Source: Luteitalea pratensis (GTDB lineage: Bacteria; Acidobacteriota; Vicinamibacteria; Vicinamibacterales; Vicinamibacteraceae). Taken from it: DNA of 64,000 bases. Of this stretch, positions 1-64,000 are shown one piece after another (the first letter of the stretch is position 1; each line of letters starts with the position of its first letter). Both the position numbers and the translations under genes were made by a program. Below the pieces are notes generated by a model. The model had not been told where the DNA came from. It worked only from the letters and a program-made list of their open reading frames with translations, and did no database searches. The stretch lies in the NCBI RefSeq assembly GCF_001618865.1, contig NZ_CP015136.1:5367001-5431000 (forward strand). Reading direction: 5' to 3'.

Positions 1-286
1 GGACAGCTTCATCGTCGTTGCGGAGTTGCCAGGCGTGCGCCGCGCGGACGTGGATGTCAAGGCCACGCACGATACGGTGACGATCCGCGGCTTTCGGCCG
101 GACCCCGGCTGCGAGCCGGCCTGTTACGTGCGCCTCGAGCGCGGCCATGGCCAGTTCGTCCGCCGCTTCACCTTCCCCGCCCCGCTCGCCGTGGATGCGG
201 TGCAGGCCGACTTCAAGGACGGCATTTTGACCGTGACGCTGCCGAAAGCCGTCGAGGCGCGAGGCCGTCGCGTCGAGGTGGGCTAG
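1..286 (+). CDS. Hsp20/alpha-crystallin small heat shock protein (5' truncated by window edge)
   Basis: The frame is open from base 2, so only the C-terminal 94 residues are in the window. The alpha-crystallin signature is clear: VVAELPGV near the start, then a VTIRG strand, FVRRFTFPAPL, and the closing DGILTVTLPKA motif before a short basic tail. Small heat shock proteins hold unfolding proteins in the cytoplasm without using ATP. The stop codon lies one base before the ATG of the HtrA-type protease gene, so the two are probably co-transcribed. That pairs a holdase with an envelope quality-control protease. The true start is outside the window. Confidence 0.9.
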   Translation, partial: DSFIVVAELPGVRRADVDVKATHDTVTIRGFRPDPGCEPACYVRLERGHGQFVRRFTFPAPLAVDAVQADFKDGILTVTLPKAVEARGRRVEVG

Positions 287-287
287 C

Positions 288-1415
288 ATGCGCCGTCTCC
301 TCCTGCCGGCCGCTCTCGTTGCAGCGAGTTTCTTTGCCGGCATGGTCGTCACCGGGCGCATTGGGCCGTCTGAGCAGGCAACCGCTCAGCCAGCGACGCC
401 CGCGGCCCAGGCGCCAGTTGCGCCGGCGCCGCGATCGGCCGTGCCGGGCGGGCCTTTGCCGGAACTGGCCGACATCGCCGAGCTCGTTATCCCCAGCGTC
501 GTCAACATCTCGGCGATGGGGTCGCGCCAGATGCGGCTGCCCTTCGGCTTCGTGGACGAACAGCCGACCCAGAGCGCCGGATCGGGCGTAGTCATCCGGA
601 AGTCGGGAGACGTCGGCTACATCCTCACCAATGCGCACGTCATCGGCGACGCGACGCAATTGAGCGTGGTGCTGTGGAATCGCCGCGAGCGGACAGCCGA
701 ACTTGTCGGCATCGATCCGTACGCCGACCTGGCGCTGTTGCGCGTGAAGGATCCGAGTCTGCAGCCAGTGATCTGGGGCGACAGTGCGCGATTGCGCGTG
801 GCCGAGTGGGTGATGGCAGTCGGCAACCCGTATCAGTTGGGCGAGACCGTCACGCTCGGCATCGTCTCGGCGGTCGGCCGCACCAACCCGCAGATGTCGG
901 TCGTCGCCGACTACATCCAGACCGACGCGGCGATCAATCCGGGCAATTCCGGTGGCGCCCTCGTCAATCGGCGCGGCGAACTGGTCGGCATCAACACCTG
1001 GATCTACAGCGAGAGCGGTGGCTACCAGGGCATCGGCTTCGCGGTCCCGAGCAACCTGGCGCGAGACGTCGCGGCCCAGCTCGAGAAGTTCGGGAAGGTG
1101 CAGCGCGGCACGATCAGCGGCATCATCCGCATCGCCCCGCTCAACCCCGGCCTCGCGCAGGATCTCAACGTGACATCCACCGACGGCGTGGTCGTCTACC
1201 GCATGCGCCGCTCCGGCGATGCCTGGGCGGCCGGCGTCCGTGCCGGCGACGTCATCGTCGGCTTCAACGGCACCGGGATCAGGAACACCGAGGAGTTCGA
1301 GCGCTCGATGCTGACTGCCCCGGTCGGATCGGTCGCGACCCTCCGCGTGCGCCGCGCCCGCGAGGAGTTCGACATCAAGGTCCCAATCACCGAAGCGCCA
1401 CTTCGGACTCAGTAA
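288..1415 (+). CDS. HtrA/DegP-type trypsin-like serine protease with PDZ domain
   Basis: This 375-residue S1C serine endopeptidase is probably anchored or exported to the periplasm. A hydrophobic N-terminal segment (about residues 4-22) is followed by a Pro/Ala-rich linker. The trypsin-like domain shows the catalytic triad His117 (TNAHVIG), Asp147 (YADLALLRV) and Ser221 (NPGNSGGAL). One C-terminal PDZ domain (about 280-370) contains GDVIVGFNG. Length and single PDZ fit DegS or HhoB-like members better than two-PDZ DegP. The ATG is one base after the Hsp20 stop, which suggests an operon for protein quality control. The family degrades or refolds misfolded envelope proteins; the substrate here is unknown. 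Confidence 0.93.
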   Translation: MRRLLLPAALVAASFFAGMVVTGRIGPSEQATAQPATPAAQAPVAPAPRSAVPGGPLPELADIAELVIPSVVNISAMGSRQMRLPFGFVDEQPTQSAGSGVVIRKSGDVGYILTNAHVIGDATQLSVVLWNRRERTAELVGIDPYADLALLRVKDPSLQPVIWGDSARLRVAEWVMAVGNPYQLGETVTLGIVSAVGRTNPQMSVVADYIQTDAAINPGNSGGALVNRRGELVGINTWIYSESGGYQGIGFAVPSNLARDVAAQLEKFGKVQRGTISGIIRIAPLNPGLAQDLNVTSTDGVVVYRMRRSGDAWAAGVRAGDVIVGFNGTGIRNTEEFERSMLTAPVGSVATLRVRRAREEFDIKVPITEAPLRTQ

Positions 1416-1517
1416 TGCCTCATGCCTCATGCCTGACGTTCTGAGGTGATGGACCGCTCGGAGAGCGGTCCCTACCAACGATGCGGACATCGGACATCAG
1501 GCATCAGGCATCAGGCA
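1416..1517. repeat. Heptamer tandem arrays around a REP-like hairpin
   Basis: Between the convergent protease and glycosylase genes lie three TGCCTCA-type heptamers (1416-1436). A 9-bp stem hairpin follows at 1451-1471 (GGACCGCTC, loop GGA, GAGCGGTCC). Then come TCAGGCA/TCGGACA heptamers (1483-1517) running up to the glycosylase stop codon. The hairpin belongs to a family found again at 50648 and 50708. The hairpin may also end transcription from both sides. Confidence 0.75.
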
Positions 1518-2150
1518 TCACCTCGGCCTCCCTGACACCGACGGGTGTCCTGGCACGTAGGCGCGCCAGGGCTTGTCCTGCCCGACACGGATGCCGATGC
1601 GTGGACTCCACGCGACGGGGAGGCGCCCCGCGGGTCCTGGTGGCTGCTCGATGCGCAGCGGGCCGCCATCGAGTGGCGCACGGTTCTGCGCACCCGTAAT
1701 CGCGAGCGCACGCGTCAGGTTGCCCGGGCCGCGGCAGAGTTCAGCATCGTTGCCCGTCCACTCCCGCTCCACGTCCGCACGTCGTGTCGAGCGCCGCGCG
1801 CGCATCAGGTCGAGTCCGGCGGCCGGTTCGAGCGCTCGAATGAGCACGGCTGCCGGACTGCCTTCCGGCTCCGTGACGGCGTTGACCAGCCAGTGCACGC
1901 CGTAATTGAAATAGACGTAGGCAACGCCGGGGGACCCGTAGAGGGGCTGGTTGCGGCGCGTCGGGCCGGGCGCCGCGTGACAGGCCGGATCGGTCTCGCC
2001 GATGTAAGCCTCGACTTCCACGATCACGCCGGCGGCAATGCCATCGTCGGTGTCATGAACCAGCACCATCCCGATCAGGTCGTGGGCGACGTCCAGCGTC
2101 GGCCTCGCGAAGTAGGCCGGGGCCAGTGCACGCGTCGGACGCAGTCTCAC
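1518..2150 (-). CDS. DNA-3-methyladenine glycosylase (AAG/MPG family)
   Basis: This 210-residue monofunctional glycosylase starts base excision repair by removing alkylated purines. It matches the human AAG/MPG fold family rather than AlkA. Residues aligned with human Glu125, Tyr127 and His136 are present as Glu47, Tyr49 and His58 in VEVEAYIGETDPACHA. The family motifs YGVHWLVNAV and GPGNLTRAL follow, and the length is typical. The gene converges on the htrA-like gene across a repeat-rich gap. The start is the first ATG after an in-frame stop. UvrA, another repair protein, is encoded nearby, but nothing suggests co-transcription. Confidence 0.95.
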   Translation of the reverse strand: MRLRPTRALAPAYFARPTLDVAHDLIGMVLVHDTDDGIAAGVIVEVEAYIGETDPACHAAPGPTRRNQPLYGSPGVAYVYFNYGVHWLVNAVTEPEGSPAAVLIRALEPAAGLDLMRARRSTRRADVEREWTGNDAELCRGPGNLTRALAITGAQNRAPLDGGPLRIEQPPGPAGRLPVAWSPRIGIRVGQDKPWRAYVPGHPSVSGRPR

Positions 2151-2275
2151 GCTTCCAGCGTAGCGTGAGATCGTCTGGCGCGGACCCCGTCCCCCTCTAG
2201 CCGTCGACCTTCAGGCGTGGGCACCGGAGCCTGGGCGGAGGCGGCGCGACGGTGTAGCGGAGGCGGCGCAAACGT

Positions 2276-2331
2276 GTAGCCGTCGACCTTCCACCTTCGC
2301 CAAGGCTACGGCGGACAAGTCAGGTCGACGG
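2276..2331. repeat. 56-bp interspersed palindromic-ended repeat, copy 1
   Basis: The element ends in CCGTCGACCT / AGGTCGACGG inverted repeats. It is the reverse complement of 12334-12389 with one mismatch in 56 bases. A solo left end also appears at 2201-2210. No coding potential or transposase is visible, so it looks like a REP or MITE-type element. Confidence 0.85.
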
Positions 2332-2357
2332 TCAGTGATCCTCCCGGAAGATTCGCG

Positions 2358-3614
2358 CTAGCCCTTGCGCAGGCGCGCGATCGCGCGCTCGGCAGCACGC
2401 ACCACGCGCAGGTCGCCGTCGCCACGGGCGCGCTCGAGCAGCACGAGCGCCTCGTCGCCGCCGATGAAGCCCAGCACCAGCGTCACGCTTTCACGCGTCG
2501 CCGGGTCCTTCGACGCCAGCGCCTGGTCGAGGCCAGGCACCGCGCGGGCCCCGAGTTCGACGAGGTAACCCATCGCCTGCTCGTGATTGGCGCCGTTGTC
2601 CAGCGCCTGCACGAGCGAACTGACGCCGCTGCTGCCGCCCTGCGGGCCGGCCATCACCGAGGCGAATGCCCCGGCCAGTTGGACGTCGCGCTCCTTGTCC
2701 CCGGCCAGGGTGGTCGCGGCCTGCTGCGCGGCCTCGCGGTTGCCGCTGCGTGCCAGGCCCTCACCCGCCAGCCGTCGCAGGTTCGGAGACGATGCGGTCA
2801 GTTGCGCCACGAACACCGGCTGCGACGAGGCGTGCGCGATACGCGCAAGGGCATCGAGCGCGGCCTCGGCGCGGGGTCCCTTGCCCTTGTGATACGTGAA
2901 CTGGTCGGTGAGTGGTGTCAAGGCCTGCCAGGCCTTGACGTCGCCAAGGGCACGCATCGCGGCGGTTGCGACGCGGGTGCTCTTGTCGTTGAGGGCCTGC
3001 ACGAGCGCGTCGCCCGCCGTGCTCACGCGCAGCCCGCCGATCACCCGTGCGGTCGCTTCCCGGATGTCCTCGTTGGTGTCCTGCAACAGGCGCGGCAACG
3101 CGTCGGCCGCATAGCCATCGAGCGGCGGGCGCGCCATGACCCCGAGCGCGTACACCGACTCGATGCGCACACGCGGGTTCTGGTCGAACATCGACTGCGC
3201 GAGGCCGTTGGTGAGCTCGACCGGAACCGGCTGCGGGATCAGGCCATAGGGCCCGAGATCGTAGATGCTCTGCGCGGCGCTGCGCGAACGGGTCTCGACG
3301 ATGAGCCCCTTCTTGCGCTTGACGATCGCCGGCTTCTCGACGTGATAGAAGCTCAGCAGCGTGTAGATGGTCTCGAGTTGGACGTCGTCCACCGGATCGG
3401 TGAGCAATTGGCTGATCTGCGCGATCGCTTCGGGATAGGCCGTGGCGCCAAGCGAGCGCAAGGCATCGAGTCGGTTTTCGGGGGCTGCCGATCGAAGTTG
3501 CGTCACGACCTGGTCATAGGACGCGCGCGCAGCGGGCACGGGGGCCTCTTGCGCGATCGCCGGCGGGGCGCACGCGAGCAAACCGAGGAGGGTGGTCGTC
3601 TTGAGGAGTCGCAT
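2358..3614 (-). CDS. Secreted or periplasmic HEAT-repeat protein
   Basis: I chose the ATG at 3614 because it opens directly on a signal peptide (MRLLKTTTLLGLLACAPPAIA). The upstream in-frame start adds only six residues. The mature part (about 400 residues) is built from helical HEAT/PBS-lyase-type repeats such as VRIESVYALGVMA, IREATARVIGGL, VATAAMRALGDV and LRRLAGEGLARSG. These form a superhelical scaffold for protein-protein contacts. No catalytic residues are apparent. It lies just downstream of uvrA on the same strand with a gap of 44 bases, so read-through is possible, but a role in repair is not implied because the product is exported. The partner is unknown. Confidence 0.85.
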   Translation of the reverse strand: MRLLKTTTLLGLLACAPPAIAQEAPVPAARASYDQVVTQLRSAAPENRLDALRSLGATAYPEAIAQISQLLTDPVDDVQLETIYTLLSFYHVEKPAIVKRKKGLIVETRSRSAAQSIYDLGPYGLIPQPVPVELTNGLAQSMFDQNPRVRIESVYALGVMARPPLDGYAADALPRLLQDTNEDIREATARVIGGLRVSTAGDALVQALNDKSTRVATAAMRALGDVKAWQALTPLTDQFTYHKGKGPRAEAALDALARIAHASSQPVFVAQLTASSPNLRRLAGEGLARSGNREAAQQAATTLAGDKERDVQLAGAFASVMAGPQGGSSGVSSLVQALDNGANHEQAMGYLVELGARAVPGLDQALASKDPATRESVTLVLGFIGGDEALVLLERARGDGDLRVVRAAERAIARLRKG

Positions 3615-3658
3615 CGGCAGGTAGTGTAACAATCGTCGGCAGCGACGAGGTCACCCAG

Positions 3659-6646
3659 CTAGCCGTCGCGTCCGACGACGTCCTGGTGAGCCTCGAGGAC
3701 GGCCCGCAGGTGGCGTCCGGTGTGAGACGCCTCGACGCCAACGATCGTCTCCGGCGATCCCACGGCCACCACTTCGCCGCCCGCGTACCCACCTTCAGGT
3801 CCGAGATCGATGACCCAGTCCGCTGTCTTGATCACGTCCAGGTTGTGTTCAATCACCAGCAGCGAGTGCCCTGCGGCCAGGAGCTTGCGGAAGGCTGCCA
3901 GCAGCTTCGCGATGTCGTCGAAATGCAGTCCGGTGGTCGGCTCGTCGAGGATGTAGAGCATCCGCTCGCCGCCCTGGGTCGAGAGGTGCGCCGCGATCTT
4001 GACGCGCTGGGCCTCTCCGCCCGACAGCGTTGTCGCGGGCTGGCCGAGACGCAGGTAGCCGAGTCCGATCTCCTCCAGCACCTGTAACCGGCGAAGCACC
4101 TTCGGCGATCCGTTGAAGAACTGCAGCGCCTCGCGCACCGTCAGGTCGAGCACCTGGTGAATGTTCTTGCCTCGGTACGTCACCTCGAGGACCTGGGGAC
4201 GGAAGCGTGTGCCATCGCAGACGTCGCAGGGCACGAACACGTCGGCGAGAAACTGCATTTCGACGCGCACCTGGCCTTCGCCTTCGCACGCGTCGCAGCG
4301 ACCGCCTGGCACGTTGAACGAGAAACTGCTCGCGGTGAGGCCGCGCGTGCGCGCGTCCTTGGTCGTGGCGAAGATCTCGCGGATCGGATCGAACGCCTTC
4401 AGGTAGGTCACCGGGTTGGAGCGCGGTGTCCTGCCGATTGGCGCCTGGTCGACGAGGATGACGTCCGACACCAGCTCGACGCCTTCGAGCCGCCGGCATG
4501 CGCCGACGGCCTTATCGTACTCGCCCTTGGCCCGCTTGATGCCGGCGTGGATCACGTCGTGCACCAGCGTCGACTTGCCGGAGCCCGACACGCCGGTGAC
4601 CACCGTGAACAGGCCGAGTGGCACCTCGACGTCGATGTTCTTCAGGTTGTGCTCGGTGGCGCCGAGCACGCGCAGTTTCTGCCCGGTGGGCTTGCGCCGC
4701 GTTGCCGGCACGGGGATCGCGAGGTCGTCGCGCAGGTACTTCCCGGTGAGCGATCGCGGGTCCTTGCGCAGGCCCTCGAGCGAACCGGCATAGACGACAC
4801 GGCCACCGAGTTCGCCGGCGCCGAGCCCCATGTCGATGATCTCGTCGGCGACGGCGATCATGTCAGCGTCGTGCTCGACGACGAGCACGGTGTTGCCCTG
4901 GTCGCGCAGCTGCCGGAGGATGCCGATGAGGCGCAGGTTGTCGCGCGGGTGCAGGCCGATGGACGGTTCGTCGAGCACGTACAGCGTGCCGACGAGCGCC
5001 GACCCGAGCGACGTCGCCAGGCTGATGCGCTGCGACTCACCGCCCGACAGCGTCGACGACAACCGATCGAGCGTGAGGTAATCCAGCCCGACGTTGCTCA
5101 GGAACGTGAGGCGCTTGACGATCTCGGCCTGCAGCTTGTCGGCAATCGCCGCCTCGCGTTCCGACAGCGCCAGGCTCGCGAAGAAATCGAGCGCCTCTCG
5201 CACGGTCATCGCGCCGACCCGATCGATCGTCAGCGTCTGTACCTGCACGTCACGCGCCTCGCGGCGCAGGCGCGCACCGCCGCAGTCCGGGCACGTCTGG
5301 TAGCCGCGATAGCGGCTCAGGAACACCCGGACGTGGACCTTGTACTTCTTGCGCTCGAGCAGCGCAAAGAAGCCGCGCACGCCCTCATAGCTGCCATCGC
5401 CGTCGACGACGAAGGCCCGCTCCGCGTCCGAAAGCTGCTCCCACGGCACGTCGAGCCGCACCTTGCCCTCGCGGCCCTGCCGCTTGAGGTGGGTCTGGTA
5501 GCCGCGGTACTGCGGCTTGGTCCACGGATCGATCGCGCCCTGCGTGAGGGTCTTGCCCGGGTTGGGCACCACGAGGCCGAGATCGAGCTCCATCACGTTG
5601 CCGAAGCCGTGGCAGGTCGGGCATGCGCCGAACGGGTTGTTGAACGAGAACAGCCGCGGCTGCGGCACTTCGTACGGGATGCCGCACGTCCGGCACTCGA
5701 ACCGCTCGGAGAAGACGTGGCGAACGGGCGCTGCTGAGGTGGTGTCCACCCTCGCTTTGCCGGACGTCTCGCCTGCTCGCGCAGCTTCGGTGGACGCCCG
5801 AACTGCCCCCTCGTTCGATTCGGGCAATTCGATCGCGAAGGCCGCGCCGCCGCCTTCCTGGTACGCGACCTCGAGCGAGTCAGTGAGACGCGCGACGACG
5901 TCGGGCGCGACCTTGATGCGGTCGACGATCACCTCGAGCGTGGCTCGGCCCTCGAGCGACGTCAGGGGTACGTCGGCCAGGTTCTGCATCTGGCCATCGA
6001 GCAACACGCGTGTGAAGCCGCGGCGCCGCAACGTCTCGAGCGTCGACTCCAGCGACAGGCGCGCGTCCTTCTTCGTCGTCCGCCCGCTCGTCCCGCCGTC
6101 GTCATCGTCCTCACGGGCGGCGTCCTCGTCGGCTGCCGTCACGTGGAGACTGACGATCGGCATCTCGAACCCGAGCAGGAGGCGCGTGCCGGTGGGCAGG
6201 CCAGCGAGGCGCTGCGCGACCACTTCGGCCGACTCACGGATGACCTCGCGACCGCAGTTGCGGCAGAAAGTCCGGCCGACCCTGGCGAAAAGGAGGCGGA
6301 GGTAGTCGTGGATTTCGGTCGTGGTGCCGACGGTGCTGCGCGGGTTCCGGATGCTGTTCTTCTGCCGGATCGCGATTGCAGGCGAGATGCCGTGAATCGA
6401 GTCGACGTCGGGCCGCTCCATCCGTTCGAGGAACTGGCGCGCGTACGCCGACAGCGACTCGACGTACCGCCGCTGCCCCTCGGCGTAGATCGTGTCGAAG
6501 GCCAGCGAGGATTTGCCCGACCCGGAGACGCCGGTGATGACCACCAGCTTGCGCGCCGGCAAGGTGACGTCCACCTGCTTCAGGTTGTGGGTGCGGGCGC
6601 CCTTGACCACGATGTCCCGGATAGGCGCAGTCGGGGGAGTCGGCAT
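3659..6646 (-). CDS. uvrA: Excinuclease ABC subunit A
   Basis: This is the DNA damage-recognition ATPase of nucleotide excision repair (995 residues from the ATG at 6646; a TTG lies one codon upstream). Two ABC modules are seen. The first Walker A is GVSGSGKSS (about 39-47) with signature SGGESQRI; the second Walker A is GVSGSGKST with signature SGGEAQRV. Zinc-finger cysteines appear as [23 protein letters not shown], and [14 protein letters not shown]. The protein is somewhat longer than the usual 940 residues. The extra length is two low-complexity insertions in the N-terminal half, an Asp/Glu/Lys-rich one after IVSLHVTA and an Ala/Ser/Thr-rich one before [10 protein letters not shown]. UvrB and UvrC are not in the window. 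Confidence 0.98.
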
Positions 6647-6662
6647 CAACTAATCAGCATAC

Positions 6663-6683
6663 CTGAACGCTGAACGCCGAACG
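6663..6683. repeat. Three heptamer repeats (CTGAACG type)
   Basis: Three tandem 7-bp units occupy the divergent gap between uvrA and nagB. The same kind of unit (GCGTTCA/GCGTTCG on the other strand) forms an array at 44542-44576. Confidence 0.7.
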
Positions 6684-6756
6684 CCAGCAACCGCCGAAGA
6701 CCGACGGCCGCAGGCCCAGGGCCGACGCGGTTCCCCGTGTGCTAGAGTCGCGCGCA

Positions 6757-7512
6757 ATGAGAATCACGGTTCATGCCGACGCTGCCGCGCTCGGTGCTGC
6801 CGCGGCCACCGAAGTGGCACAGGCCATCGTCGAGGCCGTGCAGGCTCGCGGGCGGGCCCGCATCATCGTCGCGACTGGCGCGTCGCAGTTCACGTTCCTC
6901 GACGCGCTCGTGGCGCGGACGGACGTGCCGTGGGCGCAGGTGGATGCGTTCCACCTCGACGAGTACCTGGGGCTGCCGCTGAGCCATCCGGCAAGCTTCC
7001 GGAAGTACCTGCAGGAGCGCCTCTTCAGCCGTGTACCGATCGGGTCGGCGTACCTGCTCGACGGCGAAGGCGACCCGTCCCAGGTCCTGGCTGCGGCGAG
7101 TGCAGCGATTTCGGCGGCGCCCATTGACCTGTGTTGCTGTGGCATCGGCGAGAACGGTCACCTTGCCTTCAACGACCCGCCCGCCGACTTCGTGACGGAC
7201 CAGCCGTACCTCGTCGTGAACCTCGACGAGGCGTGCCGGCGTCAGCAGGTCGGCGAAGGCTGGTTCGCCGGCCTCGACGATGTACCGGCGCAGGCGTTGA
7301 GCATGTCCGTGCGGCAGATCATGAGGAGCCGGCAGATCTTCTGCATGGTGCCCGACGAGCGCAAGTCAGTCGCCGTCCAGGCGTCACTCGAAGGACCGGT
7401 GACATCGGACGTACCTGCATCCATCCTGCAGACACATCCGAACATGCGGCTCTTCCTCGATCCGGCGTCCGCGTCGCGTCTCGAGGCCGGCACGATCACC
7501 GCGGGTAGCTGA
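6757..7512 (+). CDS. nagB: Glucosamine-6-phosphate deaminase / isomerase family
   Basis: This protein of about 251 residues belongs to the family that converts glucosamine-6-phosphate to fructose-6-phosphate and ammonia. The ATG at 6757 fits the family start better than the GTG six codons upstream. The active-site segment VDAFHLDEYLG supplies Asp68 (E. coli Asp72). GIGENGHLAFNDP supplies His135 (E. coli His143). Relative to E. coli NagB, the Asp141 position is Asn133 and Glu148 is Asp140, so it belongs to a divergent subfamily. It begins a tight operon with an MFS carrier and nagA, which supports an amino-sugar role. An isomerase acting on another hexosamine phosphate is the main alternative. 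Confidence 0.88.
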   Translation: MRITVHADAAALGAAAATEVAQAIVEAVQARGRARIIVATGASQFTFLDALVARTDVPWAQVDAFHLDEYLGLPLSHPASFRKYLQERLFSRVPIGSAYLLDGEGDPSQVLAAASAAISAAPIDLCCCGIGENGHLAFNDPPADFVTDQPYLVVNLDEACRRQQVGEGWFAGLDDVPAQALSMSVRQIMRSRQIFCMVPDERKSVAVQASLEGPVTSDVPASILQTHPNMRLFLDPASASRLEAGTITAGS

Positions 7513-7517
7513 TCGCC

Positions 7518-8831
7518 GTGTCGAGCGCGCCGACCAAGATCCCGCACCTGCGGTGGTACATCGCCATACTGCTGTGCCTGGCGTCGGAGCTGAACTACTT
7601 CGACCGTCAGGCGCTGTCGGTGCTGGCGGTGCAGATCCAGAAGGATCTCGGTTTCAGTTCCGTTCAGTACGGCCAGATCACGTCGGCCTTCCTCCTCAGC
7701 TACGCGGTCATGTATGCCGTCAGCGGCCGCATCATCGACGTCGTCGGGACACGGCGCGGCTACCTGTACTTCGTCAGCGCGTGGTCAGCCGCCGCGATGT
7801 CGCATGCGCTGGCGCGGTCGGTCTTCGGGTTCCAGGTCGCGCGCTTCGCGCTCGGCGCCGCCGAAGCGGCCGTGATCCCTGGTGGCGTGAAGGCGGCGGC
7901 CGAGTGGTTCCCGATCCGGGAACGTGCCCTCGCCGTCGGCATCTTCAACGCGGGCACCGCCCTCGGCTCGACGTTGGCGGTGCCGATCATCGGCGCCATC
8001 GCGCTCTCGTTCGGCTGGCAATGGGCGTTCGTCTTCGCCGGTGCACTCGGATTCCTCTGGCTGCCGTTCTGGTGGTGGCTGTATCACAAGCCCGAAGACC
8101 ATCGCTGGATCACCGAGGCCGAGCGCTCGCTGATCCTCGGCGATCGTACCGCGGCCGACGAAGCGGGCCGGCCTGCGGTCTCGACGCTGCTGCGCATGAA
8201 GGAAACGTGGGGGTGCGTGGCCGCTCGCGTGCTCACCGATCCAATCACGTACTTCCTGCAATTCTGGGTGCCCAAGTACCTGCAGGAGGAGCGTGGGATC
8301 TCGCTGGCCGCACTGGCCGCGATCGGCTGGTTGCCGTACGCGGCACTCGCGGTCGGCAACGTGATGTCCGGCGCGATTCCGCGCTACCTCGTCACCCGGC
8401 ACGCCTTCAGCGTCAACCGCGCCCGCAAGCTCACGACATTCACTGTCTCGTCGGCCGCGCTGCTCCTGTTCCTTGCGCTGACCCGCATCGATGCGCTGGT
8501 CCCGTACGTGTCCGGCCTCGGCCTGACGGGCACGTCGCTCGCGATCATCTGCATCACCGGCGTGATGTTCTGTCACGGCGCGTGGGGCAACGTGATCCTG
8601 CCGGCGGAAGTGTTCCCGACCCGCGCCGTGGGCACGGTCACGGGTATCGGCGGCTTCCTCGGCAGTGCGATGGGGTTCGTGACCCAGCTGGCGATTGGGT
8701 ACGGCGTCCAGCACGCGGGGTACGCGCCCATCTTCCTGATCTGTTCGTCGGCGTATCTGATCGCGTTCCTGCTGGTCGTGGTGCTGATCGGCGAGCTCGG
8801 ACGCATCCGGCAGGTGCCAAGCGGTGCCTGA
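7518..8831 (+). CDS. MFS transporter, probable amino-sugar or sugar-acid importer
   Basis: This 437-residue inner-membrane carrier has about 12 predicted helices and starts at GTG five bases after the nagB stop. The motif between helices 2 and 3 (SGRIIDVVGTRRG) and the N-terminal LNYFDRQALSVLA resemble the anion:cation symporter group (ExuT/GudP-like). These usually import sugar acids or organic anions with protons. Its position between nagB and nagA suggests uptake of N-acetylglucosamine or a related sugar. Substrate specificity cannot be read from sequence. It overlaps the start of nagA by eight bases, so the two are probably translationally coupled. Confidence 0.85.
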   Translation: MSSAPTKIPHLRWYIAILLCLASELNYFDRQALSVLAVQIQKDLGFSSVQYGQITSAFLLSYAVMYAVSGRIIDVVGTRRGYLYFVSAWSAAAMSHALARSVFGFQVARFALGAAEAAVIPGGVKAAAEWFPIRERALAVGIFNAGTALGSTLAVPIIGAIALSFGWQWAFVFAGALGFLWLPFWWWLYHKPEDHRWITEAERSLILGDRTAADEAGRPAVSTLLRMKETWGCVAARVLTDPITYFLQFWVPKYLQEERGISLAALAAIGWLPYAALAVGNVMSGAIPRYLVTRHAFSVNRARKLTTFTVSSAALLLFLALTRIDALVPYVSGLGLTGTSLAIICITGVMFCHGAWGNVILPAEVFPTRAVGTVTGIGGFLGSAMGFVTQLAIGYGVQHAGYAPIFLICSSAYLIAFLLVVVLIGELGRIRQVPSGA

Positions 8832-9810
8832 GCATCGTGGGCCCGCCTTCGTCGATCTGCAGGTCAACGGCTTTGCCGGCGTCGACTACAACGCCGACGT
8901 GTCGATCGAACAGATCGTGCAGTCGTTCGCCGCCATGGAATGCACTGGCGTGGGACTGTGCCTGCCGACGATCATCACCTCGACCTACGAGCACTTCCGT
9001 GACTGCGCTCGCCGCCTGATCGCGACAGGCCACCCGATCGTCGCGGGCATTCACATGGAGGGGCCCTACATCTCGCCGGAGGATGGCTTCCGCGGCGCGC
9101 ACCCACGCGCGTGTGTCGTCGCCCCGTCGCTCGATGATTTCGCGCGGCGCCAGGATGCCGCCGACGGCCACATCCGACTCGTGACCGTCGCCGCCGAAGT
9201 GCCCGGTGTCCTGCCGGTCATCGAAAGCGTCGTCGCCAGCGGCGTGCGAGTCGCCCTCGGGCATACCAACGCCACGACCGATCAGATCGCCGACGCGGTG
9301 AAGGCGGGCGCGACGATGTCGACGCACCTGGGCAACGGGTGCCCCGCCGTCCTGCCGCGGCACCCCAACGTGATCTGGGACCAGTTGGCGACCGATGCGC
9401 TGCACGCCTCGTTCATCGTCGACGGCCATCACCTGCCGCCCGCCGCCGTGCGCGCCATGGTGCGCGCCAAGGGCGTCGAACGCTGCATGCTGGTCACCGA
9501 CGCGATGATGGCGGCCAGTGCCCCGCCGGGCGTTTACCGGCTGGGCGAGCTCGAAGTAATCGCTACTCCCTCGGGACGAGTCGCCGCTGCGGGATCGCTG
9601 ACGCTGGCAGGATCCGCGCTCACGATGCCTCGTGCCGTTGGCCTCACCTATCGATGGGTATCCCTAGATATGGGGGTTGTCTGGGCCATGGCCTCAACAC
9701 TGCCGGCCGAGTACCTTGGAATGGCGCCGCGAGGCGAGTCGCACGTGGTCTGGAGCGACGACGCCAGCGAGGTCACGCACGTCGCGTTCAGGCCCGACAC
9801 GATCGGCTGA
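8824..9810 (+). CDS. nagA: N-acetylglucosamine-6-phosphate deacetylase, short form
   Basis: This amidohydrolase-fold enzyme removes acetate from GlcNAc-6-phosphate to give the NagB substrate. Family positions are all seen: Glu79 in HMEGPY, His147 in ALGHTNA, His168 in STHLGNG, His202 in VDGHH, and catalytic Asp226 in LVTDAM. At 328 residues from a GTG overlapping the upstream stop, it is shorter than the usual 380. It lacks most of the N-terminal beta-sandwich and opens almost at once on the DLQVNG motif. The operon nagB-MFS-nagA forms a compact import and degradation route for GlcNAc. No linked kinase or regulator is seen. Confidence 0.92.
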   Translation: MPEHRGPAFVDLQVNGFAGVDYNADVSIEQIVQSFAAMECTGVGLCLPTIITSTYEHFRDCARRLIATGHPIVAGIHMEGPYISPEDGFRGAHPRACVVAPSLDDFARRQDAADGHIRLVTVAAEVPGVLPVIESVVASGVRVALGHTNATTDQIADAVKAGATMSTHLGNGCPAVLPRHPNVIWDQLATDALHASFIVDGHHLPPAAVRAMVRAKGVERCMLVTDAMMAASAPPGVYRLGELEVIATPSGRVAAAGSLTLAGSALTMPRAVGLTYRWVSLDMGVVWAMASTLPAEYLGMAPRGESHVVWSDDASEVTHVAFRPDTIG

Positions 9811-9916
9811 TCTTCGGATTTACTCTTGTCTTCGCGCGTCCGCTCCGCGCACCATGATGCGCACGACCCGTCGTACCGATAGTTGAGGTAGCGATGGGGG
9901 CGGCGGCGGGACACGA

Positions 9917-12211
9917 GTGCAAACGACCAAGACACAGCGCTGGTTGACGCTCTACGTGAGCAGCGTCACGCTGGCGGGGCTTGCCCTGCTGGCCTGGGCG
10001 CTACCCAGCGTCAGGGACAACCCGTTCGTGGTCGCCGGGTTGCTGGCGCTCGCTGCAGCCCTGTCGGCACTGAAGATTCACGTCCCGCTCGCCCGCGGGT
10101 GGGCGACGATGTCGACGTCGTTCGCTGCGCTCTTCGTGGCGATGCTCACGACCGGCGTCGGGCCGGCCCTCGTCATCGCCGCCGTCTCGGGCTGGGTCCA
10201 GTCCGCGTTCCACAGCAAGACGCGTTCGCCGCTGTGGCGACACCTGTTCAACAGCATGATGCTCGTGCTGTCGGTCGGTGCCGCCGGCAGCACGTTCCTC
10301 CTGCTTGGTGGCCAGCTCGGGGACATCGGGCAGGCGCTCGACATCGGCCCGCTGATCGGCGCCACCGCCGCGTACTTCCTCACCAATTCGCTCATCGTCT
10401 CGACGGCCGTCGCGGTGTCCACCGGACAGCCGCTGTGGCGGTGCTGGCACGACAACTTCCTGTGGACGGCGCCCGGCTACTTCCTGACTGCCGGCGTGGT
10501 CTCGCTCGCGACGCTGGTCGCGTCCGCGGGCAAGTGGGGTGTCGTTCTCTTCGTGCTGGTCCCGGTTGCGTTCATCTATCACTCGTACAAGGTGTACTTC
10601 GGGCGGCTGCACGACGAGCAGAAGCGCGTGCAGGCGATGGCCGACCTGCATGCGAGTGCGCGTGAGGATCTCGCGGCCGAGAAGGAACGCCTCGCGGTCA
10701 CGCTGCGCAGCATCGGCGACGCCGTGATCACCACCGACCTGCAGGGTCGGGTGACGATGCTCAACGTCGTTGCCGAGGAACTGACCGGCCGCACGCAGGA
10801 GAAGGCCATCGGCAGGGCCATCGACGACGTGCTGTGCCTCTGGGATCCGGAAGGGGCGACCGTCCAGGAAGTGCCGGTCGCGCGCATCCTCGACACAGGT
10901 CGCATGCCGGATGCCGAGACCAACGGGTCGCTGATTGCGCCCGACGGGGCGCGGCTCTCGGTGAACCTGACCGGCGCGGCGATGTCGGATGGTGAAGGCC
11001 AGAAGGTCGGCGTGGTGCTCGTCGTCCGCGACATCACCGAGAGCGTGCGCCTGACGCAGGAGCGCGTGCGGGCCAGCAAGCTGGAATCGCTCGGCGTGCT
11101 GGCGGGCGGCATCGCGCACGACTTCAACAACGTGCTCACCGCGGTGGTCGGCAACATCGCCCTGGCGCGCAGCGACGAGACGCTGTCGCGCGAGACCGCG
11201 ACGTGGCTCGAGGAGGCCGAGCGCGCGTGCCTGCGGGCCCGCACGCTGACCCACCAGTTGCTGACGTTCTCGCGCGGCGGCGACCCGGTGAAGCGGCCGA
11301 TGCACATCGGGCCGCTCGTCGACGCCACGGTCCGGTTCGCGGTGAGCGGATCGAACGTGCGTTGCTCGGTCGAAGTGGCACCCGACATGTGGGCCGTCGA
11401 TGCCGACGAAGGCCAGATCGAGCAGGTCGTCCACAACATCGTCCTCAACGCCAAGCAGGCGATGCCGCGCGGCGGCCAGGTGCATGTGTCCTGCGGCAAT
11501 GCCCGCCTCTCGCCGGGGCTGGACATGCCGGGTGCGGTGCGTCAGTTCGTCCGCATCAGCATCAGGGACCAGGGCGTGGGCATCCCGCCGGAGCATCTCG
11601 AGCGGATCTTCGATCCGTACTTCACCACCAAGCCGTCGGGCACCGGGCTGGGGCTGGCGGTCTCGCACGCCGTCATCAAGAATCACGGCGGCCTGCTGCA
11701 GGCCGAGTCGAGCATCGGAACGGGTACGGTCTTCCACATCCTGCTGCCCCGATCCATCAAGCGCGTCGCCCCGGTGCCGTCAGCGCCGACGGTGGCCATC
11801 CCGCACGGCAAGGGGCGGGTGCTGGTGATGGACGACGACCGTTCGATCGCGACGGTGACGGCATCGATGCTGAAGACGTTGGGCTACACGCCCGACATCG
11901 TCTCGGATGGCGAGATGGCGGTCGAGCGATACCTGATGGCGATGGAGTCCGACGATCCGTACGATGCGGTCGTCATGGACCTGACGGTCCCCGGCGGGAT
12001 GGGCGGCGCCGAGGCGCTGGCCCAGTTGCGGGAGTACGACCCGCGCGTGTGCGCGGTGGTGATGAGCGGCTACGCCGACACCGGTCTGCTCGCCGAGTAC
12101 CAGAGCGTGGGCTTTGCCGGGCGGCTCGCCAAGCCGTTCTCGTTGCGCGACCTGGCCGTCACACTGCACGACCTGCTCGCCGAGGCACGGCGCCGCGTGC
12201 CGCACGCGTAG
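9917..12211 (+). CDS. Membrane hybrid histidine kinase (PAS, HisKA, HATPase, receiver)
   Basis: This 764-residue sensor kinase starts at a GTG. About seven or eight hydrophobic segments fill residues 10-225 (a MASE-like integral membrane sensor). A short coiled linker, a PAS domain (about 255-380) and a HisKA domain follow, with phospho-acceptor His401 in GGIAHDFNN. The HATPase has its N box at NIVLNAKQAM and G boxes DQGVGIPP and GTGLGL. A C-terminal receiver carries phospho-acceptor Asp688 (AVVMDLTVPG). This NtrB-like HisKA plus receiver plan is common in soil bacteria. No cognate DNA-binding regulator is adjacent, so output probably passes by phosphorelay to an unlinked protein. The ligand is unknown. 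Confidence 0.92.
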   Translation: MQTTKTQRWLTLYVSSVTLAGLALLAWALPSVRDNPFVVAGLLALAAALSALKIHVPLARGWATMSTSFAALFVAMLTTGVGPALVIAAVSGWVQSAFHSKTRSPLWRHLFNSMMLVLSVGAAGSTFLLLGGQLGDIGQALDIGPLIGATAAYFLTNSLIVSTAVAVSTGQPLWRCWHDNFLWTAPGYFLTAGVVSLATLVASAGKWGVVLFVLVPVAFIYHSYKVYFGRLHDEQKRVQAMADLHASAREDLAAEKERLAVTLRSIGDAVITTDLQGRVTMLNVVAEELTGRTQEKAIGRAIDDVLCLWDPEGATVQEVPVARILDTGRMPDAETNGSLIAPDGARLSVNLTGAAMSDGEGQKVGVVLVVRDITESVRLTQERVRASKLESLGVLAGGIAHDFNNVLTAVVGNIALARSDETLSRETATWLEEAERACLRARTLTHQLLTFSRGGDPVKRPMHIGPLVDATVRFAVSGSNVRCSVEVAPDMWAVDADEGQIEQVVHNIVLNAKQAMPRGGQVHVSCGNARLSPGLDMPGAVRQFVRISIRDQGVGIPPEHLERIFDPYFTTKPSGTGLGLAVSHAVIKNHGGLLQAESSIGTGTVFHILLPRSIKRVAPVPSAPTVAIPHGKGRVLVMDDDRSIATVTASMLKTLGYTPDIVSDGEMAVERYLMAMESDDPYDAVVMDLTVPGGMGGAEALAQLREYDPRVCAVVMSGYADTGLLAEYQSVGFAGRLAKPFSLRDLAVTLHDLLAEARRRVPHA

Positions 12212-12233
12212 CCGTGCGACGCGCGGCTACGCG
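12205..12233 (+). terminator. Stem-loop overlapping the histidine kinase stop codon
   Basis: A 10-bp inverted repeat (CGCGTAGCCG / CGGCTACGCG, 9-base loop) includes the stop codon. There is no T-run, so factor-independent termination is uncertain. Confidence 0.4.
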
Positions 12234-12257
12234 AATGCCGGAATGCCGGAATGTCGA
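12234..12257. repeat. Octamer tandem repeat (GAATGCCG type)
   Basis: Three 8-bp units lie downstream of the kinase gene. The same unit, in the opposite orientation or degenerate form, recurs at 50542-50573 and 63374-63399. Confidence 0.75.
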
Positions 12258-12333
12258 GTGCAGGATGTCGGAGGCGGGCGCGCGAGCCGTTCCGCTCGCG
12301 AGCCGGAGCGCTGCGAATGCCGCGGTGACGCTG

Positions 12334-12389
12334 CCGTCGACCTGACTTGTCCGCCGTAGCCTTGGCGACGGTGGAAGGTCGACGGCTAC
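12334..12389. repeat. 56-bp interspersed palindromic-ended repeat, copy 2 (inverted)
   Basis: It is the reverse complement of 2276-2331 with a single substitution. It has CCGTCGACCT / AGGTCGACGG ends and lies between the kinase and the DUF1080 gene on the opposite strand. Confidence 0.85.
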
Positions 12390-12502
12390 GAATCGGCGCG
12401 GAGCGCTCGAGGCATTCTCACCACACGCAATCCCAGGGTGACGCCGTGCAGCCGCGAGCTGGGTCTGGACTTGGACGGCTCCGCCGGGGGCCTCGGTTGT
12501 GG

Positions 12503-13213
12503 TCACCGCTGCGTCAGGTCGCGGATCCAGATCTCGCGGAACTTCATGTCGCCGCTGCCGCCCGAGTGCAGCTGCAGGGAGATGCCGCCGTCGAACGACT
12601 TGGGCTGCGGGTCGACGAAGTCCACGAGCACCACGCCGTTGAGCCGCGAGATGTAGTGGTTGCCCACCACGGTCAGGTTGTACTCGTTCCACGCACCGCG
12701 CCGCACGACCATCTCGTCCTCGGGCTTGGGCCACACGATCCAGTTGCGCCCGTCGCCGTAGAGGCCACCCGTGTGGTGCATCGCCTGGCAGTCGATCTCG
12801 AACTGCAGCCCCTGCGTGATGGTGGGCGTGCCGGGCTTGAACTCGGAGTGGAAGAACACGCCGCTGTTGCCGTCGCCGTCGCACTTGAAGTGCATCGCGA
12901 GCTGGAAGTCCTTGTAGTTCTTCTCGGTGCGGAGGTAGCCGTAGGCCTTGGTCACGGCCACGCCGTGCAGGACACCGCCGGTCTCGACGGTCCACTGCTC
13001 ATCGCCGATCTTCTGCCAGCCGGCGAGGTCCTTGCCGTTGAATATCTGCTCCCACTGCTCGCCGGGCAGCGTCGGGCGCGGCGTGCGGGGGGTCTGGGCG
13101 GTCTGTGGCGTCGCCGGGGTCTGGGCGGCCGGCGGCGCCTGCTTCGCGGAAACGCATGGCGGGGTCGCGGCGACGAGTACGAGGGCGAACGAGAGAGGGC
13201 GGAAGAATCGCAT
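12503..13213 (-). CDS. Secreted DUF1080 (3-keto-disaccharide hydrolase-like) protein
   Basis: The start at 13213 gives a 236-residue protein that begins with a signal peptide (MRFFRPLSFALVLVAA). An upstream in-frame start lacks one. A Pro/Gln/Thr-rich linker leads into one DUF1080 beta-sandwich. Hallmarks are IFNGKDLAGWQ, the FKCDGDGNSGVFF strand and FREIWIRDLT near the end. The family includes lectin-like and 3-keto-glycoside hydrolase members and is greatly expanded in Acidobacteriota and Planctomycetota. It often works with Gfo/Idh/MocA oxidoreductases, two of which occur in this window (30336 and 49004). Substrate unknown. It is divergent from the bpt gene across a short gap. Confidence 0.88.
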   Translation of the reverse strand: MRFFRPLSFALVLVAATPPCVSAKQAPPAAQTPATPQTAQTPRTPRPTLPGEQWEQIFNGKDLAGWQKIGDEQWTVETGGVLHGVAVTKAYGYLRTEKNYKDFQLAMHFKCDGDGNSGVFFHSEFKPGTPTITQGLQFEIDCQAMHHTGGLYGDGRNWIVWPKPEDEMVVRRGAWNEYNLTVVGNHYISRLNGVVLVDFVDPQPKSFDGGISLQLHSGGSGDMKFREIWIRDLTQR

Positions 13214-13302
13214 GCGCGGGACTATATCGCAGCGCTGCCGTAGTCGGCGCGGCGGGCCACCGGTCCCCTGCGAGACGCGTTCGGTGGCGTACCATACCAA
13301 CA

Positions 13303-14055
13303 GTGGTCGCGACCTTCATCGTGTACGACGAGCTGGACCGGTGTCCGTATCTCGCCGGCCATGTGGCGCGTCTGCCGCTGAGGGTACCCGCGCGGCCGCT
13401 CACCCGGGCCGAGGTCGACGCGGCGCTCGCCGCTGGCGACCGTCGCCAGGGCGTGTTCCTTTATCGTCCGAGTTGCCCTGCCTGCCAGGCCTGCGAGCCA
13501 ATCCGGATTCCCGTCAGCGACTTCACGCCGTCGGCGACCCACCGCCGGACACTGCGCGCCGGTGATGCCCGCTTCCGGTTGGAGATCGGCCGCCCCGTTG
13601 CTGACCAACAGCGTGCCGCGCTCTACGCGCGCCACAAGTGGGGCCGCGGCCTGACGACGAGCGACGATCACGAAGAGACGACCGACGTCGAGACTTACGC
13701 CGCGTTCCTCGTCGAGACCTGCTGCGAGAGCGTGGAGTTTTCGCTATGGGATGGCGACCGACTCGTGTCGGTGGCCGTGGCCGATCGCGGGGAGCGATCG
13801 CTCTCGGCCGTGTACTGCTGCTTCGATCCGGATGACGCGCGCTTCAGCCCCGGCACGTACACGATCCTGAAGCAGTGGCAGCACTGCGTCGCCGAGGGGA
13901 TCCCGCACCTGTACCTGGGCCTGTACGTGGCCGAGTCGGCGCACCTGTCGTATAAGGCGAACTTCGTCCCGCACGAGCGGCGCATCGAGGGCGTCTGGAC
14001 CCGGTTCGAGCGTGTGCCGGATGTCCCTGCGGCGCCTCGTCGCAACGACCCGTAG
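13303..14055 (+). CDS. bpt: Aspartate/glutamate leucyltransferase (Bpt/Ate family)
   Basis: This enzyme transfers an amino acid from aminoacyl-tRNA to protein N-termini, tagging them for ClpAP degradation (N-end rule). A GTG at 13303 gives a 250-residue protein of family size. The longer open frame upstream is basic, unlike the family, and overlaps the DUF1080 gene start. N-terminal cysteines are conserved: Cys14 in RCPYL and Cys58, Cys61 and Cys64 in PSCPACQAC. The C-terminal GNAT-like half has GTYTILKQWQHC, LYLGLYV and LSYKANF, typical of Ate/Bpt. The activity is named from bacterial Bpt members; whether leucine or arginine is transferred is not determined here. A tRNA-Thr gene follows. Confidence 0.88.
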   Translation: MVATFIVYDELDRCPYLAGHVARLPLRVPARPLTRAEVDAALAAGDRRQGVFLYRPSCPACQACEPIRIPVSDFTPSATHRRTLRAGDARFRLEIGRPVADQQRAALYARHKWGRGLTTSDDHEETTDVETYAAFLVETCCESVEFSLWDGDRLVSVAVADRGERSLSAVYCCFDPDDARFSPGTYTILKQWQHCVAEGIPHLYLGLYVAESAHLSYKANFVPHERRIEGVWTRFERVPDVPAAPRRNDP

Positions 14056-14132
14056 CGGGCTCGATGGTGGGGCGGCTGTGGTAGACTTGTCCGGTTGTTC
14101 CGCCGGCGCCCGCCGGCGTCAGGGCCTCGTAC

Positions 14133-14208
14133 GCCGACGTAGCTCAGTTGGTAGAGCAGCTGATTCGTAATCAGCAGGTCGCCGGTTCAAGTCCGGCCGT
14201 CGGCTCCA
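14133..14208 (+). tRNA. tRNA-Thr (anticodon CGT)
   Basis: The 76-nt cloverleaf folds fully. The acceptor stem is GCCGACG/CGTCGGC, the D arm is GCTC/GAGC, and the anticodon stem GCTGA/TCAGC carries loop TTCGTAA (anticodon CGT). The T arm is GCCGG-TTCAAGT-CCGGC, and CCA is encoded at 14206-14208. The 3' 50 bases (14159-14208) are repeated exactly at 23433-23482, so this gene is the attachment site of the adjacent mobile element. Integration leaves the tRNA intact. Confidence 0.97.
14159..14208 (+). repeat. attL: 50-bp core within tRNA-Thr
   Basis: This is identical to 23433-23482 over 50 bases, from the anticodon stem to the CCA end. After one mismatch, nine more bases (GCTAAACAC) also match. 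This is the crossover region of a tRNA-targeting tyrosine integrase. Confidence 0.93.
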
Positions 14209-14278
14209 AGCTAAACACCTCTCACACAAGCACTTACGACAGCTCACACCAAGGGCGGATGGGCTCGGATCTGATCGC

Positions 14279-14298
14279 TGGGGTCCACATGGGGTCCA
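14279..14298. repeat. Left arm-type repeats, TGGGGTCCA x2
   Basis: TGGGGTCCA occurs at 14279-14287 and 14290-14298, one helical turn apart and about 75 bp inside the left boundary. The same 9-mer occurs three times plus once inverted near the right boundary (23301-23340). Binding sites for the integrase arm domain or an excisionase are the likely meaning. Confidence 0.7.
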
Positions 14299-14353
14299 GC
14301 CGGGGACGCCAGTCGGGGCCACTCAGGTCCAAGCCACACAGCGAGTTCAACTG

Positions 14354-14575
14354 ATGGACATCTCCGACATCGCGCCACTACTACTACTTGGCCTCATCGT
14401 TGGCCTCTGGGTGAACAGCGAGAGGCGCGACGGATTGGTCGCATGCGACAGGTGCGGGCACCCGCGCCGTCTGCACTTTGAAATGTCGTTTCCCTCGATG
14501 GAACGGAAGCCCATGAAGAGGGGATGCGAGAGGTGCGAGTGTTCGGGGTTCATAAAGACAGACACAAGGGTGTAG
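14354..14575 (+). CDS. Small membrane-anchored zinc-ribbon-like protein
   Basis: This 73-residue hypothetical has one N-terminal transmembrane segment (about residues 6-20, LLLLGLIVGLW). A CDRCGHPRR motif near residue 31 and CERCECSG near residue 59 form a CxxC...CxxC zinc-ribbon pattern. It is the only gene in the element read rightward, and it is the one nearest attL. No strong Shine-Dalgarno is seen. I do not recognise a family. The spacing and the paired CxxC motifs argue for a real gene. It could be cargo that modifies the host envelope, but that is inference. Confidence 0.5.
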   Translation: MDISDIAPLLLLGLIVGLWVNSERRDGLVACDRCGHPRRLHFEMSFPSMERKPMKRGCERCECSGFIKTDTRV

Positions 14576-14821
14576 ATGCTGTCCTAGGCAGCGGCCAAAG
14601 TGGCCAGCCGGTCCTACACGGGATCGGGTGTTGCCAGCCGTGCCGAGCGTTCGGGCCGATGATCTGCCAGCTGGCCGATCACACCAGCCACCAGCCACGC
14701 AGGAAAAACGCAACCAGGAGCGCACCACAAGGCACCAGCCTGCCCACCAGCCGCACTGGCTGGCGTTCGTCGCTCCTGAGGCCTGCCAGCGCCTGCCACG
14801 ACCACTAGGCGCATTGCTGCA

Positions 14822-15373
14822 TCAATTCAGCGAGTTCCTGCCCTGCTGACACCCATGCATCGCGTTGTCAACCGGAGGTGCCCCTGACACTTGAAAACAG
14901 AAGACCGTCGAGTGCTTCGCCCCAAAAACGTCGAAGTAGTAGAGCACTCCGGTAGCGAACAGCGACACTCGACCATCCAAGAGAGCATCCACGTAGCTCT
15001 GGTTCGGAATGCTCGCGTCCATGTCGAGCACGGAGGTCACCGTCTCGCTGGGTCCGATGATCAGTGTCTTCGGCAGCTGCCCCTTCGTCAGGTCCGCAGC
15101 CTCGTCATCAGGTTTGGCCCGCATGTAGACGGCGCCCGCCACGGCGACACCCACAGCAGGCGTACTGCCATGGTTCCGAATCATGATCTGAACGCGGGGT
15201 ACTTTTCCTGCTTCAACGTCGAAGTACTTCGCCTCGGTGATGGTCACCCATGCCCTGTGGCTCAGGGTCAGGTCTTGTCGCATCGTGGAAAGCTGAAAGA
15301 AGCTGACTGCCGCCGATGCAACTGCGATCACCAGTGCCGCGACCGCCACTACAAGTTCTGCGTTTAACTGCAT
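14822..15373 (-). CDS. Membrane-anchored hypothetical protein (element cargo)
   Basis: The ATG at 15373 has a strong GGAGGGGG Shine-Dalgarno eight bases upstream, and it places a transmembrane helix (VVAVAALVIAVASAAVSFF) at about residues 8-26. The 183-residue product then has an extracytoplasmic, beta-rich domain with motifs such as SHRAWVTI and VQIMIRNHGSTPAVGV. This type of N-terminal anchor plus immunoglobulin-like domain is common in hypothetical proteins of many bacteria. No enzymatic motif is visible. It is 115 bases downstream of another exported protein gene, probably in one transcription unit. Both look like accessory cargo rather than phage structural genes. Confidence 0.72.
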   Translation of the reverse strand: MQLNAELVVAVAALVIAVASAAVSFFQLSTMRQDLTLSHRAWVTITEAKYFDVEAGKVPRVQIMIRNHGSTPAVGVAVAGAVYMRAKPDDEAADLTKGQLPKTLIIGPSETVTSVLDMDASIPNQSYVDALLDGRVSLFATGVLYYFDVFGAKHSTVFCFQVSGAPPVDNAMHGCQQGRNSLN

Positions 15374-15488
15374 TCGCGCCCCCTCCGCCGAACGCACCGG
15401 AACAGTCACCTGTTTACTGACCTGCGACCTGCGCCACTCCATGTCTGCCCTTTCACGCCTTGGAACCTCTCGCACTTAGGGCGACGCC

Positions 15489-16061
15489 TTATTCAAGACG
15501 GAAGTACATGAGCTTTTTCCGCACAAGAAGGTCTGCAAAGACCCCGTCATTAGGCGAGGAGTGACGGACGACGAACAAAATATCGACTTCGGAGATGGGA
15601 GCGCCTTTGTCGTTCTTTACCCACTTCTCAGTGTCAAAGTTCAAGCACTGAAACGAATAGACTGTGCCCAAGGCATCTCTTCCTGCGGGTCGCGGCGAAC
15701 AAATGAGTAGACCCTCGATTGAGCGGGTGTCAATCATAGTTCCCCCTGCCAAATCGGCCTTGTCTGCAATGCGAATCGACGCAAAGCGGGCTGCTACAAG
15801 TTTCTTGTACCAGTAGGAAGCCACCGTGCCGTTCGCGTCAGCATGCTTCTGCTGCATTCTCACGTTCGCAGTGTCCGAACCGGATCGTCCGAACAGCGTG
15901 AAGGCGATGGCGGGCGCATCGATGTCCTTTCGGTCGATCTGGTACTCAACGTCCCCGGCGATGACGATGCCGGTCGCCAAGAACTCCGCTCCGGTTGGTG
16001 CCGCACCCTGAGACGACGGGAGCAGTTCGACGAGTGCTGCTAGCGCGAGAGCCGTGATCAT
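15489..16061 (-). CDS. Secreted hypothetical protein (element cargo)
   Basis: The ATG at 16061 gives a 190-residue product with a short signal peptide (MITALALAALVELL). A TTG six codons upstream is the alternative start. The mature protein is rich in charged residues and contains IEGLLICSPRP and a C-terminal ISEVDILFVVRHSS. I recognise no family. The base composition is markedly lower in GC than the chromosome around the element, which suggests recent transfer. It precedes the membrane-anchored gene at 15373 on the same strand. A role at the cell surface, for example in excluding other phages, is possible but not shown by sequence. Confidence 0.68.
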   Translation of the reverse strand: MITALALAALVELLPSSQGAAPTGAEFLATGIVIAGDVEYQIDRKDIDAPAIAFTLFGRSGSDTANVRMQQKHADANGTVASYWYKKLVAARFASIRIADKADLAGGTMIDTRSIEGLLICSPRPAGRDALGTVYSFQCLNFDTEKWVKNDKGAPISEVDILFVVRHSSPNDGVFADLLVRKKLMYFRLE

Positions 16062-16079
16062 GGAGTACGCCGCCTTCAA

Positions 16080-16417
16080 TGGTCGTGGTCGTCGTCAATT
16101 CGACAGTATTTGGCGATAGCCTACCTCAACAGCACGGCATCTCACGTTCGGGGGGGCCCAATCGCTATGGCACGACGGCGCAGACGAGCGTCCTGCTCTC
16201 TTGCACATTTTCGGGACTTAGCCGTTTCGCGGCCTCAGCCGTTCGACCACCAGCTGCCCCGACAGCCACCTCGGATGCCCTGCGACGACAGGACGTGAGA
16301 ACAGGGCGATCCGAGGTGGCCACCAGCCGACAACGTGACATGCGCACGCCATCGGTGCGTGGCCTGAGGCCATCAGGCACACGCGAGCACACCGAGCACG
16401 CGATCAGTGCGTGCGTG
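16080..16417. other. Non-coding gap of the element with a long inverted repeat
   Basis: No gene is supported here. At 16265-16320 an inverted repeat pairs GCCACCTCGGAT + GCCCTG with CAGGGC + ATCCGAGGTGGC. One base bulges and the loop is 19 bases. It lies between the capsid-region genes and the cargo genes, all read leftward. It could end the structural transcript, form a structured RNA or act as a recognition site. Confidence 0.6.
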
Positions 16418-16762
16418 TCACTGCACCGTCGCCGTATCGCACGCAAACGACGCCAGCGTTTCGCGCACCTTCCAACATGTGGGCATGTCGCCGTACAGGT
16501 GCTGGTCGATCCAGTGCTGCGCCGATTGCCCATGCGCCGCTGCGAAGTAGCAATGACAGTGCGGACACGCCTGCATATGCTCGCTGGGATCCATCTGGAC
16601 CAGCGCCCAATCTGGTGGTTGGCCGAGGGCTTGCCCACCGACCACAGCACCCATGGCGTAGCAGTGTTGTCCCAGCGTGCCTTCCAGATACGTCCAAGGC
16701 TTCACCACTACAAAGCGATCCGTTACAAAGCGATCCGTTCTACGCATCGTCCTACCTGCCAT
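16418..16762 (-). CDS. Small Cys/His-rich protein downstream of capsid gene
   Basis: The ATG at 16762 is preceded by a GGGAGG Shine-Dalgarno six bases away, giving 114 residues. The sequence has a possible metal-binding cluster in the middle (HMQACPHCHCYFAAAHG) and further Cys and His residues toward the C-terminus (HWIDQHLYGDMPTCWK). It lies 114 bases beyond the capsid stop, after a strong stem-loop. It does not resemble a known head-completion or decoration protein, and I do not recognise it. Both function and reality are moderately uncertain, but the Shine-Dalgarno and the composition support a gene. Confidence 0.58.
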   Translation of the reverse strand: MAGRTMRRTDRFVTDRFVVVKPWTYLEGTLGQHCYAMGAVVGGQALGQPPDWALVQMDPSEHMQACPHCHCYFAAAHGQSAQHWIDQHLYGDMPTCWKVRETLASFACDTATVQ

Positions 16763-16814
16763 CTGTGCCTCCCTCGTGTGCGTGTGGTGGTGTGTCCTGT
16801 GTGTTCCGTTGCTA

Positions 16815-16855
16815 CCCACGCGCCTGATCGTCGGTTGGCCGACCAGGCGCGTGGG
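16815..16855 (-). terminator. Strong stem-loop after the capsid gene
   Basis: A 12-bp outer stem (CCCACGCGCCTG / CAGGCGCGTGGG) continues into a 5-bp inner stem with a 4-base loop, 21 bases past the capsid stop. No U-run follows. It may be a terminator or an mRNA-stabilising hairpin for the abundant capsid message. Confidence 0.55.
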
Positions 16856-16875
16856 TGCATTGGGTGCGTTGATGC

Positions 16876-18093
16876 TTACTTCTTGCCTGCCGGTGCTGGC
16901 ACCTCGGCTCGTGTGCCGCCAGCACCAGGCGTAATGATCTGCGTGCCTTCGGTGTGCAGCACGCCGATGTCGAAGCGCATGGTCATGCGAATCACGGTGC
17001 TGTCGCGGTCGAACAGGTGCGACTCGTCATACCGCAGGATCACCTGATTCCTGATGCCGACCGCGATGGTCTGCATGTCGCTGACGACGCACGCTGTGCC
17101 GACATGTGGCGTGACGAACACGGGCACGCCGAACAGGCGCTTGACCGCGTCTCCGCTCGGATCGGGATTCAGCTGGTACCGCGTGTCGCCATCCTTCGCG
17201 AGACGCAAGGCACCCCACGTCGCACTCGACAGGAAGATCGCGCTCGGGGTCAGGTTCGCGCCCTCGACACGCTGGATCGCGCCTGCAATGGCGTCCAGGT
17301 CAATGGCTCCCACGAGTGGCGTGGTGACGATGCCGGGCTGGTTCAGGATGCCGCGCACGTTCGGCGGCGTGCCGTTGCCAGTGAACGCCTGCGTATCGAA
17401 CAGGTCGCCTCCGGCCTTGTACAGATCCTGCTGAATGTACGCCCGCCCGTCTGGCACCGCATCGGCCAAAAACTCGTTGCTCGCGGGCACCATGACCGCA
17501 CCCTTCTGCGCGGTCAGTACCACCTGCTCGAAGGTGGTCGCGGACTGCGGGATCGGTGCACCCTCCAGCACCATACCTGCAAGGACGCCACTGGCCGCCT
17601 TGGGAATGTTGAGGACGTGTGACGTCATCGTGAACACACGCGGTTCGGCGTCCAGAAAGACCGATCTGGCCCGAATGGCCTCGATCACCTCGGGCAAGTG
17701 CTGCACGGGTACCGCAAAGCCGCCCTCACTGGGGATGCCTTCGGACTGGCCTGCGCGAACCTCAGGCGAGGTCGGCAGCCACACCGCCTGCTCGTGACGC
17801 AGCAGGCCTCGACGCTCGATGCCACTAGCAGTCGAGCGCGTGCGACCAGCACCGGCATCGCTCACCACACTGCGAAACTCTGGAGTGCTGCCGTTCGGAT
17901 TGGTGAACCGTGCGAGTGCCTGTGAGGCCTCGGCCTCAGCCTCGGCATCGGTGGTGTACTGGCGTGCCCGTGCCATCAGCGAGTCGTACTGGCTGCGTTC
18001 CTCAGTCGTCAGATCGCGATTGGCTGCGTCGGCTGTCTCGTGAATCGTTCGCGCCTCGGTCAGAGTCCGAGCCGCGTGCTTGGCTGCAAACAT
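16876..18093 (-). CDS. HK97-fold phage major capsid protein
   Basis: This 405-residue protein starts at an ATG with a GAGGTGA Shine-Dalgarno. Residues 1-65 are helical and charged, like the delta (scaffolding) domain that the prohead protease removes. The HK97 fold follows, with SEGGFAVPVQHLPEVIEAI, a long middle segment containing NEFLADAVPDGRAYIQQDL, QAFTGNGTPPNVRGILNQPG, and the C-terminal FGVPVFVTPHVG..VVSDMQTIAVGI part typical of the family. Size matches HK97 gp5. The protease gene lies immediately upstream, in the usual order. No portal or terminase gene is present, so packaging would need a helper phage or is lost. Confidence 0.94.
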   Translation of the reverse strand: MFAAKHAARTLTEARTIHETADAANRDLTTEERSQYDSLMARARQYTTDAEAEAEASQALARFTNPNGSTPEFRSVVSDAGAGRTRSTASGIERRGLLRHEQAVWLPTSPEVRAGQSEGIPSEGGFAVPVQHLPEVIEAIRARSVFLDAEPRVFTMTSHVLNIPKAASGVLAGMVLEGAPIPQSATTFEQVVLTAQKGAVMVPASNEFLADAVPDGRAYIQQDLYKAGGDLFDTQAFTGNGTPPNVRGILNQPGIVTTPLVGAIDLDAIAGAIQRVEGANLTPSAIFLSSATWGALRLAKDGDTRYQLNPDPSGDAVKRLFGVPVFVTPHVGTACVVSDMQTIAVGIRNQVILRYDESHLFDRDSTVIRMTMRFDIGVLHTEGTQIITPGAGGTRAEVPAPAGKK

Positions 18094-18269
18094 AAGTCAC
18101 CTCGTACAGATGAACGCGTCAACCAGGCGCACGGACTCGCGAGCACGTTCCTGACGATCAACGCCTGACGAACGATCCTGACGGCTCGGTGCCGCGTGTC
18201 GTCGCGTGCGGATCGCGTGCGTTCGCTGCGTGTGTCGCGTGTCGCCTCGGTGACGCAGGTGATGTGCGA

Positions 18270-18905
18270 CTAGCGAATCGCTCGCAGTCGCACCGTCAGT
18301 GCGTCGAGTTCACGCGCACGCAGCTGGCGACTCTCACACGTCACCAGTTCGGCTGCGTACTCGAGCGCACGAGGTTCGATGATCACGCCAGCCTCGCGAT
18401 ACGCAGGCCACGCGACAATCGACAGTTCAAAGACATCCACGTCGAGCAGCTGGCGCACTGGTGGTCGCGTGTCTGGCAGCCACTTGTCCGCGATGGTGCG
18501 AAAGCCGAACGAGACACCATCGAGATCGCCACGTCGCACCGACTCGATCAGATCGTGACCAGTCGGGCTGTTCGGTGGCTGCAACTCGAAACGCAAGCCG
18601 ATGGCGTCTGGTATCAGTGTCAACGTGCCCGAGCGTGTCGAGCCGATCACCTTGGTGGGATCGTGGCCGATCAGTGCCTTGACGTCGCGACGTTCGCGCA
18701 AGCGTGCGAGCGCACCAGGTATCACTTCCTCGACGAACTCGGCACCGTTCGCGCCGTGCATCGGTTCACTGCGTTCGTTGAACCGTACCGCATAGCCCGT
18801 GAGCATCGGACCCTCGGCCCGATCCTGCAGACGTGCAGCCTCAGGCAGGCCACGTCGCTCCAGTGGCTGGCGTGTGTTACTCGTCTCACTCGTTGTCGTC
18901 GTCAT
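18270..18905 (-). CDS. HK97 family prohead protease
   Basis: This 211-residue U35-type serine protease matures the capsid by cutting off the scaffold domain. Motifs include GYAVRFNERSEP, EEVIPGALARL, catalytic His81 in IGHDPTKVIGST, Ser132 in LDGVSFGF, and the final conserved strand FELSIVAWPAY (about 159-169), which supplies the acidic residue of the triad. Length is normal. It starts at an ATG with a GGAG Shine-Dalgarno, and the capsid gene follows 176 bases downstream. The intact protease and capsid pair implies selection to keep the head-forming function. Confidence 0.93.
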   Translation of the reverse strand: MTTTTSETSNTRQPLERRGLPEAARLQDRAEGPMLTGYAVRFNERSEPMHGANGAEFVEEVIPGALARLRERRDVKALIGHDPTKVIGSTRSGTLTLIPDAIGLRFELQPPNSPTGHDLIESVRRGDLDGVSFGFRTIADKWLPDTRPPVRQLLDVDVFELSIVAWPAYREAGVIIEPRALEYAAELVTCESRQLRARELDALTVRLRAIR

Positions 18906-18969
18906 CTGCGCTCCGTTGTCCGTGCGTGTGTGCGTGGCACGAGCAAGAGGCAGCGATCAGTGCATTGTG

Positions 18970-19236
18970 TCAGTGACTCACACCAGCCTGCACCTCGACG
19001 ATGGTGGTCCGTTCGGGTGCCAGCATCTGCGCGATGCGGATGGCTGCACTCGCACACCGTAAGCGCATGTGATCCGATCCAGCTGCGGCCATCTGGCACA
19101 CGTCGGCTGCAGCCTGCAACGCCGCGAACGGCTTCGCGAGTGGATCGCACGCACTGTCGGCGATCAGCCGCACGATGTCGAGTGCCAGTGCATCCATCTC
19201 TGGCTCCAGTGGGTTCGGTGTGTCAGTCGTCGGCAT
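18970..19236 (-). CDS. Small hypothetical protein upstream of prohead protease
   Basis: This 88-residue, mostly helical, acidic protein reads LEPEMDALALDIVRLIADSA..AALQAAADVCQMAAAG. An AGGAAG Shine-Dalgarno lies inside the end of the preceding gene, whose stop is four bases from this start, which supports coupled translation. It sits where phages often encode a terminase-related or regulatory small protein, but no family is recognised. The helical content could allow dimerisation. Function unknown. Confidence 0.62.
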   Translation of the reverse strand: MPTTDTPNPLEPEMDALALDIVRLIADSACDPLAKPFAALQAAADVCQMAAAGSDHMRLRCASAAIRIAQMLAPERTTIVEVQAGVSH

Positions 19237-19240
19237 GATC

Positions 19241-19483
19241 TTACGCTTCCTGTTTGGGTGTCAGTCGATCAGTCGCCGTCGTCGGTGCTGCTGGTCGGAC
19301 TGTCGGTCTCCAGTTCAGCACCGTGATCAGCCGACAGCCGTTCGCCTCGCGTACGTGGTACCGAGTCGCGTACCAGGTGCGAGGCGTGGTGGTGTTTCCG
19401 TTCACTGCCGACACAGGCGTCTCGACGCGTGGTGGTGCCTCGCGGTAGCGTCCGAAGAACTCATCGAGATTCATCCACAGCAC
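19241..19483 (-). CDS. Small hypothetical protein of the element
   Basis: A GTG start at 19483 with GGGGAG seven bases upstream gives 80 residues; an ATG three codons in is the alternative. The N-terminus (MNLDEFFGRYREAPPRVETP) is acidic, followed by a beta-prone middle (TWYATRYHVREANGCRLITV) and a Pro/Thr-rich tail. It is followed four bases later by the 88-residue gene. I recognise no family. It begins just after the AGATCT-rich repeat region, so that region may contain its promoter. Confidence 0.52.
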   Translation of the reverse strand: MLWMNLDEFFGRYREAPPRVETPVSAVNGNTTTPRTWYATRYHVREANGCRLITVLNWRPTVRPAAPTTATDRLTPKQEA

Positions 19484-19563
19484 ATCCGTTCTCCCCTCTG
19501 ACTCGTCCGTTTCGCACGCGCACGGGAGTACGCCCGTAGTACTCCCTAGTCCGTCTTAGAACC

Positions 19564-19608
19564 CTTAGATCTCTTAGATCTCTTAGATCTGATCTAGATC
19601 TTCTAGAT
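19564..19608. repeat. Iteron-like tandem repeats (CTTAGATCT x3) and AGATCT palindromes
   Basis: Three perfect 9-bp units lie at 19564-19572, 19573-19581 and 19582-19590. Two further CTAGAT-containing motifs run up to the stop codon of the winged-helix gene. The block is AT-rich against its surroundings and adjoins the gene most like a replication initiator. It is a candidate origin or operator. GATC sites within it could be methylated. Confidence 0.6.
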
Positions 19609-20670
19609 GCGACCAGCTTCACGTCGCTCGCGTTCCTCGGCCGCACTGATCGAGTCACCCCACTGCACCTCGACATCGTGGAACGCCTGCGTCCACACAT
19701 CAGCTTGGTGACTCAACCATGCGTACCACGCCTGCGTCTCTTTCGTGTGGGGACGGTACCGCAGCCGATAGACCGTCTGCAGCGTGGCCTGCGGCACCAT
19801 ATGCGCTGGCAGTGGCAACAGGACCACCGTGCCTGTGGCCTGCAGTGCCCGCACGTCGTTCCAGGCGTCGTGGTTCTTGCGCAGCATGGCCTGCACGACG
19901 GCCTCCGCAGCTGTTCCGACACGTGCCTCCTCTGGTGTGTCGTGCCCTTGCCACTCCGCAGGCCAGAACGTGATCGCCGTGGCCGCATCAGCGTCCGCAG
20001 ACTCGGCAAGGCGCAGCACGCGGGTCAGCAATCCTGTCGCCCTCAGATCCTTGCAGCGGCACCACCACGCGTCGTAGTTGTCGGTACCGGACGCACCTGC
20101 ACGCACCACGTGCGGTCTGATCAGATCGTCGTCTGGTGAGAGTGGCGTGTGCAGGCTGTGATTCGATGTGAAGGCGACCACGTGCCATGCCGGTGAACGG
20201 AACAGGACGTGCTTGTCCCATCGTTCGTGGAGCACGCATGGTGGGAGGCCACCGACACCGGGCAGATCGTGACGTTCGTACATGTCGACGAACAGGCGCA
20301 GCAACATGGGATCGGCGTATTCCCGCAGCAATTCCATCGGCGGCACGCGATTCCCTTCAACACCGAACACCACCGATTGCGGCACCCACGCGAAGATCCC
20401 AGCGCCGCTGTCGACAATGCTCCGCAGTCCGTCGCGAATCGACCTGACGAGTCCTTCTGCCTCCAGCGCCTGCAGTGCCTGCCGTGCCTGTGCTTTTGAC
20501 ATGCCGACGTGTGTGGCAATGCCGGTGGCACCCCATTTCGTCGTCGTCGTCTTACCCATGCGGCCCAGGTTCAGGCACACGAACGCCAGCGCGGCATTCA
20601 TGCCGAGCGCGCACGCACGTGCCCACTGGCGCACATCGATGCGAGCGAAACGCGACTCGTGCCCGGTCAT
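19603..20670 (-). CDS. Winged-helix protein, possible replication initiator of the element
   Basis: This 355-residue protein starts at an ATG with a perfect GGAGGTGA Shine-Dalgarno and overlaps the preceding gene by four bases. The N-terminal 80 residues look like a winged helix: LAFVCLNLGRMG, then a GIATHVGMSKAQARQALQAL helix-turn-helix and EAEGLVRS wing. The rest has aromatic-rich segments (YDAWWCRCKDLRATGLL, AWYAWLSHQADVW) that I do not recognise. DNA binding plus a downstream iteron-like array suggests a replication initiator, but no Rep, primase or helicase motif is visible. A transcriptional regulator is the alternative. Confidence 0.65.
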   Translation of the reverse strand: MTGHESRFARIDVRQWARACALGMNAALAFVCLNLGRMGKTTTTKWGATGIATHVGMSKAQARQALQALEAEGLVRSIRDGLRSIVDSGAGIFAWVPQSVVFGVEGNRVPPMELLREYADPMLLRLFVDMYERHDLPGVGGLPPCVLHERWDKHVLFRSPAWHVVAFTSNHSLHTPLSPDDDLIRPHVVRAGASGTDNYDAWWCRCKDLRATGLLTRVLRLAESADADAATAITFWPAEWQGHDTPEEARVGTAAEAVVQAMLRKNHDAWNDVRALQATGTVVLLPLPAHMVPQATLQTVYRLRYRPHTKETQAWYAWLSHQADVWTQAFHDVEVQWGDSISAAEERERREAGRI

Positions 20671-20861
20671 CGCGTCACCTCCGGCCTACCATTGGGGCCG
20701 TGCTCGACGACGAGGCTGTGATCGCGTGGCGCATCCGACGCTTCGCGAATCTGCCTCAGTCGCTCCAGCACGGCGGCGAGATCATCGAGGCCGCACCTGA
20801 GGTGGCGCAGCACCTCGTGCGCTTCACGTTCCAGCGCAGCACGCTCGTGGTGCGCAGTCAT
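20667..20861 (-). CDS. Small helical protein, coupled operon middle gene
   Basis: The ATG at 20861 (GAGGCGG upstream) gives 64 residues, and both ends overlap the neighbouring genes by four bases in ATGA fashion. The sequence is a single long charged helix with heptad-like leucines (EREAHEVLRHLRCGLDDLAAVLERLRQI), suggesting a coiled coil, perhaps an oligomeriser or accessory factor for the following winged-helix protein. No family is recognised. The tight coupling on both sides is the main evidence that it is translated. Confidence 0.6.
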   Translation of the reverse strand: MTAHHERAALEREAHEVLRHLRCGLDDLAAVLERLRQIREASDAPRDHSLVVEHGPNGRPEVTR

Positions 20862-21130
20862 CGCCGCCTCGCCACAACGTCGAGCACGCACCTTGCGAGT
20901 TCCTCACCGGTCATGCCGACGACACCGGCGAGGTTGTGCAATAGCTCAGTCCGCACCGCCTTCTGTGCGTCGGTGGCCTGCGTCTGCACCGGATCGGCCT
21001 TGATGCGCTCGGCGGCATCCTGCGCCCAGAACATACACGTTGCGATGCGATCCTTTTCCGCCCAGTACGCTTCGCCTTCCTCGTCGTGCACGTTGGGGTC
21101 GCCAGATGGCGTAATATCGGTTTCGTTCAT
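20858..21130 (-). CDS. Small acidic protein, first gene of the coupled operon
   Basis: This 90-residue protein starts at an ATG with a GAGGAC Shine-Dalgarno. It has an acidic N-terminus (DPNVHDEEGEAYWAEKDRI) and a helical C-terminus (MTGEELARCVLDVVARRR). It opens a three-gene overlapping operon ending in the winged-helix protein, and an intrinsic terminator-like hairpin separates it from the HTH regulator upstream. Function unknown. Position just after the regulator suggests an early gene of the element. Confidence 0.62.
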   Translation of the reverse strand: MNETDITPSGDPNVHDEEGEAYWAEKDRIATCMFWAQDAAERIKADPVQTQATDAQKAVRTELLHNLAGVVGMTGEELARCVLDVVARRR

Positions 21131-21171
21131 CGTTCTGTCCTCTGCTCACGCTACGCACGTGAGTCGAAATC

Positions 21172-21209
21172 ACGCCTCGGTCTTGCCACAGACCGAGGCG
21201 TCGTGTTTT
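21172..21209. terminator. Intrinsic-type hairpin between regulator and operon
   Basis: An 11-bp perfect stem (ACGCCTCGGTC / GACCGAGGCGT, 8-base loop) is followed on the plus strand by CGTGTTTT. On the minus strand, the direction of local transcription, it is followed only by GATTTC. It separates the HTH gene (stop at 21226) from the operon starting at 21130. Confidence 0.6.
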
Positions 21210-21225
21210 GTGATCACATAACCTG

Positions 21226-21678
21226 TCACTTACGTGCGGAGCGCAGTGCTGGTGTGGCCATGCCGTGCACGATCCAGTTCTGCACGGTGGCGCGAAACCA
21301 CGCTTTGTGCCCACCAGGTAGCACCTTGTCTGGCTCAGGAAAGTAGTCATCCCTGATCCAGCGCCACAACGTCCCACGTGACTTGCCCACCATTACGCAC
21401 ACCTCCGGCGTGTCCAGTAGCACCCACGGATCGATGGGTGTGATCGGTTCACGAGCCACCGTGTTGCTGGCCAGCGGTGGCGGGCTGGTGCGATCCCCGT
21501 TCAACCAGGACAGGATGGCGCTGTGCTGGATGCGTCGGTCGCCACGGTGTGAGGTCTGGCACGCTCGGAGTTCTCCACGCTTGATCGCACGTCGCACAGA
21601 CGCAGGCGTAATGCGCAGTGCCTTTGCGAGTTCGGCAGGCGTGGTCGGATCGGGCAGCTGCTGGATGCGCTCGAACAT
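21226..21678 (-). CDS. Tandem helix-turn-helix regulator (excisionase-like plus AlpA-like)
   Basis: This 150-residue protein carries two separate MerR/excisionase-type DNA-binding folds. Residues 13-60 (TPAELAKALRITPASVRRAI, ending in SAILSWLNG) resemble HTH_17 excisionases. Residues 86-138 (LLDTPEVCVMVGKSRGTLWR, then FPEPDKVLPGGHKAWFRATV) resemble AlpA regulators. AlpA-like proteins switch on satellite and cryptic-prophage functions and act as excision factors. Fusing two such domains suggests binding to paired sites, perhaps the GGGGTCC-type repeats near the integrase. The gene has a GAGGGA Shine-Dalgarno and lies next to the integrase gene, as expected for a recombination directionality factor. 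Confidence 0.82.
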   Translation of the reverse strand: MFERIQQLPDPTTPAELAKALRITPASVRRAIKRGELRACQTSHRGDRRIQHSAILSWLNGDRTSPPPLASNTVAREPITPIDPWVLLDTPEVCVMVGKSRGTLWRWIRDDYFPEPDKVLPGGHKAWFRATVQNWIVHGMATPALRSARK

Positions 21679-22040
21679 CGTGATCCCTCATGCGTCGAGC
21701 ACAGGTGCTCGACCCACCGGATGGGTGGTGTGACTCGAGCGTCGAGTTAACGCACGCTTACGCGTACGCGTGATTGACGCAGCAATACAGAGCAGTTCGA
21801 GTTGGGGGCAACGGCACCGAGCGAGTCAGTGCGAGTCGAGGTCGAGTCGGAGTCGAGGTCGAGAGCGGGGACGTGCCGGGGACGATGATTTGCCCCCAGC
21901 GTCAGGTGCTCGGGCGTCAGCCTACGCCGTGTTTTGCTGAAACGCAATAGGGAAGATTCAGGCGCTGAAATGCCACGAGGGCTGCCAGCGTGTGCGATCA
22001 CGCCACCAGCCCTCGCGATGACCGACGAACACCGAGCGAG
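21679..22040. other. Control region between integrase 3' end and regulator
   Basis: No gene is supported in these 360 bases. It should contain the promoter for the leftward regulator gene. Visible structures are overlapping ACGCGT palindromes (about 21760-21770) and a run of GAGTCG/GGTCGAG direct repeats at about 21822-21862, which may be operator sites. Confidence 0.4.
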
Positions 22041-23261
22041 TTATCCCGCCGACGACACCACGTGTCCGTGTGCCGTTGCTGCTGCTCGCACCACCTCGGC
22101 CCACTGGTGCAAGGCCTGACGCAGTTCAGGCAGGTAGCTGTGCTGGTTGTAGATGCCTGCCACCTTGCCGAGGGCATCAGCGTGATTGAGTAAGCGTCCG
22201 ATCACATGTGGATGCACACCGAGGATCGCCATGTGCGTGGCACAGGCTCGACGCAGATCGTGTCCCTTCGCGTCGGCCACACCCAGTGCCTCAAGGCCTG
22301 TCGTCGTCGAGTGCTCATCCTTCGCGATCTCGACGGCACGCCATGCCCGATAGATGTCTGGTCCTGTCAGCTTGCTGTTCGGGAACACCCACACGCACTT
22401 GAGGGGCACACGGGCACGTTGGCGTGTCAGCACCTCGCGCAGTTCGGGTGTCACTGGCAGCACATGCGTGCGTCCGTTCTTGGGGTCTGGCTGTGTCCAC
22501 AGGTCACCGGCAATGTCTTGCCAGCGCATCGCGGCGATCTCGCCACCACGCTGGCCGAGCAGCAGCCGTAGTCGCAGCTGGTCGGCCTGTGCTCCCTCGA
22601 TCACGCCGTCACGTTCCAGTGTGTCGAGACCATTCCAGAACGTGCCGACTTCCTCTTTCGTGAGCACACGCTTGCGGGCACGTTCTTTCGTCGGCAGCGT
22701 GATCCCTGTGACGGGATTCGCCTCGATCCAATCGTGTTCCAGTGCGTAGCCGAACAGCTTGGAGCACAGCGCCTTGACACGATTCGCTTGCACTGGTGCC
22801 GACAGCTTGACGTGCTCGATCCGTTCGCGCACATCGCGTCGTGTGATCGACGACACCAGGCGTGTGCGCCAATCCGGCATCAGGTGCCGAGTGATGATCC
22901 GCTGGTCGTTGGCCCACGATTTCTTGCGAGGCTTGGCGTAGTGCTCGATGTAGAACTCGGCCAGCGCCTCGAACGTGTTCGCTCGGTCGGTCTGGATCTC
23001 AGCGACGGGATCGCGTCCCTCGTCAACCACGAGCAGCCGTTTGTTGGCCATCGCCCGTGCTTGCGCCAGCGTCATGCGCGTCACGTTCCCAATCGTGAGA
23101 CGGCGTCGAACGCGTCCGACGCGATAGCGGACCACCCACACGGCCTTGTCGGGTCCAATCCGCAGCGACAGTCCCTCACACCCCGCATCCCACACGTCCT
23201 TGCGCTCGGCGTTGTCGGCCAGCAGCTTGGTCACCCTTTGGTCGGTCAGTCTCACACGCAT
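22041..23261 (-). CDS. Tyrosine recombinase / phage integrase
   Basis: This integrase recombines the element with tRNA-Thr. Starting at the ATG 23261 (GGAG eight bases upstream) gives 406 residues. A longer frame upstream would run through the GGGGTCC-type repeats and is rejected. The order is an N-terminal arm-binding domain with LSLRIGPDK and ARAMANKRLL (DUF4102-like), a SAM-like core-binding domain (FEALAEFYIEHYAKPRKKSW), and the catalytic domain. The latter has Arg in LLLGQRGGEIAAMRW, HDLRRACATHM (His-x-x-Arg), the LLNH box and the nucleophile Tyr in IYNQHSYLPE. This is the P4/Sf6-like class that favours tRNA genes. It lies at the end of the element away from the tRNA gene and reads inward. 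Confidence 0.95.
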   Translation of the reverse strand: MRVRLTDQRVTKLLADNAERKDVWDAGCEGLSLRIGPDKAVWVVRYRVGRVRRRLTIGNVTRMTLAQARAMANKRLLVVDEGRDPVAEIQTDRANTFEALAEFYIEHYAKPRKKSWANDQRIITRHLMPDWRTRLVSSITRRDVRERIEHVKLSAPVQANRVKALCSKLFGYALEHDWIEANPVTGITLPTKERARKRVLTKEEVGTFWNGLDTLERDGVIEGAQADQLRLRLLLGQRGGEIAAMRWQDIAGDLWTQPDPKNGRTHVLPVTPELREVLTRQRARVPLKCVWVFPNSKLTGPDIYRAWRAVEIAKDEHSTTTGLEALGVADAKGHDLRRACATHMAILGVHPHVIGRLLNHADALGKVAGIYNQHSYLPELRQALHQWAEVVRAAATAHGHVVSSAG

Positions 23262-23300
23262 CACACGTCTCCAGATGTGGCCGCAGGAACCGTCTCCAGT

Positions 23301-23340
23301 TGGACCCCACTGGGGTCCACTGGGGTCCAATTGGGGTCCA
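23301..23340. repeat. Right arm-type repeats, TGGGGTCCA x3 plus one inverted
   Basis: TGGGGTCCA occurs at 23311-23319, 23321-23329 and 23332-23340, with the inverted form TGGACCCCA at 23301-23309. Spacing is 10-11 bp, one helical turn. The array lies between the integrase start and attR and matches the pair near attL. It could bind the integrase arm domain and also repress the integrase promoter. Confidence 0.75.
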
Positions 23341-23432
23341 AATGGCAATACACACCGAAACGCAGTGTAGCAGTATTTCCTAAGTATTTCGCGAAATAAG
23401 GCCAATCACGCGACAGGATGAAACTCATTTTT

Positions 23433-23482
23433 GCTGATTCGTAATCAGCAGGTCGCCGGTTCAAGTCCGGCCGTCGGCTCCA
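23433..23482 (+). repeat. attR: 50-bp duplicate of the tRNA-Thr 3' part
   Basis: This is an exact copy of 14159-14208 from the anticodon stem to the CCA. The acceptor 5' strand and D arm are absent, so it is not a functional tRNA. It marks the right end of the element. Confidence 0.93.
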
Positions 23483-23686
23483 CGCTAAACACAACAAAAC
23501 ACATACCTTACAGGTCCCCTCCGCAGCCTCTGGCGCTATATCAGTTGCGATTGGTCAACGCATAGTCAACAAGGCGAGGCTAGGAGCAGCCCCGGCGACG
23601 AGTCAGCCTCGGCTGCGCGACGTTCGGCTGCAGACATACAGTCGGATTTTTGATCTGACCGCACTGCTGGGATACTCGACGCCGCC

Positions 23687-26600
23687 ATGCGGGACCCCAC
23701 CACGCCGCGCGTGTTCGTTTCCTACTCGCGCACCGACGGTCTAGAATTCGCACGCCGGCTGCAGACGGCGCTGGAAACCGAGGATCTTTCCCTTTACCGC
23801 GATCTCCACGATCTGGTAGGCGGTGAGGATTGGTGGCGCCAGGTCGAGGCCGCAATTCGTAGCGTCGAGCACGTGGTGCTGGTGTTGTCGCCGGCCGCGC
23901 TGCGCTCGCCCTACGTGGCGCGGGAATGGAAGCTCGCCAGGCAGGAGGGCAAGAAGGTTTCGCCGGTCTCTGGGCCAGGCGCGCTCGACTTCTCACAGTT
24001 GCCGCGTTGGATGGCGCGCGCGCATCGTCATGACATCGACATTCCCGAGAGTCTGGCGAGGCTCGTGCAGGTGCTCAAGGGCCCGGCCGGCGAGAAGCGT
24101 GTGCCCTTCATGGCCGATGCGCTGCCCGAGGGCTTCGTCGCGCGGCCCGAGGAATTCGACCGGCTCAAGCGCAGTCTGCTCGACGCGCGTGGCGAGCCCG
24201 TAGCCATCACTGCAGCGCTGCGTGGCGCTGGTGGTTACGGCAAGACCGCACTCGCCAACGCACTGTGCCATGACAGCGACGTTCAGGAGGCGTTCAGCGA
24301 CGGCATCCTGCGCATTACGCTGGGCGAGAAGCCGGCCGATCTGGTCGGCAGCATCGCCGACCTGATCGAGACCCTCGTCGGCGAACGCCCGGCGTTCCGC
24401 GACATCGACCCCGCCAAGGTCGCGCTCGTAGACGCGCTCGATGATCGCCGCTGCCTGCTGGTGATCGACGATGCCTGGCGTGCCGAGGACCTGGCGCCGC
24501 TCTTGTATCGCGGACTGAGGAACCAGACCACGCGGCTCGTCACGACGCGCGACGATCGCGTCGTGCCGCGGGAGGTTCCCCGCATCGCCGTGGACGCGAT
24601 GCAGTCGGGGGAAGCGCAGGCCATGCTGTCGCGCGGAATGCCCCCGGAGACGGCGGCGGCGCTGCGGCCACGGCTCGCTTCGCTCGCTGGTCGGCTGGGC
24701 GAGTGGCCGTTGGTGCTCGGCCTGGCCAATGGCGTAGTGCGGACCCGGATGTCGCGCGGCGCGACCGTCGGCGATGCGCTTGCCTACGTCGAACGCGCGA
24801 TCGTGCACCGCGGGCTCGCGCAGGCATTCACGCCCGACGAACGCGCGTCCCGACGCCTTACCGCCTGGGGCACCTTGGAAGTTAGCCTCGAGCAACTCCG
24901 CACAGACGAGCGCGCGCGCTTCGCGGAACTCGCGGTGTTCGTCGAGGACGCCGAGATTCCCACGAGCGTCGCGCTTGGCCTGTGGCGGCAGACCGCGGCA
25001 CTCGATCCACTCGATGGCGAGGATCTGCTCGTGCGCCTGGCCGACCTGTCGTTGTTGGTGGAACTCGATCTCGGCCGCGGCGTGCTGCGTCTCCACGACG
25101 TCGTGCGCACCCTGCTGCGCGACGGGCCGATCGCGGGGCGCCTCTCGGAGCTCGACCGCCTTCTGGTGACGCACTACCGAGAGGCCAACGACGGCGACCT
25201 GGCAGCGCTGAGAGATGTCTACGGCCTACGGCACCTGATGGCACATCTGAACAGCGCGGGTGAGCTCCAAGTGGCGCGGGGGCTGCTCACCGATCCGGCA
25301 TGGCTCGCGAACAAGCTGCACCGCCTCGGCATCCAGCCGCTCCTTGCCGACTACGCCACGCTATCGCATCGTGACGCGACGCTGGACCTCGTCCGCGGGT
25401 CGCTCAGCTTGGCTGCTCCGGCGCTCGCGCGCAATGCAGGCGAGCTTGCCCAGCAACTCCTCGCACGCCTCGCGCCTGGAGATGCCAAGGGGTTGGACAA
25501 GTTCCTCGCGCACACGCGACGTCTGCTCGTACGTCCCACCTTGGTGCCACACCGTCCGACCTTCACGCCGCCTGGCGCCGAGCTGCGCCGGTACGAGGGA
25601 CATGAAGAGAGTGTCACCAGCGTGACAGTCCTGGCCGACGGGCGACGCGCGCTCTCGGGGTCTAGGGACCGCACGCTGCGACTCTGGGATCTCGACACCG
25701 GCGCTGAGCTGCGCCGGTACGAGGGGCATTCGGAGTGGGTCACGAGCGTGACCGTGCTGGCTGACGGACGCCGCGCTCTCTCGGGGTATTCCGACGGCGC
25801 CCTGCGGCTATGGGATCTGGAGACCGGCGCCGAACTGCGACGGTTCGAGGGCCATGACAACGTGGTCACGAGCGCGACCGTGCTGGCTGACGGCCGTCGC
25901 GCTCTCTCGGCATCCGCGGATTGGACGCTGCGGCTCTGGGACCTCGAGAGCGGCGCGCAGCTGCACCGCTTTGACGGGCACGAAGATTGGGTCGCCAGCG
26001 TGGCCGTGCACGAACGCTACGTACTCTCGGGGTCCTCGGACCGTACGCTGCGCCTCTGGGATCTCGAGACCGGCGTTGAGCTACGTCGGTTCGAGGGGCA
26101 CGAAGGCATGGTCACCAGCGTGACGGTACTGGCCGGCGGGGGCCGCGCGCTCTCGGGGTCTTGGGACCGCACACTCCGACTCTGGGACCTCGAGACCGGC
26201 GCCGAGTTGCGACGGTTCGCGGGCCATGACAACGGGGTCACGAGCGTGACCGTGCTGGCTGACGGCCGTCGCGCACTCTCGGCATCCGAGGATCGGACGC
26301 TGCGGCTCTGGGATCTCGACACCGGCGCCGAGCTGCGCCGGTTCGAGAGCCATGCAGGGCCGGTCACTAGCGTCACGGCGATGGCCGATGGGCGCCGCGC
26401 AATCTCGGCGTCCTGGGATCGGACGCTGCGGCTCTGGGATCTCGAGGCAATGCCCGAGCTGCCACGCTTTGGGGAGCACGAAGACAGGGTTAGTAGCCTG
26501 GCAGTGCTGGCCGACGGCCGTCGCGCACTCTCGGGGTCGTGGGATCGCACGCTGCGGCTGTGGGATCTCGAGACCGGCGTTGAGCTACGTCGGTTAGAGG

Positions 26601-27469
26601 CGCACCAGGGCCTCGTTACCAGCGTGACAGTCCTGGCCGACGGCCGTCGCGCACTCTCGGCATCCGACGATCAGACGCTGCGGCTGTGGGATCTGGAAAC
26701 CGGCACCGAACTGCGGCGGTTCGAAGGCGATGACAGGGGAGGGAACTGCATAACGGTATTGCCTGGCGGGCGTAGTGCACTTCTTCGGACTGACGGTACG
26801 TTTCTGTCTGACGGTACAACGCTGCTGCTGTCGGCACTCGAGACCGGCGTTGAGCTGCGTCGGTTCGAGGGGCACGAAGGTAAGGTCACCAGCGTAGCGG
26901 TGTCGGCCGACGGACGCCGCGCTCTCTCGGGGTATTCCGACGGCACACTGCGGCTATGGGATCTGGAGACCGGCGCCGAACTAGGACGTTTCGGGCAGCA
27001 TGAAGGTTGGGTCACGAGCGTGACCGTGCTGGCTGACGGCCGTCGCGCACTCTCGGCATCCGAGGATCGGACGCTGCGGCTCTGGGATCTCGACATGGGT
27101 GTCGAGCTGCACCGGTTTGCGGGACATAGAGCGTCGATCAACAGCGTCACGGTGCTGGCTGACGGCCGCCGCGCGCTCTCCGCGTCTGAGACGTTGCGGC
27201 TCTGGGATCTCGAGACCGGCGTTGAGCTACGTCGGTTCGAGGGGCACGAAGGCATGGTCACCAGCGTGACGGTACTGGCCGGCGGGGGCCGCGCGCTCTC
27301 GACATCCGACGATCAGACGCTGCGCCTCTGGGATCTCGAGACCGGCGTCGAGTTGGCGCGACTGACCTTCGATGCCTTGCCATATTCGCTCGCGTGGTCG
27401 TCGCAGCGAGGCGCCGCCGTGGTCGGCGATGCCCGCGGACGCGTGCACGTGATCGACCTCATCGAATGA
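23687..27469 (+). CDS. TIR / NB-ARC / WD40 NLR-like protein, candidate anti-phage sensor
   Basis: This intact 1260-residue protein has an APAF-1/NLR plan. A TIR domain (about 7-100) with FVSYSRTDG and putative NADase Glu80 in SPYVAREW comes first. The NB-ARC follows: Walker A GAGGYGKTA (180-188), Walker B CLLVIDDAW (256-264), the sensor TTRLVTTRD and WPLVLGL. Then come a winged-helix part (LAVFVEDAEIPTSVALGLW) and an APAF-1-like helical linker. The rest is about 14 WD40 repeats (630-1220) plus a degenerate one. In such proteins the propellers sense a ligand, the NB-ARC oligomerises, and the TIR depletes NAD. Context beside a phage-type element fits abortive-infection defence. The trigger is unknown, and a signalling role cannot be excluded. 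Confidence 0.9.
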   Translation: MRDPTTPRVFVSYSRTDGLEFARRLQTALETEDLSLYRDLHDLVGGEDWWRQVEAAIRSVEHVVLVLSPAALRSPYVAREWKLARQEGKKVSPVSGPGALDFSQLPRWMARAHRHDIDIPESLARLVQVLKGPAGEKRVPFMADALPEGFVARPEEFDRLKRSLLDARGEPVAITAALRGAGGYGKTALANALCHDSDVQEAFSDGILRITLGEKPADLVGSIADLIETLVGERPAFRDIDPAKVALVDALDDRRCLLVIDDAWRAEDLAPLLYRGLRNQTTRLVTTRDDRVVPREVPRIAVDAMQSGEAQAMLSRGMPPETAAALRPRLASLAGRLGEWPLVLGLANGVVRTRMSRGATVGDALAYVERAIVHRGLAQAFTPDERASRRLTAWGTLEVSLEQLRTDERARFAELAVFVEDAEIPTSVALGLWRQTAALDPLDGEDLLVRLADLSLLVELDLGRGVLRLHDVVRTLLRDGPIAGRLSELDRLLVTHYREANDGDLAALRDVYGLRHLMAHLNSAGELQVARGLLTDPAWLANKLHRLGIQPLLADYATLSHRDATLDLVRGSLSLAAPALARNAGELAQQLLARLAPGDAKGLDKFLAHTRRLLVRPTLVPHRPTFTPPGAELRRYEGHEESVTSVTVLADGRRALSGSRDRTLRLWDLDTGAELRRYEGHSEWVTSVTVLADGRRALSGYSDGALRLWDLETGAELRRFEGHDNVVTSATVLADGRRALSASADWTLRLWDLESGAQLHRFDGHEDWVASVAVHERYVLSGSSDRTLRLWDLETGVELRRFEGHEGMVTSVTVLAGGGRALSGSWDRTLRLWDLETGAELRRFAGHDNGVTSVTVLADGRRALSASEDRTLRLWDLDTGAELRRFESHAGPVTSVTAMADGRRAISASWDRTLRLWDLEAMPELPRFGEHEDRVSSLAVLADGRRALSGSWDRTLRLWDLETGVELRRLEAHQGLVTSVTVLADGRRALSASDDQTLRLWDLETGTELRRFEGDDRGGNCITVLPGGRSALLRTDGTFLSDGTTLLLSALETGVELRRFEGHEGKVTSVAVSADGRRALSGYSDGTLRLWDLETGAELGRFGQHEGWVTSVTVLADGRRALSASEDRTLRLWDLDMGVELHRFAGHRASINSVTVLADGRRALSASETLRLWDLETGVELRRFEGHEGMVTSVTVLAGGGRALSTSDDQTLRLWDLETGVELARLTFDALPYSLAWSSQRGAAVVGDARGRVHVIDLIE
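25588..27354 (+). repeat. Internal 126-bp-type WD40-coding repeats, about 14 units
   Basis: The units of about 42 codons (LRRFEGHxxxVTSVTVLADG type) are strikingly alike at DNA level. 26054-26155 and 27200-27301 are identical over 102 bases. Units 2, 4 and 5 resemble units 11, 13 and 14, an offset of nine repeats, which points to recent block duplication or conversion inside the gene. Confidence 0.85.
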
Positions 27470-27869
27470 CGACGTCCGACTGATTGCTGGGTACGACCTT
27501 CTAGCGTCAGGCTGCGCGCATGGCGGGCAGCGAAGACCAGAACGTGTTGCCGGACGAAGCTGCTCCCCCGGGAGCGCTCCCCGGACTTCGCAGAGACGTC
27601 CTTGCTCGTCCCCTGCAGCTTCCGCCCGGGCCGCAGCTATCTCGAGGACTTCTGTTGATTCTGCGAGATGAACTCGCGAATCGCTCCCACAAACTCTGGA
27701 CGCCCCGGCGCCCCACGCGCGCCACCGTGAGTTGCACCGGTAGGACAACCACCTTGTTCTACCCGTGGACGCGCCTTCGCGCTTGAGCACGCGGATCAGC
27801 AGGCCCCCGAGGACCCGGACGAGTAACGGGCGGCCAACATCTTCTGTTTTCTGACGACTCCTCAGGCGA
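27470..27869. other. Gap of 400 bases without a supported gene
   Basis: Open frames exist on both strands, but none has a family match I recognise, a convincing Shine-Dalgarno or a consistent product. It may hold decayed accessory DNA downstream of the NLR-like gene. Confidence 0.4.
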
Positions 27870-29021
27870 TCACTTCGCCGACCCGCGATTGCCGTTGAGC
27901 GCCGGCAGCTCCAGCAGGAAATAGGACAGGCTCGCAAGCGCCAGCGAGAGCGGGGCGCACACCAGGAAGGTCTTCCACACCGGCCAGGCGAACACCTCGT
28001 GGCAGATGTAGATCAGCGGATAGTGCCAGAGATACAGGCCGTAGCAGATGGCGCCCAGGTACAGCGACACCGGGTTCTGGAACGCGAAGCGCAGGCCCCA
28101 GCCGGTCGGGGTCTTCAGGAAAGACATGATGAGCGCCAGCGACAACAGTACGTAGAAGTGCTGTTGCCAGGCATACCAGGCCGGCACGACGACGTTCATC
28201 CGGGCGGCGCCCCACACCATCACGGCGACCATCGCCCACACCAGCCACGGCCGCGCGAGCCACGCGCACGCCGCCTGCACGGGCCGTGTGTCGAAGGTGA
28301 TGGCCAGCAAGGCGCCCAGTGCCAGGCTGTCCAGGTGCATGTCGGTGCCGTTGTACATCCGTTCCCAGTTCGCCCCATGCAGCGCCAGCCACGAACGCCA
28401 CGCCATGGTGGCCACCATCACCCCGCCGAGCGCGACCGCCCAGAAGGCCAGGCGCAGTGGCCGCTTGCCCGCCGCCGGCGCCACGCCACGTCCGCTCAGT
28501 GCGAGGAGGAGCCCGAAGATCGCCGGCCACAGCAGGTAGTACTGCTCCTCGATCGAAAGCGACCAGGTGTGCCCGATGTAATTCTGGTGCGGCACCCCGA
28601 AGGCGCGCAGCCAGTTGGCGAAGTAGAACAGCGTGCCGGCCACGTTCAGCAGTAGGGACGCGCGGTGCCCGAACCCCACCACGAAGAACAGCGCGATCGG
28701 GATCACCATCGCCAACAGCGCGGGGTACAGGCGGCGCAGGCGCCGCACGTAGAACGACGCGTAGTGGATCCTGCCGTCGGTGTGCCAATCCTTGAGCAGC
28801 AGCCGCGTGATGAAGAAGCTGCTCATCATGAAGAACGCGTCCATGAACAGGATGGCGCCCGGCAGCCACTCGTAGGAAACGTGCGCGACGAAGACGCCGA
28901 TGGTCATCAGGCCACGCATGCCGTCCAGGGCGGGCCAGCGCGCAGACGAAGGCCGGACCGGCGAGTCGGCCACGACCGGCGTGGCCGCAGCCGCCTCAAA
29001 CCGAGGATGGGACGTCGACAT
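27870..29021 (-). CDS. Acyltransferase 3 (OafA/YrhL) family membrane protein
   Basis: Starting at the ATG 29021 gives 383 residues with about ten transmembrane helices. The N-terminal RWPALDGMRGLMTIGVFVAHV contains the family's Arg and His (AxRGxxxxxxxxxH-like), and RRLRRLYPAL follows on the next cytoplasmic loop. HTWSLSIEEQYYLLWP is the central family motif. These proteins O-acylate surface polysaccharides, lipids or antibiotics. Nothing nearby reveals the acceptor. The gene stands alone on the minus strand with non-coding DNA on both sides. Confidence 0.92.
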   Translation of the reverse strand: MSTSHPRFEAAAATPVVADSPVRPSSARWPALDGMRGLMTIGVFVAHVSYEWLPGAILFMDAFFMMSSFFITRLLLKDWHTDGRIHYASFYVRRLRRLYPALLAMVIPIALFFVVGFGHRASLLLNVAGTLFYFANWLRAFGVPHQNYIGHTWSLSIEEQYYLLWPAIFGLLLALSGRGVAPAAGKRPLRLAFWAVALGGVMVATMAWRSWLALHGANWERMYNGTDMHLDSLALGALLAITFDTRPVQAACAWLARPWLVWAMVAVMVWGAARMNVVVPAWYAWQQHFYVLLSLALIMSFLKTPTGWGLRFAFQNPVSLYLGAICYGLYLWHYPLIYICHEVFAWPVWKTFLVCAPLSLALASLSYFLLELPALNGNRGSAK

Positions 29022-29066
29022 GGTCGCGGCAGGCCCGGGCGCAGGCGTTCGGCGATGCACACACAC

Positions 29067-29425
29067 TCGGCTTCGAGAGCAGATGCGCCCGCAGCATCAC
29101 AAGGTCGTCGTTTCGGTGAAGCGACTCGTTACGACGCCCGTGTCGCCGGAGACGTCCACACGCGCCGTACGGTCCGACAAGGTGGCGGGTAGCCACCGAT
29201 GTCGCGGGTACACGCCTTGCGGCGCCAGGGCCGCATCGATAGGACCCAATCATGGAAGAGGTTACCACGTTCGTCGGCATCGATGCCTACGAGAAGGACG
29301 CAGCATCGAGATCCTGCCGCAGGAGCGGCGATGGTCGCGCGGCCGCCTCACACGACCATCACAAGGCGTGGTCCGGGCGGGCTCGAAGGCCCGCCACTGG
29401 CATTCACGAACGTCCGGGTCTGCCA
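29067..29425. other. Gap without a supported gene
   Basis: I find no recognisable gene in these 360 bases between the acyltransferase start and the truncated hydrolase. It includes the acyltransferase promoter region, and the right part may be remains of the broken hydrolase locus. Confidence 0.35.
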
Positions 29426-29737
29426 TCATTCCGCCGGCAGGGCGACGAGGAGACCGTTGGAGGCGCTCTCGCTGGCCGCTCCGCCGGTCACGGGCTGGAC
29501 ATCGAGCGTAGCGAGGACCGTCCCAGCAAGGCCTTGGACCGCTTCGATCACCGTGCCCGCGCGAGCGACGAGCACGCTGCCGGTGAACTCGCCGTTCTCG
29601 TGCAGTTGCGTCAGCATCCGGCGAATCGTGTCGGTCTGGTCTTGCGGTGATGTCGGCGCCTGCGCTGGCAGCGTGGCGGCGAGGCACGCAACGACGACGA
29701 TGACAGCGAGTGAAACGACCCGGGATCTCACGGACAC
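29426..29737 (-). pseudogene. Remnant of a secreted beta-lactamase-like serine hydrolase
   Basis: A 103-codon frame begins with a good signal peptide (MSVRSRVVSLAVIVVVACLA) ending at LPAQA. A segment typical of the start of class C beta-lactamase-like hydrolases follows (LHENGEFTGSVLVARAGTVI). The active-site SxxK and YxN motifs, which should follow within the next 40-100 residues, are missing. After a short unrelated-looking linker the frame ends with NGLLVALPAE, which resembles a natural C-terminus. The simplest reading is an in-frame internal deletion joining both ends. The alternative is a genuine small exported protein. Confidence 0.5.
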
Positions 29738-29788
29738 TCCCTGGCGCAGCTGTTCGCCGACGGCTGATGTACAACCGCCCGGTAGCGG

Positions 29789-30091
29789 CTACTCGCCCCG
29801 ACGGATGCCCGCGAGCGTCTCTTCGTGCTCGCGCTCGAATCGCGCCAGGTCGCGCCGCAGCTCCTCTTCACGCTCCATGATCGCGGCCGGATCGAAGGTT
29901 CCCGAGACCGCGGTCTGGTGCATGATGCGCCGCTGCGCGACGCGCGCCTCGTACTGCTTCTTCGCCGCGGCGATGGCCTCCCGCTGCGCGTCGGTGAGCG
30001 ACACCTGGGTGATGCCTTTCGCCTCATCCTGCTGCCGCAGCTTCTCCATCACGAGTTCGAGCCGGCTCTTCGGAGCGCCGTCGTTGGTCAT
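29789..30091 (-). CDS. Small coiled-coil hypothetical protein
   Basis: The ATG at 30091 gives 100 residues, almost all helical and charged: SRLELVMEKLRQQDEAKG, a DAQREAIAAAKKQYEARVAQ helix, then MEREEELRRDLARFEREHEE. Two long helices separated by a Thr/Gly loop suggest a helical hairpin or coiled coil in the cytoplasm. A much longer open frame upstream has no protein-like composition and overlaps the oxidoreductase gene antisense, so I reject it. Proteins of this kind look conserved in Acidobacteriota, but I cannot name the family. No operon partner is seen. Confidence 0.72.
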   Translation of the reverse strand: MTNDGAPKSRLELVMEKLRQQDEAKGITQVSLTDAQREAIAAAKKQYEARVAQRRIMHQTAVSGTFDPAAIMEREEELRRDLARFEREHEETLAGIRRGE

Positions 30092-30335
30092 GAGCCCATC
30101 GTAGTCGAGGCCGGCGTCGGCGTGGAGTGGCGAATTGTCGGTCGTTGATACTTTCGGCCAGATTTCATGTACCGGCGGGAATCGTGTCGCGAACGGATCA
30201 CAGTCCCGCACCCACGATGGCGTATGCTCGTGAGCGAACGTACCGCGAGTGGATTGGTGGTCCCGAGCCGGTGCGCAGACATGACGCGGCGCCGTGGCAA
30301 CGACGTGCCCGCAAGCCAGCCAGGAGGCATGACAG

Positions 30336-31787
30336 ATGGACGGTGACCAAAGCGGACTCTCTCGGCGCAGCTTCGCGCAACGTCTCGGCCAGGTCGCCGC
30401 GGCGTCGACCCTGGCCACGCTGAACGCGCCAGCCGTACACGGCGCCGAAGGCAACGCGATCCAGTTCGCGCTGGTCGGCTGCGGCGGCCGCGGCACCGGC
30501 GCAATCGTCGATGCCATGGCCACCAAGAACGGGCCCCTGAAGCTGGTGGCGATGGCCGACATCTTCGAGGACAAGCTCACGCGCAGCTTCAAGTCGCTGG
30601 CCAACCGGATCGGCGATGGCATGGCCGTCAAGGACGACAACAAGTTTCTCGGCTTCGACGGCTACCAGAAGGCGATGGACGTGCTCAAGCCCGGCGACGT
30701 CGTCATCCTCGCGACGCCGCCCGCCTTCCGCTGGGTGCACTTCGACTACGCGATCAAGAAGGGCCTCAACGTCTTCATGGAGAAGCCGGTCACCGTCGAC
30801 GGCCCCACCTCCAGGAAGATGTTCGAGCTCGGGCAGCAGTCGGTGCGCAAGAACCTCAAGGTCGGTGTCGGCCTGATGTGTCGCCATTGCGACGCCCGCA
30901 ACGAGTTGCTGCGCCGCATCAAGGACGGCCAGATCGGCGAGATCGTCTCGATGCGCGCCTACCGCATGCATGGCCCGGGCGGATCGGCCTTCACCAAGAA
31001 GCAGGTGAAGAACGGCATCACGCCGCAGGTCGTCGGCGACGCCACGCAGCCGATGACCGAGGTCATGTACCAGCTGCGCCGGTTCCACGGCTTCCTGTGG
31101 GCGTCGGGCGGGATGTACTCCGACTTCTACATCCACAACATCGACGAGACCTGCATGATGAAGGAAGCCTGGCCGGTGAAGGCACAGGCCGTCGGCGGAC
31201 GCCATTATCGTGGCGACTACGTCGATCAGAACTTCGACACCTACTCGGTCGAGTACACGTTCCCCGACGGCACCAAGCTGCACCTGGACGGCCGCACCAT
31301 GACCGGCGCCTGGGCGGAGTTCGCCTCGTACGCGCACGGCACGAAGGGCCTGGCGGTGATCTCGTCGAAGGAGCACACGCCGGCGCGCAGCCGCATCTAC
31401 TCGGGGCACAATCCAGACCCGGCCAACCTCGCCTGGGCGTATCCCGAGAACGAGCGCAACCCGTACCGCGTGGAGTGGCTCGACCTCATCGACGCGATCC
31501 GGAACGACCGCCCCTACAACGAGGTGCGGCGCGGCGTCGAAGCGAGCCTCGTGACCAGCATGGGGCGCATGGCCGCACACACCGGCCGCGTCATCACCTA
31601 CGACGAGATCCTCAACGGCACCCACGAGTTCGCCCCGGGCGTCGACACGCTGACGATGGACGGCCCCGCACCGGTGGTCGCGGATGCCGACGGCCGCTAC
31701 CCGGTGCCCATGCCTGGCCTGGTCACCGACCGCGAATACGGCATCCCGCCGTCGCTCCCCACATCCGCTGCCGCGCAGCTGCCCTGA
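30336..31787 (+). CDS. Tat-exported Gfo/Idh/MocA family oxidoreductase
   Basis: This 483-residue NAD(P)-dependent dehydrogenase-type protein has a Tat signal (SRRSFAQRLGQVAAASTLA). The Rossmann GxGxxG-like ALVGCGGRGTGAI follows, then the conserved FMEKPVTVDGP (Glu-Lys-Pro, Lys probably catalytic). A C-terminal alpha/beta domain carries GGMYSDFYIHNID. Exported members with Tat signals are abundant in Acidobacteriota and Planctomycetota. They are thought to oxidise or epimerise sugars and cyclitols, some in 3-keto pathways with DUF1080 hydrolases. Substrate unknown. A strong terminator hairpin follows at 31814. Confidence 0.92.
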   Translation: MDGDQSGLSRRSFAQRLGQVAAASTLATLNAPAVHGAEGNAIQFALVGCGGRGTGAIVDAMATKNGPLKLVAMADIFEDKLTRSFKSLANRIGDGMAVKDDNKFLGFDGYQKAMDVLKPGDVVILATPPAFRWVHFDYAIKKGLNVFMEKPVTVDGPTSRKMFELGQQSVRKNLKVGVGLMCRHCDARNELLRRIKDGQIGEIVSMRAYRMHGPGGSAFTKKQVKNGITPQVVGDATQPMTEVMYQLRRFHGFLWASGGMYSDFYIHNIDETCMMKEAWPVKAQAVGGRHYRGDYVDQNFDTYSVEYTFPDGTKLHLDGRTMTGAWAEFASYAHGTKGLAVISSKEHTPARSRIYSGHNPDPANLAWAYPENERNPYRVEWLDLIDAIRNDRPYNEVRRGVEASLVTSMGRMAAHTGRVITYDEILNGTHEFAPGVDTLTMDGPAPVVADADGRYPVPMPGLVTDREYGIPPSLPTSAAAQLP

Positions 31788-31813
31788 CTGCACTAGTTGG
31801 AAGCTGCACTCGA

Positions 31814-31841
31814 ACGGGCGCGTCTCCGGACGCGCCCGTTG
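31814..31841 (+). terminator. Terminator hairpin after the oxidoreductase gene
   Basis: A 12-bp perfect stem (AACGGGCGCGTC / GACGCGCCCGTT) with a 4-base loop lies 26 bases past the stop codon. It is followed by GCCATTTCC, so the U-run is weak. Confidence 0.7.
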
Positions 31842-31863
31842 CCATTTCCGGTAGCATGCCTCG

Positions 31864-32673
31864 ATGCTGACCCTGAGGGGCCACCGGGCCCTCGTCACCG
31901 GCGCAACCCAGGGCGTCGGCCGCGCCATCGCCGTGGCCATCGCCAGGGCGGGCGCCGACGTCGTCCTGCACGGACTGCGCAGCGACCCGCAGGCCGATCA
32001 GACCCGCGCTCAATGTGCCGCATTGGGAGTTCAGGTCGCGGTGGTCGAGGGCGATCTCTCCTCGCGCCCCGTCGCGGCGACCGAACGCCTCTTCCGTGAA
32101 GCGACGGCGGCGATGCCAGCCATCGACCTGCTGGTCAACAACGCCGGCACCTGCCTCGACACGATGCACTTCCTGGATGTCAGCGCCGATCTGTTCGAGC
32201 GCACCATGCGCCTGAACGTGCACGCGCCGTTCTTCCTGACGCAGCAGTTCGCACGCCGCTGGGTGGAACAGGGCACGCAGGGGCGCGTGCTCTTCACGGG
32301 ATCGATCAACGGCCGCCTCGCCGAGTCGAATCACGCGGCCTACGACACGTCGAAGGGAGCCGTCGAGATGATGGTGAAGACACTGTGCGTCTCGCTGGCG
32401 CCGAAGGGCATCCGCGTCAACGGGATGGCTCCCGGCCTGGTCAGGACCCCGCTCACGGAGGCGTTCCTGTCCGATCCAAAGGCGATGGCCTGGATGCAGA
32501 TGCACACGCCGAACCGCGCGGTGCCGGGGCCCGAGGTGTGTGGCGAAGCCGCCGCCTTCCTGCTCAGCGACGCCGCCTGGCACATCCACGGCCAGATGCT
32601 GCTGGTGGACGGCGGGATGAGCGCCTGGCAGCAGCCCGATCCGCCGCCCGGCCAGCCGACTACTATTCCTTGA
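31864..32673 (+). CDS. Short-chain dehydrogenase/reductase (SDR)
   Basis: This classical SDR has 269 residues. Its cofactor loop is TGATQGVGRA (residues 12-21), and the NNAG motif is at 92-95. The catalytic residues are Ser147 (TGSING), Tyr160 and Lys164 (YDTSK). Absence of an acidic residue at the end of strand 2 (HGLRSD) hints at NADP rather than NAD. The sequence AAFLLSDAAWHIHGQMLLVDGG is the usual C-terminal binding segment. The substrate cannot be inferred. It converges with the small lipoprotein gene, whose 3' end overlaps by 11 bases. A position after an oxidoreductase suggests carbohydrate metabolism, but a terminator lies between them. Confidence 0.93.
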   Translation: MLTLRGHRALVTGATQGVGRAIAVAIARAGADVVLHGLRSDPQADQTRAQCAALGVQVAVVEGDLSSRPVAATERLFREATAAMPAIDLLVNNAGTCLDTMHFLDVSADLFERTMRLNVHAPFFLTQQFARRWVEQGTQGRVLFTGSINGRLAESNHAAYDTSKGAVEMMVKTLCVSLAPKGIRVNGMAPGLVRTPLTEAFLSDPKAMAWMQMHTPNRAVPGPEVCGEAAAFLLSDAAWHIHGQMLLVDGGMSAWQQPDPPPGQPTTIP

Positions 32674-32995
32674 CGATGCCGATCGGGTGCGCGGTGGTGC
32701 AATCGACGCGCAGCAGTTCGTGCTCGCCCACACCGTACTTGCCCGCGGTCACGCGGTAGTCGCCCTGCCCATTGTGCAGGGTACGTACGAGCTGGATGGT
32801 GCTCTTGTCCTGCATGTCGAGCAGGGCCGCCAGGCACACCGTGCCCAGGTTCGGATAGCCGTCCTCGCGCACGAACGTGCCCGGCGTGCCCGTGGCCGGC
32901 CGATCGATCTTCTCCGGGGTCGTCGTGACCTTCATGGTGGAGCAACCACCGGAAGCCGCGAGGATCACCACTCCTGCCAGTACACGTGCACGCAT
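32663..32995 (-). CDS. Small lipoprotein
   Basis: The ATG at 32995 opens on a lipoprotein signal (MRARVLAGVVILAASGGC) with lipobox Cys18, giving 110 residues. The mature part has GTVCLAALLDMQDKSTIQLV and GVGEHELLRVDCTTAHPIG, with two cysteines that may pair. No known enzyme motif is visible. The longer upstream frame is arginine-rich and lacks a signal, so the later start is preferred. Its 3' end overlaps the SDR gene tail to tail. Function unknown; probably a periplasm-facing envelope protein. Confidence 0.78.
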   Translation of the reverse strand: MRARVLAGVVILAASGGCSTMKVTTTPEKIDRPATGTPGTFVREDGYPNLGTVCLAALLDMQDKSTIQLVRTLHNGQGDYRVTAGKYGVGEHELLRVDCTTAHPIGIVKE

Positions 32996-33135
32996 CGTTG
33001 TCTCTCCAGGATGCCGCGCGGGGCTCGAGCCGTCCCTGCCCGCGGGTCTGCGTGAAAGGAAATCGGCTCGTTCGACCCGAAGCTTCAATCGGGGCCCCAG
33101 GGGTCGTCGCTCCCCTGTCCGGACACCGCGGCGTG

Positions 33136-34121
33136 ATGACACAATGCCGCGACCCGGAAACCAAGCATGCGCTGGATTCCCTCATTGTCCTCGGCACCCT
33201 CGGCAGCGTCGGCGTGACGCTCCTGGCGCAGACCCCGGCCGTGGCCCCCCTGGCCATCGTCGTGGATACCGATCACCCGGGCGCCGACATCGCCCCGACG
33301 ATGTACGGCATCTTCTTCGAGGACATCAACTTCGGCGCGGATGGCGGCCTCTATGCCGAGAAGATCAAGAACCGCTCGTTCGAGTTCGCCGACGCGATGA
33401 TGGGGTGGAAGCGGGCCTGGGTGGACGGCACGGCCGGCGCCGTCGACGTCCGAGCCGATACCGGGCCAGGACCCGCCAATCCCCACTACCTGCGCGTCCG
33501 GTCGGACCGCGGCCGCTTCGGCGTCGTCAACGACGGCTTTCGCGGCGTCGGCGTGCGCAAGGGCGAGCGCTCCCGATGCGACCGAGCACGCTGCGCGCCG
33601 CGGTTGCGGAGGCGGCGTTCATGACCGGCCTCGAGCGCAACGCCGACGTCGTACGCCTGTCCGCGTATGCCCCACTGCTCGCGCACATCGACGCCTGGCG
33701 GTGGACGCCGAACCTGATCTGGTTTGACAACCTGCGCGCATTCGGCACGCCGTCGTACCGCGTGCAGCAGTTGTTCGGTGCCCACCGCGGCGCGCGTGTC
33801 CTGCCATTGACGATGGAGGGCTCGCCAGCCAACGGCACACGCGGCGTGTTCGCGAGCGCCGCGATGGCTGACGATGGCACCACGGTCATCCTGAAGCTCG
33901 TGAACCCGTCGTCAACGGCCATGCCCGTGTCGCTCTCGGTGGGTACCACGGCGACATCTGCCGAGACCTGGGTCCTCACGGGTCCGCCGGATGCCGAGAA
34001 CACGTTCGCGCAGCCCGACCGCGTCCGCCCGTCGCACGAGTCCGTCACTGTTACGGGAGGTCGCCTGGAGCGGACGCTGCCGGCCAGTTCGTTCAGCGTA
34101 ATTCGCGTCGCGCGCCGATGA
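33136..34121 (+). pseudogene. Broken GH51-type alpha-L-arabinofuranosidase
   Basis: The N-terminal fragment (33136-about 33560, frame 1) has APTMYGIFFEDINFGADGG, AEKIKNRSFEF and a carbohydrate-binding-like start of GH51 enzymes. Near 33570 the homologous reading shifts to frame 3. There only the C-terminal part remains: AAFMTGLERNADVVRLSAYA, NLIWFDNLRAFGTPSYRVQQ and a final beta-sandwich ending at 34121. About 300-400 central residues, including both catalytic glutamates, are missing. A signal-peptide-like segment follows the start. The enzyme would have released arabinose from plant hemicellulose. This is a deletion plus frameshift, so the gene should be inactive. Confidence 0.82.
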
Positions 34122-34440
34122 GCGCGTCCCGATCCTCTGGCGTGACGATCCAGCCTCGTAGACGTAGCCGCGCACCGCCGCGGGACGATCAGGCCCTGGT
34201 CCACCAACGCCGCGAACATCGGGCCGTCGCCGTACGCGCGGACGGGCAGCTGGGCCGTCGCCAGCAGTACGAAGCAAAGACCGGCAAACGCCGTCAGCAG
34301 CCGGACGGCCGGTTGATACTTCCGAGTGCCGTAAGGAGCACTCGACACAACCTTCGTGGCCGGCGGAGGGAACAGCCGGGGCGCGCGTGTCCCCGGTGGT
34401 GACACGCCTTCCTGGGGTGGTGTCGTTACACTACGCAATC
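34122..34440. other. Gap with a possible membrane-protein remnant on the minus strand
   Basis: No intact gene is present. On the minus strand a short stretch (about 34195-34320) reads LLTAFAGLCFVLLATAQLPV followed by YGDGPMFAALVDQGL. This resembles the first helix and loop of a polytopic glycosyltransferase-like protein, but it runs straight into non-homologous sequence. I treat it as a likely fragment only. Confidence 0.35.
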
Positions 34441-35763
34441 ATGACCGACAAGTCAGGGCCATTGCGACGCCTCATCGACGTCCGTCCCGGGGAGACGGCG
34501 GCGCTGTTGTGGGCCTCGCTGTTCTACTTCAGCGTGCTGTTTGCCTACTACGTCATCCGCCCCATCCGCGACGCGATGGGAGCCGAGAGCGGTGTCGAAA
34601 AGCTGCCGTGGCTGTTCACCGGCACGTTGATCGCGATGCTGCTGGTCAACCCGCCGTACGCGGCGCTGGTCTCCCGACTGCCGCGGCTGCGGTTCATCAG
34701 CGTCACCTACCGGTTCTTCCAGGCCAACCTGCTGGTGTTCTTCGCGCTGTTCCTCATGGGCGGCGCGGTCGTGCAGAAATGGGCAGGCGGCGTGTTCTTC
34801 GTCTGGACGTCGGTCTTCAACCTCTTCGTCGTGTCGGTCTTCTGGGCCTTTCTGGTGGACGTCTTCAGCCGCGAACAAGGCAAGCGCCTGTTCGGGTTCA
34901 TCGCCGCCGGCGCCACGGTCGGTGCGCTTCTCGGATCGTCGGTGCCTGCGTTCCTCGCCGAACGTATTGGCGCGACGCCTCTGCTGCTCGTGTCGGTGGT
35001 GCTCCTGGAGATCGCCGTGCTAGCCATGCGGCGCCTCTCGGCCATCGCCACCGCGCTGCAGACCGCGACGGGCGTGGCACGCGAAGAAGCCCCGATCGGC
35101 GGAGGCATGATGGCCGGCGTCTCCCGCGCGCTGAGCAGCCCCTATCTGCTCAATGTGGCCGTCTACATGCTGCTCTACACGTTCACGTCCACGGTGCTCT
35201 ACTTCCAGCAGGTGGACATCGCCGCCCACACCTTCTCCACGCGTGAAGCGCGCACGGCGTTCTTCGGACGCGTGGACCTGGCAGTCAACGCGTTGACCCT
35301 GCTGACGCAACTGTTCCTCACCAGCCGCATCCTCAAGGCTCTCGGCGTCGCACTGACGCTGTCGATTCTGCCGCTCTTCAGCGTGCTGGGCTTTGGCTGG
35401 CTCGGCATGATGCCGACCATCACCGCCATCGTGGCGCTGCAGGTGACGCGTCGCGCCGGCAACTTCGCGATCGCACGTCCAACGCGCGAGTTGCTGTTCA
35501 CCGTGCTGTCGCGAGAGGACAAGTACAAGGCCAAGAGCTTCATCGACACGGCGGTCTACCGCCTCGGCGACCAGGTCGGCGCGTGGTCGTACACGGCGCT
35601 CGGCGCGCTGGGCCTGGCACTCCCTGGCATTGCACTCTACGTCGCCGTCCCCGTCTCGGCGGTGTGGCTGCTGAACGCGTTCTGGCTGGGCCGCCGCCAG
35701 GAGAAGCTCGCCCGGGCGGGCGAACTCGACGGGCCCGCGGTCAGCAGGGCCACGGCCTCCTGA
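34441..35763 (+). CDS. MFS-like carrier related to ATP/ADP translocases
   Basis: This 440-residue membrane protein has about 12 helices and starts at the ATG 34441. LFYFSVLFAYYVIRPIRDAMG in helix 1 and VFWAFLVDVFSREQGKRLFG in the first half are typical of the NTP/NDP exchange-transporter-like branch found in free-living Gram-negative bacteria. True nucleotide translocases occur in obligate intracellular bacteria, and these relatives have no established substrate. SREDKYKAKSFIDTAVYRLGD near the C-terminal half is another family hallmark. It is not in an obvious operon; the PadR-ADOP pair follows 68 bases later. Confidence 0.82.
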   Translation: MTDKSGPLRRLIDVRPGETAALLWASLFYFSVLFAYYVIRPIRDAMGAESGVEKLPWLFTGTLIAMLLVNPPYAALVSRLPRLRFISVTYRFFQANLLVFFALFLMGGAVVQKWAGGVFFVWTSVFNLFVVSVFWAFLVDVFSREQGKRLFGFIAAGATVGALLGSSVPAFLAERIGATPLLLVSVVLLEIAVLAMRRLSAIATALQTATGVAREEAPIGGGMMAGVSRALSSPYLLNVAVYMLLYTFTSTVLYFQQVDIAAHTFSTREARTAFFGRVDLAVNALTLLTQLFLTSRILKALGVALTLSILPLFSVLGFGWLGMMPTITAIVALQVTRRAGNFAIARPTRELLFTVLSREDKYKAKSFIDTAVYRLGDQVGAWSYTALGALGLALPGIALYVAVPVSAVWLLNAFWLGRRQEKLARAGELDGPAVSRATAS

Positions 35764-35831
35764 CCGACTGCGGGACTCCCCCTGACGGTCGAGGGAACTT
35801 CCTTCTTCCCTAGATCGTCAGAGGGAGCATC

Positions 35832-36170
35832 GTGGCCAAGTCCCCCGCCCCTGCCCTGCTCCAGGGCACCCTCGACCTGCTGATCCTCCATGCCCTGCAG
35901 CGCGGCTCGCTGCACGGCTATGCGATCGCGCAGACGATCCACCTGTTGTCGGACGAGGTGCTGCGCGTCGAGGAGGGCTCCCTGTACCCGGCGCTCTATC
36001 GACTCGAACTCGACGGCGCGATCGCCGCCACGTGGGGCCTGTCCGAGAACAACCGCAAGGCCAAGTACTACGAGCTGACCCGGCACGGGCGGCGCGTCCT
36101 GGCGGCGCAGCACGACACGTGGACGCGACTCTCCATGGCCGTCGGTCGCGTCCTCGCGAACCAGCCCTAG
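35832..36170 (+). CDS. PadR family transcriptional regulator
   Basis: This 112-residue winged-helix repressor starts at a GTG preceded by GAGGGAG. The PadR core is clear: LLQGTLDLLILHALQRGSLHGYAIAQ, then VEEGSLYPALYRLELDGAI (recognition helix and wing) and KAKYYELTRHGRRVL, with a short C-terminal helix for dimerisation. It belongs to the small (s1) subfamily that accompanies ADOP permeases in Acidobacteriota. The ADOP gene starts 13 bases after its stop. By analogy it represses this operon and responds to a small ligand, possibly a toxic compound; neither is shown here. Confidence 0.95.
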   Translation: MAKSPAPALLQGTLDLLILHALQRGSLHGYAIAQTIHLLSDEVLRVEEGSLYPALYRLELDGAIAATWGLSENNRKAKYYELTRHGRRVLAAQHDTWTRLSMAVGRVLANQP

Positions 36171-36183
36171 CGAGGACCTCCGC

Positions 36184-38715
36184 ATGCGTCGCACACTCCG
36201 CAAGATCTTTCGCCGGCGCCGGCTCGAACGTGAGCTCGAGGCCGAGATCGCATTCCATCGCGACATGGCGGCGTCGCATGGCAACGCCACCCCGTTCGGC
36301 AACACCCTCGTCGTGCAGGAACAGGTCCGCGACCTCTGGCATTTCACCGCCATCGAGAACGTGTGGCGCGACCTGCGGTACGCCACGCGCGGACTGCGCC
36401 GAAGCCCCGGGCTCGTGCTGAGCGCGCTGCTGTCGCTCGGCTTCGGCATCGGCGTCAACGTCGCGATCTTCTCGCTCGTGATGTCGGTCCTGCTGGGGAC
36501 GCCGTCGATCGTCTCGCCCGACGAGTGGGTCGGCCTGCGGCTCGGTGGCAGTTCCCACGCGCCACGCGACGTCGTCGAGCAACTGCGCCGCAGCGGTGCC
36601 TTCCGTGAAGTCGTCGGAGAACGCGAGGAGTCTTCGGTCAACTGGGATACCGGCACCGACACGCGCCCCCTCTACGGGGTCGACACGACGACGAACTACT
36701 TTGCCGGACTCGGTATTCCGATGTTGCATGGTCGCGGCTACAACGCCGACGATCCCCACGACGTGGTGGTCCTGAGCCATCGTTTCTGGCGCGACGCGCT
36801 GGGCAGCGACCCGGCCATCGTCGGCCGATCGCTACGCCTCGACGGCCGGATGTACACGATCACGGGCGTCCTGCCGGCCCGGCACCGCACGCTCATCGGC
36901 ATGGGCTTCTCGCCGGACGTGTTCGTGCCGCAGTTCCGGCCCGACGCGGGGCTGCAGATCTACGTGCGGGTCGAGCCGGGCACGTCCGCCGATACGGCGC
37001 GCAGCCGCGCCGAGGCCATCGCCGTCCAGCTCGATCGCACGCACCCCGGTGAGGAATACGCGCGCAACGTCGTCGCCACGCCGGTGGCAGGTCGAGCCCG
37101 GTTGGCAGCGACGAACTCGCGAATGCTGGTCCTCTTCTCCGCGGTGCTGCTCGCTGTAGTAGGCCTCGTCCTGCTGCTGGCGTGCGTCAACGTCGCCGGC
37201 CTCCTGCTGGCACGCGCGGCAGGACGCAGCGAGGAGATGGCCGTGCGCCTGGCGCTCGGGGCCAGCCGCGGGCGATTGCTGCAGCAGCTGCTTGCCGAAA
37301 GCCTGGTGCTGGCCGTGCTCGGGCTCGCGTGCGGCTTCTTCCTGCGTCAACTCCTCGCTTGGGGCGCCGAGCGGATCACCCTGCCTCTGCCCGTCCCGGT
37401 GCGTTTGCAGCTCGATCTCGACAGCCGCGTCCTCGTTTACTCCGTCGTCCTGATGTTCCTCGCCTCGTTGGCGGCAGGTGTCCTGCCGGCCTGGCAGGCC
37501 ACCCGGGAGTCGCTCGCGGTGTCCGGGCGCCGAGGCGGCCGTCTGAGGCTGCGTCGCGGCCTGGTCGTGGCGCAGGTTGCGGTGGCCTTCGTCGTACTCA
37601 CGACGAGCGTGCTCTTCCTGCGCAACCTGTTCGAGGCCGGCCGCATCAGCCCGGGCTTCGACACGCTCCAGACCATCCGCGCCGACGTGCACCTGCCCTC
37701 GGCACGCTATGACGATCCGCAGCGCTCCCGTGCCTTCGTCGCCAGCGCCCTGCAGGCCATGGACGCCGCGCCAGGCATTGGCGCCAGCGCCGCCGCGTAC
37801 CTCGTGCCGCTGACCGACGGCTCCAACTACAGGCGACCCATCATCTTTGCCGACTCCGGAGAACGGGTAGAGGTGGCAGTGCACTGGAATGCGGTGTCAC
37901 CTCGCTACTTCCAGGTGATGGCGATTCCATTCGTATCCGGCAGTACTTTCGCGCCGCGCGAAGACAGCGCCGCGACGCCCGTGATCGTGAACCGTGAATG
38001 GACACGCCGCTACTCGCCGCAGCGGCCAGCCGTGGGCCGCAGCTTCCGCCATGACGGCAATGCCACCACCCTCTATCGCGTCGTCGGCGTCGTCGAAGGC
38101 ACCAAGAACCGTACCCTCGGTGAGGAGCCCCTCCCGCAGCTCTACGAACACCTGGCGCTGAAGGGTGTCGAACGATCGCGCGTGCAGCTGATCGCGCAGG
38201 TCACCGGTCCGCCCGCACTCGCGGTACCGGCAGTCGTCGCAGCGTTGCGGGGCGTCGAACCGGCCGCGGGCGTGACCGTGGAGCCGATGGCGGCGAGCAT
38301 GGCGTTCGCCATGCTGCCGAGCCAGGTCGGCGCGACGATGCTCGGCAGCCTGGGCCTGCTCGGCCTCGGGTTGGCGGCGGTCGGGCTCTACGGTGTCATC
38401 GCGTACTCGGTGACGCGACGACGCCGCGAGATCGGCATCCGCATGGCGGTCGGCGCCGGTCGATCGAACATCGTGCGCCTGGTGCTCGGCGAGGCCGTCT
38501 GGCTGGTTGGATTGGGGGCGGTCATCGGACTTGGCGCCGCGCTTTTGCTGACGCGTCCGCTGGCAGCGTTCCTCGTGCCGGGCGTCAGCCCCGCCGATCC
38601 GGTCAGCTATGCCGCGGTCCTGCTCGCGCTCACGCTGACGGCGGTGCTGGCCAGCGCCGCGCCGGTCCTGCGAGCCATTCACGTCGCGCCGACGCAGGCG
38701 CTGAAGGCGGAGTGA
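36184..38715 (+). CDS. ABC transporter permease, ADOP family
   Basis: This 843-residue protein has two MacB/FtsX permease modules in one chain. An N-terminal soluble helix pair (RELEAEIAFHRDM) of the ADOP type comes first. Then come FRDLRYATRGLRRSPGLVLS-like entry and helix 1 (LSLGFGIGVNVAIFSLV), a large periplasmic MacB_PCD-like domain, and the first three-helix FtsX block (LLACVNVAGLLLARAAGRSEEM). The second module ends with LLGLGLAAVGLYGVIAYSV and TRRRREIGIRMAVGA. No ATPase is adjacent, which is normal for these orphan permeases. They may act with an unlinked ATPase in export or envelope stress. It overlaps the GNAT gene start by four bases. Confidence 0.94.
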   Translation: MRRTLRKIFRRRRLERELEAEIAFHRDMAASHGNATPFGNTLVVQEQVRDLWHFTAIENVWRDLRYATRGLRRSPGLVLSALLSLGFGIGVNVAIFSLVMSVLLGTPSIVSPDEWVGLRLGGSSHAPRDVVEQLRRSGAFREVVGEREESSVNWDTGTDTRPLYGVDTTTNYFAGLGIPMLHGRGYNADDPHDVVVLSHRFWRDALGSDPAIVGRSLRLDGRMYTITGVLPARHRTLIGMGFSPDVFVPQFRPDAGLQIYVRVEPGTSADTARSRAEAIAVQLDRTHPGEEYARNVVATPVAGRARLAATNSRMLVLFSAVLLAVVGLVLLLACVNVAGLLLARAAGRSEEMAVRLALGASRGRLLQQLLAESLVLAVLGLACGFFLRQLLAWGAERITLPLPVPVRLQLDLDSRVLVYSVVLMFLASLAAGVLPAWQATRESLAVSGRRGGRLRLRRGLVVAQVAVAFVVLTTSVLFLRNLFEAGRISPGFDTLQTIRADVHLPSARYDDPQRSRAFVASALQAMDAAPGIGASAAAYLVPLTDGSNYRRPIIFADSGERVEVAVHWNAVSPRYFQVMAIPFVSGSTFAPREDSAATPVIVNREWTRRYSPQRPAVGRSFRHDGNATTLYRVVGVVEGTKNRTLGEEPLPQLYEHLALKGVERSRVQLIAQVTGPPALAVPAVVAALRGVEPAAGVTVEPMAASMAFAMLPSQVGATMLGSLGLLGLGLAAVGLYGVIAYSVTRRRREIGIRMAVGAGRSNIVRLVLGEAVWLVGLGAVIGLGAALLLTRPLAAFLVPGVSPADPVSYAAVLLALTLTAVLASAAPVLRAIHVAPTQALKAE

Positions 38716-39215
38716 TTGCGCGTATCCTGACCGGTGTCGTGCCCATCCTGATCCGCTCCGCCACCGCTGCGGACCTGCCCGTGCTCGGGCATCTCGGCGC
38801 GCTGCTGATGCGCGTGCATCACGACTTCGACGCCCAGCGCTTCCTCTCACCTGGCACCGATCCCGAGCGCGGCTACGCCTGGTTCCTCGGCAGGCAAATC
38901 GAGGACAAGGGCTGTCTCGTCCTGGTCGCCGAGCTCGAGGGCGCCGTGATCGGCTATGTGTACGCGGCAATCGAGCCCCTGTCCTGGAAGGAACTCCGTG
39001 ACCAGTCCGGCTTCATCCACGACCTGGTCGTCGAGCCCGGGCATCGCGACGGTGGCGCGGGATCGCAGCTGCTCGACGCCGCCATCGAGTGGCTGCGCGG
39101 CCGCGGCATGCCGCGCGTGCTCCTCTGTACCGCCGAGCAGAATGCGGGTGGACAGCGACTGTTCGCACGGCATGGGTTCAGGCGCACGATGATCGAGATG
39201 ACGAGGGAGTTGTGA
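38712..39215 (+). CDS. GNAT family N-acetyltransferase
   Basis: This 167-residue acetyl-CoA-dependent transferase starts at a GTG overlapping the ADOP stop; a GTG nine codons on is an alternative. The acetyl-CoA loop is the VEPGHRDGGAGSQLLDAAIEW segment (variant of Q/RxxGxG/A). Strand 4 is FIHDLVVE, and the C-terminal RLFARHGFRRTMIEMTREL is typical of the fold. Substrate may be a protein N-terminus, polyamine or antibiotic; none can be chosen from sequence. It appears to be translationally coupled to the ADOP permease. Confidence 0.9.
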   Translation: MIARILTGVVPILIRSATAADLPVLGHLGALLMRVHHDFDAQRFLSPGTDPERGYAWFLGRQIEDKGCLVLVAELEGAVIGYVYAAIEPLSWKELRDQSGFIHDLVVEPGHRDGGAGSQLLDAAIEWLRGRGMPRVLLCTAEQNAGGQRLFARHGFRRTMIEMTREL

Positions 39216-39220
39216 GGGCC

Positions 39221-39248
39221 GGGTACCGGGTTCCGGGTACCGGGTACG
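39221..39248. repeat. Heptamer tandem array (GGGTACC type), 4 units
   Basis: Four 7-bp units follow five bases after the GNAT stop. The same unit occurs at 50617-50630 and in a longer array at 62596-62658. Confidence 0.8.
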
Positions 39249-39256
39249 CAAGGTAG

Positions 39257-39309
39257 CGCCGGGCTGTCCCTTGGGCGCCGAAGCCTTGGCGGAGGCGGCC
39301 AGCCCGGCG
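39257..39309. repeat. 53-bp interspersed repeat B, copy 1
   Basis: It has CGCCGGGCTG / CAGCCCGGCG terminal inverted repeats and matches 41657-41710 in reverse orientation with a single-base indel. The two copies flank the EEP-lipoprotein and esterase genes. Confidence 0.85.
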
Positions 39310-39369
39310 TCGTCGATCCGGAATCGGGGAATTGCGAATCGGGACGCGGTGGCGCGAGGGACAGCAACG

Positions 39370-40437
39370 ATGATGCGCGGATTCGTGATCGCCTTGGTCG
39401 GACTCGGTTTGGCGACGGGCTGCGCAAGCCCGGTTCGCATGGCCGTCGCGCCGGGGCCTCATGCGAGTTGCCGGGCCACCGAAGCCGTGTCGCCCGACGT
39501 GCCCGTCGCGTGGATTCGACCGGTCGAGGATGGCGAACGACGCGCCCTCGATGCGAGGTGCGCGCAGGTGGGCCGGCCGATCCTGCCGACGCCCACGCAG
39601 GACTCCCCGCGCGCGCAACGCGTGCTCGTCGCCACCTGGAACATGCATGACGGGCGCGGTGATGTCCTCTCGCTCGTCGACGCGCTCCGTCGCGGCGCTC
39701 CTGACCGACCCGCACCCGATGCCGTCGTGGTGCTGCTGCAGGAGGTTGTGAGATCGCTGCCGTCGGCAAGGGCTGCCACCACCGCCTCGATCGAGACCGA
39801 TTCCACCGGTGTCCAGGACATCCCGTCCATCGTGAGCCGCCTCGGGTGGCACCTCGCCTACCTGCCTGGCAAGCGCAATCGGCTGCGTCCTGACGGCGCG
39901 ATGGCTGCCGATCGTGGCGTCGCCATCCTGTCGTCGCTCCCGCTGACCGACCTGGAGGCCATCGAACTGCCGATCGAGCGGCAGCGGCGCGTGGCCCTGT
40001 CCGGGGTCGTACACGGCACGTCGGCGGACGGCCGTGCCTGGCGGCTGCGTGTCGTCAGCGTGCATCTCGAGAACCGGTCGGGCGCGCGCCGCTTCTGGGC
40101 CCGCGCCGGCGCCTCGCGCACCCGGCAGGCCGAGGCGCTTATCGGCGCGCTGGCGTTGTCGCCAACCGCCGGCACGTCAGCAGCCCTGCCCGCCCTCGTC
40201 GGCGGCGACTTCAACGTGTGGCTCGGCCCGCGGGAGGAGGCGCTGCGCCTGCTTCGCGACGCATTCGGCACATTTCCTTCCGAAGACACGCGCCCGACGA
40301 TGCAGAATGCGTGGCGGCTCGATTACCTGTTCCCCCGGCTGCCCGGGACGGTGCAGACGACACACAGGCGTCTCGATGCGCTCTTCGGCTCGGACCACTA
40401 TCCTGTCGTCGCGACACTGGATGTCGGCACGAACTGA
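39370..40437 (+). CDS. Endonuclease/exonuclease/phosphatase (EEP) family lipoprotein
   Basis: The ATG at 39370 opens on a lipoprotein signal (MMRGFVIALVGLGLATGC, Cys18), giving 355 residues. An Ala/Pro-rich spacer leads into the EEP (DNase I-like) fold: VATWNMHDGRGDV (metal-binding Asn), VLLQEV (catalytic Glu), VSVHLENRSG, GGDFNVW and the terminal GSDHYPVVATLDV. Family members cleave phosphodiesters in nucleic acids, inositol phosphates or sphingomyelin. Lipid anchoring points to an extracytoplasmic substrate. The gene and the following esterase gene are enclosed by inverted copies of repeat B. Confidence 0.88.
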   Translation: MMRGFVIALVGLGLATGCASPVRMAVAPGPHASCRATEAVSPDVPVAWIRPVEDGERRALDARCAQVGRPILPTPTQDSPRAQRVLVATWNMHDGRGDVLSLVDALRRGAPDRPAPDAVVVLLQEVVRSLPSARAATTASIETDSTGVQDIPSIVSRLGWHLAYLPGKRNRLRPDGAMAADRGVAILSSLPLTDLEAIELPIERQRRVALSGVVHGTSADGRAWRLRVVSVHLENRSGARRFWARAGASRTRQAEALIGALALSPTAGTSAALPALVGGDFNVWLGPREEALRLLRDAFGTFPSEDTRPTMQNAWRLDYLFPRLPGTVQTTHRRLDALFGSDHYPVVATLDVGTN

Positions 40438-40481
40438 CCCCATCGCGCGACGCCCGACGGGCCTCGCTGGAGTGCACGCAC

Positions 40482-41624
40482 ATGAGACGACTGCAACACG
40501 GCATGCTGGCGATGATGGCCCTGCTGACGCTGGCGGTGGCGGGGAGGGCGCAGGCGCAACCCCAGGCGCCGCCCCTGGTCTCACCGGAGGTCCAGGGTGA
40601 TGGCCGGGTCACGTTCCGCCTGAAGGCGCCGAACGCGCAGCAGGTATTCGTGTCGCGGTCCGGTGCGGAACGCCTCGCGATGACGCGCGACGATCAGGGC
40701 ACGTGGTCGGTCACGACTGCGCCACTCGCACCCGATATCTACCAGTACACGTTCAACGTCGACGGCTCGGCCTTGATCGATCCGCTCAATGGGTGGGTCG
40801 CGCCGAACCTGCTCAACATGTCGAACATGGTGCGGGTGCCAGGGCCAGCCTCGAGCGCCGAAGCCGTGCCCTGGGACATGGCGGACGTGCCACGCGGACA
40901 GCTGCATCATCACTTCTACAAGTCGGCCCGCATCGGCGATCACCGCGACTACTACGTCTACACGCCTCCCGGCTACGATCCCCGTCGCCAGGAGCGGTAT
41001 CCCGTGCTCTACCTGCTCCACGGCTTCAGCGACGACGCCAGCGGGTGGACGGCGGTCGGACAGGCACACGTCATTCTGGACAACCTGATCGCGGCGCGAA
41101 AGGTCGTGCCGATGCTCGTCGTCATGACCCTCGGCTACGGGACGCCAGAGATCGTGACGCGTGGTCCGCGTGCACCCCAGCTGCGACAGAAGAACATGGA
41201 GGGCTATCGTGATGCGCTGTTTGCCGAAGTCATCCCTGCCATCGAGCGCGACTACCACGCCGACGCGCGGCGCGAGCGACGTGCGATCGCAGGTCTCTCG
41301 ATGGGCGGGGCCGAGAGCCTGTTCGTCGGCTTGAACGCCATCGATCGCTTCGCTTGGGTCGGCGCCTTCAGCTCCGGTGGCCTCGGCGAGCCGGCGACGT
41401 TCCCGCAGGTGTTCCCGGCGTTGACGAAAGACGAGGGCGCGCGCCTCAAGCTGCTCTGGATCGCGTGCGGGACCGAGGACAACCTGATCACGGCCAACCG
41501 GCAGATGCGTGCGTTCCTCTCCGAGCGCGGCATCGCACACGAGGCTGTCGAGACACCTGGTGCGCACACCTGGCTGGTGTGGCGGCGGAACCTCGCGGCG
41601 TTCACGCCCAAGTTGTTCCGCTGA
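40482..41624 (+). CDS. Secreted CE1-like esterase with N-terminal E-set domain
   Basis: Starting at ATG 40482 gives 380 residues with a signal peptide ending near AQAQ. Residues 35-120 form an immunoglobulin-like E-set/CBM48-type domain (VTFRLKAPNAQQVFV). The rest is an alpha/beta-hydrolase of the esterase D/feruloyl-esterase type with VLYLLHGFSDDASGW, nucleophile Ser273 in GLSMGGAES, likely acid Asp333 in CGTEDN and His362 in GAHTW. Such enzymes remove feruloyl or acetyl groups from plant xylan, fitting other plant-polysaccharide genes here. It lies 44 bases after the EEP gene on the same strand. Confidence 0.92.
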   Translation: MRRLQHGMLAMMALLTLAVAGRAQAQPQAPPLVSPEVQGDGRVTFRLKAPNAQQVFVSRSGAERLAMTRDDQGTWSVTTAPLAPDIYQYTFNVDGSALIDPLNGWVAPNLLNMSNMVRVPGPASSAEAVPWDMADVPRGQLHHHFYKSARIGDHRDYYVYTPPGYDPRRQERYPVLYLLHGFSDDASGWTAVGQAHVILDNLIAARKVVPMLVVMTLGYGTPEIVTRGPRAPQLRQKNMEGYRDALFAEVIPAIERDYHADARRERRAIAGLSMGGAESLFVGLNAIDRFAWVGAFSSGGLGEPATFPQVFPALTKDEGARLKLLWIACGTEDNLITANRQMRAFLSERGIAHEAVETPGAHTWLVWRRNLAAFTPKLFR

Positions 41625-42117
41625 CACCGCAAGCGGTTACCACACGAGCTGCATAACGCCGGGCTGGCCGCCTCCGCCAAGGGCTTCGGCGCCCAAGGGA
41701 CAGCCCGGCGCTGCCAACGACCATTCCCGATTCCCGTTTCTTTCCGTCGACCTGAGGTCGACGGCTGCGTCACGCCAGGAAACGTAGGCGTCGAGCTTGC
41801 TCGACGCTGACCATGTTCAACGTTCGACGTTCAGCGTCCGGTGTTCGTCCAGGCGTTACGCCGACCCCTGGACTCCCGCGACTCCTTGTGCTGCACATCG
41901 ACGCGCATCCATGCAGGCCCGCGTTGGCGTTTGGGCGGGAGGAAGCCAGCGAGGCCGTTCAGCCCCGCTGGCGATGATGCAGAAACTACGTATGAGGAAG
42001 GACTCCCACGAATTCGTGGGAGTACACGTGACGGGGGCGGGCAGGACACCCGCATCCCGGACGTGTGGCGGGAGGGTTCGGGTGCCGCCACGCCTCGGCT
42101 GGCGCGGCGGCCAAGGG
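41625..42117. repeat. Repeat-dense convergent gap
   Basis: Five elements are stacked without a gene. Repeat B copy 2 lies at 41657-41710. A 21-base palindrome made of only the ends of repeat A is at 41744-41764 (CCGTCGACCT, G, AGGTCGACGG). A 9-bp stem hairpin GCGTCGAGC/GCTCGACGC is at 41788-41807. Heptamer GTTCGAC-type units are at 41815-41849. A perfect 22-base palindrome is at 42002-42023 (half-site ACTCCCACGAA). Confidence 0.8.
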
Positions 42118-43176
42118 TCAGAGCTTTTCGCCCTGTGGCGGCAGGCTCACGTTGAGTGGCGTGATCTCGCCGGGCTCCACTGTCACCTCGGTCGAGAACG
42201 GCGCAAAGCCGGGCTTCCGGACCTCGACACGAACGCGACCGGGCGGGACGCGCACCTCGAGCGGATGGTTCTTCGCGTCCGGCGTCTGCCAGCGCTGGCC
42301 ATCGATGACGATCTCCGCGTCAGCCGGCTGGACGCGAATCACCAGCACGCCAGCCTCGCCGACGATCGGGCGCGGTGATCGCGGCGCACCCGGGGCGGGC
42401 GCAGTCGTGGGCGACCCGTCGGGGTCGGCTACGACGGCGGCCTGCTGCGGACGCGGAGCCAGGACGGGACGTTCGTCAGGCGTCGCGCCTTCCGGGAGCG
42501 CTTCCATCGTGTGACGCAGCTTCAGCGTCGACCCCGGCGCGACGTACACGTTGGAGTCCTGCCGATGATAGCCATCCAGGAACAGGCTGATCTGGTGAGT
42601 ACCGGGCGCCAGCGTCAGGCTCTGGAACGTGCCGTCGTACTGGTCCACGATGCCGGCCAGCGCGCCGTCCACGTACACCTCGGCATTGCGCGGCGTAACC
42701 AGGAAGCGGGCATTACTGGTGATGCCCCAGTAGGGGGGCGCGTACATCGCCGGTCCGCCCCACCAGCCATAACCTGGCCACCACATGCTGCTGGCATATC
42801 CGGGGCCCCACCAGCCAGGTCCCCAGTAGCCCCAACCGTAATAGCCGCCCCAATAGCCTCCCCAACCCCAGCCCATGCTCCAATAGGGCGGATACGCGTA
42901 CCCGGGACGGTAGTAACCGCCGTAGTGGCCGCCGCCGGGTCGGCCAGCGATGGGATGCCCAGGCGCGGCGCCGCGTGGTACTGCATGCCCGACGACCGGC
43001 GCGCCCCCCGTAGAGTGGCCGCCGCGCGGAGCGGCAGTGCCACCACCGCCTCGGCTCCCGCCACCGCCACCTTCACCGCCGCGACCACCGCGTTGCGCGA
43101 ATGCGGCATCGGGGATGAGAGTCATTGCCGTCGCCAGCGCGGTTGCGATCACCAAGGTGCGAAGGGGGTGTCTCAC
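42118..43176 (-). CDS. Secreted PEGA-domain protein with Gly/Trp/Tyr-rich region
   Basis: A GTG at 43176 with TTGGAG upstream opens on a signal peptide (VRHPLRTLVIATALATAMTL), giving 352 residues. Residues about 29-75 are Gly-rich, and a tract of Gly, Trp and Tyr (GYYRPGYAYPPYW, GWGWGGYWGG and similar) follows. Two PEGA domains come next: NARFLVTPRNAEVYVDGALA near 160 and IRVQPADAEIVIDGQRW near 275. PEGA domains are surface-layer-associated beta modules. The aromatic-glycine tract suggests a flexible, adhesive or wall-binding segment. Exported structural role inferred; no enzyme motif. Confidence 0.85.
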   Translation of the reverse strand: MRHPLRTLVIATALATAMTLIPDAAFAQRGGRGGEGGGGGSRGGGGTAAPRGGHSTGGAPVVGHAVPRGAAPGHPIAGRPGGGHYGGYYRPGYAYPPYWSMGWGWGGYWGGYYGWGYWGPGWWGPGYASSMWWPGYGWWGGPAMYAPPYWGITSNARFLVTPRNAEVYVDGALAGIVDQYDGTFQSLTLAPGTHQISLFLDGYHRQDSNVYVAPGSTLKLRHTMEALPEGATPDERPVLAPRPQQAAVVADPDGSPTTAPAPGAPRSPRPIVGEAGVLVIRVQPADAEIVIDGQRWQTPDAKNHPLEVRVPPGRVRVEVRKPGFAPFSTEVTVEPGEITPLNVSLPPQGEKL

Positions 43177-43840
43177 GGGGCGCTCCAAGAAAAGGACATC
43201 TATCCAAGGTTGAGCAAGACGAATACCAGCGCGAATGTCCCCTGCGATTGACAGTCTCCTCGTCGCGACGAACGAGCGAGCCACTCAAGCACCACTGAGT
43301 GTCACCCTCTGGCGACGTGTGTCGCCTCGCCGACCTGACACGAGGCTCAACGCTCGAACGTCATGAGGTACTCGGAGATCCCGACACGAGGCAGCGCATG
43401 GTCTCGCCGCCGTCCATGCCCTTCGCGGGGCGCGTCGATCGGGCAGGCTTGGAAAGCGCGGGCGAGTACGCGACCCGCGCATACGAGCTGCTGCGTCGGA
43501 GCCGGCGTCACTGTGGCGGTGGGCGGATGGCGGAGGACCCGGGCACGGACCATCGCAACGTTTGCCAGGCAGAGCGCGGCAACCGAAGACGAGAGGACGA
43601 AGACGAGACGACATGTGACCGTCGTGCCACCGTCGGCAGGGGGTTGGACGGTGGACGACAGACGGCTGCCATCGCGATGTTATGGGCCAAAGATGACAGG
43701 AGTATGGCGTGCGCATGAAAGAGGACTTGCGGAGCCGAGTGGAACGCAGTACGTTCATGGCCTCCGCTCAAGGTCACCCGTCGGGGCTCGGGGAGGTTCA
43801 AGACAGGTGCCGCGTCCACGCATTCTCTGGATGGTGTGTG
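43177..43840. other. Divergent gap of about 660 bases without a supported gene
   Basis: It lies between the divergent PEGA gene and the exported protein at 43841 and should contain both promoters. Several open frames exist on both strands but are arginine-rich with no family features. No repeat or RNA gene was recognised. Confidence 0.4.
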
Positions 43841-44347
43841 ATGGGTACACGCGTGTCGGCGTCGATGGTGCGACCGTTGGTCGTGCTTGGCTTCCTCTTT
43901 GGCGTGCAGTCTCCGTCGCTCGCCCAGGCGCCGGTACCGGCCGCGTCGGCTGAACCGGTGCCAGCCGTCCACGGGACGCCGGAGAGCAAGCTGATCCAAT
44001 CGGTCACGTTCACCCCCGTCGTCGCCTTCGCGGGCGCTGACCTGCGCGTCGTCGTGCGTGTCACGCCCGATGCCGGCAATCGCCGGCTGCAACTCTCCAT
44101 CGATGCGCCGACGTTCTACGCGAGCACGGAGCGGCAGCTCGACGGCATGGAGGGCGCACGCGCGCACACCTTCTCCGTGAAGGAACTGCCCGCCGGCGAT
44201 TATCAGATCGTCGCCACGCTCGAAGGCTCGAGCGGCGTCCGTTCGCGCGTGACCCGTTCGTTCAAGGTCATGGGCGAGGACGATTCGCAACTGCAGCAGC
44301 AGGAAACGCGACCGGCCCAGCGTCGGAGAGGACGGGGCACGAGCTGA
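43841..44347 (+). CDS. Exported hypothetical protein with an Ig-like fold
   Basis: The ATG at 43841 gives 168 residues with an N-terminal signal or anchor (MVRPLVVLGFLFGVQSPSLA). Ala/Pro-rich sequence follows, then a beta-sandwich-like part: VTFTPVVAFAGADLRVVVRV, FSVKELPAGDYQIVATLEG and RVTRSFKVMG. This resembles bacterial Ig-like or macroglobulin-type modules. The C-terminus is basic and Gln-rich. Upstream in-frame starts lack a signal at the N-terminus. No family name is offered. Confidence 0.65.
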   Translation: MGTRVSASMVRPLVVLGFLFGVQSPSLAQAPVPAASAEPVPAVHGTPESKLIQSVTFTPVVAFAGADLRVVVRVTPDAGNRRLQLSIDAPTFYASTERQLDGMEGARAHTFSVKELPAGDYQIVATLEGSSGVRSRVTRSFKVMGEDDSQLQQQETRPAQRRRGRGTS

Positions 44348-44710
44348 GGCGCGGGGAGCGCGCGGCACCCGTCCCGCTCCCGTTTGCCCGGCCGCTGAAG
44401 GCCACCGGACTGTCCCGAGTCCGACCGCCCCGCCGTCAAGAGATGCTCCTGCGCCCGTGCTCGCGCAATCCCCGCCCCAGCCACCGGCGCCCGTGGCCCG
44501 ACGGCACTCGATGTTTCGGGCATTCGCCTGCCGCCGCATCAGCGTTCAGCGTTCGGCGTTCGGCGTTCAGCGTTCCTCGAGCTCTGCCTGCCCAAATACC
44601 CTCCATGGCAGGTATCGAAATGAACGCGGCGGGGGAGCCTTGTCCCTTGCACACACTTTCCCGCGGCACATGGCGCGACCCTTGTATGAGGCAGCGCAAA
44701 GGAGCACGGC
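44348..44710. repeat. Gap with heptamer array (GCGTTCG type)
   Basis: Five 7-bp units (GCGTTCA/GCGTTCG) occupy 44542-44576. The remaining 330 bases hold no supported gene. The promoter of the MBL-fold gene should lie at the right end. Confidence 0.65.
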
Positions 44711-45667
44711 ATGCAGCTGAGCCAGGACGTGGCGCCCGGAGTCGCGTGGTTACGCACGGTGATGGTGAACGTGGTGTTCGTCGAGCCCGAGCCGCAAGAC
44801 GGCCGATGGGTGCTCGTGGACGCCGGCCTTGCGGGCCATCTCCGTGTGATTGCGCGCGCGGCACGAGCGCGATTCGGCGACCGCCCGCCGGCCGCCATTG
44901 TCCTGACGCATGCGCATTTCGACCATGTGGGTAATCTCGAGCGACTGCTCGACGTGTGGGACGTCCCCGTCTACGCGCACGCGCTGGAACTAGCGCATCT
45001 CACTGGCCGCCGCGCTTATCCGCCGCCCGATCCCACCGTCGGCGGCGGGCTGATGGCGTGGTGCGCGCGCCTCTACCCCTGTGGTCCCATCGACATCAGT
45101 ACGCGCGTCCGAGCTCTCCCCGACGATGGAGCGATTCCGCCCCTGCCGGGATGGCGGTGGTGGCACACGCCAGGACACACGGATGGACACGTGTCGTTGT
45201 TCCGGGACACCGATCGGGTGCTGGTCTCGGGCGATGCGGTGATCACGGTGCGGCAGGAGTCGCTCGGCGCGGTGATCATGCAGGCGCCAGCGTTGCACGG
45301 TCCACCTGCGTACTTCACGAGCGACTGGAGCGAGGCACTGGGCTCGGTGCGTGACCTGGCGGACCTCTCCCCGAATGTGCTCGTACCCGGCCACGGCGTG
45401 CCGATGTCCGGTCCGCGGCTCACGCGGAGCTTGCGCGCGTTTGCCGATGGCTTCCACCTCGAGATTCCCGAGCGTGGTCGCTACGTCGGGGCGCCGGCGC
45501 GCCGGCGGGAGGACGGAGGCCATGATCTGCCACGCGACCCATGGCCCGCGGCGGTGCGGCGCGGTCTCGCGGGACTGGCGGTCACGGCATTGGCGGGCGC
45601 GTGGCTGTGGCGACGGCAATGGCCAGGCGCACCGCCACGCCGCCGCTTCCTCCCAGGCGACCGCTGA
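44711..45667 (+). CDS. MBL-fold metallo-hydrolase with C-terminal membrane anchor
   Basis: This 318-residue protein has a metallo-beta-lactamase fold. The metal motif is LTHAHFDHVGN (His67, His69, Asp71, His72), followed by WWHTPGHTDGHVSLF, LVSGDAV and LVPGHGVPMSG, which complete the binuclear zinc site. A C-terminal hydrophobic stretch (GLAGLAVTALAGAWLW) near residue 290 could anchor it. The active domain would be cytoplasmic because no signal peptide is seen. Substrates in this superfamily range from lactones and thioesters to nucleic acids. It ends 50 bases before the EgtB start and may share a transcript with it. Confidence 0.9.
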   Translation: MQLSQDVAPGVAWLRTVMVNVVFVEPEPQDGRWVLVDAGLAGHLRVIARAARARFGDRPPAAIVLTHAHFDHVGNLERLLDVWDVPVYAHALELAHLTGRRAYPPPDPTVGGGLMAWCARLYPCGPIDISTRVRALPDDGAIPPLPGWRWWHTPGHTDGHVSLFRDTDRVLVSGDAVITVRQESLGAVIMQAPALHGPPAYFTSDWSEALGSVRDLADLSPNVLVPGHGVPMSGPRLTRSLRAFADGFHLEIPERGRYVGAPARRREDGGHDLPRDPWPAAVRRGLAGLAVTALAGAWLWRRQWPGAPPRRRFLPGDR

Positions 45668-45717
45668 AATCGAACGGTCGCAACCTGTCCCCCGTGCATC
45701 TTCGAAAGGGTCGCCAC

Positions 45718-47097
45718 GTGCAGTCGAGTCCTGAGACGCTGTCCTCCCCCGCACCGGACGCCACTTCTCCGCGGGTGATCCGCGGCATCGATCGCGGCGA
45801 CGCCCTCGACTGGTATGAGCGGAATCGCGCGCGCACGCGCGCGCTGTTCGATGTGCTGGTCCCGGAGACGTTGTACGCGCAACCGATCGCCCAGCGCCAT
45901 CCGATCGTCTTCTACGTCGGCCACTTGCCGGGCTTCAGCCTCAATACGCTCGTCAAGCGTGGGCTCGGACAGCCAGGCATCGACCAACGGCTCGAACGCC
46001 TCTTCGCTCGCGGGATCGACCCGGACGAGGACGGTCATGATGCGTCGGCGTTCACGTGGCCTGACCGGGAGACCGTCGAGACGTTCGTGCAGTCGGCCGA
46101 TGCGCGGGTCGTCCAGGCACTGACGGAGGCGGACCTCGACCAGCCGGGGCATCCGCTGCTCGATCGCGCCGAGGCCGTGTACGCCATCCTCGAACACGAG
46201 GCGATGCACCAGGAGACGCTGCTGTACATGTGGCACCGCCTGCCACATGACGCCAAGCGCGCGCCGCGCGACTACGCCGTGCGCGTCGAGCCGGGAACCG
46301 TCGTGCAGGGAGACATCGAGATCCCCGCGGGCCCGGCGAGCCTCGGCGCGGTGCGCGCCCACGTGCGCTTCGGGTGGGACAACGAGTTCCCGGGTCCGGT
46401 CGTGGATGTCGACGCGTTCCGGATCCAACGGCTGAACGTCACCAACGGAGACTTCCTGGCGTTCGTGGAGGCTGGTGGCTACCGCGACCCCCACTGGTGG
46501 TCGCCACAGGACTGGACGTGGCTGCAGTCCGAGTCACACACACATCCGAGCTTCTGGGAGTCCATCGACGGGCGTTGGCACTGGCGCGGCATGTTCGAAT
46601 ACGTGCCGCTGCCGATGGCATGGCCCGCCTACGTGAGCCAGGCGGAAGCCAACGCTTACGCGAAGTGGACGCGGCGGCGCCTGCCGACCGAAGCCGAGTT
46701 CCAGCGAGCGGCGTACACGGGGCCGGACGGGCTCCCGCGGCGTCATCCCTGGGGCGACGCGCCACCGACGAGGGCGCATGGCGTGTTCGACTTCAACAGC
46801 TGGGAACCGGAACCGGTCGGTACCCATGCTGATGGCCAGTCCGGGTGGGGTGTGCACGATCTGGTCGGCAATGGCTGGGAGTGGACGTCGACGATTTTCG
46901 ATGGCTTCGCCGGCTTCACGCCGATCCCGTCGTACCCGGAGTACTCCGCCGACTTCTTCGATGGATCGCACTTCGTGCTGAAGGGCGCGTCCCAGGCCAC
47001 CGCCCGTGAACTGTTGCGCCCGAGCTTCCGCAACTGGTTCAGGCCACGCTACCCGTTCGTCTACGCGACGTTCCGCACCGTGGAGGTGCACGCATGA
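45718..47097 (+). CDS. egtB: Ergothioneine biosynthesis sulfoxide synthase EgtB
   Basis: This iron enzyme joins a thiol to trimethylhistidine (hercynine) with oxygen. A GTG at 45718 gives 459 residues. An N-terminal DinB-like domain supplies the iron triad His69 (YVGHLPGF), His160 and His164 (LEHEAMHQETLLY). The C-terminal formylglycine-generating-enzyme-like domain has RRRLPTEAEFQRAAYTG, VGNGWEWTST and the terminal FRNWFRPRYPFVYATFRTV. The next gene is egtD, overlapping by four bases. No egtA or egtC is nearby, so the thiol donor may be cysteine, as reported for Chloracidobacterium EgtB, rather than gamma-glutamylcysteine. Confidence 0.93.
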   Translation: MQSSPETLSSPAPDATSPRVIRGIDRGDALDWYERNRARTRALFDVLVPETLYAQPIAQRHPIVFYVGHLPGFSLNTLVKRGLGQPGIDQRLERLFARGIDPDEDGHDASAFTWPDRETVETFVQSADARVVQALTEADLDQPGHPLLDRAEAVYAILEHEAMHQETLLYMWHRLPHDAKRAPRDYAVRVEPGTVVQGDIEIPAGPASLGAVRAHVRFGWDNEFPGPVVDVDAFRIQRLNVTNGDFLAFVEAGGYRDPHWWSPQDWTWLQSESHTHPSFWESIDGRWHWRGMFEYVPLPMAWPAYVSQAEANAYAKWTRRRLPTEAEFQRAAYTGPDGLPRRHPWGDAPPTRAHGVFDFNSWEPEPVGTHADGQSGWGVHDLVGNGWEWTSTIFDGFAGFTPIPSYPEYSADFFDGSHFVLKGASQATARELLRPSFRNWFRPRYPFVYATFRTVEVHA

Positions 47098-48125
47098 GCC
47101 CAGCATCTCCGATGCGCCTGGTGCCCCCCAGCCCTGCGTTGCGGGATCGCGTGCCTGTGCGCGGACCAGCCGCGGCGACGACGGCGACGCTGACGTTTGC
47201 CGAGGAGGTCGCCGCGCTGTTACGTGATCGGCCGCGACGACTCCCCGCGCATGCGCTCTACGATGCGCTCGGGTCGTCGCTGTTCGACGCCATCTGCCAC
47301 CTGCCCTGGTATCCGATCACCCGCGCCGAGACGGCCCTGCTGCAGACGCACAGGCTTGCCATCCTCGAAGCGGCGGGACGTCGCCCCCGCGTGGTCGAAC
47401 TCGGACCCGGCAACGGCGAGAAGCTCGCCACGTTGATGCAGGACGGCAGCGGCGACGATCCGGCGTTCGACGTCCATCTCGTCGATGTCTCGGCCACCGC
47501 GCTCGATGCCGCATCGGCGCGGCTGCGGCGCCTTCCAGGTGTCGCCGTCCACACACACGTGGCGCGCTACGAGGTCGGCCTGCGGGAGGTGACACTCTCG
47601 CGCACCGCTGGCGAGACATTGCTGGTCGCGTTCCTGGGCTCCAACATCGGCAACTTCGATCCGCCCGAAGCGGCAGCGCTGCTGCAGGACATCCGTGGCG
47701 CGATGGAACGTGGCGACACGCTGCTGATCGGCGCCGACCTGGTGAAACCCGTTGAGCAGCTGCAAGCCGCGTACGACGACCCGCTCGGCGTCACGGCCGC
47801 GTTCAACTGCAACCTCCTGGTGCGGCTGAATCGGGAACTCGGGGCCGATTTCGACCTCGAACACTTCGCCCACGACGCGCGGTGGAACTCGCGGGCGCAG
47901 CGCATGGAGATGCACCTCGTGAGCCTCGCGCAGCAACGGGTGCACGTGCCGGGCGCGAAGCTCGTGCTCGACTTCCACGCCGGCGAAACGATCTGGACCG
48001 AGAGTTCCTACAAGTACGAATCGGCCACCTTCGGCGAGACGCTGTGGGAGGCGGGCTTCAGCACGATTGCCTCCTGGCAGGATCAGGACGCAGGCTTCCT
48101 GCTGACGCTCGCCGCGGCGCGGTGA
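47094..48125 (+). CDS. egtD: L-histidine N-alpha-methyltransferase EgtD
   Basis: This 343-residue SAM-dependent enzyme trimethylates histidine to hercynine, the EgtB substrate. The family entry motif is LYDALGSSLFDAICHLPWYPITRAE. The SAM-binding strand is VVELGPGNGEKLATL, and LVAFLGSNIGNFDPPEA is a conserved EgtD segment. The closing ETIWTESSYKYE, with Glu and Ser near the C-terminus, helps bind the amino group. Start ATG overlaps the egtB stop, so the two proteins are made in step. The pair is enough for ergothioneine, apart from a C-S lyase (EgtE), which is not in the window. Confidence 0.94.
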   Translation: MSPASPMRLVPPSPALRDRVPVRGPAAATTATLTFAEEVAALLRDRPRRLPAHALYDALGSSLFDAICHLPWYPITRAETALLQTHRLAILEAAGRRPRVVELGPGNGEKLATLMQDGSGDDPAFDVHLVDVSATALDAASARLRRLPGVAVHTHVARYEVGLREVTLSRTAGETLLVAFLGSNIGNFDPPEAAALLQDIRGAMERGDTLLIGADLVKPVEQLQAAYDDPLGVTAAFNCNLLVRLNRELGADFDLEHFAHDARWNSRAQRMEMHLVSLAQQRVHVPGAKLVLDFHAGETIWTESSYKYESATFGETLWEAGFSTIASWQDQDAGFLLTLAAAR

Positions 48126-48126
48126 A

Positions 48127-48244
48127 TCATGGGTCATGGGCCATGGGTCATGGGTCATGGGTCATTGGTCATGGGTCATTGGTCATTGGTCATTGGTCAT
48201 TGGTCGTAAGTCATGACTGATGACTACTGACTAATGACAAATGA
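48127..48244. repeat. Long heptamer tandem array (TCATGGG / TCATTGG)
   Basis: About 12 units of 7 bp (TCATGGG drifting to TCATTGG) are followed by degenerate GATGACT-type heptamers, filling the entire gap between egtD and the decayed ADOP gene. It is the longest array in the window. Confidence 0.88.
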
Positions 48245-48810
48245 CTACGTGGACCGCAGCGCGCTGGTCGGGTTCATGCGGGAGGCCCGCCATGCCGGGA
48301 CCCAGGCGGCAGCGACGCCCACCACCGCCAGCGTCACGCCCGCCACCGCGTACGTGCCGAGGTCGCGCACCGTCACGCCGTAGAGCAGCCCCTCCACCCA
48401 CCGCGCCAGTGGGACGCTGACGGCAACACCCATGAGCAGCCGCTCGGCATCCTGCACGGGCAGCGCCCGCAGCATCAGCGCCTCGTACACCTGGAACAGG
48501 GCGGCATTGGCGCCGATGCCGAGGGTCAGCGTCAGGATCGCGACCAGCGCGAAGATGGGCGCGTGCCCCAGCGTCCGCAGCGCATAACGGACATCACGCG
48601 CGAGGTCGTCGAGGCCGCGCCACCAGCGCTGGTCACGGCATGCCTCGAGAATCGGATCGATTGGACCGAGTTCGCGGCGCGCCTGCAACGCCGCGGTTTC
48701 TGGCGGCTGCCCGTCGGCACGGGTTCGGCGACCCGTTCGGCCAGGTGGAACTCGATCTCCCTGGACAGGCGCTGCTCGGCGCGGACGCGGGGACGCCACC
48801 AACCGGCCAT
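48245..48810 (-). pseudogene. Decayed ADOP-family ABC permease
   Basis: The start (ATG 48810) and first 30 codons match the ADOP N-terminus (RLSREIEFHLAERVAE). The frame then shifts near 48720, and homology resumes in another frame with GQPPETAALQARRELG and VRYALRTLGHAPIFALVAIL, LTLGIGANAALF. Near 48436 a large deletion joins this to the last helices of the permease (VTLAVVGVAAAWVPAWRASR, then NPTSALRST). About 600-650 residues are missing. Directly upstream lies the tail of a PadR gene in the same order as the intact pair at 35832-38715, so a second PadR-ADOP unit once existed here. Confidence 0.85.
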
Positions 48811-48812
48811 CC

Positions 48813-48962
48813 CTACTCTCCCGTCTGCAGCACGAGCGCGATCGCGCGCGACATCTGCAGCCAGTAAGCGGTCTCCGAGTCGAGCTGCCGGCAGCCGGCG
48901 GCGGTGAGCTGGTAGAACTTGGCTTCGCGCCCGCTGTCGGTGAGGTCCCAGCTGGCGGCGTG
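48813..48962 (-). pseudogene. C-terminal remnant of a PadR-family regulator
   Basis: A frame ending at 48813 encodes the PadR C-terminal portion: WDLTDSGREAKFYQLTAAG, then CRQLDSETAYWLQMSRAIAL. This matches the wing and C-terminal helix of the PadR family. The N-terminal HTH is absent, since the sequence upstream belongs to the oxidoreductase gene region. Its stop is two bases before the start of the decayed ADOP gene, the usual tight arrangement. Confidence 0.75.
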
Positions 48963-49003
48963 CCCGTCGGACGGAGCGCGGGCACGCAATGCGGGAATGC
49001 GGA

Positions 49004-50359
<1,356 letters not shown>

Positions 50360-50747
50360 ACACGCGCGTTGTATGGCCATTCGAGCCCGAATGCAAGCAC
50401 CAGGGGCTCAACGCTCAAGACAACGGCGAATGCCGGCCCACGCGCCGCTCATCAACACGCGAATGCCAATGCCGCAAGGCTGCAATGTCGAACCAACCGT
50501 CGCGGCCCGTGACGCAACACGCGCGGCGCCCCTGCTCTCGACATTCCGGCATTCCGGCATTCCGGCATTCCGGTATTTGCCTGCGTGTCGCCCATCGATT
50601 GCAAGGGCGTCTCACCGGGTACCGGGTACCGGGGCGGCTGACGGTAGGGACGGCTCTCCGAGCCGTCCATGACCTTAACCTAGCGTCCAGCCGGAGACGT
50701 GGAGATGGCCCGCTCGGAGAGCGGGCAATACCAACATCGCCGTGACG
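50360..50747. repeat. Repeat-rich gap: octamers, heptamers and two REP-like hairpins
   Basis: Four CATTCCGG octamers lie at 50542-50573 and two GGGTACC heptamers at 50617-50630. Two hairpins in opposite orientation follow: 50648-50668 (GGACGGCTC, TCC, GAGCCGTCC) and 50708-50726 (GCCCGCTC, GGA, GAGCGGGC). Both belong to the family seen at 1451-1471. No gene is supported. Confidence 0.82.
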
Positions 50748-52385
50748 TCAGTTGTGTACGCCAGGTGCTTCGTGGCCAGTACGCTGCACGTATTCCGGAT
50801 ACGAGCCAAGGAACAGGTGTGGCTCGCGCTGGCGACCGGTCTCGCCGCCGAGTTCGAGGACGCGGTTGCTGAGGCCGCGCAGGAACATGCGGTCGTGCGA
50901 GACGAAGATCATCGTCCCCTCGAAGTCCTGCAGGGCGTCGACGAGCATCTCCTTGGTGGCGAGATCGAGGTGGTTGGTGGGCTCGTCGAGCACCAGGAAG
51001 TTGGGCGGGTACAGAAGCATGCGCGCCATCACCAGGCGCGTCCGCTCGCCGCCTGACAGGGCGCGAATCGGCTTGTCGACATCGTCGCCCGAGAACTGGA
51101 ACGCCCCGAGCAGGTTGCGGAGGACGCCGATCGACTCCTGCGGGAAATCCTTCTGGAACTGTTCCTCGATGGTCAGGTCGGCGTCCAGCAATTGCAGCGA
51201 CTGCTGCGCGAAGTAACCCATCTGCAGGCTCGCCCCGAGGGTCACCTGGCCTGCATCGGGGGCGAGGGCGCCGGCGATCATCTTCAGCAGCGTCGACTTG
51301 CCGGCGCCGTTCTTGCCCATCACGCACCAGCGTTCGCCACGCTGGATGTTCATCGTCAATCCGTCGTGGACGACACGCGCGCCGTACGCCTTGGTGACGC
51401 CCTGGAGCACGGCGACCTTGTCGCCCGACCGCGGCGGCTGGCGGAACTTGAACTGCACTACCTTGCGCTTCTTGGGCAGTTCCACCTTCTCGATCTTCTC
51501 GAGCGCCTTGACCCGGCTCTGCACCTGCGCAGCCTTGGCCGCGTGGGCCGAGAAGCGCTCGATGAAGCGCTGCTCCTTGGCGAGCATCGCCTGCTGGCGT
51601 GCGTACGCGGCCTCGCGGTTCGTGTCGCGCTGCGCCCGCTCGCGCTCGTAGAACTCGTAGTTGCCGGTGTAGACCGTGATCTCGCCGCCGTCGATCTCGG
51701 CGATCTTCGTCACGACACGGTTCATGAACTCGCGATCGTGCGAGGTCATGAGCAGCGCGCCGGGCAGTGACTTCAGGAAGTTCTCGAGCCAGACGATCGA
51801 CTCGATGTCGAGATGGTTCGTCGGCTCGTCGAGGAGCAGGACGTCCGGCTTGCCGAGCAACACGCGCGCCATGGCGACGCGCATCTTCCAGCCACCTGAG
51901 AGCGCGCCAACATCGCCGTCGATCTGCGCGTCCTCGAAACCGAGGCCCGAGAGCACGTCGCGGGCCTGCGCTTCGAGGGCGTAGCCACCGAGGTGGTCGT
52001 ACTCCTCCTGCACTTCGCCAAAGCGCTCCAGGATGCGATCCATGTCATCGGCCTGGTCGGGATCGCCCATGGCGTGCTGCAGCGCCTCGAGCTCGTGATG
52101 CAGAGTGCCGGCACGGCCGCTGCCGGCGATGGCCTCGTCGAGCACCGACCGGCCGCTCATCTCCTCGACGTCCTGGCGGAAGTACCCGACGGTGACCCGC
52201 CGCGGTACCGAGATGTCGCCCTCGTCGGCCGTCTCCTCGCCCACGATCATCCGGAAGAGCGTGGTCTTGCCGGCGCCGTTGGGCCCGACGAGGCCGACAC
52301 GCTCGCCGGGATTGAGCTGGAAGGACGCGTCGACGAACAGGACCTGGCGACCGTACTGCTTGGAGATCTTGGAAAAGGTAATCAC
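50748..52385 (-). CDS. ABC-F family ATPase (translation factor type)
   Basis: This 545-residue soluble protein has two ABC domains and no membrane segments. Module 1 has Walker A GPNGAGKTT, signature LSGGWKMR and DEPTNHLD. Module 2 has GKNGAGKST, LSGGERTR and DEPTNHLD. The linker between them (YERERAQRDTNREAAYARQQ and on) is the charged P-site tRNA-interaction motif region, and a short arm lies in module 1. Overall it resembles the YbiT branch. Such proteins bind the ribosomal E site to rescue stalled or antibiotic-bound ribosomes. A perfect 14-bp hairpin lies 18 bases upstream of the start. Confidence 0.93.
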   Translation of the reverse strand: MITFSKISKQYGRQVLFVDASFQLNPGERVGLVGPNGAGKTTLFRMIVGEETADEGDISVPRRVTVGYFRQDVEEMSGRSVLDEAIAGSGRAGTLHHELEALQHAMGDPDQADDMDRILERFGEVQEEYDHLGGYALEAQARDVLSGLGFEDAQIDGDVGALSGGWKMRVAMARVLLGKPDVLLLDEPTNHLDIESIVWLENFLKSLPGALLMTSHDREFMNRVVTKIAEIDGGEITVYTGNYEFYERERAQRDTNREAAYARQQAMLAKEQRFIERFSAHAAKAAQVQSRVKALEKIEKVELPKKRKVVQFKFRQPPRSGDKVAVLQGVTKAYGARVVHDGLTMNIQRGERWCVMGKNGAGKSTLLKMIAGALAPDAGQVTLGASLQMGYFAQQSLQLLDADLTIEEQFQKDFPQESIGVLRNLLGAFQFSGDDVDKPIRALSGGERTRLVMARMLLYPPNFLVLDEPTNHLDLATKEMLVDALQDFEGTMIFVSHDRMFLRGLSNRVLELGGETGRQREPHLFLGSYPEYVQRTGHEAPGVHN

Positions 52386-52403
52386 GCCTGCCCGATTATC
52401 GCA

Positions 52404-52434
52404 GGAACGGCCGGCTGGGACAGCCGGCCGTTCC
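52404..52434 (-). terminator. Perfect 14-bp hairpin upstream of the ABC-F gene
   Basis: The stem is GGAACGGCCGGCTG / CAGCCGGCCGTTCC with a 3-base loop. On the minus strand it lies between the small acidic protein gene and the ABC-F start, and is followed by a GATAAT -10-like hexamer (52400-52395). It may end the upstream transcript, or it may act as a leader attenuator. Confidence 0.55.
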
Positions 52435-52445
52435 CCATCTTTGGG

Positions 52446-52537
52446 CCTTCGACCTTCGGCCTTGGTCCTTCGGGCTTCGACCCTTCAGGAGGCACGAGGC
52501 ATGAGGCATGACTAATGGGCATGAGGCATGACTAATC
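52446..52537. repeat. Back-to-back heptamer arrays (CCTTCGG type, then GAGGCAT type)
   Basis: Six CCTTCGG-like units (52446-52487) pass directly into about seven GAGGCAT/GACTAAT-type units. They run over the last codons of the small acidic protein gene. Confidence 0.72.
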
Positions 52538-52828
52538 CGTTTCCGAGACGAGATCGGCGCCGCCCTTGTACTGCTGCCGACGCTTCTCGCCGCGGGCCTC
52601 GTCGCCCACCGGCAGGTTGCCGCGCGACTCGGGCCGGTCGCGATCCACTGCACGCTGGAGCGGCAGGTCGGCGATGTCATGGTCGTGCAGCGCGTCGTCG
52701 AGCACCCGCTTCTGGTCCAGTTCGTCGTCGTAGGTCACGCCCTCGTCTTCCTCTTCCGTCCGCTGCCGCTGAAACTGTTCGATATCCTCGAGATTCGCAC
52801 TCGGTCCGATTCGTTCCCTGGGATTCAT
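52532..52828 (-). CDS. Small acidic hypothetical protein
   Basis: The ATG at 52828 gives 98 residues, strongly charged: NLEDIEQFQRQRTEEEDEGV, YDDELDQKRVLDDALHDHD, then a basic C-terminal part with GDEARGEKRRQQYKGG. It is probably largely disordered, and no domain is recognised. The longer upstream frame is low-complexity and rejected. It precedes the ABC-F gene on the same strand but is separated by a strong hairpin and heptamer repeats, so co-transcription is doubtful. Confidence 0.6.
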   Translation of the reverse strand: MNPRERIGPSANLEDIEQFQRQRTEEEDEGVTYDDELDQKRVLDDALHDHDIADLPLQRAVDRDRPESRGNLPVGDEARGEKRRQQYKGGADLVSETD

Positions 52829-53000
52829 GAGCAGTGCCCCTCCGCGGGCTTCTCGTTGCAATCCCGCTGCCGTCATCCTCGCTACTTCGTTGCTAGCCCA
52901 GCTTCCTCCATCCTCGCACCTCTGCCCTACCTCCGTCCTCCCTCCTCCCTCCTCCGTCCTTGCATGGTAGAGTGCCGAGCGATTTCCTCCGGAGGCCCTC

Positions 53001-53654
53001 ATGCGTGTCCGTTTCTCGTTGCTCGCTGCCCTGTGTGGCGCCGCCCTGCTCCTCGCTCCCCAATCGGTCACCCGACTGCAGGCGCAGGACGGCTGGATCT
53101 CGCTGTTTGACGGCAAGTCGCTCGACGGTTGGAAGGTCGGCGAGAACGCCGCGACCTTCAGCGTCCAGGATGGCGCCATCGTCGTGTTCGGGCCTCGCGC
53201 GCACCTGTACTACATGGGGCCGGTCGAGAACCACGTGTTCACGAACTTCGAGTTCAAGGCCGACGTGATGACGTTCCCCGGCTCCAACTCGGGCATGTAC
53301 TTCCACACCGAGTACCAGGAGGGCGGCTGGCCGTCGAAGGGCTACGAGGTGCAGGTCAACAACTCGCACACCGATCCGATTCGCACCGGCAGCCTCTACA
53401 ACATCGTCAACGTCATGAACGTGGCGCCGGCGAAGGACAACGAGTGGTTCACGCAGCAGATCACGGTGCAGGGCAAGAAGGTCACGATCAAGGTCAACGG
53501 CAAGACCACGGTCGAGTACACCGAACCCGAGGGCGTCCAGCGTCCCGCTGACATGGCCGGCCGCCTGATCTCGAAGGGCACGTTCGCCCTGCAGGGCCAC
53601 GACCCGAAGAGCCGTGTGCAGTACAAGAACATCATGGTCAGGGCGATCAAGTAG
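53001..53654 (+). CDS. Secreted DUF1080 (3-keto-disaccharide hydrolase-like) protein
   Basis: This 217-residue exported protein has a signal peptide (MRVRFSLLAALCGAALLLA) and one DUF1080 beta-sandwich. Markers are SLFDGKSLDGWKVG, the FTNFEFKADVMTFPGSNSGMYF strand pair, GYEVQVNNSH, and the final SRVQYKNIMVRAIK. It is of the same family as the protein at 12503, but the two are quite divergent. GTG/ATG choices are unambiguous: the ATG lies after an AGGAGG-like TCCGGAGG. It is convergent with the GH106 gene. A role in breakdown of 3-keto or rhamnose-containing glycosides together with that enzyme is plausible but inferred. Confidence 0.92.
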   Translation: MRVRFSLLAALCGAALLLAPQSVTRLQAQDGWISLFDGKSLDGWKVGENAATFSVQDGAIVVFGPRAHLYYMGPVENHVFTNFEFKADVMTFPGSNSGMYFHTEYQEGGWPSKGYEVQVNNSHTDPIRTGSLYNIVNVMNVAPAKDNEWFTQQITVQGKKVTIKVNGKTTVEYTEPEGVQRPADMAGRLISKGTFALQGHDPKSRVQYKNIMVRAIK

Positions 53655-53701
53655 CCTGCGGCCTGGAGGCTGCAGACTGCAGACGACTCGCGCCCACGCG
53701 T

Positions 53702-56503
53702 TCAATACAACAAGCGTGGGCGCCCGATCAGCCCGGATGGCAGCGGTACGACCTTGTCGAGATCCTGCGGGTCGAAGCGCTTGCCGTAGCGCAAGTGCAG
53801 CAGGCGATAGTCGGGTTGCGGGCGCGCGCTCCACGCGTTCAGTGCGGTGTTGCCCACCCGCGCCTCGATGACGTTGGCGCCTTTGCGTAGCGCCTGGCCC
53901 ACCCTGATGCGATACGGCGGCGCCCACACGGCGCCGATGTCCTGACCGTTGACGATCACCCGCGCGCCATCGCGAATGGGTGCGTCGAGCCACGCGCGCA
54001 TGCCGTTGGTGAGGCGTTCTTCCGCATGTGGCGTTCCCTCACCGAAATCCAGCCACGCGCCGCACGGTGCAGCCAGCACCGCCTGCGGCACGTCGACGTC
54101 GAGACGATAGGTCGCGACACCAGAGAACGTTCGCAGATCCGGCTGCTCATGCCACGACGTGAGGGCCTGCAGCGTCCGCGATTGCGTACCCGGCGCAGCG
54201 AGGCGCCACCCCTGCGCCAGGTCCACCTCACCGGCACGCGGCTCGCACGCCTCGACTTGCGCCACTGCTGTGCGTGTTGCGGGCGTGGGCCCGGCCGTAC
54301 TCGACCCGAACACGTAGAACACGGCGCCGTACGGCGCCAGTGCGACGTCGACGGTACGCGAGTCGCCCGACGCCGACGACCAGGCAGGCATCCTGTCGCC
54401 CGACATCGGATCCCATCGCTGTGGTGAACCGCTGGACCGGAACGTCGCCTGTGCCGCCACCGGCCGATTCGAGGTATTGGCCACGAAGTAGACGTCGCGA
54501 TCGCCGACGCGGCGATGCACGAAGCCGAGCGCAGCGGCGTCGTTGCCCCAGCGCACATCGGGCGTGACGCGGGCCGCAAGCCGTGCGCCGGCGTCCGAGT
54601 CCTGCTCGACCAGCACTCCACCCGGAAGCGATCCGCCGAACAAGGAAGCGGCGGCCTTGGCGACGTGCGCGTGCTGCTCGGCGGTCGCACCGAAGCCGGG
54701 CGCCTGCGACGGCAGGCGCCGTGTCGCCACCACCGTACCGCCGGCTCGCGCGAACGCGACGAGCAGATCCATCGTCTGCGCGGGCACGATCTCGGCGTTC
54801 GGCACGACGACCGCCTTGTAGCGCGCCTTGCCAATCACGAGTTCGCGACCATCGATGCGCGCATCGGTCTGGAGGCGCGGATCGTCGACGACGTCGAAGG
54901 TGAAGCCCGCGTCGAGAAGGCTCGAGACGAGCGTGGTGCCGACGTGATCGCGCAGCATCTCGAACAGGTGGACGTTGCCGGGCTGCATCCGCGACCATGC
55001 GTCGCTCACGGGCAGGTACAGGGCAACATCGTTGACCGCGGTGCCCTGTCGCAGCATCGCGCTGCTGCGCTGCAGGTAACGGGCGAGATCGGGCATCACG
55101 ATCCACCAGGGGTTCGCGTCGCTGAGGACTGCCGCGGCATAGAACCGCGCGCCCGGCCACTCGACGCCCGCGGGCGTGTTGGGCCAGCCGTGACCGATCA
55201 ACTGCGTGACGCCCTGCAGGAAGTGGCGATCGGCCTCCACCTTGATGTCGAGCGGCGTCGCCGCGAACGACGGCGAGTGCAGCCATGTCCAGGTCTCCGA
55301 CGACGTGACGGGACGACCGAAGACGTGGGCAGCCGACGACGCCCAGCGCACCGAGGTAACCGTTCGCCACTGCGCGCCCTCGCCCTCGGGCAGGTCGACC
55401 AGCCCGGCGCTGGACGGACGCGCAGGCGGAATGCCGTACGTCTGCACACGGAGGCGCGTGTCGCGTTCGTGCGCCCATTGCGCCAGCGGCCCGAGGAACT
55501 CGGACTCGAGGCGCTCGGTCAGCAGTTGCCCCCAGTCGTGGCGCACTCCTCGGCTCGCTGCATCGTCGCCCGCCACCAACTCCGGCAGGTGCGCTCGCAG
55601 GTCGTACCCGTACCGGCGCTGGAACGCATCGAGCAGTCGAGGCGTCCAATCCGAGCCGAACACCTCGAGGCTGTCGCAGAACACGGCGTACGGTCGCGAC
55701 GCGGCCAGCGCCTTCAGCAGCGGCGTGCCCACCGCGGCGAGGTAGCGATCGAGCGCGCCGCGATCGTAGTGATCGAGCACGAACCCTTCGCCGCCGATGG
55801 CGGGCCGCTTGACCATCATGCCCGTACGGCTGCCAATGAACACCCAGGCCGTGTGCGGCGACGCCGCTGGTGCCGCGAGTGGCAGTTGCCCGCGTGCACT
55901 CTCGGCGACAGGCACTGGCCTGAATGCCTCGGGCCCCGCGGGCCGAGCATCACCAGCCGTCAGGTACACCGCAAGCAGCGTCTCACCGGCGCCGATCATC
56001 GGCAGGCCGATGGTCCGCGCCCCGGAAGCGACCGGCACCTTCTCGATGCGCAGGGCCCCCGCCGCGTCGGACGCAGCCACGCTGGGACCGCCGAAGGGCC
56101 AACCGCTCCCGAGCGTGATGTCGAATCGCAGGCCGAGGTCGTTCGCTGTCGCGCGCGCGTGTGTCAGCACGTCGAGGAATGCCGGCGAGAGGAACGGGCG
56201 AGTCCGTGTCGGCGGATCGTCGCCATCGAGGGCCAGTGGATAGACCGGCTGCACTTCGACGCCGCCAAGCCCGGCCGCCTTCATTGCGGCCAGATCGCGG
56301 TCGAGTCCGTCAGCCGTCACCTGTGGCCCGAACCACCACCAACGCATCATCACGCGCGCGTCGTCGGGCGGCGCGTCGAACAACTGCGCCAGCTCGGCGA
56401 GCGGCGTCGGCTCGACAGCAGGTTGTGCGTGCAGCCAGCCGAGCGCCGTCGCGACTCCCAGGGCGACGAGGTAGGGAAATCGGAACGTCCGCATGTGCGC
56501 CAT
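53702..56503 (-). CDS. Secreted glycoside hydrolase, GH106-like (alpha-L-rhamnosidase type)
   Basis: This 933-residue exported enzyme has signal MRTFRFPYLVALGVATALGW (a second ATG three codons in is equally possible). The catalytic barrel starts with VMMRWWWFGPQVTADGLDRD and GLGGVEVQPVYPLALDGDDP, followed by LGLRFDITLGSGWPFGG; these are family hallmarks. A central CDSLEVFGSDWTPRL carries likely catalytic acid residues. Later come a long mixed region and C-terminal beta-sandwich domains with YGAVFYVFG and GANVIEARVGNTALN. GH106 enzymes remove terminal rhamnose from pectin and plant glycosides. It fits the plant-polysaccharide theme with the GH51 remnant and esterase. Confidence 0.88.
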   Translation of the reverse strand: MAHMRTFRFPYLVALGVATALGWLHAQPAVEPTPLAELAQLFDAPPDDARVMMRWWWFGPQVTADGLDRDLAAMKAAGLGGVEVQPVYPLALDGDDPPTRTRPFLSPAFLDVLTHARATANDLGLRFDITLGSGWPFGGPSVAASDAAGALRIEKVPVASGARTIGLPMIGAGETLLAVYLTAGDARPAGPEAFRPVPVAESARGQLPLAAPAASPHTAWVFIGSRTGMMVKRPAIGGEGFVLDHYDRGALDRYLAAVGTPLLKALAASRPYAVFCDSLEVFGSDWTPRLLDAFQRRYGYDLRAHLPELVAGDDAASRGVRHDWGQLLTERLESEFLGPLAQWAHERDTRLRVQTYGIPPARPSSAGLVDLPEGEGAQWRTVTSVRWASSAAHVFGRPVTSSETWTWLHSPSFAATPLDIKVEADRHFLQGVTQLIGHGWPNTPAGVEWPGARFYAAAVLSDANPWWIVMPDLARYLQRSSAMLRQGTAVNDVALYLPVSDAWSRMQPGNVHLFEMLRDHVGTTLVSSLLDAGFTFDVVDDPRLQTDARIDGRELVIGKARYKAVVVPNAEIVPAQTMDLLVAFARAGGTVVATRRLPSQAPGFGATAEQHAHVAKAAASLFGGSLPGGVLVEQDSDAGARLAARVTPDVRWGNDAAALGFVHRRVGDRDVYFVANTSNRPVAAQATFRSSGSPQRWDPMSGDRMPAWSSASGDSRTVDVALAPYGAVFYVFGSSTAGPTPATRTAVAQVEACEPRAGEVDLAQGWRLAAPGTQSRTLQALTSWHEQPDLRTFSGVATYRLDVDVPQAVLAAPCGAWLDFGEGTPHAEERLTNGMRAWLDAPIRDGARVIVNGQDIGAVWAPPYRIRVGQALRKGANVIEARVGNTALNAWSARPQPDYRLLHLRYGKRFDPQDLDKVVPLPSGLIGRPRLLY

Positions 56504-56633
56504 GTAGGCGTACAGGCTAAAGGAGGAGTCATGCCCAGGTCACGCATGCTGTTGGCCGACCGGCGGCCGGTACGCCCGTTGCAGAAGCTTCCTCATGCCC
56601 GCCGCCCGTCGTGGCCGGGCCGGAGGCTCGACC

Positions 56634-57089
56634 ATGGCACGTGTGAACCCGTCCTTAGCGAACGAGCAGGCACAATACAACCCCGTCCACCGAGTGACAG
56701 GACTCTTCGACAGCCACGATGCCGTCACGGCCGCGTTGTGCGACCTCGAGGAGGCCGGCTTCGGCCGTGAGGACATCGACATCCTCGCCGGCGCCGAGGG
56801 TGAACATGTGCTCGACCCCTCCGGCCAGGCGTCGACCACGGGCCACTGGTACCGGAAGCTCGAGGATTGGGTCTCGGATACGTCGAAGTTCCAGGAACTG
56901 GCCTCGGCCACGCTGAACGCCGGTGGCTTCGTCGTCGCCGCCAGGCCGGGCGAGGAGGCGCTGAAGGGGCGGGCGATGGAGATCCTGGCGCAGCACGGCG
57001 CCCGCGACGTGAAGTACTGGGCGACCTGGTATGTGGAGCAGGGGCACGAGGACGAACCCCGCCAGAACCTCAAGCGCGACGATCAGTGA
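56634..57089 (+). CDS. Stress-type hypothetical protein (DUF1269-like fold)
   Basis: The ATG at 56634 has GGAGG nine bases upstream and gives 151 residues. The N-terminal half reads VTGLFDSHDAVTAALCDLEE and AGFGREDIDILAG, a ferredoxin-like alpha/beta pattern found in general-stress and DUF1269-like proteins. A second half has GGFVVAARPGEEALKGRAME and HGARDVKYWATW. No active-site motif is visible. A strong AAGGAGG + ATG at 56531 would open an arginine-rich frame out of phase and is not favoured. The gene stands before the BlaI operator region. Cytoplasmic; function unknown. Confidence 0.75.
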   Translation: MARVNPSLANEQAQYNPVHRVTGLFDSHDAVTAALCDLEEAGFGREDIDILAGAEGEHVLDPSGQASTTGHWYRKLEDWVSDTSKFQELASATLNAGGFVVAARPGEEALKGRAMEILAQHGARDVKYWATWYVEQGHEDEPRQNLKRDDQ

Positions 57090-57133
57090 CAGGGAACCTC
57101 GACACGCCTCGCCTCGTCTGACATCCCGAGGTT

Positions 57134-57185
57134 GACGACAGTTGTAGTCAGTGGCACACTGGCGCTGCTGACGACAATTGTAGTC
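57134..57185 (+). promoter_or_regulatory. Two BlaI-type operators upstream of the BlaI-M56 operon
   Basis: Two near-perfect 16-base dyads, GACGACAGTTGTAGTC (57134-57149) and GACGACAATTGTAGTC (57170-57185), are centred 36 bp apart. Both have the ACAnnTGT core of BlaI/MecI operators. They lie 24-75 bases before the blaI-like start, and a TTGACG -35-like hexamer (57132-57137) overlaps the first. Autorepression by the BlaI-like protein is expected. Confidence 0.85.
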
Positions 57186-57208
57186 AATCTCGACCGGATG
57201 GACAGACG

Positions 57209-57598
57209 ATGACCATGAAGCGCCCTGGCGAGCAGGAACTCGCCCTCCTCACCTGGCTTGCCGAGCATCCCGCCATCACCGTCGGTGAGGTCGCGGAGGG
57301 GTACGGCTCCCCGCGCGCGCTGGCACGCTCCACCGTCCTGACGATGATGGAACGGCTGCGCAAGAAGGGCCACCTGTCGCGCAAGCGCGTCCAGGGCGTG
57401 TTTCGCTACTCCACGGGCGCTGGACCCGAAGATCTCCTCAAGGATGCCGTCGGCACGTTCGTCTCCCGAACGCTGGGCGGATCGGTCTCGCCGTTTGTGG
57501 CCTACCTGGGCGACGAGGCCGAGGTGACGCCTGAGCAACTGGCCGAACTCGAAGATCTCGTGGCACGCCTGCAGACGCGGGCGAGGAGGTCGTCATGA
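57209..57598 (+). CDS. BlaI/MecI-family transcriptional repressor
   Basis: This 129-residue winged-helix repressor has EQELALLTWLAEHPAITVGE and then ARSTVLTMMERLRKKGHLSR, the recognition helix of BlaI/CopY proteins. GVFRYSTGAG forms the wing, and a C-terminal dimerisation helix follows. The family's protease-cleavage region lies between the two. Two ATGs (57209, 57215) are possible. The M56 gene overlaps its last four bases, so both proteins are made together, and two operators precede the gene. In known systems the M56 partner triggers cleavage of the repressor upon sensing a signal. The inducer here need not be a beta-lactam. Confidence 0.94.
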   Translation: MTMKRPGEQELALLTWLAEHPAITVGEVAEGYGSPRALARSTVLTMMERLRKKGHLSRKRVQGVFRYSTGAGPEDLLKDAVGTFVSRTLGGSVSPFVAYLGDEAEVTPEQLAELEDLVARLQTRARRSS

Positions 57599-59637
57599 CG
57601 CTCGTGTTGCTTGTCGACACGCTTCGCACCGGAAGTCTCGCGCTGCTGCTCACGCTCTTGCGCGCCTCGGTCGAAGCCACGATCGTGGCGGGCGTCGTGT
57701 GGGGTCTGTGCCGCACGGTCCCGACGCTCCCTGCCGCAGTGCGAGTGTGGCTGTGGTGGCTGGTCTCGTTGAAGCTTGTCGTCGGCCTGATGCCGGTGCC
57801 GGCCGTGCCGCTGGAGTGGCTTCCGCCGGCGCTGGCGACGTGGACCGTATCCCGTACGGAGGTCGCGCCGTCACTCCATGTGTCTCGTACGTTGCCGCTG
57901 ACCACTACGCCACGGGCATCGGTGCTGGTCGTGCCGGGCAGCCGTGAGGCGGCGCCTGTGAGCATTCCGTACGCGTCCTTCTGGCCGCTGGCGTTGGTGC
58001 TCGGCTGGCTGGCATTGTCCGGGCTGCAGGCGCTGCAGTTGTGGCGGGCCCTCGGCAACGCCCGACACCTGCGACGGCACGCCGAACCGGCACCCGCCCG
58101 CGTCGTGTCGCGGGCTGCACAACTGGTGCGCGCCTTCGCGCTCCCGGTGATGCCGAAGGTTCTTGCCTCCCGACTCACCGCCGTGCCGCTCATCACCGGT
58201 ACGGTCCGACCCGCGATTCTCCTGCCGGCAGCCAGCCATGCGCTGCTGTCGCGGACCGAACTCGACCTGGTCCTCGGCCACGAGTTGGCACACGTCCGAC
58301 GCGGTGATCTCGTGTGGGGCTGGGTTCCGGCGATCGCGTCCCGGCTCTTCTTCTTCCATCCCCTGGCGCGCCTGGCGGGACGCGAGTACCTGGCCGCACG
58401 CGAGGAGGCTTGCGATGCCGAGGTCCTGCAGACCCTCGACGCCGCTCCGGCCGACTACGGCCAATTACTCGTGAAACTTGGTGTGGCCACGACAGACGAC
58501 GTGCTTGCGGCCGCAGGCTCGTCTCCCACGTTCGAAATGTTGAAGAGGAGACTGATCATGCTCGACCGTTCACGCACGCCAGCATCGCGCTGGTGGTGGA
58601 CGCTGGCCGGCGCGACGGCAGTGCTGCTGCCGCTCACGCTCGCCGCCCAGCCGGTTCCCCCCGTGCCCCCGGTGCCGCCGGTTCCCCCGGTGCCGACCGT
58701 TGCTCATGCGGCACACGTCGCCCCTGTTCCGCCGGCGCCGCCCGCGCCTCCGGCTGCGCCCGCCGACGCCAACGTAAGCGTCAACGCCACCGACGACGCG
58801 CCGCCAGCGCCGCCAGCACCGCCAGTACCTCCGGCGCCTCCCGCGACCGCGGCCCTGCCGGCACCTCCTGCCCCCCCGGCGCCGCCCGAACAGGAGAAGG
58901 CCGCTCGGTCCCGACACAACGACACCCCGTGGGTACTGCTCGGACCGGACGACCACAACGTGATGTCAGGGTCGAGCCAGGACCGGGCCGCCGCCGAACG
59001 GCACCGCCGTTCGAGCAGCGATACCGTGCTGTGGTTCAGGTACCAGGGCGTGGAGTACGTGTCCTACGACCCTGCGACGATCCAGGCGGTTCGCGATGCG
59101 TTTGCGCCCGTGAATGCCATCGGCGATCAGATGGGCCGCGTGGGGGGCCGCATGGGCGACGAGGGTGGCAAGCAGGGCGCCCTCGGTTCGCGACAGGGCG
59201 AACTCGGCAGCAAGCAGGCCGAGCTTGGCGCGATCATGGCCAAGGTGGCTGCTGAGCACGCAGCACGCGACCGGGAAGTCGCCGCGATGCAGGCGAAGAT
59301 CCAGGCTGAGCAGCAGGCGGGGCATCAGGCCAAAACGGACGCGGAGCGCCAGGCAGCCCAGCAGAGTAAGGAACAGGCACGCATCGAGCGCGAGCAGCTC
59401 CGCAACGAGCAGCGGCAGCAAATGGCCAAGGTCGAGGCCGAGATGAAGGCGCTCTCCGATCAGCAGCGCGCGCTTGGCGAGGAGATGCGAACGCTCGGGA
59501 AGGGCATGGACGTCTACGGCGCCGAGATGAAGCAGCTCGGCGGCAAAATGGAGGAAGCCGTCGCCGCAGCACAGGCGCAGGTGGCCACCCTGTTCGACAG
59601 CGCGGTCGCGTCCGGCAAGGCCACACGCGCCAAGTGA
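57595..59637 (+). CDS. M56 (BlaR1-like) membrane metalloprotease with proline-rich and coiled-coil C-terminus
   Basis: This 680-residue protein has four N-terminal membrane segments (about 10-140). The M56 zinc site is HELAH (229-233) plus downstream Glu in REEACDAE (about 270). After a further helix near residue 345 the penicillin-binding sensor of BlaR1 is absent. Instead there is a long Pro/Ala/Val-rich tract (about 350-440). A charged Gln/Glu/Lys-rich coiled coil (about 500-665) with repeated GDEGGKQGALGSRQGELGSK units follows. So the protease core is conserved while the sensor is different. It is co-translated with the BlaI-like repressor. The signal may be envelope or wall stress. Confidence 0.92.
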   Translation: MTLVLLVDTLRTGSLALLLTLLRASVEATIVAGVVWGLCRTVPTLPAAVRVWLWWLVSLKLVVGLMPVPAVPLEWLPPALATWTVSRTEVAPSLHVSRTLPLTTTPRASVLVVPGSREAAPVSIPYASFWPLALVLGWLALSGLQALQLWRALGNARHLRRHAEPAPARVVSRAAQLVRAFALPVMPKVLASRLTAVPLITGTVRPAILLPAASHALLSRTELDLVLGHELAHVRRGDLVWGWVPAIASRLFFFHPLARLAGREYLAAREEACDAEVLQTLDAAPADYGQLLVKLGVATTDDVLAAAGSSPTFEMLKRRLIMLDRSRTPASRWWWTLAGATAVLLPLTLAAQPVPPVPPVPPVPPVPTVAHAAHVAPVPPAPPAPPAAPADANVSVNATDDAPPAPPAPPVPPAPPATAALPAPPAPPAPPEQEKAARSRHNDTPWVLLGPDDHNVMSGSSQDRAAAERHRRSSSDTVLWFRYQGVEYVSYDPATIQAVRDAFAPVNAIGDQMGRVGGRMGDEGGKQGALGSRQGELGSKQAELGAIMAKVAAEHAARDREVAAMQAKIQAEQQAGHQAKTDAERQAAQQSKEQARIEREQLRNEQRQQMAKVEAEMKALSDQQRALGEEMRTLGKGMDVYGAEMKQLGGKMEEAVAAAQAQVATLFDSAVASGKATRAK

Positions 59638-59866
59638 ATTGGCAGCCGGCAACTGGACCATGGAACGACGGATCGCGTAGGTCTTACACGACAGCCTCTT
59701 CCGTGACTTTCAGGATCAACCGGGCCAGATCAACGGATTCAGGCCGCAAATGGTCCAGTTTCGAAGGCCGAACACTCCTGGCCGGGCTGGCACGGACGCT
59801 GCTCTCTTGATCGACCGGGTTTTGCTGCCGCCGCATGCCGCGGCGAGGACGACCCGGAGGGTTCAC

Positions 59867-60016
59867 ATGCTCCAGACGCTGGTGATCATCCTCGTGCTCT
59901 TGTGGTTGCTGGGCATGGTCAGTTCGTACACGCTCGGCGGCTTCCTGCACATCCTGCTCGTGGTCGCGCTGATCCTGGTGGTCGTGCGCCTTGCCACAGG
60001 CAGGTCCGTCGTCTAA
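59867..60016 (+). CDS. Small membrane protein, Lmo0937/DUF5670-like
   Basis: The ATG at 59867 has a GGAGG Shine-Dalgarno six bases upstream and gives only 49 residues. Two hydrophobic segments fill most of it: LQTLVIILVLLWLLGMVSSY and then GGFLHILLVVALILVVVRL. This is the pattern of the Lmo0937 family of two-helix membrane proteins, found widely with stress-response genes. The preceding long upstream frame has no gene-like features. A hairpin follows. Function is unknown; co-location with the BON lipoprotein suggests envelope stress. Confidence 0.8.
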   Translation: MLQTLVIILVLLWLLGMVSSYTLGGFLHILLVVALILVVVRLATGRSVV

Positions 60017-60019
60017 CAA

Positions 60020-60040
60020 CCGCACGGCATTGCCGTGCGG
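60020..60040 (+). terminator. Hairpin after the small membrane protein gene
   Basis: A 9-bp perfect stem (CCGCACGGC / GCCGTGCGG) with a 3-base loop begins four bases past the stop. No U-run follows. Confidence 0.5.
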
Positions 60041-60120
60041 TCCGGCTTGCGGGTAACGTTCTCTAGCTCGGGGAGCCGCGCGGACACGCGCGCGCCCCGT
60101 GCTACGAGAGGCAGAACGCA

Positions 60121-60648
60121 ATGCGCACGACGATCACACTGGCCGCCGGCTTCGTGCTGGCGAGCGTCTTGGTTGGTTGTGGTAAGTCCGAGGCCGAACG
60201 CAAGGCCGACGAGGCTCGGAAGCACGCCGACGCCGCAGCCAAGCAGATCGAGGCCGCGACCAGGAAAATGGGCGCGCAGGTGCAGGGCGCCGCGGCGGAA
60301 ATGAGCAAGTCGGCCAACCAGATGGCCGACGCGGCCAAGAAGGAAGGCGGGCAAGCCGCCGTGTCGGCGATGCAGGCGGGTGCCGAAGCCGCCGCTGCCG
60401 CCGCGACAGCCACGCAGGCGGCTGCCGCCGCCATGTCCAGCGCGGCGACCACAGCGGCCGTGAAGACCGCGCTGATCACGACGGCCGGCCTCGACGCCTC
60501 CGGGATCAACGTGGACACGTCACCCGACGGCAAGACGGTGATCCTGAAGGGAACCGTCAAGACCGCCGCCGAGAAGGCTTCCGCCGAGAAGACCACTCAC
60601 GCCGTCATCCCCACCCTGACGGTGAAGAACGAACTCGTTGTGAAATAG
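60121..60648 (+). CDS. BON-domain lipoprotein with long helical region
   Basis: This 175-residue protein has a lipoprotein signal (MRTTITLAAGFVLASVLVGC, lipobox Cys20). A long Ala/Lys/Glu-rich helix (about 25-110) follows, likely a coiled coil or extended helix across the periplasm. The C-terminal BON domain has AAVKTALITTAGLDASGINV and VDTSPDGKTVILKGTVK, ending TLTVKNELVVK. BON proteins are linked to envelope integrity and osmotic stress. The stop codon is immediately followed by a hairpin shared with the convergent radical SAM gene. The start is unambiguous. Confidence 0.9.
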   Translation: MRTTITLAAGFVLASVLVGCGKSEAERKADEARKHADAAAKQIEAATRKMGAQVQGAAAEMSKSANQMADAAKKEGGQAAVSAMQAGAEAAAAAATATQAAAAAMSSAATTAAVKTALITTAGLDASGINVDTSPDGKTVILKGTVKTAAEKASAEKTTHAVIPTLTVKNELVVK

Positions 60649-60668
60649 GTCCGGCCCAGGGCCGGACC
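60648..60668. terminator. Bidirectional hairpin between convergent genes
   Basis: A GGTCCGGCCC / GGGCCGGACC palindrome begins at the last base of the BON gene stop and ends 15 bases before the radical SAM stop. A shared terminator is likely. Confidence 0.6.
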
Positions 60669-60683
60669 ACACGCGATGCGTCG

Positions 60684-61712
60684 CTACGCGTCGGCCGCGG
60701 TTGCTGACGCTGCGGACACGCCTTTCGCGCCCACCGGCCGATCCGCTCGTCCCGACAGGCGTGCCACTGCCTTGCCCACGCCAAACGACGCTTCGAAGAT
60801 GGCGCCGACCCGCAGACCGCCCGGCAGGTGGTGCCGTGCAATCGCGTCGAGTCCTGCCGACGCGATGCAGCCGCACTGCTGGCAGTCGGGGTTGCCGCCG
60901 AACTGGCACGGCGTAATCCGCCGCTCCAGATCCGACGAGACGCAGAGCGTCGTCTTGGCAAACGTGCATTCGTCGGGAGACGTGGGCGGCTTCAGGTACA
61001 CCTCCACCATCCCCTTCGGCATCCGGAGCTTCGGGTAGCGCGTGCGCAGTTCGAGGATCGTGTTCACCACGCGGGCGCGATCCTCCGGCCGCAGGCGCTC
61101 CTCGGATTCCTCCCCGATTTGCGGCGTGTACAGGCTGAACCAGATCTGCCGCGTGTCGGGGTTGTTCGACCAGAACTGCAGGAATTCCTCGAGATAGCCG
61201 TCGCGGTGCACGAGTTGCCGCGTGATGGTGCAGTGCACCGTGATCTGGTGCCCCGCGATGTGCTTGAGGATCCGGTCGTAGGTGGCGGGCGCACGCCGCA
61301 CGTTGTGCTCGGCGGGCAGGCCGTCGATGGAGACGACCATCTGCAGGCGCGCAATCCGGGCCCAGGCCTCGGGGATCGGCCGGACGGCGCTGGTCACCAC
61401 CTGCACGTACTTGCCCATCGCCGAGAGTTGCGGCAAGAGTTGATCGAGCTCGCGGAACCGGACCAGCGGCTCACCGCCGATGATCGACAGGTGCAGCGGC
61501 TTGTGGATGCGGACGGCCTCGAGCACCCCGCTGACCAGGGCCTCGCCCTTCAGGTCGGCCATCTGCCGGAGTGTCACGTCGCCGCCGAGATGGTCGTCGC
61601 CGTAGGCATAACAACCGGGGCAACGCAGCGGGCACTCGCGGGTGATCTCGATCGACAGGTTCGGACGATACCCCTGCAGGATACGTCCCCACGCCGGGAA
61701 AATCCCTTCCAT
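60684..61712 (-). CDS. Radical SAM protein with C-terminal cysteine cluster
   Basis: This 342-residue enzyme has the radical SAM motif ECPLRCPGCYAYG (Cys27, Cys31, Cys34) and the GGEPL turn (SIIGGEPLVRF). The barrel has SIDGLPAEHNVRR and HCTITRQLVHRDGYLEEFL. Near the C-terminus CTFAKTTLCVSSDLERRITP is followed by CQFGGNPDCQQCGC, a SPASM-like cluster that may bind another iron-sulfur centre. This places it near peptide-modifying or HpnH-type proteins. No precursor peptide gene is evident nearby. Substrate unknown. It lies divergent from the DUF4190-type gene. Confidence 0.86.
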   Translation of the reverse strand: MEGIFPAWGRILQGYRPNLSIEITRECPLRCPGCYAYGDDHLGGDVTLRQMADLKGEALVSGVLEAVRIHKPLHLSIIGGEPLVRFRELDQLLPQLSAMGKYVQVVTSAVRPIPEAWARIARLQMVVSIDGLPAEHNVRRAPATYDRILKHIAGHQITVHCTITRQLVHRDGYLEEFLQFWSNNPDTRQIWFSLYTPQIGEESEERLRPEDRARVVNTILELRTRYPKLRMPKGMVEVYLKPPTSPDECTFAKTTLCVSSDLERRITPCQFGGNPDCQQCGCIASAGLDAIARHHLPGGLRVGAIFEASFGVGKAVARLSGRADRPVGAKGVSAASATAADA

Positions 61713-61875
61713 TTCACCTCCAACGCGCAGGACCGCGCGCGTGGAAGTACTCTCTCACACAACGCGCGGCGCGCGATGCATTTCGCGTCATTGCCGAGTT
61801 GTGCGAGACTGCTCGCGCAACCAACCACGCACACGTCGGACGTCCGAAGCCTTTCCGCCAGGAGTCGCACGCGCA

Positions 61876-62190
61876 ATGTCCACGCCTCTCCCCCCCACCA
61901 TTCCGGTGGCTGTCCCGCAGCAGTCCAGCAAGGCCACCATCGCCGTCGTCATCGGGGTCCTCGGCATCGTATGCTGCGGCCTCCTGGCACCGGTGGCCTG
62001 GTACCTCGCGAACGAGGAAATCAAGGGCATCGACGCCGGCAGGCTGAGCGAGGCGAACCGAGGCATGGCGCAGGTGGCCAAGATCCTCGGCATCATCGGC
62101 TCGATCCTGCTGGTCCTGGGTCTGCTGTGGATCGTGTTCTTCGGCGGACTGACGATGCTCGGCGCCTTGACCGGCGGCCACGGCATGTAG
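61876..62190 (+). CDS. DUF4190-like small membrane protein
   Basis: The ATG at 61876 gives 104 residues: an Ala/Pro-rich cytoplasmic start, then two membrane helices (IAVVIGVLGIVCCGLLAPVA and ILGIIGSILLVLGLLWIVFF). The connecting loop NEEIKGIDAGRLSEANRGMA is the conserved feature of DUF4190 proteins. These are small inner-membrane proteins of unknown function, often next to DUF2752 genes, as here (7 bases separate the two). The two genes probably form an operon. Confidence 0.85.
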   Translation: MSTPLPPTIPVAVPQQSSKATIAVVIGVLGIVCCGLLAPVAWYLANEEIKGIDAGRLSEANRGMAQVAKILGIIGSILLVLGLLWIVFFGGLTMLGALTGGHGM

Positions 62191-62197
62191 AGACATC

Positions 62198-62590
62198 ATG
62201 CGTGGGCGCTGGACAGGCCGGACGGCGGCAGCGGCGACGGTCGTCCTCGGCACGTCGCTGCTCTGGCTGCTGTATGCGGTCGACCCGACACGGCGGATGA
62301 TCACGCCGCCGTGTCCCTATCTCACCCTGACCGGCCTGGCCTGCCCGGGCTGTGGCCTCACCCGTGCGACGCATTTCCTGCTGCACGGCGACGTCGCTCG
62401 CGCGTTCTCCTACAACCCGTGGGCGTTCGTCATGGGACCTGCCCTCCTGCTGTTCGTGTTGCTGCCGTCGATGACCGACGCCACGGGCACCCTCCGCGTC
62501 CGCACCGGCATCTCATGGATGCTGCTGCTGCTGACGCTGGCGTTCTGGATCTGGCGCAACACACCCAGCTATCCGTTCATTCGTGTGTAG
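62198..62590 (+). CDS. DUF2752 membrane protein
   Basis: This 130-residue protein has three predicted helices. The DUF2752 signature is complete: PPCPYLTLTGLACPGCGLTR, followed by ATHFLLHGDVARAFSYNPWA. The paired cysteines suggest metal or thiol chemistry at the membrane, but no activity is established for the family. It overlaps nothing but starts 7 bases after the DUF4190-like gene. A heptamer array begins directly after its stop codon. Confidence 0.9.
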   Translation: MRGRWTGRTAAAATVVLGTSLLWLLYAVDPTRRMITPPCPYLTLTGLACPGCGLTRATHFLLHGDVARAFSYNPWAFVMGPALLLFVLLPSMTDATGTLRVRTGISWMLLLLTLAFWIWRNTPSYPFIRV

Positions 62591-62595
62591 GGATC

Positions 62596-62658
62596 GGGAA
62601 CCGGGAATCGGGAACCGGGTTCCGGGTACCGGGTACCGGGTTCCGGGTTCCGGGCTCG
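62596..62658. repeat. Heptamer tandem array (GGGAACC / GGGTACC), 9 units
   Basis: Nine 7-bp units begin five bases after the DUF2752 stop. The third and fourth to seventh positions vary (GGGAACC, GGGAATC, GGGTTCC, GGGTACC) while length is constant. Confidence 0.88.
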
Positions 62659-62708
62659 GGCCGGAGCATCGGGCGTCGGTCTATTGCACGTGCAGCGAAC
62701 CCGCAGGC

Positions 62709-63365
62709 CTAGGCGCCGACGCCGATTGGGCAACTGACGTTGGTGCCGCCAAGGCCGCAGTAGCCGTTCGGGTGCGTGTGCAGGTACTGCTGGTGGTACG
62801 CCTCGGCGAAATAGAATGTCGGCGCCGGGACGATCTCGGTAGTGATCGGACCAACACCCGCGCGCTCGAGGGCCTCCTGGTAGACCTCGCGCGAGGCGGC
62901 GGCGGCAGAATGCTGCGCCTCGTCGTACCAGCCGAGCAACGACCGGTATTGCGTGCCGACATCGTTGCCCTGGCGCATGCCCTGCGTCGGGTCGTGGTTC
63001 TCCCAGAACGTTTTCAGCAGGACCGCATAGGGCACCCGGGCCGGGTCGAACACCACGCGCACGACCTCGGTGTGACCTGTCAGTCCGGAGCAGGTCTCTT
63101 CATAGGTCGGATTCGGCGTATGGCCGCCGGCATAGCCGACCGCCGTGGAAATGACCCCCGGTAACTGCCAGAACTTCCGCTCGGCTCCCCAGAAACACCC
63201 CATCCCGAACAGCCCGTAGGAGCTGCCCTCCGGGAAAGGCCCAATGAGCGGTGCCGGCAGCACATGGTGCCGGGCAGGCACCGGCATGGTCGTCTCGCGG
63301 CCAGGCAGGGCTTCAGCGACGGAGGGGACGCGCAGGGAGCGGGGGTCCTTGAACCACATAGGCAT
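62709..63365 (-). CDS. msrA: Peptide-methionine (S)-S-oxide reductase
   Basis: This 218-residue enzyme reduces the S form of methionine sulfoxide in proteins. Catalytic Cys57 is in [36 protein letters not shown] follows, then [16 protein letters not shown] and the late [20 protein letters not shown] with resolving cysteines. Compared with short MsrA proteins it has a 45-residue N-terminal extension (residues 1-45), as in E. coli MsrA, and no signal peptide, so it is cytoplasmic. No linked msrB. Convergent with the DUF2752 gene across the heptamer array. Confidence 0.96.
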
Positions 63366-63373
63366 TAAATACC

Positions 63374-63440
63374 TGAAATGCCTGGAATGCTGGAATGCCG
63401 GAATGTCGAACTCGTTTTCCCGGTTCCCGATTCCCGTGCC
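63374..63440. repeat. Octamer and heptamer repeats upstream of msrA
   Basis: GGAATGCC-type octamers (63374-63399) are followed by CGGTTCC/CGATTCC heptamers (63420-63440) between msrA and the kinase gene. They lie in the msrA promoter region. Confidence 0.65.
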
Positions 63441-63444
63441 CGGA

Positions 63445-64000
63445 TCAGCGGGCCCTCGCGTCCAGGCGTTCCCTGATGAGGCGGATGAGCGCCGCGGGCC
63501 GGTACGGCTTCTGGAGGAAATTGACGCCGCCGATCAGCGTCGGGAGCCGGTCCGATTCCTGGCTGTAGCCACTCGTGAAGATCACCGGCAGGTCGGCGCG
63601 CGTTGCCGTCAGCCGCTGGACCAGATCGGTCCCCATGATGCCATCGGGCATGACGATGTCGGTGAGGAGCAAATCAATGTCCCGCTGGTGGCGTGACCAG
63701 AGGTCGAGCGCCTCACGACCGGACGCGGCCTCGTACACGCGATAGCCTTGCCGCACGAGCACGTCACGCACCATCTCGCGCACCGGCAGCTCGTCCTCCA
63801 CCACCATGACGCACTCGTGCCCGCGCGGCAGTGTCGGCGCCGCCGGCATCGCCGGCGTCGCAGCGGCCACCTTCGAGAGGCACTGCGGCATGTACACGTC
63901 GAACTGTGTGCCTTCGCCCACCTTCGTCCGCACCTCGACCCAGCCTCGATGCTGCTCGACGATGCCGAACACGGTCGCGAGGCCGAGCCCGGTGGACCGC
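63445..64000 (-). CDS. Hybrid histidine kinase, C-terminal part (truncated by window edge)
   Basis: The frame is open to the window end, so the first residues seen are the ATP-binding G2 box ([20 protein letters not shown]). The end of the HATPase ([11 protein letters not shown]), an Ala/Pro linker and a full receiver domain follow. The receiver has [15 protein letters not shown], the phospho-acceptor Asp in [11 protein letters not shown], the Thr/Ser in VIFTSGYS and Lys in FLQKPYRP. The order kinase core then receiver equals that of the protein at 9917. Sensor domains are beyond the window. Confidence 0.93.

What the first reader, a model, noticed from the sequence alone, without database searches (positions are those of the whole stretch)
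23687..27469. Bacterial apoptosome-like TIR / NB-ARC / WD40 protein beside a phage-type element
A single intact ORF joins a TIR domain with a candidate NADase glutamate (Glu80 in SPYVAREW), a complete NB-ARC (Walker A GAGGYGKTA, Walker B LLVIDDAW, TTRLVTTRD), winged-helix and helical linker, and about 14 WD40 repeats. This is the APAF-1/NLR plan with a NAD-depleting effector. TIR and NLR-like proteins are established anti-phage systems, but the sensing WD40 arrangement and trigger of this one are unknown. It starts 205 bases outside attR of a tRNA-Thr integration site, a usual place for defence genes. The single-gene system could be complete by itself.
Basis: partly seen in the sequence, partly recalled or inferred. 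Interest (0 to 1): 0.78.

Follow-up and report, generated by a model that had tools for sequence, protein, structure and literature searches.

The report
Bacterial TIR apoptosome-like immune receptor gene
This gene encodes a bacterial look-alike of the animal cell-suicide protein Apaf-1 in which the caspase-recruiting end is replaced by a predicted NAD-destroying TIR enzyme; sensor repeats in its family vary most at nearly the same positions as in fungal self/non-self receptors, so it is probably a fast-evolving alarm that kills or stalls an infected cell.

Summary
ORF 23687-27469 (+, 1260 aa) is intact: TIR (residues 6-131, Glu80 aligned with SARM1's glutamate), NB-ARC, winged helix, APAF1_C helical domain and two WD40 propellers. 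Foldseek ranks full-length Apaf-1 first for both AlphaFold models. It lies 205 bp outside attR of a 9.2-kb phage-type element at tRNA-Thr. One congener lacks the whole 15.6 kb, and GC3 and absence from close relatives point to horizontal gain.

It is not unique. Relatives occur in Pseudomonadota, Chloroflexota, Acidobacteriota, Nitrospirota and an archaeal bin; Glu80 is kept in 43 of 44. I saw no specific partner gene. The general idea (TIR-STAND genes with freshly amplified WD40 propellers as prokaryotic immunity) is published.

What I add: in 11 TIR members with homogenised WD40 arrays, the four codons under diversifying selection in fungal HNWD-type receptors are among the five most variable (pN/pS 1.35, bootstrap 1.11-1.63; 1.20, 1.03-1.41, with the same codons' own pS; 3 of 73,815 four-codon sets vary as much). 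The window alone does not exceed about 1. This suggests a sensor that recognises a variable protein.

Anti-phage function and NADase activity are inferred. Verdict: new member of a known kind, with an unusually testable sensor hypothesis.

The parts
23687..27469 (+). TIR / NB-ARC / winged helix / APAF1_C / double WD40-propeller protein, 1260 aa plus stop
   Evidence: open frame; Pfam; models
23702..24079 (+). TIR domain, residues 6-131
   Evidence: TIR_2 E 8e-20; SARM1 TIR Z 17.4, rmsd 2.2, 124 residues; Hydra TRR-2 TIR Z 17.9
23924..23926 (+). codon of Glu80, predicted catalytic glutamate
   Evidence: aligned with the HKE glutamate of SARM1; E in 43 of 44 relatives
24119..25138 (+). NB-ARC and winged-helix region, residues 145-484
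   Evidence: NB-ARC E 6e-12; NRC1 NB-ARC Z 18.6, 322 residues
24224..24250 (+). Walker A GAGGYGKTA, residues 180-188
   Evidence: kept in 44 of 44, but the motif was part of the selection
24455..24478 (+). Walker B LLVIDDAW, residues 257-264
   Evidence: DD and W in 44 of 44; the motif was one of two scan patterns
24527..24553 (+). sensor-1 motif TTRLVTTRD, residues 281-289
   Evidence: T287 and R288 in 44 of 44
25091..25099 (+). LHD (MHD-like) motif of the winged helix, residues 469-471
   Evidence: H in 37 and D in 38 of 44, 5 gaps
25142..25366 (+). APAF-1 helical domain (APAF1_C), best-scoring stretch
   Evidence: Pfam PF17908 23.3 bits, cut-off 22.8
25574..26440 (+). first WD40 propeller, 7 blades, residues 630-918
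   Evidence: model match to 7-bladed WD40 proteins, Z 48.4, rmsd 0.8
26456..27466 (+). second WD40 propeller, residues 924-1260
   Evidence: closure of this propeller inferred
26708..26851 (+). decayed WD40 repeat 10, residues 1008-1055
   Evidence: model residues 910-957 (protein 1014-1061) pLDDT under 50
26054..26155 (+). 102-bp exact repeat, copy 1 (copy 2 at 27200-27301, about nine blades away)
   Evidence: 0 of 200 codon-resampled arrays reach it
14133..14208 (+). tRNA-Thr (cgt), integration site
   Evidence: ARAGORN
14159..14208 (+). attL, 50-bp repeat in tRNA-Thr
23433..23482 (+). attR, exact copy of the 50 bp
14209..23432 (.). phage-type element between the att copies
   Evidence: PHROG matches to integrase, excisionase/regulator, head protease, major head protein, in four of five element proteins scanned
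23483..29791 (.). second part of the stretch absent from G002, with the TIR gene and an ORF at 27870-29066 that I read as an acyltransferase (not scanned); homology to G002 resumes at 29792

Best explanation
A single-gene, NLR-like suicide receptor. At rest the two WD40 propellers hold the NB-ARC switch closed, as in Apaf-1 (shape predicted by the model). A foreign protein, most likely from a phage or other mobile element, binds the propeller top faces, whose residues are hypervariable (variation shown across relatives; ligand inferred). Nucleotide exchange opens the switch and several copies form a ring (inferred from Apaf-1 and plant NLRs). The clustered TIR domains then cleave NAD+ through Glu80 (inferred from SARM1 and TIR NADases), and the cell dies or stalls before the invader spreads. 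The gene spreads horizontally, and arrays of this family diversify by copying of blades plus selection at the recognition codons.
For: Domain order and motifs. Profile search of solved structures: Apaf-1 first at E 2e-46. Model of residues 1-634, pLDDT 87.8: Apaf-1 Z 22.6 over 467 residues; its TIR matches SARM1 at Z 17.4. Model of residues 105-1260, pLDDT 82.5: full-length Apaf-1 (3sfz, the closed form by recall) first at Foldseek E 6.7e-62, TM 0.62/0.63; active apoptosome chains score TM 0.46 by query length. Glu80 E in 43 of 44. Patchy spread: no full-length match in the other 59 of 60 relatives, four of them congeneric; GC3 0.79 against 0.91 and 0.925 in two neighbours; G002 lacks the stretch. 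Recognition surface, register-checked: in 11 TIR members with homogenised arrays the four fungal codons have pN/pS 1.35 (bootstrap 1.11-1.63), 1.64 after Jukes-Cantor correction, 1.20 (1.03-1.41) against their own pS; 3 of 73,815 four-codon sets vary as much, and only the set itself without the window. Array turnover: 102- and 87-bp exact repeats between distant blades; 7 against 15 repeats in two Nitrospirota relatives 78% alike in the rest.
Against: No activity or phage data exist. The window's own array is not very young (mean nucleotide identity 0.76 among 11 full repeats), repeat 10 has decayed and position 13 hardly varies in it; alone its four codons rank high (90 of 73,815 sets vary as much) but pN/pS is 1.12, or 0.93 against their own pS. 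In seven similar arrays outside my TIR set the four codons are the top set, but pN/pS is 1.24 (0.94-1.75), 1.02 against own pS. Low-identity arrays show none above 1 (0.93 and 0.98). With the seven positions of PMC12222747 pooled pN (0.427) does not exceed their own pS (0.446). Between orthologues only one of three usable pairs shows excess, and that pair lies outside my TIR set. No defence family recurs among 103 scanned neighbours but one model that the WD40 repeats themselves hit. Walker A and B conservation is partly built into the search. Apaf-1 is not among the 50 rows that VIA-align lists for the longer model. No clear ribosome-binding site before the ATG (reading).
Confidence: 0.6

Rival explanations
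1. The same machine, but used for recognition of other bacteria (kin discrimination or response to injected or imported proteins) rather than of phages. The WD40 surface reads a polymorphic protein of neighbours, as fungal het-d and het-e read HET-C.
For: The most variable codons of the family are nearly those of the fungal allorecognition receptors. Fungal HNWD proteins have a TIR-like HET effector, a STAND domain and homogenised WD40 repeats (passages of PMC12222747 and PMC12881547).
Against: Bacterial STAND proteins with known function, Avs and bacterial NACHTs, protect against phage (passage of PMC10907252). The gene lies beside a mobile-element site.
Confidence: 0.15
2. The TIR is a signalling or scaffolding domain: it makes a nucleotide messenger for another effector, or nucleates filaments, without depleting NAD itself.
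For: Thoeris and plant TIRs make messengers (recalled). Weak similarity to Thoeris III ThcB4, 31 bits against a cut-off of 220, and to ThsB, 17 bits. By fold the TIR of Hydra TRR-2 (Z 17.9) is tied with SARM1, and MyD88 is close (Z 16.7).
Against: No specific partner gene recurs among the neighbours examined. The catalytic Glu is kept in 43 of 44. By sequence profile SARM1 is the closest solved TIR.
Confidence: 0.12
3. A STAND regulator of metabolism or development with no immune role, of the AfsR kind, with WD40 as scaffold.
For: AfsR is the next solved STAND family after Apaf-1 in the profile search.
Against: TIR effector, patchy spread and excess variation at the top-face codons of the family do not suit a housekeeping regulator.
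Confidence: 0.06
4. A decaying or cryptic copy: an acquired receptor whose array is degenerating and whose trigger is gone.
For: Repeat 10 has decayed, two repeats have lost two residues, and repeat pS is high. Reported: many highly repetitive WD40 propellers are disrupted soon after origin (passages of PMC9218822).
Against: The 1260-codon frame is open and the catalytic and switch motifs are intact. Exact 102- and 87-bp repeats show copying between blades.
Confidence: 0.07

Closest known systems
Apaf-1 (animal apoptosome)
   Same: NB-ARC, winged helix, APAF1_C helical arm and two WD40 propellers in the same order; first in profile search and in Foldseek for both models
   Different: TIR instead of CARD; bacterial; cytochrome c sensing not expected; oligomer not shown
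Cyanobacterial WRAP: STAND protein with highly repetitive double propeller, coupled to a TIR-STAND gene (Dunin-Horkawicz 2014 as told in passages of PMC9218822)
   Same: STAND plus recently amplified WD40, immune role proposed there; the highly repetitive propeller 2ymu is among the best matches, its identity with WRAP being my recall
   Different: There TIR and the propeller lie in two coupled genes; here one protein carries both
Fungal HNWD receptors het-d and het-e (Podospora)
   Same: TIR-like effector, STAND switch, homogenised 42-aa WD40 repeats, variable codons flanking the same two conserved sites 18 codons apart
   Different: NACHT rather than NB-ARC; allelic polymorphism not testable here; the fungal arrays are more alike inside
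SARM1 and bacterial TIR NADases (SPARTA, AbTIR)
   Same: TIR fold and catalytic Glu by alignment
   Different: Control by NB-ARC and WD40 instead of ARM/SAM or Argonaute
Anti-phage STAND proteins Avs and bNACHT
   Same: Effector - STAND NTPase - C-terminal sensor plan (passage)
   Different: No Avs or NACHT model among the nine PADLOC matches; WD40 sensor and NB-ARC subtype differ
Swarozyc / TEP1 (DUF4062; TEP1 with NACHT and WD40), preprint PMC13174449
   Same: In TEP1 a TIR-like NADase sits in the CARD position of an Apaf-1-like plan; bacterial Swarozyc is anti-phage and was studied with a phage portal protein (passages)
   Different: DUF4062 and NACHT, not TIR_2 and NB-ARC

Membership tests
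APAF-1-like NB-ARC (AP-ATPase) STAND proteins | P-loop, Walker B, TTR sensor and LHD/MHD motif | tested here: met
APAF-1-like NB-ARC (AP-ATPase) STAND proteins | APAF1_C helical domain followed by two WD40 propellers | tested here: met
   APAF1_C 0.5 bits above cut-off; models; second propeller inferred closed
APAF-1-like NB-ARC (AP-ATPase) STAND proteins | N-terminal CARD (animal Apaf-1 proper) | tested here: not met
   TIR in that place
APAF-1-like NB-ARC (AP-ATPase) STAND proteins | nucleotide-driven ring assembly | not testable with these tools
   needs protein
TIR NAD hydrolases | TIR fold | tested here: met
   TIR_2 E 8e-20; SARM1 Z 17.4
TIR NAD hydrolases | catalytic glutamate | tested here: met
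   by alignment, E in 43 of 44; pocket geometry not measured
TIR NAD hydrolases | NAD cleavage | not testable with these tools
   needs assay
Highly repetitive, diversifying WD40 NLRs (HNWD-like) | homogenised repeats with DNA-level copying | tested here: met
   mean nt identity 0.76, 102-bp exact repeat; weaker than the over 80% to 100% reported for HNWD
Highly repetitive, diversifying WD40 NLRs (HNWD-like) | diversifying selection at four top-face codons | tested here: inconclusive
   group of 11 TIR members: pN/pS 1.35 (1.11-1.63), 1.20 (1.03-1.41) on own pS, 3 of 73,815 sets; window alone 1.12 or 0.93; one of three orthologue pairs
Highly repetitive, diversifying WD40 NLRs (HNWD-like) | NACHT domain | tested here: not met
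   NB-ARC 45.8 bits against NACHT 16.2 (cut-off 26.7)
Known anti-phage STAND systems (Avs, bNACHT) | match to a catalogued defence model | tested here: inconclusive
   nine PADLOC matches, none named Avs or NACHT; TIR- and WD40-driven only
Known anti-phage STAND systems (Avs, bNACHT) | protection against phage | not testable with these tools
   needs experiment
Thoeris type III | ThcB4 model above its cut-off | tested here: not met
   31.1 bits, cut-off 220

The most novel reading that the evidence does not exclude
Bacteria possess polymorphic, self-diversifying NLRs: single-gene TIR apoptosomes whose WD40 arrays change by blade copying and by selection at the same recognition codons as fungal allorecognition receptors, giving a fast-evolving repertoire against variable phage (or rival) proteins that travels horizontally.
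Probability: 0.35. Interest if true: 0.75.

Novelty: new member of a known kind. Interest (0 to 1): 0.55.

Why it matters
It is a clear prokaryotic counterpart of Apaf-1 with the presumed killing enzyme built in, so it bears on how apoptosis and NLR immunity arose. The codon pattern tells an experimenter which residues should decide specificity: swap positions 11, 13, 29 and 31 of the blades and see whether the trigger changes. If right, bacterial and fungal receptors solved recognition of a variable partner with the same propeller surface.

Tried and rejected
Close relatives in viral contigs: two scans, none confirmed; phage records: none. So the gene is not known phage cargo in those collections.

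Third att copy right of the TIR gene: none convincing (best 27 of 50 matching at 29763 on the + strand and 29 of 50 at 30263 on the - strand), so I could not show that the TIR gene entered as a second element at the same tRNA.

Conserved partner gene: clustering of 223 neighbour ORFs from 50 loci (12 largest clusters seen) gave syntenic sets in close relatives, one cluster of six and one of three. Five of the six were scanned (not L038's): all carry WD40, NB-ARC is seen in one (L034; only the best 25 families of each were shown); two of them (L029, L070) may be cut-off parts of the receptors themselves. The three (L032, L035, L050) are histidine kinase or response-regulator proteins. For the wide family scans I gave 103 of the 223: four match TIR_2 and four WD40. 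Defence matches were in single members, apart from one model (HEAT-ARM_XIII, four members) that also hits the window's WD40 part. Matches of L052 (kinase part) and L021 (DinG helicase) look generic. L020 does have a type IIG restriction enzyme and a helicase upstream. Without a control set this proves nothing.

Rhizobium homologue followed after one base by an 8xMP membrane gene: considered as a second component, dropped because the 12 largest clusters do not hold it.

A match of the repeat part to a type III effector model, 47 bits against a cut-off of 1243, was dismissed.

Between-orthologue test of the four codons: L027/L032 and L026/L028 no excess, L074/L077 excess (both outside my TIR set); L019/L021 gave no usable repeats.

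Error found in checking: searches had one out-of-register unit for the window (starting at residue 538); no other member of the two high-identity groups was affected. One search drops it; its numbers are the ones used. Earlier values were close (window 67 of 73,815, now 90; group 1.34, now 1.35). still contains it: seven positions, 17 members, 0 of 20,000 random sets (7 of 20,000 for repeat pairs at least 88% alike), peak at zero shift. One search's choice of positions by entropy is circular for its pN/pS.

Limits: repeats were found with H8, [VIL]12, D30 and W/Y/F/L at 36 fixed; leave these four out. Members were grouped by internal identity after seeing the data; the fungal positions come from the papers. 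The register equates fungal codons 8 and 26 with ours 12 and 30 by spacing and by their conservation; fungal letters were not aligned. The scan itself used GAGGYGKT and LLVIDD[AV]W, and the 44 were picked by a P-loop pattern, so Walker conservation is partly by construction; Glu80 was not used in selection.

Papers: all ten searches used. Their listings name no tested bacterial TIR-NB-ARC-WD40 protein that I could see; one search asked for six exact names or PDB codes and found none. Subscription journals are mostly missing there; Leipe 2004 and Dunin-Horkawicz 2014 were not read, only seen cited in passages. Of the papers cited I saw passages only (and the abstract of PMC5587647). PDB 9m0n, a 'tetratricopeptide repeat protein' whose N-terminus matches profile positions 8-183, may be a solved TIR-STAND relative; no paper found.

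I suspect Luteitalea pratensis from its recalled size; one search gave only that species' lineage, no test.


Full report
What is there. The ORF at 23687-27469 (+) is a complete 1260-residue frame. Pfam finds TIR_2 (E 8e-20), NB-ARC (E 6e-12) and APAF1_C just above its cut-off; 12 WD40 stretches follow. By register there are 15 WD40 units: 11 full 42-residue repeats, two of 40, one decayed (no. 10) and a degenerate last one.

Structure. A model of residues 1-634 (pLDDT 87.8, 29 sequences) matches Apaf-1 best (Z 22.6, 467 residues). Its TIR matches Hydra TRR-2 (Z 17.9), SARM1 (Z 17.4, rmsd 2.2, 124 residues) and SPARTA TIRs. A model of residues 105-1260 (pLDDT 82.5, pTM 0.64, 17 sequences) has full-length Apaf-1 as first Foldseek match (E 6.7e-62, TM 0.62/0.63, rmsd 8.6); the active apoptosome chains score TM 0.46 by query length. 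VIA-align's 50 rows for this model are propeller chains, and Apaf-1 is not among them. Residues 630-918 form a seven-bladed propeller (Z 48.4, rmsd 0.8). Repeat 10 is at pLDDT under 50, so the second propeller probably has seven ordered blades (inference). By sequence profile Apaf-1 is the closest solved family (E 2e-46), before AfsR and plant NLRs. The TIR profile puts Glu80 on the glutamate of SARM1's 'HKE' (that this is E642 is recalled).

Family. A scan of one genome for each of 84,980 species gave 190 relatives among 316 candidate stretches; the best 80 were kept as 76 loci. A Rhizobium plasmid protein was added. Of 78 ORFs including the window, 44 pass my pattern for a TIR start followed by a P-loop at the right distance. 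Eight more, whose matches begin at query residues 7-10 (L026, L028, L033, L034, L035, L041, L050, L060), failed it and were not counted. Glu80 is E in 43 of 44 (D in L070); Ser74 and Asp39 are in 44 of 44. Walker A and B are also kept in 44 of 44, but these motifs took part in the selection. Of 31 TIR members whose frame ends inside the locus, 25 have six or more WD40 repeats. Hosts include Pseudomonadota, Chloroflexota, Acidobacteriota, Nitrospirota, KSB1 and a Methanosarcinales bin.

Origin of this copy. In 60 relatives searched (the own genome included), only the own genome has the protein; two others match in the TIR alone. In 396 genomes of the phylum at E 1e-20, one other has NB-ARC relatives, without a TIR match. 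In the tree the window pairs with an Acetobacteraceae protein at 100/99. The group of 11 around this pair (93/97, below the starred threshold) holds eight Pseudomonadota rows, the Rhizobium plasmid row and one Acidobacteriota row beside the window; the other six Acidobacteriota rows lie in a different part. So a proteobacterial source is likely but not firm. GC3 is 0.79 against 0.91 and 0.925 in two neighbouring genes. In congener G002 the tRNA-Thr lies 75 bp from the segment that in the window begins at 29792, so the window's 14209-29791 was inserted here or lost there. G001 has 20.3 kb of other genes in that place, and some of these look alike in G004 by eye. Four of five proteins scanned from the att-bounded element are phage-like: integrase, excisionase/regulator, head protease, major head protein. 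The TIR gene lies outside it, and I found no third att copy.

Sensor. The repeats share DNA as well as protein: exact repeats of 102 and 87 bp join blades about nine and six apart, against at most 40 bp in 200 codon-resampled arrays. Paoletti 2007 (PMC1805685, passages) reports four codons under strong positive selection in fungal NWD repeats, 7, 9, 25 and 27, flanking conserved codons 8 and 26 and lying on the top face. In our register these are 11, 13, 29 and 31 around Val12 and Asp30. In 11 TIR members with mean internal identity of at least 0.65 the five most variable codons are 29, 11, 31, 10 and 13. The four have pN 0.53 against 0.16 elsewhere; pN/pS is 1.35 (bootstrap over members 1.11-1.63) with pS of all free codons, and 1.20 (1.03-1.41) with their own pS. 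Among all 73,815 four-codon sets of the 38 unconstrained positions, 3 vary as much, this set included; without the window only this set. For the window alone it is 90 of 73,815, pN/pS 1.12, or 0.93 on own pS. Seven high-identity arrays outside my TIR set have these four as the top set, with pN/pS 1.24 (0.94-1.75), 1.02 on own pS. The two low-identity groups (11 and 7 members) give 0.93 and 0.98. An earlier run with the seven positions of PMC12222747 peaks at zero shift (0 of 20,000 random sets), though pooled pN there (0.427) does not exceed the positions' own pS (0.446). Among 13 pairs of relatives at least 55% alike in the N-terminal part, the C-terminal part is less alike in 13, in some by a hair, and the pairs overlap. 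In direct orthologue comparison the four codons show excess in one of three usable pairs. So the position pattern is strong and the case for ratios above 1 is moderate.

What is known. Hu 2017 (PMC5587647, abstract and passages) noted that highly repetitive WD40 proteins, half of them bacterial, vary at interaction hotspots; a term search of its text found no NB-ARC, TIR, Apaf or positive selection. Pereira and Lupas 2022 (PMC9218822, passages) describe the WRAP propeller on a STAND protein coupled to a TIR-STAND gene, and tell of a proposed rapid turnover in prokaryotic innate immunity. A 2026 preprint (PMC13174449, passages) reports a TIR-like DUF4062 NADase in human TEP1, likened there to APAF-1, and in an anti-phage system. 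So the kind is known. A TIR effector and a diversifying double propeller in one chain with this codon pattern did not turn up in my ten searches (listed under Tried and rejected).

Judgement. Shown: architecture, conservation of the catalytic residue, patchy spread, and a variation peak at defined codons in the homogenised arrays of the family. Inferred: NADase activity, ring assembly, phage trigger, abortive infection. I rate the finding a new member of a known kind with a sharp, testable prediction about its sensor.

Noticed in passing
window 14209-23432: Compact 9.2-kb element with integrase, excisionase/regulator, head maturation protease and major head protein genes; it might be a capsid-bearing phage satellite rather than a full prophage.
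   Followed up: partly
L102:3818-3893 (G002): In this congener the tRNA-Thr next to the same upstream gene lies on the opposite strand from that in the window and in G001, as if a small segment around the tRNA had been inverted.
   Followed up: no
L007:7956-12063 (Rhizobium plasmid pRL22b6): The homologue is followed after one base by an 8xMP (octameric membrane protein) gene, perhaps a local second effector.
   Followed up: partly
L017:1846-5115 and L022:788-3427: An archaeal (Methanosarcinales) and a Desulfobulbaceae bin carry very close relatives (branches 0.1 each in the tree): a cross-domain transfer or a binning error.
   Followed up: no
L033:292-4362, L034:3525-7592, L051:3799-7557: A second large WD40 protein (1253-1357 aa; NB-ARC seen in L034's) lies directly upstream of the receptor gene, suggesting small tandem clusters of such receptors.
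   Followed up: partly
L020:834-7835: A type IIG restriction enzyme and a helicase gene lie directly upstream of the TIR receptor in an Anaerolineae bin, perhaps a small defence island.
   Followed up: partly
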